Assembly (NCBI RefSeq): GCF_000003815.2
Contig: NC_049987.1
Coordinates: 10,360,307-10,424,306 of the forward strand
DNA: 64,000 nt
Source of the DNA: Branchiostoma floridae
Taxonomy: Eukaryota > Chordata > Leptocardii > Amphioxiformes > Branchiostomatidae
Direction: 5' to 3'
The notes under the pieces: generated by a model
Told to the model about the DNA's origin: nothing
The model's database searches: none
Seen by the model: the letters and a program-made list of their open reading frames with translations, nothing else
Shown here: positions 1 to 64,000 of the stretch, in pieces
Layout: every line of letters begins with the position of its first letter
Position numbering within the stretch: the first letter of the stretch is position 1
Position numbers and translations under genes: made by a program

Positions 1-1261
1 TATTTGGATCTCCACATGTGTGATCAGATCTCTTAGGTTTGGTCCTGTCTTCCAGGCGGCCCCGTCATCAGCATATTGGAAGTTGTTGAGGTCAATGTCA
101 CTGTACGCATCAGCTGTGTATATGTTGCATAACGTAGTAGACAGTACCGCACCTTGTGGCACTCCCACCTTGCTTAAAGTTGGCTATGTTGTTACTGTGT
201 TAACTCTGAATGAGATCTCTCTATCACGCAGAAAGCCACTCAGATAGCATAGCATTCTCCCCTTAATCCCATGCTTCATCAGCTTGTAGAGGAGGCCTTC
301 TTGCCAGATTCTATCAAAACAGCCTACGTAGTCTGCGAACACTGCAACGATAGACTCCTTTCTCTTCCACCCTTCGTTGATATGTTGTATCATCCTTAGC
401 ACCCCATGTGTGGCTGTTCTGTTCTTCCTATAGGCCTCTTGGTAGGGAGATATGATGCTGTTCACCTCTGTCCACCATGTGAGCCTGTTGTTTATTATTC
501 TTTCTAGTATCTTCCCTATAACGCTTGACAGAGTGATGGGTCTGTAGCTACGTACTTTGTTGTAGTCTTCTTTCCCTGGTTTCTTTATCAGTATCTTGCA
601 GTCCTGTTTCATTTGCTTGGGAACATGGCCTGTTGTCCACACTCTGTTCAGCATGTGGTGTAGTGCTATCAACATCCCTTCTCCACCTTTCTTGAGCATG
701 ATTGGTAATATTCCCTCTAGTGGACTGGGTGAGGAACGTGAGTCCATCCTATGCACCGCTGCTTCAACTTCTTGTAATGTTATGTCCATGTTGAGGCTGT
801 CTTCATGGGAAGTTTCTTCCAGTGTGTCTGCTTCCTGGAGTCTGTGCATCTCATGTGTTACTACTGCTTTTACTGACTGTGTGATGCTCTGCTTCCTGAG
901 TGCTCTAAGTCAACTGGCATGTCCACTCCTCCTGGTGCATATTCCTTACTCACCACCTGTGCTATTTGTTCATCTGTTGTGGCTCTCTCCCCATTCTGCT
1001 GCTTTAGAGGTTCAACCGTGGGCTTGGCATTTCGTCCTAGCTGGTTCTTAATTGCTCTCCAGAATTTCTGAGGGTTATTTGGGTTCATGGCTTTGAGTTG
1101 TTCATTCCAATATGAGTTTCGTGCCTCTTCATCCATTTTGTTGAGAGTTTGTTTCTCATTCAGGTACTTTCTCAAGTTGTTGGGGTCTCTCCTCCTTCTG
1201 AACTTCCTTAGGGCTCTTTTGGAATTTTTCATCTGCAAATTTCAAAGCTGTTCACTGACTC
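1..1261 (-). mobile_element. Degenerate non-LTR retrotransposon (LINE) reverse transcriptase fragment
   Basis: The minus strand encodes pieces of a LINE-type reverse transcriptase in at least three frames: about 1238-870 (basic N-terminal linker with NPQKFWRAIK), 849-184 (RT fingers and palm, with SYRPITLSSVIGKILERI and FADYVGCFDRIWQEGLLYKL), and 183-1 (GVPQGAVLS followed by the catalytic QYADDG motif). Stops and frame changes between the pieces show it is dead. The element continues past the left edge, so its tail and length are unknown. The family resembles jockey/CR1-like elements, but the clade cannot be fixed from this fragment. Confidence 0.85.
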
Positions 1262-1644
1262 TACTTTAACATGTGACCTCCATAATTTTTAACATTGTTT
1301 TTTTTTGTTTAAAGAGTACACATGTACTCTATTTTAAGTTTTTTTTGCACCACCACCTGCTACACTAGCTGCACCTTTGAAGGATGTGATGTGCCGTGAG
1401 GTATTTTGTCATGTATCATTGGTGGAGGCCAACTACTCTCTCTTGGCAGCTAAGGGCTGAATTGCAAGGAGCTTACAATGATAGGTGGAGCTGTATCATG
1501 TAGAAGTAGAAGTCCACCTGGATGGGTAGTTGTAATTAATCATAGCTAAGTGTACACAAGTCAGCCCTTTGAACAGTCAAAGATAGCTTCATTCATAATT
1601 GCCTGCTGAAGTTAATAAGTGGTTGTTTTTTCTTCTAGTTCCCC
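1262..1644. other. Upstream region of SNRNP35
   Basis: No coding feature is seen. A pyrimidine tract ending in a TAG acceptor at about 1639, just before the start codon, suggests that a 5' untranslated exon lies further upstream; I could not place it. Confidence 0.4.
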
Positions 1645-3079
1645 ATGGAAGCCCAGTCCAGCTGGGTGTGGTCCCCCATTGCAAGAGTGTATAACCCCCT
1701 ACGGGCAGGCAGTATCGATGGCACCGACCTGGACCCACATGACAGGGCTGTGATCAGGGCCATGGATGCCAAGTACAGACCTAACAAACAGGTAATATAT
1801 AATACTAATACATTTGTAGTATATTATTGGGAAGGATGGAGGAAGAGAGTCATGGCCATCCGTGCAACCAGCACGCCTGGATGATGATGATTAGTAATAT
1901 TGTCTGTGCAATATAGACTCTGTTTTAGGAAAGGCAAAATTGACAATAGGTAAGGTTATGATGTTTTGAATATTATATTGATATTTACATTGTGTTATGT
2001 GTGCTTCCCATTTCCACAAATTACAGGGTAAAGTCATACAGCCATAGGACTGCTATGAGGCTTGTACTTTTGTATGTTGTTGTTTGAATAAACCAGTCAT
2101 CGTACTATATATAGTGTTCCGATAGAACACGTATACTAGTACATGTATGTACAATAGGATAAATAATAGGATGTCATAAGAATGAGTTTATTGTCATCAA
2201 TGTTTCTAGGTAAAACCAAATAAGATGATAAAAGGGATTAATTTGCAATTGTAATAAAAAGATATACGTGCTTGATACCCAAGATTTGGTATAATTTTCA
2301 TGAGGCTATTTATGTTGTTTTTCAAGGTAAAGGGAGACCCAAGATGTACCCTCTTTGTGTCCAACCTCAACCCCAAGACAACAGAAGATTCCTTGGAGAA
2401 AGTCTTCTCCAAATTTGGTGACCTTGTCAGAACCAGGCTTGTCCGAGACATTGTTACTGGCTACTCCAAAAGATATGCCTTCATCGAGTACGTAGACGAG
2501 AAGTCCATGTGGCACGCTCACCGAAAGGCGTACAAGATGGAACTGGAACAGTACGAGGTCTTTGTGGATGTAGAAAATTCACGGACACTGAAGGGATGGG
2601 TTCCACGAAGACTAGGGGGTGGGCTGGGGGGTAGCAAGGAGTCTGGACAGTTAAGGTTTGGTGGCAGAGCCAGGCCTTTCAGGAAACCCATTACAGTGCA
2701 CACAGAAGGGAGGATGAAGAGATTGAAAGAGGAGCCAGAGGACACAAGAGATCCATATGAAAGGATGAGAGAAGAGAAAGAGAGGAGAGGGTATGACAGG
2801 GATAGGGATAGAAGTAGGGAGTATGAGAGATACAGAGATAGACGTGGGGATAGGGAAAAAGATAGGGACAGGAACATGGATAGAGATAGAGAGAGGGATA
2901 TGGGAAGGAGTAGGGACGGGGATAGGGACAGAGAAAGGGTCAGATATCGTGAAAGAGAAAGAAAGCGAGATAGAGACAGAAGCGAGGAAAGAAGTGACAG
3001 AAAATACAGGAACAAGGAAAAGGAGTTGCAGAAGATACAGAATGTGGAAGACAAAAGGTCTCGTTCACCTGCCACATAG
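1645..3079 (+). CDS. SNRNP35: U11/U12 small nuclear ribonucleoprotein 35 kDa protein
   Basis: Two coding exons, 1645-1791 and 2327-3079, join in frame (phase 0, GTAATA donor, TTCAAG acceptor) to give about 299 residues. Residues 10-49 carry the family signature around PLRAGSIDGTDLDPHDRAV. An RRM spans about 56-134, with RNP2 LFVSNL (58-63) and RNP1 KRYAFIEY (97-104). The conserved GWVPRRLGGGLGG and ESGQLRFGGR blocks follow. The C-terminus is a long Arg/Asp/Glu-rich low-complexity tail (nucleotides 2780-3060), longer than the human tail. In other animals this protein belongs to the U11/U12 di-snRNP, which recognises U12-type introns in the nucleus. A polyadenylation signal AATAAA lies at 3324. 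The identification rests on the RRM plus both flanking signature blocks. Confidence 0.95.
1805..1890 (+). mobile_element. LINE 3' stub in SNRNP35 intron 1
   Basis: A short open segment ends WRKRVMAIRATSTPG, then TGATGATGATGA. This looks like the last codons of a LINE ORF2 followed by its short tandem-repeat tail. A comparable stub on the opposite strand at 9787-9880 ends WKERVDLVRASNPR before the same TGATGATGATG tail. Both are probably extremely 5'-truncated insertions of related elements. Confidence 0.55.
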
Positions 3080-3957
3080 AATACGTACAAAACATATACA
3101 TCAATATACTTGGAAGAACCTGATATGTCATATTGTAGTTGCATATTCTTACCACTTAAGCTGCTACATTACTTGAAATGATCATGTATGTTCCAGGTTT
3201 TACTGTTCAGATTGATCTTAAGAGCAAACAAAAAAGTACAAAGTACATCTACATGAATGTTTATTCAGCATTACCTTCCTTTGCTGTTGTGTGCATAGAC
3301 TCGATGTACTGTGAGACATTCTTAATAAACTTGATATCATTACTAACATGTGTACTACATACACATCCTGCACAAACGTTGTATATTTAGTGTATATATT
3401 TAGGGAACATCACCTACCTTTTTAACAAACATTCATTGAAGATTTGAAACACCAAATAAGTGGGCCCATAGCAAAGTTTAATGACAGAGGCCAAAAATAG
3501 TACTGTACCAGTTTAGAAAGAAAGATCCTTATCAGGCTACGGTAAACAAAGTCTGTAGCAGGGCTTCTAAGAAGGTGCACTTATACAGGGTATGTCAATC
3601 CGTGCCATTAACCCATTACACCAGACAAGTTTACTTCGATTTTGCTGAACAAAAGAACGGTAGCCACTAGCCAGTATCCATTTTTGTTTATGTCTTAAGA
3701 CCACGGAGCCTACATCCTATCACCTTATGGCAGTATATACCAAAGAAATTACATGCCCAGTCATGTCCTCGAGTCATTTAACCCTTCTTTGTTTTCGAAA
3801 AGTACAAAATAGGCCGTCCTTGAACAAAGTTTAACCATATTAGACGATTCGTCATTGTCACGAAGTGGTTTCACTTTCGACGTCGACACTAGCGTCACCA
3901 CATACCGGCAGCATGCGACATTACGTCATCGCGTACAGCAAATTGTTCAGCAGTATT
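3080..3957. other. SNRNP35 3' UTR and intergenic DNA
   Basis: AATAAA at 3324-3329 is the likely SNRNP35 cleavage signal. I see no gene or clear repeat in the remainder. Confidence 0.5.
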
Positions 3958-4275
3958 ACACGTTTTTCTTAGCGTATTAAGAGTGGGATTTCCCCCATCT
4001 GTCTGTCCGGGAATACTAACGAAAGGCTTTATGCGAATCCTGTCAGATTATCTGACGTTAACATTGACTTTATAACAGTTACCTGGCAGGTAACAAAGCA
4101 AAAATAACATTTGATCTGCTCGGGGAATTTTCCAGTGGGGGATTTTCCACTGGGAAATTAATTACCATACACGTCAATCTAAAAAGAGGAAGTTTGATAT
4201 AACGGTAAACACACCTGGCAGAGCTAACAAAGAAGCAGACTAAAACAGGTGCAGTCGTTTACAAGCTGACCCAAG
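3958..4275. repeat. Direct repeat, partner of 6468-6674
   Basis: This block (CTTAGCGTATTAAGAG..., TTTCCCCCATCTGTCTGTCC, then ACAAAGAAGCAG and ACAGGTGCAGTCGTT) recurs in the same order and orientation at 6468-6674, with substitutions and small indels. The left copy has extra sequence containing GGGGAATTTTCC (4122-4133) and GGGGGATTTTCC (4137-4148). These sit within an imperfect palindrome (TTTCCAGTGG ... CCACTGGGAAA). Confidence 0.7.
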
Positions 4276-5115
4276 CCAACAGTTCGCTTTGAGGTCTCCG
4301 TTTGTCTGCACATGAAAGGTAGGGTAACTACTTCATTGTTACATGTTCCGTGCGCCCTTTGCAATGATTATGTTTCTGTACATGTGAAACGTCTGCAACT
4401 GTGAAGCTTGCTGGTGATAACGTGTAAACGACTGTTTTGCGTCGGTTGATGAAAACAGAATCACGTTTTGTGTAAATGCTTGCAGGTGTTTATTGAGGCC
4501 CCAAGTTTTTACACGTATGTTCATTAGGTAGCCCAAATGCAGGATTGTGCTTTTTGTACGATTTTAATATCCCCTGACCTTGGCGCCTGTCACACAGCAG
4601 CTTTGAATGTACCTTTCTTTCTTTGTCTTCACTAACGTCTGTTTACCATGAGTTCAGATCCGCTCATCTGAATGCTGTCCCAAAACACTTCCGTGCTATT
4701 GAAAATATTTGCTTTGCTATATCAACCTACTGCAAAGTGCCATAATGTGACAAATGTACAACTAGTTATCTGTACCTTTGTAAGGCAAGAAGCAGTCGAT
4801 ATTAGGGGCCTGAAGCATATCCTAGATGGCTATGCTACGTTTTTATTGATGATATGGATATGGATATGCGGTAAATAGCAGAAAGATGAATTAAAAGTAC
4901 AGTAACACACTATTCAAAAGGGAAATGTACTACACATGTATTTAAACGCACATATTCGCAAGTAAGTTTCACTAACCCTAACAGAATTAGACTCTTGGGT
5001 GAATCACCAGGCAGGGTATTGAAAAATTCCCCTGACAGTGTATCTTTGTCAGGCAACTCTTTCAGAGTAAATATGCAGTGTTTACTGTACAATGGATTCC
5101 TTTTATATATATATA
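4276..5115. other. Intergenic DNA without recognisable gene
   Basis: Only short chance open frames occur here. No domain, RNA gene or repeat could be supported. Confidence 0.4.
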
Positions 5116-5350
5116 TGTGCCGTATAAGACTGCATACGCATACGTGCCTTTTTAATCGTTTGTCTTGAAGTTCATCTAAGTAAGAAATAAATCGATTTGT
5201 GCATCCTAGGCAATTCATACATGCAATTGGAATTTGGCAGGCCCGTTTTCATCACTTTGTCTGGCTGTCGAACATTAAACTTACTTAGATGAACTTCAAA
5301 ACAAACCATGAGAAAAGGCATGTATGTGTATGCAGTCCTGTGCGGCACAC
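5116..5350. mobile_element. Fold-back (MITE-like) element
   Basis: The left arm (5116-5186) and the reverse complement of the right arm (5278-5350) match over about 70 bp, including GAAGTTCATCTAAGTAAG and GACTGCATAC, with scattered mismatches and a central spacer of about 90 bp. No coding capacity is seen. It lies directly beside the LINE tail at 5378. Confidence 0.65.
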
Positions 5351-5370
5351 AATCGGCAACCATCAGAAGA

Positions 5371-6255
5371 TATGTATATAATAATAATAATCTTTATTGC
5401 AAATTCATGCCCGAGGGCTAATTGCATACAAAGTAAAGTAGTAGTGATATACATAAACATACTTAACAAAGAAGGGAAATGATATTCATAGATAAATCAA
5501 AAGGGAATAACGTCTAAACTAAATCTGTTTCTACTTAAGCTATTTGATGGGTTTGACTTCTTTTCCGTAAGCAGTAGGAGATGAATTGTCCAACATTTTC
5601 ATATATAAAGGGGTTGGACGACTTAAGCAGGAAGATTGATTTTTGTTGGTCGGTAAGGTGATAAAGGCTTGGAAAAGTTTTGCTGATTTTAAGGAAAAGT
5701 TTGTTTCTTTCGGAACTGTAATGTGAACATTGACAAATGAAATGTAGTTCATCTTCCACTGCTTTCCCTGAACAGTAGTTTTTTATACCTGCCTCTCTCT
5801 ATTTCTAATGAATGAGCACTTATCCTCATTTTACATAAGGCGGATCTTAGCTCAAAATCTGAGTGGCATAGGTAACTCTCTATACTGTACTCAGATTTAA
5901 GTTTCTTATACAATCTTAACTTACCAGCATTAACAGATAATTGGTGAAGAGATCTTTGAATGTACATGTCTGTTAGCCTTTTCCTTAGCGATTCCCCAAT
6001 ATGCTTGCTATCAACATTTACATTGTTACTGTGCCAGATGAATGAATTACCGCTACTATCTAGAATTTCTTTAACATGGTACAACCAGTTTTTCTTGTTA
6101 CTAATCATCATATCATATTGTTGGGACAATAGAGCGTCTACTTGTAAACGTGAAAAAAATGGATTAATTTTTTCTCGATCATTGCACCTTAAACACTGAT
6201 ATTCACTTTGAAAGAGTTGCCTGACAAATATACACTGTCCGCTGGAGCTTTCCAC
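5371..6255 (-). mobile_element. 5'-truncated LINE: ORF2 C-terminus and 3' tail
   Basis: On the minus strand, 6255-5749 reads as a LINE ORF2 C-terminal region ending in ALCKMRISAHSLEIERGRYK. After a frame break, 5759-5535 continues with VEDELHFICQCSHY-type residues (a Cys/His-rich terminal block) and a stop. The 3' end shows a TTTGCAATAAAGATTATTATTATTAT-like terminus, with (ATT)n at 5378-5390. This combination is typical of CR1/L2-like elements of deuterostomes. The 5' truncation point at about 6240 abuts a diverged copy of the TTTCCACAGGGGG repeat block. Confidence 0.8.
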
Positions 6256-6674
6256 AGGGGGAAAACTCTTACACGTTTGTCATAAGGTGTATCTAACGGC
6301 GCGACGTAGAGAAAATTCCCCACTAGGTACGAAATTCAACCTTTTGTAGTTTTTTTTTCAAACGTAGAGCAAGTCATAGCTTGACCTTCCACTCAGCTCT
6401 CCATTTGTTCGTGAGTTGGGTAGATGCTTAAATGTTCCGCTTTTGCGCGTACTCAGTAGTATTAGAAGTCTTTCTTAGCGTATTAAGGGTAGGTTTTCCC
6501 ATCTGTCTGTCCAAGGATGCTAACGAATGGCTCTCCGCGTAACCTCCTTAATTCTTTGGCATTAACGTTGACTTTAAAACAGTTACTTGACAGGTAACGA
6601 AGGAAAATGAGTTGTATATAACGGTAAACGAACAAAGAAGCAGGCCAGTACAGGTGTAGTCGTTCACAAACTGA
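6244..6674. repeat. Diverged copies of two local repeat blocks
   Basis: 6244-6470 matches 8690-8885 (CTTACACGTTTGTCA.AAGGTGTATCTAACGGCGCG and the CCCCACTAGGTACGAAATTCAA segment). 6468-6674 matches 3958-4275. All copies are in direct orientation and none encodes a protein. Confidence 0.7.
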
Positions 6675-6811
6675 GAAAATACCTGTTAACCATAACATTG
6701 CATTTCAGCTTACAATGTAACCATTCTTTACAATGATCTTTAAACTTGAAAAAATTAAGAATTGACCCATTTGCGACAAAGGTGAAATATAAATTATGTC
6801 AAAACTTCAAA

Positions 6812-8482
6812 CTGGTTGTCGGAGACGAGCCTTTGGAAAAACCCGACAAAAAATACTCGTGTTTATATAGGGTATCGTTTGTATTCGACACATTGTTCGT
6901 CAACAGTTGTGTAGAACTTTAGCGAATCAGCGGCTACGTACATTTATACAAGACAAAACTTATTGACTACGAAGCACATAAAAAGCTTTTCTTCTTTTGT
7001 TTGTCTTTGCAATTGTACCCCGATACTGATACTCACTCTGAAAGGGCTGCCTGACAAAGCAACAGTGCGTTTTATGTGTGAGGAAATATATTGTCATGGA
7101 ATTTTCCACGGGGGAAAACCATTACACCTTGACACTAAACCGCGGAACTTGTGTAACTTACAGTAAAATATTACGGCGTAGGTAAATCCTCACAAAGTAA
7201 CAAATGCAGAGCATGTCACAACTTCACTTTCCACTCCGTCTCTGTGTTCGAAAGTTGGGTAAGTGCTGAATTATATTGTTCACTCGAGAGTGTTGTTCAC
7301 AATTTTACAGTAAGCTTAAGGTTGCGACAAATATTATTTTCGAAAGGTTTACCAACATGTTAGAACCATTGATGACGGAATGAAAGTGATAGCAGAATGA
7401 TTGGCTTCAACCGAGCGTTTCTTATGAAATTGTGAAGTTTCTGTGAGGTGGTCTGAATTTTTGACGGTGATATTTTGCAGTCGTTTAAAGTTTCAACCTA
7501 AACGCAAATGTCAAATATTAGTACATGTAGTTTTGCTCTTGGGCCTATTTCAGAGCAGCACTTACATAAAAGTGCGCGTCTCCCTCGCACACTGTTAACT
7601 AACTGTTACGAAATCTTGTTGCAGTTTAATACAGCTGGCCTCCAATCATAGGCCTCGAATACCAATCTACTGCCTTCTCCTTTTCTTTGCAGACCCCCCC
7701 CCCCCACCGCTTGTCAATGCGCTACTAACCTGCTAAATAAGAACCTCCGTGCCTGAATATTCCACAAGATGCATACGGTGTGTCACAGTGGGAACTTCAT
7801 TTCAGGGGATTTTTCATCTTGAAAATCTTTCGTTACAAAATAAATGATTAAACCTAGTCAAAGCCTGAATAATATTTCAGAAATGCGAGAAAGAAAGCAA
7901 CGCAAACTAAGGTACATAAGGCTAGTTGCACGATAGAACGACATTCAAATGTCAGATTCAGGTCTTGGGAGACGAGGTTATTTTTCAGAAGGGGTGGAGG
8001 GACAAATCTACACTGTATGATCTCTTAAAAATCTCCTTTAAATTGAATAATATGGTGCATTTTTCTGACACATTTAAAAAGCTAGTTGAAGCCACAAATA
8101 AAACTGAACGCCAGCAATGCTAGAAAAACTGGAGTTATTGCTCTCAACTGTCTATAAACAAAGACACAATTTGCTTTTCTGTCTGCTCTACAGTATACAT
8201 TTATATGGGGAACGATAGAAGCGAGTTATTCAGAAACAACCGTCAGAAACAACAGAAGTATCCGTCTGTTTAGGTTACCGTTGTATTTTCAATGTCTGCA
8301 ATCGTGGTGCAGAATTGATCCAAAAGGTAAATATATCAGTACATCAGAAGTAGATACATAAGCTGTTTTGTCACGACCATTTTGCCATGATTGATTTTCT
8401 ACATTCTACTAGACTAGTACAAAAAATGTAGAGGAACTTGTGTGTAAAGGTAAACACAAGTGATTCCCCTTTGTTTGTTGTC
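6812..8482. repeat. Large direct repeat, copy 1
   Basis: This 1.67-kb segment recurs as 9651-11523 in the same orientation, from GGAGACGAGCCTTTGG to TTTGTTTGTTGTC. The two copies diverge by substitutions and indels, except for an apparently identical tract of about 255 bp (6959-7217 against 9891-10146). That tract includes GGAATTTTCCACGGGGGAAAA. I see no gene. Confidence 0.85.
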
Positions 8483-8559
8483 CAAGCTTTCAAAAAATGA
8501 AATTGGTCACAGATGGTAAATTCTTACGTACATGCACTACAAAAGTCTTCATTCGATTC

Positions 8560-9610
8560 AATTTAGAAAATCCTTCTTTTTTCTTGTCATTGTGCCCCAA
8601 ACACTAATATTGATTCTGAGTTAACTCGTTACCTGACTTAAGAAACTGAGCGTTTTATGTGCCCTGGCAACTATGCACTATCAGTGGGGATTTTCCACAG
8701 GGGGGAAATCCTTACACGTTTGTCACAAGGTGTATCTAACGGCGCGGCTATAGAGGAAATTCCCCACTAGGTACGAAATTCAATCAGTTGTAGTTTTTCA
8801 AACGTTTCCGTAGAGCAAGTCACAGCTTCACTTTCCACTCAGCTCGAGTTGGATAAATTCTCAATTGTTCCGCACTTGCGCGTTATAATTTCATAAATGA
8901 TCTTTAAACTTGAAAAGCTTACAATTTGCAGCACATTCATGACAAATGCCAAATAGTGTTAGTTGTACATTTGGACCTATTGCAAAACAACATTCTTCCT
9001 TCACATACATGTTTTTATTTGTCTTACTTAACCAACAAAAATTCAGGTTGCACTTACAGAATGTCCTCGAATAGCACTCATTTTGTTGTCTTCTTTGTTT
9101 CCCCCCTCCCACCTGTTCATCACACGTTATTCAACTGAATCAAGAACCACCTTGAAGTGGATATGTTTGTCATAGTAGGAACTTGATCTTAGGAGATTGT
9201 CTTCAGAATATATCGTACCAAAAAGTAATTCTTCCAAGATCGTCCTACATAAAGCCTGGAGAATTTAGGAAATGGGCGAACGAGAACATTCAAAGGTCAG
9301 AATCGGGTTAACGGGTCTTGTGAGATGTGCGTATTTTTGGAAGGCGTACGTAGGAAGGTGTGGAGGGACGATTCTATAACAGTTACCTCTTCCAAATCCC
9401 ATTGCCTAAAAATTGTGCATATTTCTGACATCTTTCAAAAGATACTTGATAACACAGGTTTGAACTCTGTGGCTGTCAACATGTATGTTATAAACAAACC
9501 AAAGAATTTGTCTTCCTGTCTGTGTTATAAAGATACCTTCATACAAGGGAAACAATAGAAGCCAGTTTTTTTAAGTTATTTTATGACAACCATCATGTGA
9601 GGAATAAATT
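8560..9610. repeat. Large direct repeat, diverged middle copy
   Basis: The segment preserves the order of landmarks found in copies 1 and 3: the TTTTCCAC..GGGAAA palindrome at 8686-8708, a pyrimidine-rich stretch, CATTCAAAGGTCAG at 9288, GGTGTGGAGGGACGA at 9357, and CATTTCTGACA-like text. Similarity is lower and segments are missing. It contains GGGGATTTTCC at 8686-8696. Confidence 0.55.
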
Positions 9611-9650
9611 GGTGTCAAAGCTCTAGACTAAAAAAAAACTAAACTAAACT

Positions 9651-11523
9651 AGTTGCCGGAGACGAGCCTTTGGAGAAACCGGACCAAAAATACTCGTGTT
9701 TATATAGGTATCGTTTGTATTCTTCACATTGTGCGTCAACAGTTGTGTAGAATTTTAGTGAATCAGCGGCTACGTACATTTATACATCATCATCATCATC
9801 TCGGGTTGCTTGCCCGGACCAAGTCCACCCTCTCCTTCCAGACATCTCTGTCCCCCATAGCAAGCTAGAAAACATATATACAAAACAAAACTTATTGACT
9901 ACGAAGCACATAAAAAGCTTTTCTTCTTTTGTTTGTCTTTGCAATTGTACCCCGATACTGATACTCACTCTGAAAGGGCTGCCTGACAAAGCAACAGTGC
10001 GTTTTATGTGTGAGGAAATATATTGTCATGGAATTTTCCACGGGGGAAAACCATTACACCTTGACACTAAACCGCGGAACTTGTGTAACTTACAGTAAAA
10101 TATTACGGCGTAGGTAAATCCTCACAAAGTAACAAATGCAGAGCATGCATATCTATGTCACAACTTCACTTTCCACTCTGTCTCTGTGTACGTGCGTAGG
10201 GTAAGTGCTGAATTGTTCTGCACTCAAGCGTGTTGTTCGCAATGTTTACATTAAGATTGCGACAAAAGAATGTCATTTTCGAAAGGTTAACCAACATGTT
10301 GAAACATTTGATGACGGAATGAAAACGATACCAGAATGACAGGATCCAACCGAGCGTTTCCTATGAAACTGTTAAGTTTCTGTGAGGTGGCCTGATTTTT
10401 TGACGGTGATATTTTGCAGTCGTTTAAAGTTTCAACCTAGACGCAAATGTCAAACATAGTAGTTTTGCTCTTGGGCCTATTGCAAAACAACACTTACGTA
10501 AATGTACGCGTCTCCTTCGCACACTCTTAACTAGCTGTTACGAAATCTTGTTGCAGTTTGCTACGGCACGGTCTCGAGTCATAGGCCTTGAATACCACTC
10601 TACTGTTTTCTCCTTTGTTTGCATCCCTCTCACCTTATCACCACTCGACAAAGCACTACTCACCTGAATAAGAACCTCCGTACCTTAATATTCCACAAGA
10701 TGCATACGGTGTGTCACAGTGGGAACTTTATTTCAGGGGATTTTTCATCTGGAAAATCTTCCGCAACGATTAAACCTAGTCAAAGCCTAACAAATATTTC
10801 AGAAATGCGAGAACGAAATCAATGCAGCCTAAGGACAAAGAAGGCTTGTTGCACAATTGAACGACATTCAAAGGTCGGAGTCAGGTTGAAAGGTCCTGTG
10901 AGACGAGCTCATAGTGTTGTTAGGAAGGGGTGGAGGGACGAATCTAGATTATATGATCTCTTCCAAATCTCCTTTCAATTGAAATATATTGTGCATTTTT
11001 CTGACACCTTTCAAAAGCTAGTTGATACCACAGATCTGAACACGTAGCAATGCTAGGAAATCGGGAGTTATCACTCTAAACGTACGGTCTATACACAGAG
11101 AAAAAATTCAGTGATTTTCTGTCTGCCTTACAACTATACTTACATTTATATGGGAAAGAAGAGAAGCAAGTTTTTAAAGTTATACAGAAACAACTGTCAG
11201 AAACAACGGAAGAATTCGTCTGTTTAGCTTACCGTTGTCTTTTCAGTGTTGGCACTGACCGTCAAAGAATTGGTTCAAAGGTAAATATCAAGTACATTAG
11301 AAGCAGATATATTAATTGTTTTGTTACGACCATTTTGCCATGATTTATTCCCTATAGTATGCTAGAGTATTAGTCTAACACATGTAGGTAACATTGACAT
11401 TTGGCTATGTGAGGCGTCCAGACAAGTAGGAAATTTCCCGCAAGGTCCTTGAGTCACTGTGTTGATTAAAAGAGGAACTTGTGTGTAAATGTAAACACAC
11501 ATGATTCTCTTTTGTTTGTTGTC
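9651..11523. repeat. Large direct repeat, copy 3
   Basis: Partner of 6812-8482, about 2.84 kb downstream. It carries an extra insertion of about 95 bp at 9787-9880 that copy 1 lacks, so that insertion came after the duplication. Confidence 0.85.
9787..9880 (-). mobile_element. LINE 3' stub inserted in repeat copy 3
   Basis: The segment is absent from the otherwise matching copy 1 (6942-6950). On the minus strand it reads LAMGDRDVWKERVDLVRASNPR-like residues (contiguous run under 20 in the core), then a stop and a (TGA)n/(GAT)n tail. This is the C-terminal stub of a LINE ORF2. TATACA occurs at both junctions and could be a short target-site duplication. Confidence 0.65.
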
Positions 11524-11999
11524 TCTTTTAATTCGAATATGCGCATACACTTGTGTTCACAGCCAATTAAGAGTGAATGCTCCATTGTTTGTGTCAGAAG
11601 TATACAACATGCTAGTTTCCAGACAGACGTTTGTTAACATCGACAGTGTGGCCACTTTGTGAGGACAGGACGACACCTCTCTCCTTTCTTCACGAATGCA
11701 AAGTATACTAGTTCACCACACCAGATCGAGGTTGTTTTCAAATGACTATTTACTGGAAATAATATGGGATCAAATTGGGATCAAAGGGTATGTAGATTCA
11801 TGAGATGGGGTGCCACATTAGGCGAAACGGCCCCTGCAAGTGGTGGGTTATTTTTATGAATTACAAACAGGTGGTTCGAGAAAACGAATTTTCTGTTCGC
11901 GTGAGCATGCTAACATTCCCAAATTCCATGAGTAAAGATCTCGTATTTGTCTTGCAGGTCCAACTTGCAGACCAAGCGCAAGCGTACAGAACCTACAAT
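11524..11999. promoter_or_regulatory. Upstream region of the FN3/2A gene
   Basis: There is no confident promoter motif. A CTTGCAG acceptor-like sequence at about 11957, upstream of the first in-frame methionine chosen at 12000, means a 5' non-coding exon is possible. The reading frame stays open back to 11805, so an earlier start cannot be excluded. Confidence 0.3.
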
Positions 12000-12441
12000 A
12001 TGGGAGTCAGTCTTGAAGTTTATAGATCCAGGATAGGATTATACCGACATCGCAGTCAAAGACAATTCAAGAAAACCAAAGAAAAAATGGTGCAACTCAA
12101 AATGTTTGCCCCAGATCAACATTGGCGAAACATGCGAAGTAGTTTGCTTGTACTCTACATCTGCATGTTTTACGCTGTGATGATCTTTGAAGTTTATTAT
12201 TCTGAAAGATCGACAATGCCCGAGACACAAAGTCCCGTGACAGTTCTTCCAGCAGAGGGAAACATAGATGCCAGTCAGGTACATGACTGGGAATGTTTTA
12301 GGTCCCGTGAAGTATGGCAGAGTAGCACAGTCGCGACTGCAGGAGGACTGGGAAACTTGTGCCGGCAAGTCACGATAACAGGGCTTCTCCGGTTACTTTC
12401 TTCTGGGGACGTCGAACAGAATCCAGGTCCACCCAAACACG
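12000..12441 (+). CDS. First coding exon: signal-anchor segment plus 2A peptide
   Basis: From the methionine at 12000 the exon encodes 147 residues. Residues 1-46 are strongly basic. Residues 47-67 (SSLLVLYICMFYAVMIFEVY) form one hydrophobic helix, so the positive-inside rule predicts an N-in/C-out signal anchor. A polar stretch follows, then the 2A sequence at residues 129-144. The donor follows G12441 in phase 1 and fits the phase-1 acceptor at 12704. In-frame stops appear only downstream of the donor. If the ribosome skips, the upstream product is about 143 residues ending NPG. Confidence 0.75.
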
Positions 12442-15400
12442 GTAAGCAAACGTGTTTCAAAATCAAAACACAATCCGGAGGGTTTTGTCGTAAATTAGCA
12501 GCATTTGTGGCACAAAGCTAATAAGGCTGGTTCTTGCACCCTAGTTTTAACAAAGTTCTCTCTGCTGTACATCCTAGAATTCCGTACCTTTGCCCTATCC
12601 CAACGTACATGCCAATAAAACTACATAAAGGCTATAAAAGCATTGCCGACCGACTTGTTAGAAGTATAAAATTTTAACTTGCGTGTACCCCCTCCCTCAA
12701 CAGCAACACAACTGGCGCCAGTGTATGACCTTAAGGTCATACACACGACTCATACCGCAGCCACGGTGACATGGAAGAATCCAGGTATGTTAAGTTGTTT
12801 TCCTGTATATGGATGCATGCAGCATTGAAACTCTTGACACTTCAAATCATAACTTTTCTATTGGTTTAGCGTATGCGTCTGGCACCATAGCTTGAGAGAA
12901 ATAGCGACGTATACGTACTCGCGAGTCAAAAAGTAATGCAAGTGGTTTTGTCACAAGCGTATTTTTTCATCGAGTAGAAATTTGGCACAGACATAAATGT
13001 ACATACATGTATATGTATAGTCAAGGAGGAACATATGTTATCAGCATTTAATAAAACCATTGATCATTGGTGATAAATTAGCGGATGGCGTTTCATCGCT
13101 TGGGTTGCCTGTCAGTGACTCTAATGTTGTGGGGTTTTTTTTTGGGGGGGGGGGGGGGGGTTGTGATACATCAAAATGCTGCATCACAAACAAGCGAAGA
13201 ATATGAAAGAGAATACTTATCCATGTCATTTCTGTTATTTACAGAAACAATGAATGCGGTGAAGAAACGCTTAAGCAGCGGTTCTTTCGTGTCAGATTAC
13301 GTGATTCATGTTAGCATTCTCACACGCCAAAACGTGACACAATTCGAAACCACCCTTGCCAAGGAAACATGTCAAACAAAGGTTGAGGGTCTTCTCCCTG
13401 ATAGAATATACACGTGCGCTGTAACGATAAGAGCAGGAGGTCTTCAAAGCAAGCCGAACTCTGTGGGCTTTGAGACGCGTAAGTGCTACAACCTAACCTG
13501 ACTATACAATATCTAATATAAGTTTAAGGCTCAGAAAATTTTTAATTTTCATTTTTGAATCTGGAAGATAAGGATTATCGACTCGTAGCTATCCTCAGGG
13601 TGGGCATTTCTAACTCTGAATTCTTTCTCATGTTCAGGAGTGGAACCTGTGGAAGATTTCACTTGCGAGGGTGGCTATAAAACAATCACAGTGAGGTGGA
13701 AGAAAAGCACTGTTTCACGACTTAAGCTTGAACTCGAAAAAGATGATGGACATAATTTCGTTCCTTTCTTAAGCCATAATTGTGCTACTGCTGCATATGA
13801 AACATCGTACACTTTCAAGAGCCTTCCCCCAGCAACCAACTTTCGGGTAAATACGGTGACGTACAGAATGAGCACAATTTCCCGCGGCAGGAAGGAAAAG
13901 AAGAGTGTCTCTGTGTCAAAACGGTGCACGACAGGTACGCAGGCGTGTATTTACTACTTTCACAAATCTTTGTTACTACAATCCCATTCAATCACCTGCT
14001 AATACTAGTATATATGTGCCCATTAGATACACTCAATTTTTGTCAACTGTGCACTAGACCTATAATATCTGGCGAAGTGAAAATAAAGGTCAAAGAAATA
14101 CTTATTAAACTGGGCTCGTGCATACAGCCCTCTGTTTCTAACTCCCTTTCTTTATCTTAAGATTTCAAGTTTTATTCCTGTTTTTTAGGACTCCGTGCAC
14201 CACAAAAGCTAGAGGTTTTCTACGTTGATAAAACAAAAATTAGCATGAAGTGGAATCCAGGTTTGCAGCATAGCGAATACAAGGGCAGAACTCTCACGTA
14301 CGTGCTGAGATGGCGAGAAACGAACACCGATCTGTGGACGTGTCCTCCCACTGAAAGTACGGGGTGCACAGGAGAAATTACTGGTTTGAAACCAGGAACT
14401 AAATACGACATAGAAGTCTGCTCAAAGATGAGTGGTATGCAAAGTAGCTGGGTACCCCTTACACAACCGGTACTTACAAGTGAGTACGCAGCTGCATCTT
14501 TGTTAATATTTGAATATGGAACTCGTGTAACTTGAAGATAAGAAGAAAAAAATGCTATCAATTAGAACTGAATGTGAATTTCCTAGTGATGATTAATTCA
14601 ATTCCAACATCCAACAGCCAGTTACACGACGGTCGCATAGCTAAGAATACACACACACGCACACACACACACACAGGCACACACACCACATACATACATA
14701 AACACATGCACCGACACACACACACGCACGCACGCACACACGCCACATATATACATACATACCTACACATGCACACACACACACACACACAGACACACAC
14801 ATACATAAATACATACAGGCAGACACGCACACACACACATGCATACATACACACACACGCGCGCACATACATACATACACACACACACATATATATATAA
14901 ATACATATATATATATATATATACTCATACATCGACACATGGTGTGAGTTGTTAGCCCTTCTCTAAACTGAATTTATCGTCACAATTTATGAGTATCGCT
15001 GGTAACTCTATTTCAACTGTTTCAGAGTATGGACCTATTGGATTGAAACAAGATGCAGTCACTGACGACTCCGTTACCGTCTCCTGGAAAGAACTTGCCG
15101 GTTGCCCTGGCTTTATCGTCGGATACTGGATCGATTTAGAAAAAGAAGGAAAGATATATCCGACAGAGGAGTTAGTGGAAGGAACAAACATATACAAAAT
15201 CACTGACCTGAAACCTGCATCATACTACAAAATAAGTGTTCGCCCACAACCTGATAACAAAGAAGATGACAATGAAATAATTTCTATCTGCACATGTAAG
15301 TACTTACCATGTTTTTTTTTCTCTTGTCTTTCATATCATATATCTAGGTGACAGTTAAGCCTAGTTTGTGCCAATTACTTTATTTCATATTGTATATATA

Positions 15401-18400
15401 TTTATTACAAGTCATCCAATCAAATGCTCCTTATTACACTGTCAGTTCGTTTTGAAAACCCAATGCAACATCTTCCCACTTTGCATTGATGACATTGAGT
15501 CGTTGTCATGTCTGCTTCTTCAGATCCTGCAGCACCAGTTATCGCGTCGGCAAAGGTCACAAATGGAACTTCTTTAGACCTGACACTGAAAGAGTTCGAA
15601 CCGAATCAGAGTGCACCACATGGGTATTATAGAGTGCGTTGTTTGCCGACAAACGATCCCCTGGGAAATGGCTTTAAGGATGAGACCTTCTCTGGAACAC
15701 GTGTGATCATTGATGGTCTTGCTGAGAATACAGAGTACAATGTTTCCGTATGGTATGTCTTTCATACAAAATATGGAACAGATCTTTCAAGCGTTCATGA
15801 TACTACCACGATCAAAACAGGTAAGTAGATTAGAGGTCGGAGGCCTCATACTTTCATGAAATACTTCAAATTATACAACTTATTTACACATCTGCATAAT
15901 CTATGCATGGTGAAAGGGCTAAAAAATTCCAGAACAGAATGTAACGTTATATTTTTATATCTCCAGGTGTCAAAGTTGGAGAAAGAGAAACATGGAGCGA
16001 AGCGAAAGAAGAGCACACAATTGCGTGTAAGTAAATCGCCATTTAAGTCACAGTATGCCACGAAAATAATAATATAGCAATGTGCAAATCTTACTTGTTT
16101 ATTTTTTGCATTCCTGTAAATTTATAAGGTAGTTTCCAACTGAATAAAGAATATGTGTCCTTGATGCTATTGTACCCACTTTTCAGTGCTGCCCGCGCCT
16201 TCAAGCCTCAATATCACGGAAGGTAACGAAAATTCTCTAACGCTCTCGTGGACTTCAAACCACGACGTAGACCGTTTCATCATACAATACAGACCTGAGG
16301 CGGACCTAAATGTGACTGAACGAATCACAAGTGGGACGGAATTGTCTATAGTACTGGAAAATATACAGGCGGCGACTACTTATCTTATCTCAGTCTCTGC
16401 TGAAAGAAATGGGATCAGAAGCGACTCCGTCGAAGACAGCTTCTCAACAAGTTGGTGTTTTACTTTCTATTGAGACTTGTATTCTTTTTTGACCTGCATA
16501 GTGTAATTCATATGACCAACACATTTGTTAAGAATAGTCTGAATACTAAGTAAGAGGTAACGAGTAGCTCAACTCTCATAATTACGCCGGGTAATTACAT
16601 GAAGAAAATGGTGAATTCAAAGAGTTCTATTAATACAACATGAGTTATCCCATAGTATGCACACTTAAGATATCCAGGTGTTCAACACATTCTTGAAAAG
16701 GTCGCTCTATAAGCTCTTTCAACATTCCGAGTCCTGGTCTGACCATTCTCATGGCTTGCATAACAATGCACATGCAAGGTTTCTTTCACTTTTGACATAC
16801 TACCCACCAAACATCTCGCCGCGCATGCGTACTCGGAATGGTGTACGCGCTTATAGGATAGGAATATGGCGATCTCAGGACACCTGGCGGGATGATGAGA
16901 GCTGACGTTTCGTGTACTGCACATATACTGCAGTAATTTGAAACAAAGTTTCTAGGGCATTTTCATATCAATTCTTTCATCATTCTGTATCTCTCTATAT
17001 AGCCACATATGTCAAAACCATACATTAATCCCCGCATTGCCACGGAGATGTTCGCCCTTATTTCAGCGAGGGAATTCACTATTCTTTGTCAATTCACATT
17101 CAAAATTATTATACACAAATATGATCCTGTTTCTAATAACTAACCAACGTTACCATCAGTCAACTGCAAATAATGCGCATACTATTATTTCAATATCTGT
17201 ACATATGATTTGTGTACGATAGTTTTTGTATAATAAGTTGAACTTGATCCACAAAGTTAACGTATTTTAATGAAATTGATGTCAATCTGGGAAACTTTTT
17301 TATCTTTCGCAGGGCCAAATAAAGTCACCGAACTAACAGCGACGGGAGTAGCAGACACAATTAAAGTCAGATGGACCGATAGCTATTCAATGAACAATTA
17401 CAGAGTTAAGATATTTTCAAAAGATGTGTTTGTCCATCAAGCACCAATTCCTACTTCTGCCAAAGAACTGACTATAACTGAAGCCATCCGACCAGAAACT
17501 GTGTATGAGATATCTGTTTATGCTGTGTACAAGACCAAAGAATCCAGACCGACTACAACACGATGCAGCACAAGTAAGTTTAGGCTTCACGGATAAGATC
17601 CGCAATAACGTGGCCCTTAAAACTGTGGTCCAGACTGTATAGAAAAATGAAAATCTAGATACTTTAAGAATCTTCTATGGCTATGCTATAGAATCACTAC
17701 GAATGGGGTATAATATTTGTAGCGGCCTTTACGGTGTCTGTTCATGCAAGACCACCATAGTTGGACTGTTTGCAAAAAAAAAAAGGAAACAATTATACGT
17801 AATACATATATATGTATAAAGTTGGATGATTTGTGTGGCATAGATCTATTAGATTCCTTTATTACTAGCTAATATGTATCGATATTTCATGTTGTGCATA
17901 ATTCATTTTCAGGATCAATGAGACCATGGGGGCTGTCCACATCCAGCACGGATACCACAATAACAGCAAAATGGACGCTCCTGTTGATGCTACCGGAATC
18001 GTGGGCTACAAAGCTCAACTTAAATGCATGGATACAACTAGAACAATAGATATTCACAACATAGAAGTCTCAAGTGATGTGAGTCATGCCACGGAATTTC
18101 ATGACATGTTTTGTAATTTGACGGCCGAAACAACTTACAGTTTTTCAGTTTCTTCCATATCTGGCCCCGAAGTCAACCCTCTGTTCATCACTCCTCTCAC
18201 ACAAAAAGCGGAAACAGGTAAGGGACCTTATCCTACACAAACGCAACACTGATTCCTCAGTACGTACTATGTGGAAGTAAAAGGTATGCTCAAACGATAT
18301 ACATACATGTATCTGTTAAAAATGCACAACACACAAACGTCTTCTTTCTCGCAGCTAAGTTTGCCATGGTAGTTGTAACTACCGGGTACCATAGCAACAC

Positions 18401-21400
18401 AAAACACTATTCATGATACACAATTGTTGCAGTCTTTTATGACACTTAAATGCGATCACGTGATATTAAGAGTTAACCTGTTATGATCTCCTTGATATGA
18501 ATTCCCCATTGGGTTTCCATTTATAGGTCCTAAAGCCGTACAAGGTCTAACTGCAATTCCAAGCGCAACGTCTATTGTGGCTCAGTGGAAACCTGTTAAA
18601 GGTACAGTAACCATGTAATGACTACTGCAAATTGATGACTGAAGAAATCATTAGTTACTTGTGTTCTTGTGTACAAATTTCTTTCGATTGGCCTGTAATA
18701 TCCTCGAATTCTTTTTTATCATACCATGCCATGCAATTACTGATTGGAGAGAAGGCAAGTGCCTGTAATACTAGTATCTCGAAGAATAAGCAGATCGCTT
18801 AGGCTAATCAACGTAAGAACATATATCTTGTAAAACCAATAAAATAGGTTAGACTACATCAGGGGCATTTCTGCCGGTACACAAATCCCTTTATTGCTAT
18901 TCACATTTTCGTTTCATGTGTTGCTGGAATAGGGAGTGTTTTCTAACTGTACTGATTAACATTTCAATTTCAGGACACAAGTCCTGGCCATGGTTTGGTA
19001 CAAGAAAGGACGATCCAGAGCTGACTGTTTCTATCACGAATACCAAATCCCCTCAAATGCTTGTGCATCGTCCGGTAACTCTAAGACCAGGATCGACTCA
19101 GAAAATATTTACTGATTTACAACCTGAAACAGACTATGTCATCACTGTAACACCTCTACATTCCTCTACGGCAGTACAGTCCTCGGCAATAACAAAGACA
19201 ACAAGTGAGATATTCCTTGTATATATAAATTGTACCGCGGCGTTTATGTATAATTACTGTGACTGGTCGTCTCTGTTAGATTCTAGCTAGCTAATAATTT
19301 GTATTCTTCATAGGTCGTTGATAAAATTGCTACGATTTGCGAGGAGTAAGTTGAACGTTTAAGAGCACGATTGCTTGTTTATCAGGACGCATGTCTATGA
19401 GTCTGCAGAACCTCTGGATTGAATACTAGTATTTTACCATTCCGTAGTGCTTATAATCAATGAAATGATCGTTTCATTTCTTGGGAACAATAATGAAATG
19501 AAAATAAAAAGATGCTAGAAATATTTTCAGAGCGTTAAAGGGCGATTAAATATTACCTTTGAATAGCCTTTTATAACCCCACAAACTTAAATGTGTAGGG
19601 TACGTGATTACGTATCTGGTGGCAGACATTGAAATAGTTTGTAATTTAATATGGTTGCACTTTCAGCCCTTTTTTGCAATTCTATGTGGTTACACTTATA
19701 TGTAAAAGTTAAAGGTTAAATTCCTTCCCGCACCAGATGGTGCATACGGCAGCGCCATTTCCGTTTCTGTAGCGCTGGGCATATTTTGTGCAGTTACAAC
19801 AATAGGAGAATACTAGTCCGCTGGTAGTGGTGTATACGTTCAAGTACTACACTCTTTCTCAAATGCGCTAATATGCAGTGCTGGAGAAAGCAGCATGTAC
19901 AGCATTGGTATGACTTGGACGGGATCGAACTCAAGACCTACCGAATGCAATACGAATATTCTGTCCACTTGGCCATTTCACTTGTATGTAGCCTCTCTCG
20001 CAGACTTTCGGAGCGTCGGCGTTTTTGATTTGGGGGGGTGGGGGTGGGGCTGATTCACTACGGTTTTCCTAGCCGGGGATCCCGAGAAGGAAGTGGCCCG
20101 GCGGCCAACTAAAAAATAAACACCACCGCTCCCAAAGTCTACCAAGGAGGCTACTGGTATACATGTGTTCCTTTAAATTCCAAGATTGAACCATTGTTTG
20201 ATTGATTGACTCATTGAGTGAATATTTTCCCCAGAATCGACGGAAAAGAGCTTGGTTGTCACTGACCGAACTACCACGTCTATTTCTGTGAGGTGGGAGG
20301 CTTTGTCCGAAGACGACACTAGGTATAGTCCAACCATTGAACCAATTGATCAGGAATTAAATCATGACATAGATACAGATGTGAATAACACGACATGTGT
20401 CTTTAAGGGACTGGAACCAGGCACTGCTTACAAAGTGTCACTAAGCTTGGGGAATTACATTTCCACATCCACAAAGCCAGCACCTCCAAAGGATGTGGAA
20501 CTAATTCTTTCTTCTGATGAAAGTTTAACCATTAAGTGGGCTCCACCAAATGGACAGGTTGACTCTTATAGAGTTTGTCTAGATCAAACTCCAGTTACGT
20601 GTGGCATCGGTGACTTCGAGTACCCATTTGTAAATCTGACACCTGGCCGCTTGTACACGGTCACACTGGAATCCTGTAGCAATGAAGAATTTAGCATTCC
20701 TAGTTCAAAGCATAAACGAATTCCGCCATGTAAACCTATGTTACGGGTCTCTAACACCACAGAGGATTCAATAACGGTAAAATGGCATTCGGTCAATGGA
20801 CAGAAAGAGAAATATATTTTGCAACTTTACACAAATGGTAAAACTTTTCGTACACATGAAATTTGCGATACTGAGCAAATCTGCCATGAACATATATTCA
20901 CTGACCTTACACCTGCTAGAAATTACAAAATTTCTGCTGTCACCCAGATCGACAACGTTCCAAGCAAGACATTCGAACTAGATGCGAAAACAATAGTTCC
21001 TTCTCCTGAAAATCTTGACATATACGAAGTGGGAGAAGACTATATTACCGTGAACTGGACTACAGTTGTCGGTGATATAACCGGTTATCTCCTACGAATC
21101 GAGGCAGTGGCATATGACGACGAGCCATTAGAACGTCATTGTGATGCAAACACTACTAGATATAAACTCACCCCACTGATCTCAGGGCGGAAGTACCACA
21201 TATCGGTATTCGCTCTGAGTGGAAGCGACAGAAGTACGCCGCGAAGTACGAAGCAGTATACCAGAGTACGCCCTCCAGGTAATCTAGAAGTAGGCCCTGA
21301 TACTGACTTTATAAGGATGAATTGGACGCCTCCTGATGGAGATGTTGAGTGGTATGACATTGCGATAGCCGACACATTTGGAAACTGTGTTCTAAAGACC

Positions 21401-24400
21401 ATAGAAGGGAACATTTCGTCTTACACAGTAACTGATGATAAACTGACACCTGGAACACTCTACAATGTAACACTCGAATCAAGATGCGGGGAAAGCCGAA
21501 GTGGGCAACCTCTCATGAAGCAGGTGACAACTACACCTGTTGCCCCATTGCTAGAAGTAAGCCGCCATGACATTGGCCATGACCACGTAACTGTATACTG
21601 GTCAGAAGCCAGGGGCAACGTGGATCGTTATATGGTCTCCTTGCATCCAAGTAACCATGGAATTCGTCCAGTGTCAAAGGATAGCGAGAGAAAGTGCACA
21701 TTTTATGGACTTACACCCGGCAAGGGATACACGATTAAGATCTGTTCCGAAATTAACGACAATATACAGAGTTATCCTATCGAACAACGAATTTTCACCA
21801 GGCCATTACCCCCTGCTCGTATTGACATCAAAGAAAGCGACATAACAGAGACAAGCATGAAGGTAGAATGGAAGTCACCACCTAAAGGAGAAGTTATGAA
21901 ATGGTATCTGCAAATATCATCGAACACAGGTACTGCTTTATCTGAACATAGGATAGTAGTGATACAAGCACAACCTTCACAGCACTTGTACCGCTATACA
22001 TTCTATGGATTGCGTCCCGGTAGATTGTATGATGTTGGCATTTTAGCTGAAAGTGGAGGGCAATGCAGTGAAGAAAAGAAGATATCTAGAAGGACGAATG
22101 TTGATAAACCCAAGATAATATTACATAAACACGCAGTAAGACTCAAACACATCACTGTGGAATGCGAGCCATTGGATGGGGATTCCGACAGTTGTGAGGT
22201 GATGGTAGCGTTGTCAACAAATCCAACTGTGTATGTGAACGGTGTTACCAACAGGAAAACCAAAAATCATTGGAAACACTGCTTTGATGCATTGGAACCG
22301 GGAACGGAGTACAAAATTTCTGCTACCGCGAAAAGTGGACGCAAACGAAGCGAATCATTCAACACGGTAGTTAGGACATGCGTGGATGCTCCTTCAAATC
22401 TACGGATTGATGAACAAGCTGATGGTGCTATTATCAGGTGGTCTGCTGCAAAGGGTTATGTAGATGGTTATAACGTTACTTTGTCATCTGGTAAAGAAAT
22501 ACCGATGGAAAGATTTGTACCAGCGTCTGAAGATCCTAACTTAAACTTCCCACACCTTGTGCCAGGTAGAATGTACAAAGTATCAGTGTCGTCTATCATT
22601 AAGCAAGACGAAGATGAAGTTGCCACAAGTACTACAGTCTCCTCTGAATTTCGCGCAAAAACACAAATGCCAAAAGTTGCCATCGACAAAATAGACATAA
22701 ATAGTCTGAAGATCTCTTGGCACGATGTGACAGGTGAGCGGGATCGATATCATGTGTCTATTTTCCCATCTGACTCGAGAAAGTCAGAAACTGATATAGC
22801 AGCACCCATCATCAATAAGAAGGAGAAACTAACACACGTTTTTGAGAATCTGACACCAGGCAAGATGTACACAGTATCAGTTGTAACCATCACGGGTGAA
22901 GATGAGAGCGAGAGGGACAGTATACAACAAAGGACACGACCCGACAAGCCAAGACTGCGGAAAGGCGACTCAGTGGTAAATGAGCGACAATATTTCCTTG
23001 AATGGGAGCATTCCAAGGGCGTATTTGATAAGTATAACCTTACACTAACACCAGCTGTTGACGAAATGAAGGAACTTTGCTCACAGGGAATCCTTGAAAC
23101 AAAGGGGAACAGCATGATTGTCGATCTAGTGCGAGGCATCAAGTATTGTGTTTCTCTCTGGGCAGTAAGTGGAGAAGAAAACAGTCTGATTGAAACCACC
23201 ACAATAACAGTCTTGCCAGATCAGCCGCTGGATGTTAACGCGACGTCCACAGATACAACCATCACTGTGACATGGAAAGAACCAGAGGGCGTCAAGACTG
23301 GATATGTGTTGAAACTTTTCACCAGGAATTCAAGAACAACAAAAGAAGTGAAAAACATTAAACATGGAGAACAACTGAAAACGTGTTTCGAGAAATGCAC
23401 CCGAGGTAGAGAATACGACTTAACGATTTGCACTGTCGCTGGCACTGAACAGAGCCCGACTGATTCTCATCAGGTACAAACAGCTGTTAGTAAACCTTTG
23501 CTTAAAGTTGAACACACTGAGCTATCGAGCATCGAATTATCTTGGTCAGAAGTTTATGGAGACAAGACAGGATACTGTCTGTCTATCTATGAAGGAGATG
23601 GTCAGTACATAGCGTCCAAAGAGATCGACAGCAAAAGTGAAGGATGGTTCCAGATATGGTCTAATAGCTACCAGCATAAATTCGATGGACTTGACCCTGG
23701 GAGGCGGTATGAGATAAGAGCATTTACCCGATTCGGAGATGGAAAGAGTGCCTGTACGTCGGTCTTCGTACAGACAGAGGTTAGCCCAGTGCAAAATATA
23801 CAAGTAGAACCATCTCAATCTGAAACAGGCTTCGCTGTAAAGTGGGATTCCGTTGTCGGTCATGTTGACTATTACATCGTTGCTCTCGAAACATCTTCAG
23901 GGACGCCAATCGACAAGGCTGAAGTTACAGGAACGACACATACCTTCGATACCTTCGATCTTATACCTGGGACAAGGTATAATATCCGGGTCAAGAGCGT
24001 AAGTGGTGATAAATCTAGTACCGAGGAAATAGTTTCAAGAATTGTGCGCCCTTGCAAAGCTGAAGATGTAAGTGTCTTGCCAAACGGACCGCGCAGTCTA
24101 AAAGTTTCCTGGGAAGAAGCAAAAGGCAGGAAAACACATTATGTGGTCACTATTTCTCCAATTATCCGTGGAAGTAATAGTCAGGCAATAGTTGACACGG
24201 GGCAGCCTCTTGTATGCGAATATTCTGGGTTGACAAGCGGCCGCGAGTACACAGTGACAGTTACAACAGTCAGTGAAGGTGTCGAAGGCTATGCTGTAAA
24301 GGTGTCCCAAACAACGAATGTGTCAGCGCCGTGCAATGTCTTTGTCAAAGAAAGGATGGAGGAAAATCTAACAGTGTCATGGACCCCGGGTGAGGGACAT

Positions 24401-27400
24401 GCTGACATGTATCATGTCAGGGCCGTTCTTGTTGGGTCCAGTGACTTCGGTACAACCAGTCAGATCGCTGCACCCGTTAACAACACAGACGAGGTTGTAT
24501 GTTCAATCAGTGCCCTTCAACCTGGCACATGTTACGATATCTACGTCAAAGCAGAATCAAACGGACGTTGCAGTCACGAGAGTCATACTCAGGCATATAC
24601 TCTGATTGGTGGAGTAACAGAGGTTCATGTCAGTGACGAAACGATTGAGTCGTTTAAAGTCAACTGGGTTGAGGCACGTGGTCAAAAGACACACTATGTC
24701 CTGTATGTAGACCCCAGCAACGAAGTAATTGTCGTCCAAGGTCAAGACAAAAATTTGGATTACGAATTCACAGGAATGCAACCTGGGTTGGAATACAAAG
24801 TGGTCATCCACACAGGTAATCAAACTGAAAAGAGCGAGCCTACGGAATTACATGCATGGACAAAACCTATGCCCCCCAAGTACGTTGAAATAACGAACGT
24901 GGAGCAAGACAGTTTGACGGTACGTTGGTGTGGCCCTGAAGATGGAGGCTATGACAAGTTTAAGGTCTCAATACGTCCACCAGACGATGAAGCTGTTGAG
25001 GTTGAAGGAGAAATAACGGAGCATATGTTTCGCGGTTTGATTGCAGGGCGTACGTATGAAATATCAGTTTCTACCGTCTTTCATTGTCTGGAAAGTACGC
25101 CCCAAACGGTTAAGAGAATGACCGACATCAGACCACCTACTTTGGAAATACAACCAAATGGAATCTCACAGGAACATATTACTTTGTCTGTGTTGAACCA
25201 TAAATGTGATTGCGACGAATACAAGATTATGGTTGAACCGGAAGAAACCGGCGACGGGTATCTCAAAACAGTAAGAAGAGAAACAGATGAAGACGTCCAA
25301 GTAATAGAACATCTTGTTCCTGGGCGAAAATATAAAATTTCGGCCGTGTCAGTGACACAGAATCAGACAAGTGCTGTCGAGAGTATCTCAGCAAGGACAA
25401 CACCAGCAAAAGTGGTAGATATGCGGACTGAAGTAACGGGCAGAACTTGTACTATCACATGGGACGAAGCACCTGGTGACAAAGACGGTTACTACATACA
25501 GCGTCTGTCGAAACGCACTAATGCTGGCTCTAAGAGAGAACCTATATTCGTCAAAAGCGGTCAGACCCCACTAAAGTGCACAATTCGGTATCTCACTCCC
25601 GGAAGAATATATGATGTTTCTGTGAGAACAGCAAGTCCAAGCGACGAGGGCACCAGGACAATGAGCGAGCCAATATGTAGACAAGTGCAAACATCCGTAT
25701 CCAAAGCAGTCATAGAATGCAGTGGTCATACAGACACGAGTGTCACAGTCAAATGGCTCGATGTTGATGGGGATAAAACCAGCTATAAACTGTGGATAAT
25801 ACCCAGCGATGGAGATAATACTATCAGAGATGTTCCCATAATGACAATCCAATCACGTACACACAAATCAATTAACCGTGAGACATTTACCGGGCTCCAG
25901 CCAGGTCGGAAGTACAAGATATTTTGTCAGACCGTAAGTGGAAATAAGGAGAGCGAGGAAAGTGTCATAGAAGTGCAGACTACTGTATGTCCACCTCAAG
26001 ATGTCAAAGTCCTGACTTCCTTGGAACATTCATTGTCAGTAACTTGGTCACACGCCAAAGGTGATAAAGATTCATACAAACTTAGTCTACTCTTGGATAA
26101 AGCTGAAGTTGCGAGTGATACTGTACCGGCGCCTGCTGAGGAGACCCATGATCTTTTAAGTTACACATTCCAAAATCTCAGTGCTGGATTTGAATATGAG
26201 TTGGAGATTTCAACCTTGAGTGGAAAACAATACAGTGTTGTGAAGCGGTATCCAGCTCAGACCAGGCCAAGTCCTCCTCAACATGTCACCATAGTAAAGC
26301 ATGGGGTGGAGGGATTAAGAGTGACATGGGACGAGGCAGAAGGAAAGATGTCTTACTACGGCGTTAGCATATCGCCTTCGGACGGTTGGAAAAGACAACA
26401 AGTGAAATCAAATCCGGAGAAGTCCTACGAGTGGACTTATGGTCGACTGATACCAGGCCGAAAATACACTGTCTCGGTGACGACCGTAAGCGGAGTGGCT
26501 GAAAGTGAACCTGTAGTAAAGGAAGAAGTTACTGTCGTGGCGGAACCCAAAGATGTGAAAATTGAACACCGAGAAGAGACGCGTTTGACGCTGAGTTGGA
26601 ACCCGGCTAAAGGAGATAAGATTGGCTATTTTGCGTGTATTGAGCCCATTGTCTCTGACCATTCTTCCAACGAATTGTTACCAACAAATTGCATTGAAAA
26701 TAAAGAGGGGCCCATGTCATGTACGTTTGATGACCTACAGCCTGGAAGGCAGTATGCCATGACATTGAAAACAAAATCATGTGATCTTTACAGTGAAGAA
26801 GTCACATTAAAGGCAAGAACTTTAGTCAGTCCTCCAAAGACCCTTCAGGTGAGTGATATCACGACTGACAACATAACACTGACATGGTCTGAGGCCGATG
26901 GAGACAAGGATTACTACCAAATCAAGATCTCACCAGCAGACGGATTAAATCCAGATGGGAATGTCAAAAAAGACGAGGACAGGTTGTACACATTTTCAGG
27001 ACTTACTGCGGGAAAGAGCTATGTTGTGTCAATACGGACATACAGTGGTGGAGAATACAGTCACGACAAGAACATTTCAGAGAGAACAATCCCAAATGCG
27101 CCAGAATTCGAAAACATTGTCGCCAACATTGTTGACAAAGGAATTCAGGTTGCCTGGCAGCCCGTCAAAGGAGAATTAGATAGTTATCTCCTTCATCTCA
27201 AGCCTAGCAAGAACACTAATGAAAATCGCGACGAAAAGTGGCATTCAGTTGACAAATGTGATACTTCACACATCTTTCCTGATCTAACCTTTGGACGGCT
27301 ATACGTAATCACAGTTGAAACAGTAAGCGGTATCAAAAATAGCAGTCCGGTCCCAATTTTGCAAAGACTTACAATTGACCCACCAAAAGACCTAAAGGAG

Positions 27401-30400
27401 ACAAGACGAGAGGAAAGGAGAATTGTAGTTGCTTGGGAAGCTGCAATTGGGGATAAAGACTGTTATCGTGTCCAACTGAGTGACTGCAACGGTTTGGTTA
27501 AGGTGGGAGAAACAACAAAGACAACGTGGTCATCTGATGAACTTGAACCCGGGACTTTATACGTGATAAACGTTCAAACGGCTTGTGAAGGAGAAACTAG
27601 TGATGTGGCCACTATCGAAGTTCGGACAGTCGCATGTAGTCCGACGTCGGTTTACGTGGAAGATGTAACAGAGGAAACTATTTCTGTCACCTGGCCGGAC
27701 GCTGATGGAAACAAAGATAAATACAGTGTTCAAATCTACGATGAGGAGGGTATCGAGGTGTACAAGGATGAGTTAGCGCCAACTATTCTTGAGAAAACGT
27801 TCAAACGTTTGGTACCTGGACGGATGTATCAGATATGTATACAATCGCTCTGTGGCGAAGATGATCTGAGCACGTCTGCACCAATTTGGCAACATCAACG
27901 AACCAAAGTGGCACAGCCTGGTACTATCAGCATGAAGAACATAGAACTGGGCCGAATTTTCTTTTCTTGGGAAAAGTCAGTTGGTGACGTTGACCACTAC
28001 ACAGTAGACGTATCTTCAAGTGACCCTGGCGAAAACATTCCGAAGCTCGATCCAGTCGGTCGTGACCGTTGGTTGGAGTCCAATGCTGATGGCCTCACAG
28101 CGGGAAGGCTCTATACTATATCCGTGAAGGCGGTGAGTGGGGGTGATGTCAGTGAACCTCGAACAATTCGTATCAGAACCAAAGTTGATAAGCCAAGAGA
28201 GACTCATATAGCGGCTGTGGGAGAAAACACGTTAATGGTCACCTGGGACCAGGCAACAGGGGACAAAGACAGATACATGCTTGCGATAGAACCAAAGCAT
28301 GCCACCTGCACACCGGTAGAAGCCAATGATGACCTTGTTCAAATATTTACCAATCTTGTGCCTGGTACATTTTACAAGATTTCAATCACTACAGTAAAGA
28401 GTGGCTACTGTAGTGAGGTATCTTCCTGTAACGGGTGGACACGACCGTTGCCTCCATCTAGAACACGACTCTCAAACATTCTTGAAAAAAGGATCACAGT
28501 TTCATGGGATCATGTTCCTGAAGGTGGGTATGAAAAGTACAGAGTGTCAATTGATCCAGCCGATGCAGACGAACGCCTTTTATCAGCGGAGAACCAAGAA
28601 TGCGTCTTTGATGGCCTTACACCTGGTAGGGAATACACTGTTGGCGTAGTAGCAATTTGCGGGGATTGCCCGAGTAGACGTAAAATTTCTAAAATACGAA
28701 CTACTGTCAATACACCAAACCTTATCATTGAATCACAGAACGTTACCAAGAACTGCATCCCAGTGCGCTGGACACGGTCGGAAGGAGACTGTGACAAGTA
28801 CAAACTAACTATTTATACTGAAAAAGATGAGACGGAAACAAAATCAGTACCCATATTTATACCAAATGGGTCGCGTTTTGAACATACCTTTGACCCATTG
28901 GTTCCCGGTCGCGAGTACACAGTGTCTCTTGTTGCTATAAGTGGACGGGGCCATAGTAAACCGAGCCGTCGAGTTCAGAGGACAATAGTAGCTGAGCTAG
29001 CCAGCTTCAACCTCAGTTCTACAGAAGATTGCATTCATGTTGAATGGGAGAAAGCAGACGGTGATGCTTCGGGCTATCTCGTTACCCTGACCTCATCAGT
29101 TCCTTCTGACGAAGAGAAAAAGAAGTTCATTGGAAGTGATGAGACGTTAAAAACTTCGTTTAACCAACTGGTGCCCGGGCGTATTTACATCGTTACCATA
29201 CACACGGTAGTCAGACCAATACGCGGGGCTGATGTTTTCAGTAGCCCTGTGTCACATCAGAAGCGAACGGATGTCAAGCCACCCAAATTAAAGGTGGACA
29301 TGGTGACAAAAACAAGCATCCGAGTAAAATGGCCAGACGTTGTTGGAGATAGAGACGAATATCGATTACACTTAAGCCCCACTGACCAAACTCCTGTAAG
29401 ACTTGTTGTTGCAGCTGAAAAATCATCCCAAGACAAGGAGTACACCTTTGATGGTCTAGTTCATGGAAAACTTTATGAGATTACGGCTTTTACGATCAGT
29501 GGTGGTCAAGATAGCAAAGCGGAGACAATTAACGTACGGACGTTGGTATGCCCACCTAAGAACAGTCGACCAGGATCAACTAGGACATGTACCGCGATAT
29601 CAGTACAATGGGAGGAGCCGGATGGCGAGTATGATGGATTTTACCTTCGACTGTTTGATCCTTTTGATGTACAGCAGTCAAAAATTAGCAAAGACAAAGG
29701 TGAACTTTGCCACTCATTTGCGAACCTTGTTTCAGGCAGGAAATACACGATCACAATTGAAACTATGAATGAAGGAGAAAGAAGTGAAAGTGTAGAAATA
29801 CACATACAAACTGAAGTCGCAGATCCGGAAGGTTTAGTTGTGGTTCCTGACGGAGACGGAAAGCTTCGAGCGAGTTGGGAACATTGTGCAGGGGATAAAC
29901 GAGGCTATCTGATGATGATATCTCCCAATGATACCATTTCAGGCCCTACACGATTCATAAAACATAACAGCCCTCTTGAACACAACTTCAGTGGCCTTGT
30001 TCCCGGAAGAATGTATTCCATTACCCTATGTGCAGTTAGTTACGGAGAACAAAGCAAGGGAAAAAACAAGGAAGTGCGAGCAACAGTAGCGTCTCCTCAT
30101 AATGTATGTATAGATGCAAAAACCGAAAGAAGCATGTCTGTCAGCTGGTACGGTTCACAAGGAGAGGTTGATGGCTATTTAGTCAGTATTTCTGACGAGT
30201 CGGTGACATTGCAACAGGTTTGCATCAAGCACAGGGGCGCGGGTGTTCTGATGGGTTACACGTTTCCAGAATTGACACGGGGCGTATGTACAAGGTATCA
30301 GTCACTGCGATTAGAGAAGACGATAGCAGTTTGACCATCTCTCCACCGGCCTCCAGAACAGTTGTTAGCCAGCCCAATGGTGTTAAAATTGTGGAAGAGT

Positions 30401-33400
30401 CGGTTGACTCTATACTAGTCAGTTGGTTGGAGGCCAATGGTTGCAAGGATAGATACCACATTGAGATACTTGACGCATACGGCCCTCATTACCAAGAAGT
30501 TGAGGAAGTTGCCTTGCAAAGGGGCGAACGTGAAGCAAATGACATACCGTCGTATAGATATGTTTTCAAAAATCTAACCGCCGGAAAAAGATACCGTATC
30601 CGTGTCCTAGCTGAGAGTGGGAACGATACAAGTAAATGGACCACGACTTTCGGAAGGACAATACCTCTTCCGCCCGAAGGAATCGAGATTGTTACAAAAC
30701 AAGACACTGACATCGAAATCAGATGGAAACCAGGAAACGGGGAATATGACCAACACAATTTTTTTCTGTATAGTGAAAGAGTCCCAGAGGGCGTTGTGTC
30801 TGACTCCGAAGTCAGTGACAGAGCCACCAACTCACATTCTGAAACGAATATACCTGTGACAGATAGCGAAGACCGTGAAAGTGCACTCATTCACAAACAA
30901 TGGGCATGTGTCATGAGAGATCAGGAAACAGTACACATTTTCCGTGGATTGGAACATGGTCGCATGTACATGATAAGAATAACCACGAAGAGTGAAGACA
31001 AAGAAAGTGACCCAGAAGAAGTTAAGATCAGGACAACTGTGGATACCCCGAAGGACCTGAGAGAAACCTATCACGACGAAACGTGCATTGCCGTTGAATG
31101 GAATCACGCCAGGGGAGTAAAAGATAAATACTTAGTTCAAGTAGCATCAAGCAACTTCATCATTAATTCCGAATATATTGCGGCTGATGACCGTCTCGAA
31201 TGTACGTTTGATGGGCTATATCCTGGTCGTCTATATGCAGTTTCAGTACAAGCATGTTGCGGCGAGAGTTCGAGTAAACCCATCGAAAGGTATATGAGGA
31301 CAACGGCAATACCACCACAAAAAATCTCCATAGACGAAGTGAAAGAAAGGATGATAACAGTAACGTGGCCTGAAGCATGGTGTGACAAAGACCACTACAG
31401 AGTAACGCTTATCCCTGAAGGTGATGGAGGTCAGGGAGAAATACAAGACAGGGAAGTGAGTTGCGATATCCAGAGAAAGTACAGTTTTAGGAACCTTGTT
31501 CCTGGGCAGCTGTACAATATTTTTATCCGCACTTTAAGTGGTCGGAAAGAAAGCGAGTCCAGGCCAATCGATATTCAAAGACGAACTCTAGTAGCAAAAG
31601 CCAATAATCTTAAAGTTTCTGATGTTGACTACAAAAGTTTCACTGTTGAATGGGAACAAGCCGATGGTGTCCAAAATGGTTACAGAATAAACTTAAACCA
31701 TAACGGCCAACAGCAGCGGTCTAAGTATGTTGACGCAAGTGACGCTGTCCCTTTCAATGTTGTCTTTGATAACCTGACTGAAGGGAGATTATACACAATA
31801 CATGTCATCACGATTAGCGGAGAAGAAACAGCTACAGCTGAGATTTCCCAAAGGACCAAAGTGTGCCCACCCTCCAAAGTGCAGGTCATCAGACAGAACA
31901 CAGTACCTTCTAGTCAAGAGGATGTAACAGTTTCGTGGAGCCGACCCAGCGGGGATCTGAGTGGTTATCAGTTAGATATATTCGATTGCAAGAACAATGT
32001 TCAGCTGGACAAGTCAGTGTGTACCAAACATATTCGATATACATTCCAAGGTCTTGTTGCCGGGAGAAAGTACAGAATAGATTCAAGGACAATCAGCGGA
32101 GAAAAGGACAGTGATCTATGTAGCATTTATGAGCGGACAGTTCCCCGACCCCCAGATGACGTACAAATACCAGAACAAGACGTTTCCTTAAATAGCTTAA
32201 AGGTTACCTGGAAGCCACCAAGAGATAGTGACGAAGAATGCTATCTTTTGAGTATTCATAACACCAAGGGACTTGAAAAACAGGAGGTCGAAATACCTAA
32301 AGAACTAAATAAAAATGGAACACTTTCATCAAAAAGGTCAACTTCCAACGTGGATTTATGTGACACGCTAGAACATATTTTCAAAAACTTGACTGCGGGA
32401 ACAGAATACAGGTTGTCAGTGTTATCAGTAAGTGCAAAAGGTAGCACAAGTATGCCTAATGGAGAAAGAAAGAGCATACAAATCGAAAAGCAACAAATGA
32501 CACTTGTTGCTAAACCCATCCTTCATATAGATGAGAAAGACCCAGATCAGATACAGAAAAAAGCACTTCTCCTAACCTGGATACCTGGAGAAGGGAAAAC
32601 TGATGCATACTGTATCAGGATTTCACCCTTTGACAGGAGCAAAAGCGCTAAGACCTTGCTTGTTGACGAAGTCGAATCCTTTTGTACAAATTCAACATGT
32701 ATACACAGAGACGAAGACCAAAGACCTGACGACAGACTTTCGACAGGGGCGGACGCAGAGCGCCACTATCACCACAAAGTCGATGACCTAGGGTGTTTAA
32801 CAGAATACGAAGTCACAATGGCAGCGAGGAGTTACAAAGAAAAACGAAATGCCGATGGTACCCCAAAATTTGAACAATCAAACGAGAAAGCACATTGGAT
32901 TACCTTCACGAAACCAGATCCACCACAAAGAGAGAGAATATACTGCGGAAATGAGAGTTTCGACTCTTTTATGTTATACTGGCAGCCACCAAGAGACCCT
33001 GAATCTCGGAGAACTACACACAACTATAAAATCAGATACCAGAATATTTCTAAAGACATGCCAGCCACTGATTTGTATTCACAAGGCAATACCCATGTGA
33101 AGATTGAGAATACAGTGACCAATGCCAAGTACAGAATAGAGATTGCGTCGATAACGAAAGTAACAAACCACGACAAGATTGAAAGTGAGATAGAGAGTGA
33201 ATTTGTTGAAATGACGTATAGAACCCAGTCCCGGATGAAAAAATTCGCTAGGTACGTTGCCGCCGGCTTAATTCAGGTTTCAGTCATTGCAATCGTCTTT
33301 GCTAACTTCTCAACCTTTTTTGGTATATATTGTGGTAATTGTAATTGTTTTGGTACAGACGACTCTAATAGTCGAAGTGTAGACGAGTACCCAACTATAG

Positions 33401-33750
33401 CAACTAACTCAACGCCTACAGCAGGGACGGAGACGCTGGCTCCAAGTACTCAAAGCTGCCTTTTTGAAAAAGCATGGACTCCGTTTCTAAGTTTCGTTGC
33501 AATGCTTTTCATCTGGGTTATAGTCACTGTATTCACCATCGTATGCTTGGTCTTCTTGTACAAGTTGAAAGTAAGGGTAAAGACCTTTAAAAGCGACGAG
33601 GAGGCAAGAGTCGAAGGTGTGCAAAGAACCTTTGTTAAGGCAAGGGAAATACCAAGTGATTTTAGCATTGAAGAAATAGATAACACCATAGGTGACACAC
33701 TGGAGGAGGACAGCAGTGAAATTACCCAACTCCTGCCTGGCAATGGCTAG
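12000..33750 (+). CDS. Giant FN3-repeat membrane protein with N-terminal 2A motif
   Basis: Fourteen coding exons: 12000-12441, 12704-12784, 13245-13478, 13638-13934, 14189-14479, 15026-15295, 15524-15820, 15967-16026, 16187-16450, 17313-17573, 17913-18217, 18527-18601, 18974-19204 and 20235-33750. All splice junctions are phase 1 with GT-AG ends. Exon 1 holds an anchor and a 2A motif. Exons 2-13 give nine FN3 domains plus a 20-residue linker (exon 8). Exon 14 gives about 46 more FN3 domains, then two membrane segments and a short tail. The FN3 units (LTPGRxYTVSV, GDKDxY) resemble those of receptor phosphatases such as PTPRB/PTPRJ, but no phosphatase domain follows. Two single-base frame breaks (about 17976 and 30282) mean this copy may be a pseudogene, a damaged allele or an assembly error. 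Function unknown; adhesion or recognition is only a guess. Confidence 0.8.
12387..12431 (+). other. 2A ribosome-skipping motif (StopGo), DVEQNPGP
   Basis: The codons read LLRLLSSGDVEQNPG then P, matching the canonical 2A core D-(V/I)-E-x-N-P-G-P, preceded by a leucine-rich helix as in active 2A sequences. Skipping would occur between G (12426-12428) and P (12429-12431). Cellular 2A motifs are known from non-LTR retrotransposons and from some immune-type genes of sea urchin and amphioxus. Activity of this one is inferred from the motif alone. Confidence 0.85.
12704..19204 (+). CDS. Exons 2-13: nine FN3 domains in phase 1-1 exons
   Basis: Exons 2+3 (12704-12784, 13245-13478) and exons 12+13 (18527-18601, 18974-19204) each split one FN3 domain. 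Exons 4, 5, 6, 7, 9, 10 and 11 hold one whole domain each. Exon 8 (15967-16026) is a 20-residue linker rich in Glu and Lys. Every length except that of exon 11 is a multiple of three. The domains show the FN3 Trp after the B strand (VTWKN, VRWKK, MKWNP, VSWKE, LSWTS, VRWTD) and the tyrosine corner (LKPGTKYDIEV, LKPASYYKISV). Confidence 0.8.
13135..13160 (+). repeat. T9/G17 homopolymer junction
   Basis: A run of T (13135-13143) passes straight into a run of G (13144-13160) in intron 2 of the FN3 gene. It is a likely site of sequencing and replication slippage. Confidence 0.9.
14648..14925. repeat. CA-rich / TA-rich microsatellite
   Basis: A compound (CA)n, (CATA)n and (TA)n array fills intron 5 of the FN3 gene. 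It produces long open frames on both strands (Thr/His or Cys/Val repeats), which are compositional and not coding. Confidence 0.9.
16451..17312. other. Intron 9 of the FN3 gene
   Basis: The donor is GTTGGT, unusual but GT, and the acceptor is TTTCGCAG. No coding exon could be supported in between. Confidence 0.5.
17970..17980 (+). other. Frame break in FN3 exon 11
   Basis: Exon 11 (17913-18217) is 305 nt, whereas every other internal exon is a multiple of three with phase 1 at both ends. The entry frame reads an FN3 A/B-strand region ending ITAKWT. The C-strand onward (APVDATGIVGYKAQL to the phase-1 donor) is one frame back. One missing base near AAATGGAC at about 17976 restores both frames and the exon phase. 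Confidence 0.75.
19735..19988 (-). mobile_element. tRNA-derived SINE
   Basis: On the minus strand an A box TGGCCAAGTGG (19965-19975) and a B box GAGTTCGATCCC (19921-19932) are spaced as in a tRNA promoter, followed by a non-tRNA body. The flanks do not form an acceptor stem, so this is a SINE head and not a functional tRNA. Confidence 0.65.
19989..20153. mobile_element. Fold-back MITE
   Basis: Arms TAGCCTC...GACTTT(C/G)GGAGCG at the left and their complement at the right end (CGCTCCCAAAGTC..., GGAGGCTA) form an imperfect inverted repeat of about 40 bp. The arms share a TAGCCT start and the GGGAGCGG block with the element at 59601-59728, so both may belong to one family. Confidence 0.6.
20235..33750 (+). 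CDS. Single 13.5-kb exon: about 46 FN3 domains, two TM helices
   Basis: Entered from a phase-1 CCAG acceptor at 20234. I counted 36 tyrosine-corner motifs (L-x-PG-x-x-Y) before the frame break and about 10 after it, at 85-95 residue spacing, roughly 4,500 residues in all. The repeats share a core W..A.GDKD.Y and F.GLTPGR.YTVSV.TVSG..S. The last FN3 is followed by RMKKFAR and TM1 (about 33252-33333). A Ser/Thr-rich loop with an NST sequon and several Cys comes next, then TM2 (about 33480-33561), KLKVRVK and a 60-residue acidic tail with EITQLL. No introns interrupt it, in sharp contrast to the one-domain-per-exon 5' part. Confidence 0.85.
30275..30290 (+). other. Frame break in the giant FN3 exon
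   Basis: The upstream frame reads YTFPELT and then leaves the FN3 pattern, ending at 30334. The downstream frame, open from at least 30220, becomes FN3-like at GRMYKVSVTAIRE. The sequence TTGACACGGGGCG lacks one C relative to the LTPGR codons used in dozens of neighbouring repeats. No X-XXY-YYZ slippery heptamer with a following structure is evident, so a programmed frameshift is unlikely. Confidence 0.85.
33718..33735 (+). other. Acidic dileucine sorting motif in the C-terminal tail
   Basis: The tail ends EITQLLPGNG. E-x-x-x-L-L matches the [DE]xxxL[LI] consensus bound by AP adaptor complexes, which suggests endosomal or lysosomal trafficking if the tail is cytosolic. Confidence 0.5.
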
Positions 33751-36091
33751 CTCATTTCGTCGGGGTAGCCTATGGATCTGAGATAGTTCAAGACAATGAG
33801 ATTGAATTGGTGAATGCACTACATTTGAGTTGTTTCGTCTGTTTCCAGAAACAGACTCCTGGATCTTTGTAAGCTCTGCCTGTTTTCCTTAAAAATGTCC
33901 AGCCTAACATTACTCATTAATGACCTGCCTCAATGTGTATATGGCCAATATGGTGACATTTTATTAGGCATGGTCATTTGGTCTTGAACCACTGAATAAA
34001 ACCACCAATTGAGCGCATTGAACGATGTGGTTTGATGAAGTGCGCTTTACACACCAAATGACCAGGCCTGTATCGAGAAACAAACGAGTCCTGAACGTCA
34101 TTACCATATAGCCTATCCTATCTGACGCGCCCAACAGCTGCTTTTCAGTCGTTGAGTTTATTAATAAATTTGACTTCTCATGAAATCATTTCATTTTGTT
34201 ATTCATGTTCAGAAAATTTTGCAATTGGTTTGTCAAGACGCCCAAATAGTGCTGGGACAAACTTTGAAACGTGCTACAAATGTTTAATGAAACGGCTCAC
34301 CTCCCCTATATAATTCTGATATCTAACTACTTGATCATGAGAATTAACATTCTCCACTGGTGACACATCTATCGGTGTCATATGTTTTAAACCACTATGA
34401 AGGGGGGGGGGGCGCTCTGATGGTTTAATGTCATCTGGCTATATGATAATACCGTTTAGAGAATCGTTTTGTTCTGTAATGTCTATGACTAATTAGTGAA
34501 TATACATAACGTTACTGTTGAAAACATTTGATATATAAGCCAAACTTTTCCCACGTGTTATGAATGAATTATCTTAAAATTGTTGGTACTTGGTACTTAT
34601 GTTGTATGTATACATAGTGCGCAGTGTGACAGTTCACCTTGACATAATGTACAGCATGATCACCTATTCTTACACGAAAGATATGTACTTTTCTCTAGAT
34701 TATATTTGACTTTGTGGATAATACTTCACATCCAATGTCATCTAATTTAATGAAGTTTGCATCTCCTCTTTGCTAGTGTATTACTAGTATCTAATTCTAT
34801 CTCTTCAAATATATAGTTTTGCTGTTTAAAACTAGTGTATATCATTTTTCTTTTCATTCATCTTTTGTTGTGTTGAAAATCTTCAACTTTTCACAACCTA
34901 ACTTTTACAAGTTATTTTCAAGCAAGTTAGTACGATAGTGTATATGTACATATAAGCTACTAGTAAAAGTTGTTGCTTGAACATCAAACACCTCTTAGTC
35001 ATATTACAACCATTACAAGGAGAAACAAGAGTGTTCGGATATCTTTATTCTATCATCACAAATGGAAGCATTTGTACAGCTTGTCATTTATCTTGGAATA
35101 GTTAAGAGACAACTCATGGCTTACGTGTATTATAGACTGATCTCCCAGAAGATCTTTCGGTGACGAAATAATAACTGCCAGCCAAGATCTGGCTGTAGGA
35201 ACGTGTTAATTGGTAGTTACCATCACAAGATTTTGAAGATTTCTTTTGTATGAGGTATTTAGAATAAATGGCTATGTTTCCTGTACATGTACATCATCTA
35301 TGTAAAAAACATGGTTTGAATACACTACATGTGTATGTAAAAAAATCTGCCAGAAATAGCATATTCATTTTTGGGCCTGCCTCAAACTCCAAGAATATTA
35401 CACAAACTACTACTAGTACTTTTGTTTCACACTAGATACAAGGAAGCACAGCTTACTCCTTCTTACAGAAGCATAAGGTATAGAGTTTTCTGATAATTTG
35501 ATTTCTTAATTGTTAACATCAAATTACAAACCTGCATATTCAGACTGTATATCTAAATACCTATCTTAAATAGTAAGTTATACCATATTGCTTTTCATTT
35601 ATTGTCAACCTTCTATTCCATAAAGAAGTAAAACTGTCTACCACATGCATTCTACAAGATTTTAGTCCTCTACATAAAATGATTCTAAATTCAAGCTCTA
35701 AATCTAAACTTACTGAAAACATCTGTTTACATACAGAAGAAAAATTTCATTAGTCTGAACTCTTCATCATAATTGCTTTCACAGTTACAATAAGTAGTAG
35801 ACATTGTGTACAGCAAATCTTTTTTCTTGGCCAGCTATGCACACCAATCACTAATGACAGTCTTCAGCCAGCAGTTGTCAGGTCTTCTGTACAATTGCAC
35901 TGCAAAAATCTGAAAATAGAAACAAAACACTGTCTTAAAGTCAAATAATAAGGGATATGGTCTAGCATATGCCAGACATATAGTTATCAGAAACAAATAG
36001 TATCAGGAATGATTAAAACAATTTGAGAATAAACAGAGACAAAACAGATTTTCACAAACCTTGATGAAGGTATTTGTTCCCTGATTAGCAG
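33751..36091. other. Convergent 3' regions of the FN3 gene and COX17
   Basis: AATAAA at 33995-34000 and 34163-34168 are candidate cleavage signals for the FN3 gene. On the minus strand, TTTATT (AATAAA complement) at 35598-35603 and 35044-35049 could end COX17. No further gene is seen. Confidence 0.5.
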
Positions 36092-37340
36092 CTACACGTT
36101 GAAGCCCAAGCTTCTCATGCACTCTTTGTGAGCTTCTATGAGGTCTCCACAGTTCTCCTCTCCTTTCTCTATAATACTGTGGGTAAAAACAGCATACTTA
36201 GGTCAAAAACAAATGATTGTGTAATGTAGGTCAGAAAATGAAGTATTGTGTGATGTAGTGGATAATCAAGTCTATATATTTGGTTGGAATAAGCTCATGT
36301 CAGTGTGACAGTTTGAACTCCAAGTTAGTAACACCATGATATATTAGACAAGACATTCCATCACGCCTTACAACATGCTCTTTAGCATTCCCTCTTTTGC
36401 GACCCAGCCATATATTTAAAAGCAATTACCAAACTTACAGTCATGTCTATCCAGTTGACACTTTTAGGCCGCTATTTGATAGAGTACCTATTGCAATATT
36501 CTAAGTGACCCTAACAATCCTTTCTCAGTTACAGCTATAATGTTATATTTATAAATCATATACGATATGTCTAAATCGGGTCATTGACCTTCCCAGGCAT
36601 TTGCACTGTCATAGCTGTCATGCCTGTGGTCACGTACACAAATGGGAATTCATCTTTACAACAGAACTGAATTCAAGTCCGCATAACCCTAGCCAATGGA
36701 TATAGGTTAATCAAATATACTTTGCTCGTTTATTTGATTTCGGTCGTGAAGCCATGAATTGATTTTATGTCCAAAACCAATACTGGAACCTCACGAAAGT
36801 AGGTCAATCGTATAGTGGGTCACGTTCCCTAACAGCTGTGCTTGGGTGATATATAGACTCTAATAGAGGTTGAAGGGATCCTAGAGGTCACCAGACAAAC
36901 GTCCTTTGTTTGTGATGTCTTCTTCTCTTTGTTTTAAGACAAACTGACATTTCGGTAGAGTTACATCACTCTAAGGGTGGGAGGGGGGCGTATCACATGT
37001 TGCAAAGTTGCGTAAAGGCTAGCTTGTGATGCCAAAGGATTGTAGTAAATAAAATAGCTTCTCACTATTTCAAGGTGTAGTGAGCACAACAACATTGCAA
37101 GTCATTGTCTTTGCAAGCCATCCAGCGTTAGACGAAAACACATTATGCAGGTGTTCATAGCGAGTCTTAGCAGACGACAAGTTTAGCACGTTGCGTAACA
37201 ACATTGAAGCATGACTTGGCGAGAACTCACCACGCATCCCGGACCTTCTTAGTCTCTGGACAGGCGCAGCACGGCTTCAACTTGGGCTTCTCGCCTTCCC
37301 CGGCTTCTTGGACACCTTCTGGGGGCGCTGGATCCGACAT
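36092..37340 (-). CDS. COX17: Cytochrome c oxidase copper chaperone COX17
   Basis: Two coding exons on the minus strand, 37231-37340 and 36092-36176, give a 64-residue protein (the human one is 63). The split codon across the intron encodes a cysteine. C24-C25 in [11 protein letters not shown] are the copper-binding pair. C27/C37 and C46/C56 form the twin CX9C motif, and the C-terminus [15 protein letters not shown] is near-identical to vertebrate COX17. The family carries Cu(I) in the mitochondrial intermembrane space to SCO1 and COX11 for cytochrome oxidase assembly. Import is normally through MIA40, which suits the lack of a presequence. Confidence 0.97.
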
Positions 37341-37517
37341 AACTGTTAAAATTTGGCAAAACAATCGACTCCAAGTGAGACAAAAGACCTCAGATCGTCC
37401 TACAGAGCTTCACCTTCAGCTCGTACTCAGGGTTAGCTGGAAAAGTACCCTGGGAACGATGAATACTGGCAGCTGATTGGTTGGAATAGTATAGGGCTGT
37501 TCATCATCATCATCATC
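37341..37517. promoter_or_regulatory. Bidirectional promoter between COX17 and TAF13
   Basis: Only 177 bp separate the two start codons. The interval contains an inverted CCAAT box (CTGATTGGTTGG, about 37475-37486) and no clear TATA box, as expected for a housekeeping divergent promoter. Initiation sites are not visible from sequence. Confidence 0.6.
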
Positions 37518-39182
37518 ATGGCGGAAGGAGGTGAACATGAAAACATCCCAGCAGAGGTAAACTGTTTATAAATCAATTTACTGGATATTTAGGACATTAT
37601 TGGAGTGTCTTAGAGGACTAGGGAAGTCTTAAGATTATGCTGACACTTTTTATCTAAATTTTATTCTGCTAAACGTTGTCTGTGGTTAGAATATTAATTA
37701 GGCGTCATCTCAGCATCATCATGAAAATTTTGGAGCAAAAAAAAATTGTCGATTTTTGTTATCATTGCTGTGTTCTGAACATTTTCGTGTGTGTGTAGCT
37801 TGAGGAGGACCCACCAGAGGAAAAGGAGTCCAAAGACACACCAACAGTTGCAGGAGGCAAAAAACGGATGTTTCAGAAGGAATGTAAGTAATGAACGCAA
37901 AGACAACATAATTTGCAACTAGCTTGAAGATGGAGTGTCGCATATATGGTGAAATGGACTGCCATTTCAAAATTATGTAACTAGAGAAACAACTAGAAAT
38001 CCTGCTACTTTCTAACCAAGTAGAGGACCATCTGGAAAGCTAGCCAGTGACTAGGCCAGTAAACATAACAATTCTTCATCCCAACATCTACTCAGAGATT
38101 AGGCTGAGTTTAGGATTAGTACTGGCATACTGCCTATAACTTCACAAATATTACAACTAGGTATAACTAGTATATCATAATCCATATGTCTCTAAATTCC
38201 CTACAACCAGACAGGTACTCTTGTATACATGCATTTAACAGTACATGTACTTGTTTCCACAGTACGCTGTATGATGTATGGCTTTGGAGATGACCAGAAC
38301 CCGTACGCTGAGTCTGTGGACTTACTGGAGGACCTTGTCATTGAGTTCATCACAGAAACGGTCAGTCTCAGTTTGGTCTGTTTATGTGTAATACCATTTG
38401 TGCCTCTCATTTAGGTATTTGAATTTTGATGTAGAAGTAAGTATGCTCTTGAATTCATTTGTGGCTTTCTTGTTTGAACAGTACTAATCAGGGCTCGAAA
38501 TACAGGGTGCATGTGCACCCAGGTGCACCCAAAAAAGCTGTGCACTTTTTCAACCTCCTTGGTGCACCCAATTATTTTCTGTGGGTGCACAGGGTGCACC
38601 CAAATATTTTCTTAGGTTTATGTAGGTAAAGATATCAAAGTACATGTACTTAGTCTAGCATGCATCATATCCTTGACGTCTAAGGGTTAGATAAATAAGA
38701 AAAATGTCTGTCATGGAATTTGACAGCATGTAACTAAGTTTTGTTATTAGGTTTTTCTGACATTCTACTTAAATTTAAGTGGTGCAGCCAAAATTTGGCC
38801 TTGCACCTAATCCGAAATGAATTTCGGGCCCTGAACTATAATTGTTACATAGATTACATCTAGCAAAGTCCAGCTCAAATGGATATTCTAAGTAGGCTTA
38901 GTCACTACCAATATTGAAATTACATTAACTCCTTCTTAAGGATCAAGAAAAAGTCTTTGTGGTGACTTCTTCATTGATTTCTTGTTATATTTGATTATCT
39001 TACAGACACACAAGGCTATGGAGGTAGGAAGACCAGGGAGGGTTCAGGTGGAGGATATAGTGTTCCTGATCAGGAAAGACCCCAGGAAATATGCACGAGT
39101 GAAGGACTTACTAACCATGAACGAGGAACTCAAGAAAGCCAGGAAGGCTTTTGATGAGTCAACTTATGTTAATGTTGCCTAG
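37518..39182 (+). CDS. TAF13: Transcription initiation factor TFIID subunit 13
   Basis: Four exons, 37518-37556, 37799-37883, 38263-38360 and 39006-39182, give 132 residues. After a short acidic N-terminus and KKRMFQKE comes the histone-fold core beginning RCMMYGFGDDQNPYAESV and continuing through VEDIVFLIRKDPRKYARVKD, near-identical to vertebrate TAF13. Its known partner is the histone fold of TAF11 within TFIID, acting in the nucleus at RNA polymerase II promoters. All junctions are GT-AG and in phase. A likely AATAAA lies at 39697-39702. Confidence 0.97.
38489..38833. mobile_element. hAT-like MITE in TAF13 intron 3
   Basis: Left end CAGGGCTCGAAAT and right end ATTTCGGGCCCTG are terminal inverted repeats with one mismatch and the CAGGG...CCCTG form typical of hAT elements. 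The interior holds repeated GGTGCACCC motifs and no transposase. The flanks (GTACTAAT and AACTATAAT) are only roughly similar, so the 8-bp target duplication is decayed. Confidence 0.7.
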
Positions 39183-39206
39183 ACATTCTTTCCTATCTCT
39201 CAATCA

Positions 39207-39251
<45 letters not shown>
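39207..39251. repeat. (CA)n microsatellite
   Basis: An uninterrupted CA dinucleotide run of about 22 units in the TAF13 3' UTR. Confidence 0.95.
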
Positions 39252-39255
<4 letters not shown>

Positions 39256-40513
39256 TACACCCTCCTATTGTTCAGAGATACATCTACATTTGTATAGGTC
39301 AATCTGTCTACTCTTACTTTGTCTATTGCTTCAGATTATTAGCAGCAAGCAAGAAATCAGGCAGTGTTTTAGTTGTGTCAACCATGTGTATTTTATCATA
39401 TTTTACATATTGCTTCCTTTTAAGAAGCACTCCATATCAAACTCTTGCACAAAAACACTTAGAATTGCTGATAACACTTTGTACATGTATTTACACTATT
39501 GTTTTCACATATTTAAGACTGTAAATACTATAACAAGTGGAAACCACATATTTTTTAAATACGTAATTTTTGAAACAGCTGTTCTAGTAATACAGTATTG
39601 AAGTGGGCAAACGACTGCCTGTGAACAATTTCTTTTCTATAAAAAGGAAAGACACTGCAAGATAAAAAAACTAATATAACATCAGTAGGATACCACAATA
39701 AAGAATATGAAGAGATTTGTCATGCCAAATGATTAATAACAGTGACTTATGTATCAAATAAGTGAAGAATCTCCTTCGTGAACTCCGTAAGTCAGACTTT
39801 TTTTTAATATTATGTGTCTGCCATGTGAAATGAAGTGACAAGGTATCTGTACTGGCTGACATGATTTTCCTTGGTATATTCACACAATTGTAGATTGCCA
39901 TAACCAGCCGTAAAAAGACCCACTGTCGTAGTGAGTATGTGTGTATTGAGGTATGAAGTATATGTACATTGTTTGTAGCTCACTGTTTGCTAATAGCTCT
40001 GTTTGCTTCTGTATAAAAGGCCATGTTGATTTGATTCAGGCTCTTTGATTATATGGCATCCTCTGGGAACGGTTGAACCTCAAAATTGATGCAAGTGTGC
40101 AAAAAAGATGCATTCATTATGATAAAATCTAGGCGGTCAAGAAAGTTGAACAAACACATAGAGTATGGTACAGTGAACAAAAGATTCCTCAGTTTTGTTC
40201 TTTCGCGTTTTCTGCTGACTTTGAATTGAATTTGACATTACTATCTATTTTTCAATATTTACAGATGCTTTGTATGATTTACAATATTGTCTAAAACTAT
40301 TTTTGTTAGGAGGAGGTGGATGAACAATTATGATTGATGCGTGGATGTTATCCAATATAAACAAATCAACATGGCCTAAGGTCTTTTACAAATGACATTT
40401 GAGACCAAATTTTACAAACATTCTGCAATGAACTAGCAAAATATATATTTCTTTTTGTAGAAGTTTTTGGCATCATTTTGTAGACTTGTGTAGAGAATCT
40501 ACTGTTTTAACAG
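39252..40513. other. Convergent 3' regions of TAF13 and the coiled-coil gene
   Basis: 3' UTR-like AT-rich DNA; AATAAA for TAF13 lies at 39697. No additional gene or structured element could be supported. Confidence 0.4.
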
Positions 40514-43500
40514 CTAATACTCCATTTTGCTCAGGCTGAGAACCTTGTCTATGTTGATGCTCCTCCACAGTTTCCTAAAACAGAGAGAAAATATGTCAAC
40601 TTATTTACATAGATATGCTTGAAAGGAAATAAGTAATATGTAAACCCTAGTATTTGTGGTTTCTAATCATCATGTATCATGACTGTTAATGACATTTCTG
40701 TAATTCTTTAAATTCAGTATGCAGTATACACACAAAATCAAGCTAATGAAATAATACATAGACATGACTATGACTTGTAGATGTAAAGAGCTCACCTTGC
40801 ATCTCTTTGTGGTACCTCTGCACCCTCTAGATGGTCCTCTAGCTCATCTTCCAAGTCCTGCAAAGACATTGTGTCACATACATCGATGAATACATGTATT
40901 ATGCAGATTCAATTAAAAACGACAGACATCAAATGAAACAAATTTACTAGTGCTTAATTTTTGGTGAACAAAATAAGTATTACCTGCACTTGCTTCTCCA
41001 AGTACTCATTCTGTTTTAGTATCCTCTGGATGTCAATCTGAAAGGGAAACAATATTTTTTTTTGAAAATAAAAGATTACTGTTAGAGAGTGCTTTATAAA
41101 AATACTCATAACCCTTGGTGCCATAATCTGTTAAACATAAACTCTGCTGTCTAGGGCTGTAACTGGCCCCTAACCCTAGCCGGATGTTGGACGGGCTGCA
41201 ATAAGCAAGATTTAATCAGGCTACAGGTGCTGTATCTAAACAGTTGCCTTGGGCTTAATCACTTCAGTGGTATCTCTCAGACTTGAATTCATTGCCATCA
41301 ACCCCAAAAATATATTTCAGCATTCTTCAATCACCTATCTAATATCACAAGATTTCTCAATCTACCAAGTATACCTTAAAGTTGTCCATGCTTACCTCTG
41401 TCTCCTTGAGCTGATGGTCCAGATTCTGACAGACCTGAAGAGGTACAAACTCCTCCTGCAGATTGTGTCTGATGGCCTCCATCTCATCCAGATTGTCCAG
41501 AACCTCTGCATACAGATCCCTGATCTGTTCATCTATCTCCTTCGGTGGGCTCTCTTTGAACACAAACAGCTTGGACTTCGGTTCTACATGGGAGGGAAAA
41601 AGGGTTGACTTCTTCAAGCAGAAAGAGCTCTGATAACTTTAGAATCATTTAGGTGTAGTTTTCATTCACATTTTTCTGTCTTGAGCATTTTGATTTTTAA
41701 TTGTGTGTGTGTATAGAGGATCCCCCATAGAGAATCCTCAATTCAGCCAACAGGCTGAGAGACATTTTTAACCTAATAAACCATTCATCATCATCATTTC
41801 ATTCTTTGTGAACAGGTTGGCAACAGAAGAGGTTAGATAAATGATAAATTGCAGACATTACCTTTTGCTTCTTCTTCAGCTGCTGCTAGACTTTCTCTGG
41901 CCTCTTGAAGTTCATTTCTCAGCCTGTGGAGATGGATATTTTCAATCATCAATGAACATATCTTTGAATGTATGCACAAATTCAACTGCAATGGACCACA
42001 CCCAAAGTCTCAGCACAGAACTAGAGGATTTCTATAGCAACAAAACTCGATATGTATGCTGAAATGTACGGTTCCGTAATAGAAATTCAAGACATGTAAA
42101 CGTATTAGCCTGAGTATAAAACTCAAGGATAAACTGTGTTGCGGGCACATTTGTCCAGTCAAGAATATGCAAATGAGTATACACTGACTAATCATCAGAC
42201 TCTTATTCCACAAATTGCAACAATCTCTTTTGCATATTTGTGACCAGACAAGTATGACCGCAACCATATATACTGTACATGTGTATAAGGAGATATATGG
42301 TTGGCCAAACATTATGTAAACTGACCTGTCATTGGTGCTGAGAAGGTCCTTAGCTTGCAGCTCCAGTGTCCTGACCTGGTGCATGGCCTCCTCCACCTCC
42401 CCTGGTGGGACAGGACTTTTGTCTGAGCTGGTGCTCAGGTGTTCATACAGCAGTCTGGGCTGCAGGTTCTGGGACTCCAGCAGGTGAGACAGATATGCAT
42501 CATACTCTTTCTATGGGGGAGGAAATACAAGAGTGGTGATATAGAAATATTTTGTGGTTCCTGTGAATACATAAGAAATACACTTATTAGATTGTAGCAT
42601 ATAGCATGGGATCTAATTTATTCAGCAATTTCATGTTAGTGCACCGTTCATCTACTCTTTTATCAGTGATGACAGAAATAATTAATAAAACACAGGTGAC
42701 CTTTTCCTTTTGTAACCCATTGAAATACAATGTACAACATAAGGCCCAGTTTTCCAGGCAAGTATGTTTGCCATGAATCTTATTATCTTCAGTTTAACAG
42801 GCCATCAATATTATTAAATCATGTTCTATGTTTTAATCATATCTACATCCTATTAGTATTTTTAAACTGTCATGAATTTCACCAACACTGTCCAATGAGA
42901 AACTTGCAACTCACCTTGATTTTGTTGAGTAGGTCTCCAAATACAGGAGACTCCTCACACAAGTCATCCAACACTTCTCTATGGGCCTGGAGACGGTGAA
43001 GACGGTTGTAGTCACCTCGCGCATCCAGCTCATCAAGGAACTGCACAGGGCAACAATATCATTACTACAAATCTTTCAAAGCAAAACTGTGATCCTACAA
43101 GGCATATGGATGCCTACTGCATCCATATGGTACTTCCTCAAAGTTATGAATGGATCATTTGTTGCAACACTGGAAAAAAATTCTGTGACTCATACTGTTA
43201 TGAAGAGGTATTGTATAAGTTGTATGTTATTTTTGTCAATAAATCAGTCATAAATTATTTGCACACCATTTAATGAGTTGATTTCGATAAAATTTGGGCA
43301 AATCAGGGTAGACATGCCTTAAATTGGAAAAGTACTTGAGTCGATCAGTCACAATAGCTGTCAGTTATAACAAGCCATTCGTTCAATAGATTGCAAAAGG
43401 AGAGGAATTCAAAGAAACACATCATTAAGTTTTGTAGTCATATTGTTATAAACTTACTGCGTTTAACTTGGCCTCGTGATGGTCCACTGCTTTCTGTCCG

Positions 43501-44246
43501 GTCAACACTTTCCTCTCGTTAGCATCGCCCATCCTCATCACGTCACTCTCAAACTCCTTCAGTCTGTCGAACTGCTCCTTCTTAGTTATCCCTGCTAGGT
43601 ACGACTGCATAAAGGCACGATCCTTCATAGTTCTTAGCTTGTGTGCGAAGTCTACTGATTTTGTTTTGGGTTCTGCTGGCCTTCTGGGTGAGTGGAGTAG
43701 CATCTCCGGCATGTTCAACTCCTCGACTCTCACGTTGTCATCGATGTATGTTTGTCGGCTTTGAGTCGGGTAGGACTGGGTAAGGCGTTCCTGGTCTTTC
43801 CTGTCCTTTTCCCCGATGGACGGGAGAACTGTCCGACTCCTGTCACCGGTGCCACGGGAGGCGTGGGCCCCGGTAGGCGAGGGGAACAGGGATGTGGCGG
43901 GTAAACTTCCCGCGGTGCCCATGCTGAACTGCCGCGCTGTTTCTGACATTTGTCGGAGCTTCTCCCGCTGGACTCGCACAGCCTTCTGCCCCCTCGGGAT
44001 GACGCTCGGTTCCCGTAGGGAGAGGCCCGGCTTGCCCGAGCTCACCCATGGCTGGTGCGTCGCTCTTTCGGGCGGCCTGTAAAGTTTGTCGTGGTTGAGG
44101 TGACCGCTCGCGATGGTCAAGATGTCGTCCCGGTGTTTGTCGAGCACATTGTCCATCAGCCTACGGAGCTCCTGCTCCCTTACAGTCCGCGTTTCCGCCA
44201 TCATCGGGTCCTTCGATGCCTTGTACGTCTCCGAGTACAAAGACAT
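40514..44246 (-). CDS. Coiled-coil protein, possibly C6orf118-like
   Basis: Eight coding exons on the minus strand: 43458-44246, 42915-43040, 42326-42510, 41862-41923, 41396-41583, 40984-41037, 40796-40857 and 40514-40574. All phases agree, giving 508 residues. The first 260 residues are polar and low complexity. A conserved-looking core follows: SYLAGITKKEQFDRLKEFE, then GDYNRLHRLQAHREVLDD, ESPVFGDLLNKIK and KEYDAYLSHLLESQ. The C-terminal half is heptad-rich coiled coil (exons 3-7). From memory this core resembles the little-studied vertebrate C6orf118 family, but I cannot confirm it. An RFX-like X-box lies 115 bp upstream, compatible with a ciliary or flagellar role (inference only). Confidence 0.75.
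41720..41800 (+). mobile_element. Probable retroelement 3' tail
   Basis: In intron 4 of the coiled-coil gene, a segment with AACCTAATAAACC followed by (ATC)n looks like the 3' end of a 5'-truncated retroelement. There is too little sequence to classify it. Confidence 0.4.
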
Positions 44247-44360
44247 CTACATCGCTTCAAGCATCAACAAAGATCTAAGGAAACAACGGCGAGGTTATCC
44301 GGTTTCTTCAAAACTTTCTTCCAAAGGTAGCCATGTTTATTACCCAGAGGCCTGTGCGGC

Positions 44361-44374
44361 GTATCCATGGAAAC
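44361..44374. promoter_or_regulatory. RFX X-box-like motif
   Basis: GTATCCATGGAAAC matches 11 of 14 positions of the palindromic X-box GTTGCCATGGCAAC. It lies 115 bp upstream of the coiled-coil gene's start codon at 44246. Confidence 0.45.
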
Positions 44375-45781
44375 CTGTAAATAATACCCTCAGCTGGCGC
44401 TCAGATTCTTGCGTTGACAACAAATGCGGGTCGTGATTTGGGTGCAAAGTACGTGTGCATACAAGAGAGGCATTGTTGGTACATTTAAAAATCAGATTTA
44501 TCACCATACGGGTCCGATACAGGTACACTTATGCGTCTTTTTCCAGCAGTTGTTAATTGTTTGTGCAAACACTGGAACAAAACATGAGACGTTGGAGTCA
44601 CAGCCCAGTTCGCCTCAGTGAGCGTTCATAGTGACTGATATGGTAACAATGCACGTCATCTGCACTGAAAACATTCCAGTTTACAGTACAATGCAGCGCA
44701 TCAATGGGTACCTTGCTACCGGGTGGCCACAATTTTATAACGGTTAACATACAGTTACCAGGCATATTTAGGAACTTCAGATTTTTTACACATCTAAAAA
44801 ATGCCTCTGGACAGTTAACCTTTTTAACCGCCTAACGTTAGGCACTAAAACCCCAACGAACACACTGTATGTGTCCATCTATCTAGTCAATTGACATTGA
44901 TAGGTGCACACCCTCACAACTATAACCTTGAAACCCCTACTCAAGATATGTATGCCATCCCTGTATACTGATTCGACTCGTCTAACACACATTCATTACT
45001 GATTCATATAAGTAAAACATACTAACATTAACAACATTATATTGAAGACACAACAAATAAAAACTCTTGAAGAAAAGTTTATTTTTTCACTGCACAAACC
45101 AAGATTGAATCAAGCAACAAAATGGTATTTCATAATGTCAACATTGTCACGTAAATTGTATCTAGTATAAAAGTACAAAAATAAAATAATTTGAGAATAT
45201 ATGATTCAGACCAATCTATGCAGATAACTGATAATGTTGGGAAATATTTTCATACTTTTTGGGGATCAATCAAAACTTCCAAACCTGAAAAGATAATACC
45301 TTCTATTAGGTATAGTATAGTCCTTGACCTATATTTGCCTCAATACTCAATTCACCCACACAAACAATTCTTCAACACTGAAACATGGTGGTGGTGGTAC
45401 AATGAGTTATTGTTACAACATAAACAATACAAACACTGGAAATGGATATAGCAGCAATTTCTTTGTCAAATACATCATACTCCTCATACACTTGGAATGT
45501 GTTACACAAACTTGTAGAGAATAAATACACGTATATTCAACTTTCAAACACTTAAACCACTAATATCAGTGGAAAAACAGCAGCAAATTGCCAACAGAAA
45601 TGATTTCTAGCAATCCTTAGAATAATACAGTGCACTGCATATACCTTCTTGAGATAGATACCCAACATACTTAAACACAAAAAAAGCAACAATACTGTTT
45701 GGATGTTATACAAAATTGTATTTGAACCTATTTGAATTCCTATAGCGTAATGTTTGCATACTTGTATGTTAAGATATGGAC
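44375..45781. other. Upstream DNA of the coiled-coil gene and HECT gene 3' UTR
   Basis: On the minus strand an AATAAA complement (TTTATT) at 45078-45083 would give the HECT gene a 3' UTR of about 700 nt. I see no other gene. Confidence 0.5.
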
Positions 45782-48700
45782 TCATGTTAGACCAAATCCT
45801 TTACAGTTCTCTATAGCAGTGAGAAGTCTGTTCTTCAGTTTGTCTATGTCCTTGTAGGAAGGCAGGAGGAGGGTGTTGAAACAGGTCATGGCTGTGGGAA
45901 GTCTGGGTGGATTGAGATAAACACAAATTAGTATGATCTCCTCTAAGCAACTCTAACTTACTCTAAGATATTAGTAATACAGCAATCCACAATACAGTCC
46001 AGATTCATATAGGTTGTAGAGCATGTAAAAAATCTGTTCTTGAACGAAGTCTGAAAAAACAATTATTCTAAAATCTACCAACAACATATCAGAGCTTTGG
46101 AGGTTGTCAGCAGTGATATGTTTCCCCCCCCCCCTTTCTGCTCAATGCAAAGGATTCTTACAGCCCCCACATGTGCTGCCTCTTATTTTACCTTTCTGAA
46201 TCTGGTCCGTGTCTCTGGACAGTGATCCTTAGGGTGGCCAGGCCTTTTAGTGGGACCTACATGGATGAAGGGACAAAGACACATTTCAACCATTTGACTT
46301 CTGTAAAGACTCAAGGATTTGTAATTTGACAGTGCTTTCTACAAGTTCAGTTTGACAGTGCTTTCTACAAGTTCAGTTTGACAGTGCTTTCTACAAGCCC
46401 CTCTTAAACAACAAAAATGTCTTCAAAAATCTAAGATGATGACTTCACTTGTTTTGAAGAGTTTCAACCAAGTTAAGTCTTACCCTGTCACTCCCTGTGA
46501 TGAACATGAGCAGCATTTTCTTGTGTTTGTGTGACAGTGACCTCACCACTGACCACAAGGCTCGGACAGTCTTGTGGTCCCTGTGGACAAAAAGTCCAAT
46601 CATTAATGTGGTAGGTTAGTAAATGACGAGAGAGACTGAAGAAACAGATACTGCAAATTTTGAGTGTCGAACATCCAACCAGACATACGCAATGAGAAAA
46701 ATTGTTGTGGAAATGTTATGTTCTTACTTTGAGTACCCATCTTCGTACACTGCAGATGCTTCCAGCCCATCAAAATCCTGTAAGAAAAAAAAAATGATAT
46801 CATGCCTTAGCAAAACTTTCGTAAAACATTCTACTTCTAACTTGTCTATCTAAACATCTAAGGGGGGCAGCAAGCCTTCATACCATCTAGGAAAGGTCCT
46901 CTCAATGGTTTACTGTAGTATGGACTGATCCTGACTTTCCATCCCAGTTATTTTATCTAACCAATAAAAGCATGTCAATATGTAGTCAGACTGATGAGAG
47001 AGTGGATGCATGTCCATCAATTGTTATTTTGCATTTCTACCCTTTTAGTGGTCTACTCTTTACATTGACACTTAACCAGTATTCTAAATACTATTGTCAG
47101 TTGTCGTACCAGTTCAGTACTTCCACAGATGAGCAGCTCTATCTCCTCTGCTCGGAACAGTGTCAGCACCCGTCCTCCACACACCATGTGGAAGCCTCGC
47201 GAAAAGGCCTGCAAAACAAACACAGCATAAAGATTCTATTGTTGAAATACTTGATACAAGAAAAGCAACCACTGGACATGAATTTGGAAACGGTCAAATG
47301 TTTCAGATAACATCGCTATCTTTCGTCAGTGACATAGTGTATTGCTATTTGGCAAATTTTCTAGATATACACCAGGAATCTCAACACATGTTGTAAAAGT
47401 GACATTCACCTCAAAAGTGACATTGAAGACATTCAAACAACAAAACACAGTCATGGACTAACCTCAAACTGTCTCTCCACACTGTCCACAAGCAAGAAGT
47501 TGACATAACGGCGCACAAACTCTCCTCGGTTCTATGGTTGCAAAGGCAAAACACAAACAAGCTTTAAAACAAATGCAATACATGATAGAACTGCAAAGGA
47601 AAAATAGATAACCTTTCAAGAATTCCAATATGCCTATACTGTATAATGTATGCACCTTGTTGTTGACTGGCACCTCTGATCCATTCTCTATAAGATCAAC
47701 TGTCTTCACATGGCCAAAGGACTCATATGAAACCTGTTTGGAACAATATGATACACAAAGTTATGTAAACATCTGTTAGATGTCAAGAGATCTGAGATAA
47801 AATGACTGCATTTCAAATAAAAGCCACTGTTTTGTGGTGTTGAAAGAAAGTCTCGTACTGCCACTATTTCGGCACTAATGAAAAGAAGGAAGTCTAAAAT
47901 CTAACCTGAAAAGTGTAGCACAGGTCCATCTCAACATCTCCCTCATAGTCCAACAGTTCCTGGAGTCCACTGGCCAGGATCGGCTGGATGTCCTGAAGGT
48001 CAGCAAGCTCTAGAGTTTCCCCTTGGAGTTTTTTGTACACAGTCATGGGGAAATGCACATCCAGGATTACACCATTGTAGATGGCTAACCCCAGGATGAT
48101 ACCCACCAGCTCAAACTCTCCATCTGACTCAGGGGATTCACCTAGAAGAAGAAAGAAAGATATTGAGTTTGTAGTCTCAGTCTAAAGCTTCAGAGCATCC
48201 TGTATCTAATTGTATCAACGAATGGCACTAAATGACCGAGTGGCTAGACTAGTAGGCAAGGGATTGAGAGGTCATGAGGTACATTCCTAGCTAGACAGTA
48301 TGTCTTGGGAAGGGCACTTCATGTGACTTTCCTCACTCCACCCAGGCGTAAAAATGGGTTCCTGACTTTGGTTGCGGTTAAAAGGAGGTCGAAAGAGAGG
48401 GATGTGCCTAGACACTGTAGATAACAACCCTCTGCCACTGCAGCCTTAAACAGGCTATGGGACTACATGTACATGTACCTTTTACCAACTTTAACAGTTT
48501 GAGACCTCCATTGTTATCCCTTGATAACACTTATTTAAAAAACAGAAGCCATTTATTTCTACACCCTATTTGCCAGCATATTTCGTGCAATTATTCGGAT
48601 GGCGCAATTATTTGGATGGTGCAATAATGCAGAATTATCCAGCTGGACCGCACTGGTTTGGGATTTTGGGATGATGTGCAATTAACAGAAGTATGCGGTT

Positions 48701-51700
48701 ATCCATTGCACAATTAACTGGCTTCTACTGTACCTGAAACTGTTTTGCTCACCGTTTATCCACAGGCTCCGGCTCTCCTCCAGGTAGACAAACATGCCAT
48801 AGTTGGGGTCGAACACTGACTCTGTGATCATCTGGAAAAACTCCTTCTGCAGACCACCCATGTCCAGGCCCTGTCATCACAGAAAATGGAAATACATTCA
48901 CTATGCTGACTAAAAAGCTAGTTTCCACCGGTTACAACGAGAGGACAAATTCTAATGTACAGTGCGGTACATGCAGGTTTCACATACCAATGAATCCATC
49001 TACCGGTAGTCCTTTTCAACAAGTACAATGAATAGCTAATGTACAGTTTTATGGACCAAAATCATTATAAACAGAATCCAATTGGCCCCAGAAGGGAGTG
49101 GAAACTTTCCACTGGAAATGGAGGTACATGGAGGTGTATCTAATTAATAAGTTAGCTTACCTGCTCCCCACCACCGATGTACTTGATCTTGAGGGGTTTC
49201 TTGAGCTGGTCCCTCTTGAGCTGCACCTCGGCCAGCGTGTCCTGAATCAGCTGTTCCCTGCGGATCTCCAGCACCAGGAAGGGACAGGTGGCCGCCTGGA
49301 CTCCATCCTCCAGGGACGGTTCCCTGAGGGGAGATGGGTGTATGTTTCATGTGATCCCCCAAACAAATACAGATATGTGTATACTTCATAGAGTCAAGGA
49401 AGTGGGGGTGACATTTAGCACTACAAAACGCATTATTTATCCTGTACACTGTAGTTTTGTAGTGCTAAGCGCTAAGCGAGATGGAGGCAAAGATTCTTCA
49501 TACTTAAATTAATTATGAAGAATCTTTGCCTCCATCTCGCTTTGGCCAGAAGTGTTTTCCTAAATTCTTTTACCTAATTCTTCAACAGTGCTGTCTCAGT
49601 TAGTTTTGTCTCCAGTGTACCAAATATGGCAGGACAGATGATTACGTCAAACATCACGGACAGCAGCAGCAACAAAACATTGATTTCTAGTTACATGTAT
49701 AAACTTTCCAGTTACACCAACAAAGCACTCACTTGTTCAGTTGGTTGAGGTATCTCTGAGCTTGGTTCACCCTCTGAAATTTGTAAATTGCAGTTCAGGA
49801 TCAAAAAAGCAAAGGGGGAAATAACAAAAGACATAAAAAGAATCATTCTAGTATCTTTACTGAATTGTATACAAACTTTCCATCAGCCTACAACAGTATA
49901 CTTACTGCCTGATGTAGGATGGCGTTCTGGTACTCTTTCCTCATCTGTACCACAGCATCAAAATGTAGGATACGGACCTTCAACTGAAAAGATACAGAGA
50001 ACATTTATGCACTTCAAATATATCCTGTACCTCAACAGTAAGTAATTGAACAAGAACTTTGCAAACCACCAGACCTGAAAGAATTGATCAATATCTCTTG
50101 GGTTTAGATACAACTGCTCCTTATTAAGTATTTAAAGGGGTTGTTTTCATCTTTTGTATGAACAACAGACATTGGACCTACCGAAGGGTCTAATAGGTAA
50201 GGGAAGTCCAGCATGGAGCTCTGGTCTGAAGCTGTCCAGTTCCCATACTCATGCTTATAGTCCATTTTTCTGTAAATCATAAAACAAGGTGTCATTCACT
50301 TCCATGACAGGAAAAGGAAACAAAACAAGGATACAAAACAAGTAATTTTTGCACAACTCGAGTTAAGAGACAAAATTTAACGCTATGGATGTATTAAAGA
50401 CTTGTGTCTGACCTGGCCAGCACAGGGCAGTAGAAGTCAGACAGAGGAAGAATGGCCTTTCCTCTGGAGCTGTGAGCACGACTGTTGGCCAGATGGAACA
50501 CCGACAACGTCCGGGCAACGTCCAACATCTGGTCCCTGGCACTAAAGACATGGTCAAGACATGATTCTACTAATGTACTGGATAACAGATATTTTTATAC
50601 ACAACCAAGTGCTTTTACCTGAGCCAATGTTATGTTGGCTGTTCACCTTCCTCAGGGTGATTGTGACTTGAAAATTCGTGAGCCTATTATCTTAGCATTC
50701 TGTGATTAGTGTGAATGTCTGAATTCTTGTTTTGGTGGCTGAAAAATACGTCAAGACATTTTCTTCATAGTAACTTTATAAAAGAAACTGTTACAACAAA
50801 CTATGAACCATTACTGTTGTCTGGATTTTAATGAACGTTTCTTAACAAACAAACAAGCAAATAACAAACAAAAGCATGAAAATATGTACAGGAACTATCT
50901 ACATTCCGTCATCTACAAATGAGTACATCTCTGGCATCTTGACAACCCACCCCTTGTCCGGATGAAGAGACTGCACCAGGTGAGCCTGGAACAGCTGCAG
51001 GAAGGTCCTGAAGTTGGCCTTGTCGTATTTCATGAGTGCCTGGGCCAGCTGGGAGCGGGAGGTGTGGGGGAGGCTGGCCACTACCTGGCACAGCTTGTGC
51101 AGCAAGGCTGGTCTGGTCTCCATGAGGGGGTTTTCCATTAGAATGATCAGCTGAAAACACAAACGTCTTCATTTTTTTTGCTTCTAATACACTTTTTACC
51201 TGCATGTATGCAGGTATGGTTTTCACGGGCGTGGGAGCTGGGGATTTAGGGCGCTGTATCTCAAGAACGGATGGTGCGAGCACGACGATTTTTGGTACGT
51301 GGGTTGGGGGTGGTGGCCTGACACTCAGGTTTGATTTTGGGCCTCCTGGCGCTTGAACTTGACATTGCAGGTGGCATTTTTGGTGTTTTGGGGGCACTTT
51401 TGGCGCTGTGTGTCCGGAACGATACGCGCCATTGCGACGATTTTTGGTGCATGTGTGGGAAGTTGTTGCCTGTTGCCTAGGATTGACTTTGGGCCTTGTC
51501 GCGTTTGAACTTGACGCGGCAGGTCGAATTTTGTGTCCGGGAGGGGTATTTCCGGAGTTATATCTTCTGAACGGTTGGTGCGGGCGCGATGATATTTGGC
51601 ACATGTGTTGGCGGTGGCTGAATAATTCTCGATTTTGATTTTGGCGCCCTTGGTGCTTGAACTTGACATTTTAGGTTACCTTTTGTGCGGGCACGGGGCG

Positions 51701-54700
51701 TGCACTGTATCTCCGGAACGCAAGGTGCCATTGTGTTGCTATTTGGTCCTGAGTTGTTGGTGGTGTCCTGGTGGTGAGGTTTGATTTTGGGCCTCCTAGT
51801 GCTTGAACTTGATACTGTATAGGTTGACCCTGTTTTGGTGTGGTTGGGGCATCCTCCCAATATCTGCTTGGTTCTGAAAACAGATTACGGTTGGGTGTAG
51901 AACCATCATCTGGCCTGGGGCAACCTTCAATGTATCAGGTTACTTTGTATCCCCTGTCTTAGTGGCACTGACGGTGTGCCAGATGACGGGAGTGTACCAG
52001 ATGATATAACTGTTGGTCAGGTATAATTGGAGTTTGCTTATTACTCTTTGTGGTGTTTCTAGAGCTGTATAGTACTGAGTTTAAAGTTCTGGTACAAGTT
52101 CCTTTACCCTGTTGGCAATCATGGTTGAACTTGAACTTAAACAGAAGAAGATGCAATTTTCTAATGTGGAGGAGAACTGTATAGAGTGTGGGCATAAGAG
52201 AAAGGTATGTGTATGATTTGTCCTGTGTTTCTTTTTGTTTTTTTGGTAATGCCATTTCCAATTCCATACTGTATACAGGTAATTTGTAGTTTTGGGCTAG
52301 TCATTTTCGCTTGGTTTTTGGGCCTGCTTAATCTATAGTACAGGCAGGGTTAAGTGGTGGAGGCTTAGCTTGGTTCTGTTTTAAATTCAGTATCGTTTGT
52401 TGCATTTTGTCGCGGCAAATATATGATGAAATTCCCCTTCTAAGCAACTGCTCATTGGTTTGGGGGGATGTTTGCTGGGTGTTCGCTCTGACTACAACAG
52501 CTTCTGAAGTTTTCAAAGCTTCCATTGCCAGCAGCTTGCCATCTATAAATGGGATTGACAAGGACATTTTTCATAGTAAATTATGCTGTTAAATTTGGCT
52601 TAGATACTACAGGAGATTTAGATTCGGGTTGGATGGATTGAATGAAAATATCATACCACCCTGGGGACTAACTGTTGCTGCTGCATCATGGGGGCCAGCA
52701 CTATTCATATTGTCTAATGTCTATGGAACTACTATAAAAGTAGCATTGGTCAAATTATGCAAGTAACCTTCCGATGTCAAGTGAATAACACCCCAGAAAT
52801 AAATCTTTAATGAATATCATTGGAAGAACACAAACCAAGGAGACTTAGCAGCTGCATTAGGTCAGTACATTGAAATAGGAAGATATTAGTACTGAATATA
52901 TCATGTGACAGAGTAACTACATGTACATGGGCCATCTGAGACAAAAAAAAGGTTGCGTCTCAACAACTTCAAGGTACTGTGGATGGTTACATACTTAAGA
53001 AATCCAAAATAAGTAATGTTCATCCATGTCCAAACTTACAAATTCAGAAAATGGAATTTCAGACCTTTGCATGGTGCACAACCAACAGGTAAAAAGCTCA
53101 TTTTTCCAACCACGTACCACAGACAAAAAGGCAAAAATACACAATAGGTCTACAGAAACCCAATACATTTCATGCAGGCCTGAGGTCTACGAACTCTTGT
53201 TCGTGTCTGATACACTCTAAGTGTACAAACCTCCATTACATTGATGATCATTGTTTTACTCAAGATATTAGCTGAAGGTTTGATTTAGAATTTAATAACA
53301 GTGCTGTCTCAGTTAGTTTTGTCTCCAGTTTACCAAATATGGCAGGACAGATGATTACGTCAAACATCACAGACAGCAGAAGCAAAAAAAGATTTGGTAA
53401 TAAAATTGACAAGACAAGCTAAATCATGAACTTGTACGCAAATGAATGTACCTGTGCAATCTCATTGGGATGTACACTTGTGCCTCTTAACGAAGACAGG
53501 AGGATCTCTACTGCATTGGCCATTGCAGTCTTGAAGGTTTCCTTTAAGAAAACAATGCATTATTCTAAAACATCTTTAAAGAATGCTTAATTTCATTGGT
53601 GATTCTCATTGTATATATTGTAATTCTTTGTCCAATGTGATACAATGGACATTAAAATCAACACACCAAAGTAAATGTCAAGCAACTTAAAAGTTAAAAA
53701 AATTACAACTATGAACACCATCTAAAGTTGTCAAGCAACTTAAAGTTCAAACTATTACAACTATGAACACCATCTAAAGTTGTCAAGCAACGTAAAGTTC
53801 AAACAATTACAAATATGAGCACCATCTTAAGTTTGCTCCCATACTCTAACCTGAAAATGTGAGCTCTGCCTCATAACGGGAATATCTAACCTGTGGTTGC
53901 AGGTTGCATAGAAGATAGTAGGCTTTCCTGAGGGACTCCAGGTCAATGTTGACACCACAGTCAGACTCGTTGTGCTTCATGAGTGGATATACAGAATGGA
54001 TTTTACTTCACTATCAAGATGTAGTAAAAACAAGCTGTTAAATTGTGAAAGAGATATTGAATTAAGTATCAATCTTGTCTCAGTTAGTTTTGTCTCCAGT
54101 CTGCCGAATATGACAGGACAGATGATTACGTCAAACATCATAGACAACACTGCAGCACCAACAAAGGTACAGATCCTTTTTAAATTCTAAAAGAAACTTT
54201 GAACTGGGAAAAACTAAGCAATTGAAAACTGACTTTTCTTATAACGTTCTGGATACAGAGAAATAGATACATTTACAAATGTATTTCACAGTCTAAATCT
54301 ACCTGAACTAGAAGGTTTACCGGAAATCTTATATTTGACCTGAAAGATTTCCTCACCTTGAAGCTATCATTAAGAGCCTGTGATGAGGTGAAGACTGTTC
54401 TGATGGTGTTGAGCAGGAAGGATGGGTCCCCGAGCTCCCTATACTTGTCCACTGTGTCCTGGGTACAACACATAAAATGCGATGCTATTTAACACAACTC
54501 TTTCTATATCAGAGCAGCATTTTCACGACTAGGCAAGTGCCGTATCATTATCAGCAATGTCAACATGACTGGACAAGTGAACAAGAACACTAGATTGAAA
54601 TGTTCATCTTTGCTGAGTTGCTTTAACATGGGTCCTGTGACGCTTTGCATACAGCAAAGTTGAAAGTGAGGATCATCATCGAGAACTGTTTCTCTCAGTA

Positions 54701-57700
54701 CGTCGCTGTTAGAAACAGAAAGTCATAAGATGGTGCTGAGGTCTTGACAGAACCACAACCATCTTCAGACTTAAACTAATGAAGGAAGATGGAGAGCGTG
54801 TGTGAGACAATCGCACAGACAGTCGAAGTTTTCTGACTGGCTGTCGGCACGTCCCACAAGTACCTTGTTCTATGTGGACACAATATCAGTTGGCAAAGGC
54901 TTCAAACCAACCAATTGTTATGATGTCCACAATGTTGTCATACATGTATAATAAGTCCATATATTCAAAAACAAAGTGAGGATAATACAGTTAACATTAT
55001 TGATTAATGAAAAGAGCTAAATACCTGCAACAAATCACAAGCTGTTTTCTTCAATATACATGTATGTGACAGAAAGACTGAGAAGCCATATCATACCACT
55101 GGCAACTACTTAAAACAAAACGGGAAGCATGTATAATACTACTTTTTTGGCCATGATGTCAAAATTTATCAGTTACCAAATTTTACAAAATTCACTATCT
55201 AAGCAACGACAAGCTTTTAAAAAAGAACACTGCTGTACATGCCTTAAAGTTTATGTCTGCTGGGAGAATATTGTGTGTTTGTTGTAGTCTTTTAGCAAGT
55301 TAGCAATTAAAACAATGGCAAAGGCAAGAGTATTTTTGCAATGATTTTAACTTTGCTGCAAACAACCATCATAGGAACTTCAACATTTACAGTATCTAGG
55401 AACTAACTTTCACTAAGACGAACTGTCCCCCACCTGAAGCATGGATAGTGTGAGATGTGTAAGTGAGAACTCCCTGATGTCATCTGAGGACATCTCCAGC
55501 ATACACTCCCTCTCAAACTCCTCCAGCTCTGGGGACTGGTCACTAAGGCACTCTGCTGAGGACAGCAGGCGGGACGGACTGGTGGTCAGACTGGACAGGG
55601 AGTTCAGACCCTCCTCAGGATGGACACTCTGGCCAAACGTCAGGCTGCCCGGTCTGCTGCCATTACTGAGATGTAGGTCAAGATTACAAATACATTGTAC
55701 TGTCATATACCATTTTTTCTGATATTAGAGTAATATTCAATGCAACAATGGGTTCATGAAGTTAGCATCTGCACTTACAAAGCCATTCTTAATTCAAAAC
55801 ACTTTGTTGTAGTCAAGATGTTAAGAGACCTTGAAAAACAGGTTTTTAATGAGATCATTGTATGCGAAAGGGCACCGACACACATTGTCAACAATCATAA
55901 CAATAGCAAAACAAACAGTGTGTGGCTTTTATGGCCATGGACGGCATCCCCAAGCCGCCTGTAGCTTCCACCAAGGATTTTTGTCCGTCAAGGTTGACGG
56001 ATTGCTTTTAAAAATTTTCTGTCACATGCAGCAAATTTCCGTCAATTGATGGAAAAACGGACGCTGGCTAGAGCCCTGGGTTGTATTACACTTAATGAAC
56101 TGTCACCTAGCTTTTGCAGATCTCCCTGTAAGCCATCTTAAAGCTTCGAGCTTAAAGTGCTAAATGTTAACAATCATTTTTTTTAGCAATCATTAGCATA
56201 CATACTACAAGGCTTTGTTTTACTGCTGTCTCAGTTAGTTTTGTCTCCACTTTACCAAATACGGCAGGACAGATGATTACGTCAAACATCACAGACAGCA
56301 GTAATAATAGAGTGTAGATTTTACAATTTTCCTGTCAAAATCTTAAGTCTTAGAACCTTACGTGAAGAACCAAACATATAGGAAACATAAGGTTGAATCT
56401 TAGGCAATCTATTGCAATGTTGATATAAACATACCTGTGGATGGACAGTGCTCTGGGTGAACCACCCAGAATATTCTCCATACTTCCACTCAGTTCCCTG
56501 CTGCTTCCAGTCAGCCCATTCTTATCCAGGGTGAGCTTATTCAACACACAGTCTGTACTAGCCCTTCGACCACTCCAGCCATCATAGTTAGTAAAGGAAC
56601 CCCTCCTTAAAACCTCCTGTCTCAGATTCGAATGCACCTGTCTCGAATCTGCCACTGAGTTCAGTGAGGTAGCAGCTTTTAGCATGAGGTTGGAATGTGA
56701 TGCTATGTTCAGTGTTTTAGAGCTGGAGGATAACAGCCTTGGTTTGGATGGCTTGTTTGGTGGACTTTCTTCTGGAGTTTCTTTGAACAGTCCTAAGAAA
56801 GGACTGCATGAAAACATGGTGTGTAGGAATGGCTTTGGTCTCCCCTTTTCGACATCAAAAATCTGCAAGCAAAAATTATACCAACAGTATTAGTTACTAT
56901 TAGCAACATTTGCTTCTTTCCATATCAATATGAAATTGCATTAAATGTCATTGTCATTTTAAGATCAAAAATGTAACCAATACAGTTGAGACGAGGATAT
57001 TTCTATTGCATAAATCATGAAAATCAAGATAGGACAAAGATACATACATCTGATGGTAGTGGTCTATCCAAGAACTTCTTCGTGGAACAGAGGTATGGCC
57101 TGTAAGAAAAAAGCAATTGTAAGTTTGAATCTGTAGTATGTAAGTTTGAATCTGAAGTACGTAAGTTTGAATCTGTAGTATGTAAGTTTGAATCGGTAGT
57201 ATGTTATCTGCAGAGAAAAGATGAAACTAATGAAAATATCAAACAACTTACAAGAAGTCAAAATGAAAATCACCTTTGTCTTGTGGCAAGTTCTATGCTG
57301 ATTATTGCTAACATGTCTTTTGGTACAACAATGTGTCCTGGAGAAACATAAGTGTCAAAAATGTAAAAGCTAGATCATGTACAGTAATTTCTCAAAGGAA
57401 TACAAATCATGGAATACAACAAGGACCATGACAATAACCATTTGGCTTACCAACCCTGAGGCATTGCCAAAAACAATGAATACAAGTTTCTAATTAAATG
57501 TTATAAAATATCATTATTATGTGAGGCTATATGTCACAGGTGCTGTTTACCTGGACAAGAGTGACAAAACTTGTTCTTGCATTTCTTGTTCCCACAGCCT
57601 TCAGTGAGCTGGTAGAAATACCGCTTCACCAACTGTTCAAAATAAACCTACAACAAAGAAGAGGAAGAATTAGTGAGCCTGAAGGGAGCTAAGTCAGCTA

Positions 57701-60201
57701 ACTGTGATTAATTACACTGTAACAATTCATCTGTATATTGTGAAGCCTTTGTAAGCTTATCTTTGTGAAAATGTCACTTTGTACATAAATCGTACAAATC
57801 TTGATAGGTTTACACAACTACAGCACTTTGATTTATTTTCTCTTTTTTTATTACATCCTCACAAAAGCTTGGTGTGCAAGGTACATATATTTCTCTTCAT
57901 GCTGACAAAATCACATGTGGAGGTTACTACATGTAGTACTAGTATATTCCAGGTGCATACTTTAGTAGCTGCCTCTGCCGTGTGGGGGGTCTCGTAACTC
58001 CTGAGGGGCGCGGCCTCCTGTACTGACAGGTTACTGTCAGACACTGCAGCCAAGTTACTGGAGCTTAATGTTCTGTGGAATAACAGAAAAAATGCATCAT
58101 TACAATACTGTATATGCAGTGAAATAATTTTGCAGTAAGGAAAAATTGGAGTGCTAGTGACAGTCACATACTGTTTAGTAATGGAAACACAGGTGGTCTA
58201 AGTTTGTAGCAAATGTCACTCTAAAACTTTGAACATAAAACCATAACAAAAACAACTGTTAGTATTACTACAGTTATATTCATCCTGTAAACTGTGGCTA
58301 ACAAAAAAATATCAGCATCACTGATAAAATACTGTAAGCATGATGCCCCAAACTGCCGGTGAACCCTAATAAGGCTAAAACAAATGATAGACAAGAAAGC
58401 AACCTAACGTTGTAATACTTACAGCGTCTCATGTGTACAAATATAGGGTTTTCTTGCAAAGAAGGAAATATGTTGCAGTGTAATTCTTTACAATAACACA
58501 CACCAAGTTGGCAAGCTTACAATAATAGTTTATGTTCTACTCTGTCAAGACTTTCTGTCATGTCTCCCTACATGCATATCTCAGTGATATTGTTTCTCCT
58601 CAAAGTTACACAGCAGATTGATTAGTAATACGTAAAGCATCATTGACTGACAGATAATAGAAGAGTTTGTCATACTTTCAGAAGAACCATGATTGTTCTA
58701 CTGTTACTGTTTTTACAGAAACTTCAAACTCAACGGTAACCAAACTGTACTTACTTGGTCTTTAGATTTGACAGCTGTACCAGGCTACTGGATTTCTCTC
58801 TGTTAAAGACAAAAAAGACGAACATGATTACTAAGTTAATTGTTACTGAGAAAATGTTGGAATACTGACTTAGAGTGAGGATTATCCGAATCAAAAGCTT
58901 TGACTTTTGATAAAGAAATATTCAAAGATTTGTACCAATGCAGGGAGGAAACAGTTGTCTCAGCTGTTTGTGTCCTCATTTTCCCCACAAAATGGGAAAT
59001 GAGATGATTACGTCAACCATCATTGACAACAGAGTAATTGTACTGTAACAGTTGTTATTTTTCTCATCAACTCAGTCATTTTCAGTTACTGAAGAAAGAT
59101 GCAACTAGCAGTGAATGGTATCTGAGATGTCTGGTTCTTTGGAGACTTTAGCCAGATGCTCTTTTGCATCATGTAATTTGGTAGCTAACGTTACAGGTTA
59201 AATTTATGAAGTCTGTTATCACCTGTCCAAGTTCAGCCTAGCCAGGGAACCTCCTCCCAGGTTCTTCTGCAGTCTGGGCTGGCTGATGGGCCTGGGGAGG
59301 GAAGGAAAAACAACAGTTTTTAACAGGCAGGACATAATGCATTCTTGATACATATGGAGCATAGAAAGTGTTGTCATGTAGTGTCCGCTTAGTCAGTGTC
59401 CGTAATTTTGTACATCCATTACTTCCAACACTCATCTCATTCTTAACTGGTCCACTTCAGTCAGAAGCTTGTTCCAGTTTCCTACTGTTTTCATACTCCC
59501 AGGAAGTTTTATACATTATATATTTATAAGCTCATAAACTGAAGGGACTACCCTAAAGATCAATAAATAAATAAATAAATAAATGTGAATGGTAATAAAG
59601 TTTAGCCTCGAGCCTTGGTCACTTTAGTCCGCTCCTGAAGGTTGCTATAATGAAAGGTAGGTAGTATGTTGGTAGGTAGCGACCTTTGGGAGCGGACTAA
59701 AGTGAACAAGGCTGGACTCCAGGCTAAAAGAGTTATGCATATAGAAATGCAAGATAAAAAGGACTCATAGGTAATATACTAATGTCATATATAACCTTGG
59801 TAGCTTTGCCCTTGCCAGCTCACTTGTGGGTAGAGAACCCCTCTTCTCATACTGTCGTCTTGCGGTGGGGAGGGGAGGTTTCCCTGGCACTGCAAAATGT
59901 GCTTCATCTGCACAAGGTGAAAGGGAATAAATTTTTGGAACACATTTTAAGCTCTAATGCAAATTAAGATAGCTATGTTAACAATTTTCTAGGTCCAAAG
60001 GTATCTACAAAAGTTGGAATCGAGCAAAATCCAAGCTGGACGTTCCTATCTGTGCTAGAAAAACCCTACTCTACTCTAGTTGCAATATCTACCGCCCCCC
60101 TCCCCAAAGGCTTAGCGTGGAGGGACCACATGGTTGCAACAAGGATTATTCAAAGTTTCTGACAAAATACCTCTCACAATGTCCTTTTTCTGGACGTCCA
60201 T
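45782..60201 (-). CDS. AZUL- and HECT-domain E3 ubiquitin ligase (HECTD2/UBE3A type)
   Basis: Twenty-eight coding exons (1,057 residues) join in phase; first 60171-60201, last 45782-45902. Others, in sense order: 59796-59907, 59223-59291, 58755-58799, 57961-58072, 57551-57647, 57274-57337, 57048-57099, 56435-56862, 55434-55665, 54357-54458, 53891-53974, 53452-53541, 50927-51150, 50413-50541, 50182-50269, 49906-49983, 49733-49773, 49161-49323, 48753-48870, 47906-48141, 47656-47733, 47463-47531, 47110-47208, 46728-46777, 46484-46580, 46192-46256. Residues 124-154 form an AZUL zinc finger (C141, C146, C151, C154). The HECT domain spans about 700-1057, with [29 protein letters not shown] and catalytic C1025 in AMTCFN. 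The middle ([21 protein letters not shown]) resembles HECTD2, while AZUL is classically UBE3A. It would transfer ubiquitin from an E2 via C1025. Substrates unknown. Confidence 0.9.
46325..46397. repeat. 26-bp tandem repeat, 2.8 copies
   Basis: Three consecutive units starting TTTGACAGTGCTTTCTACAA, each 26 bp (third truncated), without visible mismatch. They lie in the intron between 46256 and 46484 of the HECT gene. Confidence 0.9.
48226..48510 (+). mobile_element. tRNA-derived SINE in a HECT-gene intron
   Basis: An A-box-like TGACCGAGTGG (about 48233) is followed by a degenerate B box and a body containing CTTTCCTCACTCCACCCAGG and TGACTTTGGTTGCGGTTA. I recognise this layout as common in amphioxus-type SINEs. 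It is antisense to the host gene. Confidence 0.6.
48538..48735. mobile_element. Short inverted-repeat element, possibly pogo/Tigger-like MITE
   Basis: Left AGAAGCCATTTATT and right AACTGGCTTCTACTGTA form an imperfect inverted repeat, with internal CGGATGGCGCAATTATTTGG repeats. No coding capacity. The class is a guess from the AGAAGCCA ends. Confidence 0.45.
49474..49542. repeat. Perfect 29-bp inverted repeat (hairpin) in a HECT-gene intron
   Basis: The left arm 49474-49502 and right arm 49514-49542 are exact reverse complements (AAGCGAGATGGAGGCAAAGA... on the left) around an 11-nt AT-rich loop. The 69-nt size is in the pre-miRNA range, but the uninterrupted pairing is more typical of a young fold-back. 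It sits 47 bp from the snoRNA-like element at 49589. Confidence 0.9.
49589..49665 (-). ncRNA. Box C/D snoRNA-like element, copy 1
   Basis: In sense (minus) orientation the element opens and closes with a terminal stem (TGCTGTC / GACAGCA). It has C box GTGATGT next to the 5' stem and D box CTGA next to the 3' stem. The conserved guide GACGTAATCA lies at 49639-49648, with a CTGT D'-like box after it. It lies in the HECT-gene intron 49324-49732. Confidence 0.75.
51250..51830. repeat. Degenerate ~150-bp tandem repeat, about 4 units
   Basis: Units starting near 51251, 51408, 51556 and 51700 share the order: (C/T)GGAACG.ATGGTGCG, then GACGATTTTTGGT, then GATTTTGGGCCTCCT, then GCTTGAACTTGAC. The array is G/T-rich on the plus strand and lies in the largest HECT-gene intron (51151-53451). 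The bias opens several overlapping frames, which do not look coding. Confidence 0.8.
53302..53378 (-). ncRNA. Box C/D snoRNA-like element, copy 2
   Basis: Nearly identical to copy 1. It has a perfect 8-bp terminal stem TGCTGTCT / AGACAGCA, C box GTGATGT, D box CTGA and the guide GACGTAATCA at 53352-53361. It lies in the large intron 51151-53451, far (about 2.1 kb) from the 3' splice site. Confidence 0.75.
53676..53833. repeat. ~52-bp tandem repeat, 3 units
   Basis: TGTCAAGCAAC begins units at 53676, 53729 and 53781. Each continues with TATGA(A/G)CACCATCT and shows a few substitutions. It is intronic in the HECT gene. Confidence 0.85.
54075..54147 (-). ncRNA. Box C/D snoRNA-like element, copy 3
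   Basis: Same architecture with compensatory change in the stem: TTGTCT pairs with AGACAA, where copy 2 has CTGTCT with AGACAG. C box ATGATGT, D box CTGA, guide GACGTAATCA at 54123-54132. It lies in intron 53975-54356, 100 nt upstream of the 3' splice site. Confidence 0.75.
56221..56303 (-). ncRNA. Box C/D snoRNA-like element, copy 4
   Basis: The longest terminal stem of the family: 11 perfect pairs (TACTGCTGTCT / AGACAGCAGTA). C box GTGATGT, D box CTGA, guide GACGTAATCA at 56274-56283. It lies in intron 55666-56434. Confidence 0.8.
57119..57202. repeat. 21-bp tandem repeat, 4 units
   Basis: Four units GTAAGTTTGAATCTGTAGTA(T/C) in the intron immediately upstream (in sense) of the 57048-57099 exon. 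On the sense strand each unit contains a CTACAG- or CTTCAG-like trinucleotide-AG, a possible decoy 3' splice site. Confidence 0.9.
58954..59030 (-). ncRNA. Box C/D snoRNA-like element, copy 5 (diverged)
   Basis: The middle and the D-box-proximal half differ from copies 1-4. The terminal stem (GTTGTC / GACAAC), C box ATGATGG, D box CTGA and the guide GACGTAATCA (59005-59014) are kept. It lies in intron 58800-59222. Conservation of exactly these parts is what a box C/D guide RNA predicts. Confidence 0.75.
59562..59584. repeat. (AAAT)n microsatellite
   Basis: About five to six AAAT units in HECT-gene intron 2 (59292-59795). Confidence 0.9.
59601..59728. mobile_element. Fold-back MITE in HECT-gene intron 2
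   Basis: Arms TTTAGCCTCGAGCCTTGGTC.. and the complementary right arm ending CCAGGCTAAA pair over about 47 bp with few mismatches (both contain CACTTTAGTCCGCTCC or its complement). They surround a GTAGGTAG-type centre. Confidence 0.75.
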
Positions 60202-60748
60202 CAGACACGCTGATCTTAGACCTTCCCTAGAAGTGTCTAGGTTACAGTGGAAGATGTATGGATGGAAATAGGCGGCCACATCTTCGTTTTCGTCTGTTGG
60301 CCGCTCTCTTTGTGCGCGGGAGTTTCACATTTCAGTAACGCTATGCACCGCAACAACACGAGCTAGAAGTAACCTCTCAGAGTCTCTTTTCAAAATCCAC
60401 AAAACGTTAGTTTATCATTTATTAGAACTATTTGTATAGTGATACAAATTCAAAATTTTATTTTGCAGAAATAATTCACATATCTAATAGGATGAGGCGA
60501 TTTTTACTAAATATACGTTATATTTACTTGGATGCGGTCTCCTGGGGTCAGGTTGAGGTCATGCAGGTGTTTGCGGGCACCGATTTGCAGGTGCAGCTCA
60601 TCAGTTGCAAGTTGGAAAGTTGAAAACTTTTTTCAAGTTCCTCAGACGATTATTCATGGTTGCTTATAGTTTCATTCTCTCTCTTCAAATAGTCATCCAC
60701 CTTCATCCCAGTCCAGAATTCACAACACATTGAGCGGAAGCGCGGGCG
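60202..60748. promoter_or_regulatory. Divergent promoter region, HECT ligase / aminotransferase gene
   Basis: The start codons at 60201 (-) and 60749 (+) are 547 bp apart and face away from each other. The region includes a GC-rich stretch (GTGCGCGGG at about 60313) but no clear TATA box. Confidence 0.45.
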
Positions 60749-63653
60749 ATGGATCCAGAGACCAATGGCTCTACGCTGGGTCAGGCGGCTCAAAGGTCTC
60801 TTGACGTATTTCCAGCTGGATCGAATGGAGAGTTCAACCTACCTAAAGGTATCCGTACCTTCCAACGAGCGTGTTGCGTTTACCGCCATGACACCTTTAA
60901 TTTTACAGACTTGACTAAAATCTTCAAACGAAATTTAACAACGAAGCTCACGACGAAGCTATGCAAGTATTGACGTTAACGGTAATAACTAACTTACAAC
61001 AATCTTTTTATTCTGGAAAACTTTTTTCCATAATATCTTGTCTAGACCTGACGACTGTCCTGTCCAGAGGTAAAGACTGCTATGTGTGGGATGTGGACGG
61101 CAAGTGGTATCTGGACTTCTCTATGGGGTGCGTAGAATTCTCAGTGAATGATTCTGACTGTCGCCAAGTTCTGCAATATTACTCTACAAGCAGAGGTTCC
61201 GCCCCGACTGTTTTTGACGTGTTTTTATGCGTTTTTATCGGTATTTCTATTTTGTGCTGTTTTCTTTATGTCTTCCACCCACACAACATATCACACGGAA
61301 TAGAAATCCCGAGACACGTCAAAAACAGCCGGAGCCGAACCTTTGCTTGGAGAGCAAAAATATAACGATTGGCTTCAAGATGCTTTATTGATTTGTAATT
61401 ACTCTAATTTGCAGTAACGCTAAACTTGATTCCGTTTGGACATAGACTTATAGGTCTTAAAAGTTGTCAGAAAGGACAATCTAATCATTTCACTCCTCTA
61501 TTTCTGTTACACCTATTTCGCTTTGGCGGTTAAACCTTGCAACAGCGGAGCGATTTGACAAAGCATTTGATTTGAATTTCCTAGAGAAAAAACGCTTTAG
61601 GTTGTCTTTTAAAGATTGTAAGTATTCCAATTATATGAAGGCAATGTTACACAATTTCAATATTGGTAGAAGCAAGTTTGCTGTCTCGTGGAAAATGGTT
61701 TGTTTGAGCTTTGTTTATTCATGCAAGCCAAAATCAGCCCGCACGGCGGCTTTTCATTGAGGTCATGAGGGAAGAGGCAAGGGTGAGACAAACGCATAAC
61801 AGAGGTACAATTTACATCATTTAAAGTCCAAATAAGTATATACGCACACATATTTTACACATACATGGTACAGAAAACACAATATGAGCCCGACTGTCTG
61901 ATACTGATCTTGTCCAAAGATGGGGGACGAATCTTGTGGGCCACGCCCGAGAAGAAGTGGTGGCCGCGGTGACGGAACAAGCCGCTCACGGCTCCAACTT
62001 CGCTTACGTCAACGAGAAATCTCTCCAACTGGCGGAGGAGATCAAACGGATGAGTCCTGCGGTGGAGTACCTCAGGTGGGAACGGTTCGAGTAGATAATT
62101 AAGTAAACTGAAAAATGTAATTTTCAAAACGGACCATATGTCACTGTTCACTGAGTCAAGCCGGGATTGCACCTATTTGGTTGCCATTATTACCTATATT
62201 TGTCAACGTTAACGCTCTCCTACCGAAAATGGTTTCATCAGGTTGGTAGAATATAGGATATAAGAGAATTCTTTTACACAACCAGTAAGTGCTTACTTTG
62301 ATTACATCGAAACGTAAGCCAATTAACTAACGCTAGTTCTCCTTAATCTGCGGGATAACCTATATCCGCTGCTTTTAGAAAAGGGCATTTAGGGGTATCA
62401 CTTCTACGGACGGTGCATACACAATTTCAAACTACAATACATCTATGTATTTTAAAAAAAATCCAATTTGAAACCACGTACCGTCCGTCGACGTGATGTC
62501 CGTTTTTTTAAAACAACGGATATAGGTTACCCCGAGGATAAAGGTGAACAAGCGTTTCATTCTGGTTGAATGTGTAAAAAAAAAATCTTCGTTCTTCGTT
62601 CACTAGGTTTTGTTCATCCGGTACTGAAGCCATAATGTACTGTGAGAGACTAGCAAGAGCGTTCACTTGCAGGAGTAAAGTTTTGAAATTCGAAGGTACG
62701 ACGACAAACCTTTCTGTTTCTTTCGCTTTTTCATTGATATCCCCTTACAATACAAGTTCTAATAATGCATTCTTAAGTTTAAGAAATTTGAAATAAACCC
62801 AAACAGATTTATCATACTTTAGTATCCACATATTATATAACATTTTCAATGTCACCAGGAGCATACCATGGTGCAAACGAAATAGGGGTGACCAGTCTGT
62901 TCCCTAAAGGACTGCTTGACTACCCAACTCCGGACCCCTCCAGCGCTGGAATAGAACATTCCGTGAAGCACCACGTCCTTGTTGCACCGTACAACGATCT
63001 GAGTATGACGACAGAAATCGTGGAACAGCACAGGGGCGACTTAGCTGCTGTGATAGTTGAGCCTTTACACAGATGTACCCCTCCTATGGTATGTCAAAGT
63101 TACTAGCTGTTCTTTTATCATTGAAAAGTATGCTCTATATTTCCGAATTTGACTTTGTCACACTAATAAGGAGGTTTCAATCCTTGCTTTGGTTACAATA
63201 TTTCGCTCCGAAGTACATGTATCACAGGGGCCAGTTCATTGGCATTGCCTAGTCTCTAACAGACTCGGCCTGGCCGAATAGTTAATAATAAAAGTGTAGT
63301 AGGAGTTAATTGGCCTAGGAGTGAACTGTCCGGCCGGCGTGATAGCGGGCATGGATAGACATCACTTGAAGACTGACTGAAATCCCATGGCAACTTATTT
63401 GTCCCTATTTGGCCAAATTCTTCTCTTTTTTATCCAACTGACACGTCTACTTGGAGACTAGTCGTTACCCCTCTAAGTTAAACTTTCTAGATATTTCATT
63501 TAGTCAAAGGTTTTTTTTCTAAATTCACTCTAGTATTTGTTTTAACAGGATGGGTTTTTGCAAGGGTTACGCGATCTTACCAAGAAACATGATGTTCTGT
63601 TGATTTTCGACGAGGTGGTGACAGGCTTCCGACTAGCCTATGGTGGCGCCCAG
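60749..63653 (+). CDS. Class III aminotransferase, glutamate-1-semialdehyde aminomutase-like (partial)
   Basis: Six exons in phase: 60749-60848, 61046-61127, 61920-62075, 62607-62695, 62859-63088 and 63549-63653. They give 254 residues before the gene leaves the window. Motifs in order: [38 protein letters not shown] (PLP phosphate loop), [30 protein letters not shown], and [12 protein letters not shown] with the Asp that contacts the PLP pyridine nitrogen. The catalytic lysine region lies beyond the right edge. The order and the [17 protein letters not shown] pair fit the GSA aminomutase-like branch. Animals make 5-aminolevulinate with ALAS, so a role in heme synthesis is doubtful and the substrate is unknown. 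Confidence 0.85.
62340..62545. mobile_element. Inverted-repeat (MITE-like) element in aminotransferase intron 3
   Basis: The left end CCTTAATCTGCGGGATAACC.. matches the complement of the right end (GGTTACCCCGAGGATAAAGG) with mismatches. An inner pair ACGGACGGT / ACCGTCCGT adds a second nested stem. Confidence 0.6.
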
Positions 63654-64000
63654 GTAAGACCAAAACAACGGTTACATGTATACGTATACGTAGATACATA
63701 TAGACTGAAAAACACGACCCATGATTTCTGCTTTGGTTACAACAGAAATCATCATTTAGTTGAAATACCATTGATTTGATATCGCCAGCTTAAGCATGCG
63801 TTATTCGATCAAGGCAATAAGTACAACGTGTCCATTTCGTCAGATAACTCATACAATGATTATCATGTAAGCTCCCCTGTGATGGTAGTGATCATAGTAC
63901 AATGCTAAACTTTCTTCCAATACAAAGGTATATACGGATCAAATTTTCAACGACCTTCTTCAGGATAATCATGTATCATACAATTAATATTCTACATAGA
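63654..64000 (+). other. Intron of the aminotransferase gene at the right edge
   Basis: Begins with the donor GTAAGA after GGAQ codons; no further exon is visible before the window ends. Confidence 0.6.

Follow-up and report, generated by a model that had tools for sequence, protein, structure and literature searches.

A candidate StopGo (2A) sequence between a predicted type II signal anchor and a long FN3 array in an amphioxus gene

A 64-kb stretch of Branchiostoma floridae DNA, hereafter the window, contains a coding-like exon in which a predicted type II signal anchor is followed by a 2A (StopGo) sequence, in phase with a long FN3 array. The motif and the coding exon are well supported. 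We infer the splicing, the skipping, the membrane sidedness and the biological use. In the reading that we prefer, this is a type II anchor-2A-FN3 gene in which the efficiency of skipping would set the membrane side of the FN3 chain, and we give it slightly under an even chance. The features of the first exon are as follows.

12000..12441, plus strand: exon 1, coding for an N-terminal region, a signal anchor, a luminal-side stretch and the 2A (frame score, ATG context, donor)
12132..12188, plus strand: membrane segment, predicted type II signal anchor, residues 45-63 (hydropathy, charge)
12384..12407, plus strand: Leu-rich upstream context LLRLLSSG (compared with the L-rich motif class of PMC12846837)
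12408..12431, plus strand: 2A core DVEQNPGP, residues 137-144 if the ATG at 12000 is residue 1

The sequence DVEQNPGP fits the 2A core pattern (D/G/C/N)(V/I)ExNPGP, and the predicted skip point falls between G143 and P144 (12428/12429). Directly before the core stands LLRLLSSG, which is Leu-rich, ends in SG and was assigned to the L-rich class by inspection, without a profile score. As described for the L-rich StopGo class of RNA viruses, (A/S/C)G precedes p12 = D and S is preferred at p15 (PMC12846837); here p15 is Q. The original prediction of a canonical 2A core after a Leu-rich stretch was borne out, and so was its phase-1 splice donor. Its estimate of about 143 residues for the upstream peptide holds for a translation start at 12000. 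It had also placed the end of the 2A six codons before the donor, but the exon actually ends 10 nt past the last Pro codon of the core (P, K, H and one base).

NPGP occurs once in the six-frame translation of the window, and the pattern used found no other NPGP or near form in these frames. Chance expectations were calculated from the residue make-up of the gene's long ORFs for an assumed proteome of 1.25e7 residues. For a proteome of this assumed size, the calculation gives 0.055 occurrences of the bare core D[VI]ExNPGP, 4.9e-4 of the core preceded by [SAC]G, and 1.7e-6 of the core preceded by LLx[SAC]G. Shuffling the exon-1 peptide produced the core in 0 of 200,000 shuffles. Since the bare core is expected 0.055 times per assumed proteome, the core alone would sometimes arise by chance across many scanned genomes. 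DVEQNPGP with its upstream context is far from chance.

No stop codon interrupts the frame of exon 1 between 11796 and 12518. Around the ATG at 12000, position -3 is A and position +4 is G, and the donor CACG/GTAAGC follows position 12441 (12441/12442) in phase 1. The N-terminus is not fixed, because the acceptor-like site at 11957/11958 would allow another exon upstream of 12000. The coding character was scored by codon log-odds trained on the giant FN3 exon versus the gene's introns, with 1098 control frames of 441 nt from six stretches hand-picked as presumed non-coding. The exon 1 frame scored +0.167 and the control maximum was -0.038 (0 of 1098 reached exon 1); the other five frames of the region were all negative. 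The score was +0.283 in the 2A half (12207-12440), +0.036 in the membrane-segment half (12000-12206) and +0.021 in the open stretch upstream of the ATG (11796-11999). Eleven FN3 exons scored +0.17 to +0.66 in frame.

Two protein searches covered exon 1. An 832-residue spliced query, scored over residues 1-450, gave no exon-1 relative at E <= 1 among 5290 candidates of about 458-1456 residues, and a 253-residue query gave none at E <= 10 among 413 candidates of about 139-443 residues; these length ranges leave gaps, and absence from the database is not established. Viral contigs gave one pattern match and no relative of exon 1. PDB sequences gave no match up to E = 10, PHROGs gave one match at E = 0.046 that we took as noise, and matches to the retrieved proteins and elsewhere in the window were all at chance level (E >= 1.3).

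These results bear on the origin of the exon. Exon 1 or its 2A tail may have been exonised from a retrotransposon ORF, maybe as a recent, non-functional addition. Non-LTR retrotransposons of animals, sea urchin among them, are described as carrying 2A-like sequences (PMC4981915), which favors such an origin, as does a reverse-transcriptase ORF at 187-909 (minus strand) within the window itself. However, codon use in exon 1 resembles that of the host FN3 exons, and no Pfam domain was found in exon 1. Pfam also found no retroelement protein domain in the ORF that carries the 2A, and FN3 comes next. Furthermore, 11700-12703 has no similarity to the rest of the window, and neither the length-limited protein searches nor the viral contigs yielded an exon-1 relative. 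We consider a retrotransposon origin quite improbable.

Downstream of exon 1, we assigned the following features, choosing the exon ends by eye from the reading frame and GT/AG.

12704..13478, plus strand: first FN3 domain, in two exons, 12704-12784 and 13245-13478 (fn3, 28.7 bits as a joined piece)
13638-13934, 14189-14479, 15026-15295 and 15524-15820, plus strand: FN3 exons (frame, GT/AG)
15967-16026, 16187-16450 and 17313-17573, plus strand: FN3 exons (frame, GT/AG)
17913-18217 (frame broken), 18527-18601 and 18974-19204, plus strand: FN3 exons (frame, GT/AG)
20235..30334, plus strand: giant FN3 exon (frame open 20222-30334, 3370 codons, 33 fn3 stretches)
30196..33747, plus strand: last ORF, in another frame, with FN3 domains (8 fn3 stretches), a hairpin of two membrane segments and a tail

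Exon 1 has splice-compatible ends with the first FN3 domain, which is split over two exons, and could be joined to it in frame; this domain begins about ten residues or fewer past the 2A Pro. The junctions assigned to the FN3 exons after exon 1 are in phase 1, matching the exon 1 donor, and 11 of the 12 exon lengths are multiples of three. All seven N-terminal pieces scanned matched fn3 at E < 1, five of them above the profile cut-off of 25 bits. The six single-exon pieces among them all matched, four above the cut-off.

The gene has two frame breaks. First, the exon 17913-18217 is 305 nt long, and the halves of its FN3 domain lie in different frames. Second, the frame shifts near 30280, between the two long ORFs. 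Either break is possibly an assembly error or (recent) damage. The giant FN3 chain of the original prediction is present as exons, and the sequence given interrupts it at these two breaks. Its claim of a 2A in an FN3 gene stands as far as the coding-like exon, the single membrane segment before the motif and the phase with a Branchiostoma-type FN3 array are concerned, with the two breaks downstream to be set against it.

For the giant exon, residues 1-1000 were scored against the 7993 candidates sharing most words, of about 1850-5900 residues. Among the best-scored candidates, the nearest database protein was P0002 (B. floridae x B. japonicum), which is 83% identical across 20504-27547 and 71-76% identical in two exons further upstream; for P0003 (B. 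floridae x B. belcheri) the search listing gave 67%. Judged by these matches, the gene is a Branchiostoma FN3 array. The P0002 model begins inside the counterpart of exon 16187-16450, runs from the counterpart of exon 17313-17573 into the giant exon without the broken exon, and ends near 27547. The P0003 model ends in reverse-transcriptase-like sequence, and neither model reaches exon 1. P0002, P0003, P0004, P0006 and P0007 are Branchiostoma FN3 arrays like the window gene, annotated as "receptor-type tyrosine-protein phosphatase beta-like" or "tenascin-X-like"; the phosphatase catalytic domain PF00102 is not listed for any of the five. P0004, P0006 and P0007 share the C-terminal hairpin with the window gene, and the P0002 and P0003 models stop before it. 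Unlike the window gene, all five models lack NPGP and a relative of exon 1. NPGP-like patterns among the 90 giant-exon matches together with P0001 were confined to exon 1 itself and P0089, whose NPGP is unrelated and without a 2A core.

Alternatively, exon 1 may lack a junction with the FN3 exons, or damage may have hit the locus; in either case the motif would never act as described. The length-limited protein searches found no gene model with exon 1, two frame breaks lie downstream, the broken exon is absent from P0002, and the end of P0003 is reverse-transcriptase-like, all of which fit this explanation. On the other hand, the donor and phase of exon 1 fit the FN3 exons, and P0003 is in frame across the equivalent of the break near 30280. 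A long-dead copy would not have preserved an ORF of 3370 codons intact at a protein identity of 83% to P0002, which speaks against an old pseudogene. We regard an unjoined exon or a damaged locus as unlikely.

Two observations were made alongside. In P0003, which is annotated as "tenascin-X-like", the FN3 domains run into a reverse-transcriptase-like C-terminal end (Pfam PF00078), perhaps through a model or assembly fusion. An alternative first exon resembling the N-terminus of P0006 was considered and rejected: tblastn with the whole of P0006 gave no match starting before 20000 (E <= 1e-5).

The membrane topology was assessed from hydropathy and charge. Exon 1 is predicted to encode an N-in/C-out type II signal anchor, because K/R exceed D/E in residues 1-43 (11 versus 3) and D/E exceed K/R in residues 65-144 (9 versus 5); the 15-residue flanks of the segment alone carry 2 versus 1 K/R, a weak bias. 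At the other end of the gene, hydropathy marks two membrane segments at residues 1017-1035 and 1103-1121 of the last ORF. The outer flanks of this hairpin carry 4 and 5 K/R per 15 residues and the inner flanks 0 and 1. P0004, P0006 and P0007 share the hairpin segments, the NC and C(L/F)FEKA motifs and the charge pattern, and their hairpin loops contain, by eye, several N-X-S/T sites, as expected of a lumenal loop. At the hydropathy threshold used, no N-terminal hydrophobic segment was found in these three models; the same test detected the signal-like N-terminus of P0005. The window gene falls into a Branchiostoma FN3-hairpin grouping of our own, defined by an array followed by a two-TM hairpin with K/R outer flanks. 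The FN3 array is predicted to lie on the cytosolic side, because of a hairpin charge pattern that is common to three paralogue models (possibly incomplete) without a hydrophobic N-terminus. As a side observation, a C-terminal two-TM hairpin (33100-33747, plus strand) with predicted cytosol-facing FN3 domains is unusual for a receptor phosphatase-like annotation.

In the mechanism that we propose, exon 1 would provide a type II signal anchor and then an L-rich-class 2A just before the long FN3 array. The 2A glycine lies 80 residues past the membrane segment. The anchor would be inserted by the time the 2A acts, because this spacing exceeds the 65-70 residues reported to span the ribosome and translocon together (PMC2978324). 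A skip at G143-P144 would release a 143-residue type II membrane peptide and a separate FN3 chain that starts with Pro, has no signal and stays on the cytosolic side. The C-terminal two-TM hairpin would hold this chain at the membrane, in the layout predicted for the paralogues. If the skip failed, the anchor would stay fused and the array would be pulled toward the ER lumen, with the hairpin seated against its charge pattern. The efficiency of skipping would then decide the membrane side of the FN3 chain. The motif, the coding-like frame, the splice-compatible exons, the hydrophobic segments, the charge pattern and the shared hairpin support this mechanism; the paralogue models may lack N-terminal exons, which is a point against it. 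Expressed as a chordate sidedness switch, StopGo would yield either a cytosolic-side FN3 giant held by its hairpin, together with a type II peptide, or a lumenal fusion with two anchors, with skip efficiency, perhaps through the docked translocon, setting the ratio; in this form we hold the proposal to be rather doubtful.

The same arrangement has been built artificially. In engineered reporters with a type II anchor, the downstream product is reported to be cytosolic when skipping works (de Felipe et al. 2010, PMC2978324). The upstream product was membrane-targeted, and apparent slipstream behavior was traced to failed skipping, which left a fusion in the ER/Golgi (PMC2978324). We dropped "slipstream" translocation of the downstream chain as a candidate, because the authors themselves withdrew it (PMC2978324). 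These constructs have the order of the window gene, namely type II anchor, spacer, 2A and signal-less protein, but are artificial, whereas the window gene is a natural candidate. Together with the hairpin, the published anchor-2A-reporter work suggests a location for the FN3 chain, a point on which the original prediction is silent: after skipping the chain would remain cytosolic-side, and only a fusion left unskipped would enter the ER.

The reporter work also raises the alternative of a genuine 2A that the docked translocon largely inhibits. Most of the product would then be an uncleaved type II protein with the FN3 array lumenal or extracellular, and separation would be minor. As reported in PMC2978324, some type II anchor-2A constructs that were efficient in vitro stayed mainly uncleaved in cells. 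N-X-S/T sites bear on this point. They occur in the window array at 1.40 times expectation, with 1.30 in the C-terminal FN3 part and 1.32 in P0002. Six PTPRB ectodomains had ratios of 1.45-1.99, one PTPRQ had 2.16, and two fibronectins had 0.61-0.68; three paralogues (P0004, P0006, P0007) gave 0.92-1.16 and P0003 gave 1.01. The sequons of the window gene lean toward a lumenal array and against the cytosolic-side reading. Most FN3 receptors among the matches, such as PTPRB, are extracellular, which agrees with an inhibited 2A. Against it, the charge pattern of the C-terminal hairpin does not suit a lumenal array, and the hairpin occurs in three paralogue models that show no N-terminal hydrophobic segment. 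Cys counts on sidedness are only suggestive. With FN3 units cut by motif, 5 to 26 per protein, the window gene has 1.77 Cys per unit (26 units) versus 0.33 and 0.53 in two PTPRB proteins, a contrast that speaks for the cytosolic-side reading but is made less clean by two PTPRQ proteins (5 units each) with 1.0 and 1.4. Even numbers of Cys per unit were not in excess in the window gene. We think it unlikely that the 2A is mostly inhibited, and retain skip-dependent sidedness as the preferred reading.

StopGo elements are said to abound in RNA viruses and to be rarely found in cellular genes (PNAS 2026, PMC12846837). The window 2A shares with the L-rich class (motif 2/6) of that source the D(V/I)ExNPGP core and a Leu-rich context ending in (A/S/C)G, but it lies in a host FN3 gene rather than a viral polyprotein and has Q, not S, at p15. 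A 2024 review names NLRs as cellular examples of 2A (PMC11512398). A targeting switch based on an N-terminal 2A has already been described for cellular genes, the NLRs of sea urchin: in SpNLR2A, a 26-residue N-terminal 2A was put to the test and divides the products between cytoplasm and secretion (Roulston et al. 2016, PMC4981915). As in SpNLR2A, the window gene is an animal cellular gene that combines a 2A on the N-terminal side with an ER-targeting segment, and skipping would decide the downstream compartment. In SpNLR2A, however, the 2A of about 26 residues at the extreme N-terminus is, as described there, itself the predicted signal sequence. The window gene is not of that type: its 2A, predicted from sequence, ends at residue 143, a separate type II anchor (residues 45-63) lies 80 residues before it, and an FN3 array with a C-terminal hairpin, not an NLR, follows.

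If the proposal is true, this chordate gene, a natural type II anchor-2A-protein arrangement, would suggest that animals decide membrane sidedness through StopGo. The gene would also offer a native system for the effect of the docked translocon on the 2A reaction. Among the papers listed by our literature search, no report came up of a 2A in amphioxus or in an FN3 gene; the surveys of Odon et al. 2013 and Rao et al. 2025 may list one, the latter reportedly covering viral and eukaryotic 2A sequences.

The window contains several other features.

187-909, minus strand: reverse transcriptase ORF (RVT_1, 51.3 bits)
2276-3076, plus strand: RRM protein with an RD/RE-rich tail (RRM_1, 62.1 bits), presumably resembling the U11/U12 snRNP 35 kDa protein
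7926-8123 and 10592-11044, plus strand: similar-looking translations, perhaps a dispersed repeat upstream of the gene
54797-54930, minus strand: SCARNA14-like small Cajal body RNA (Rfam RF00582, 43 bits, gathering score 40)
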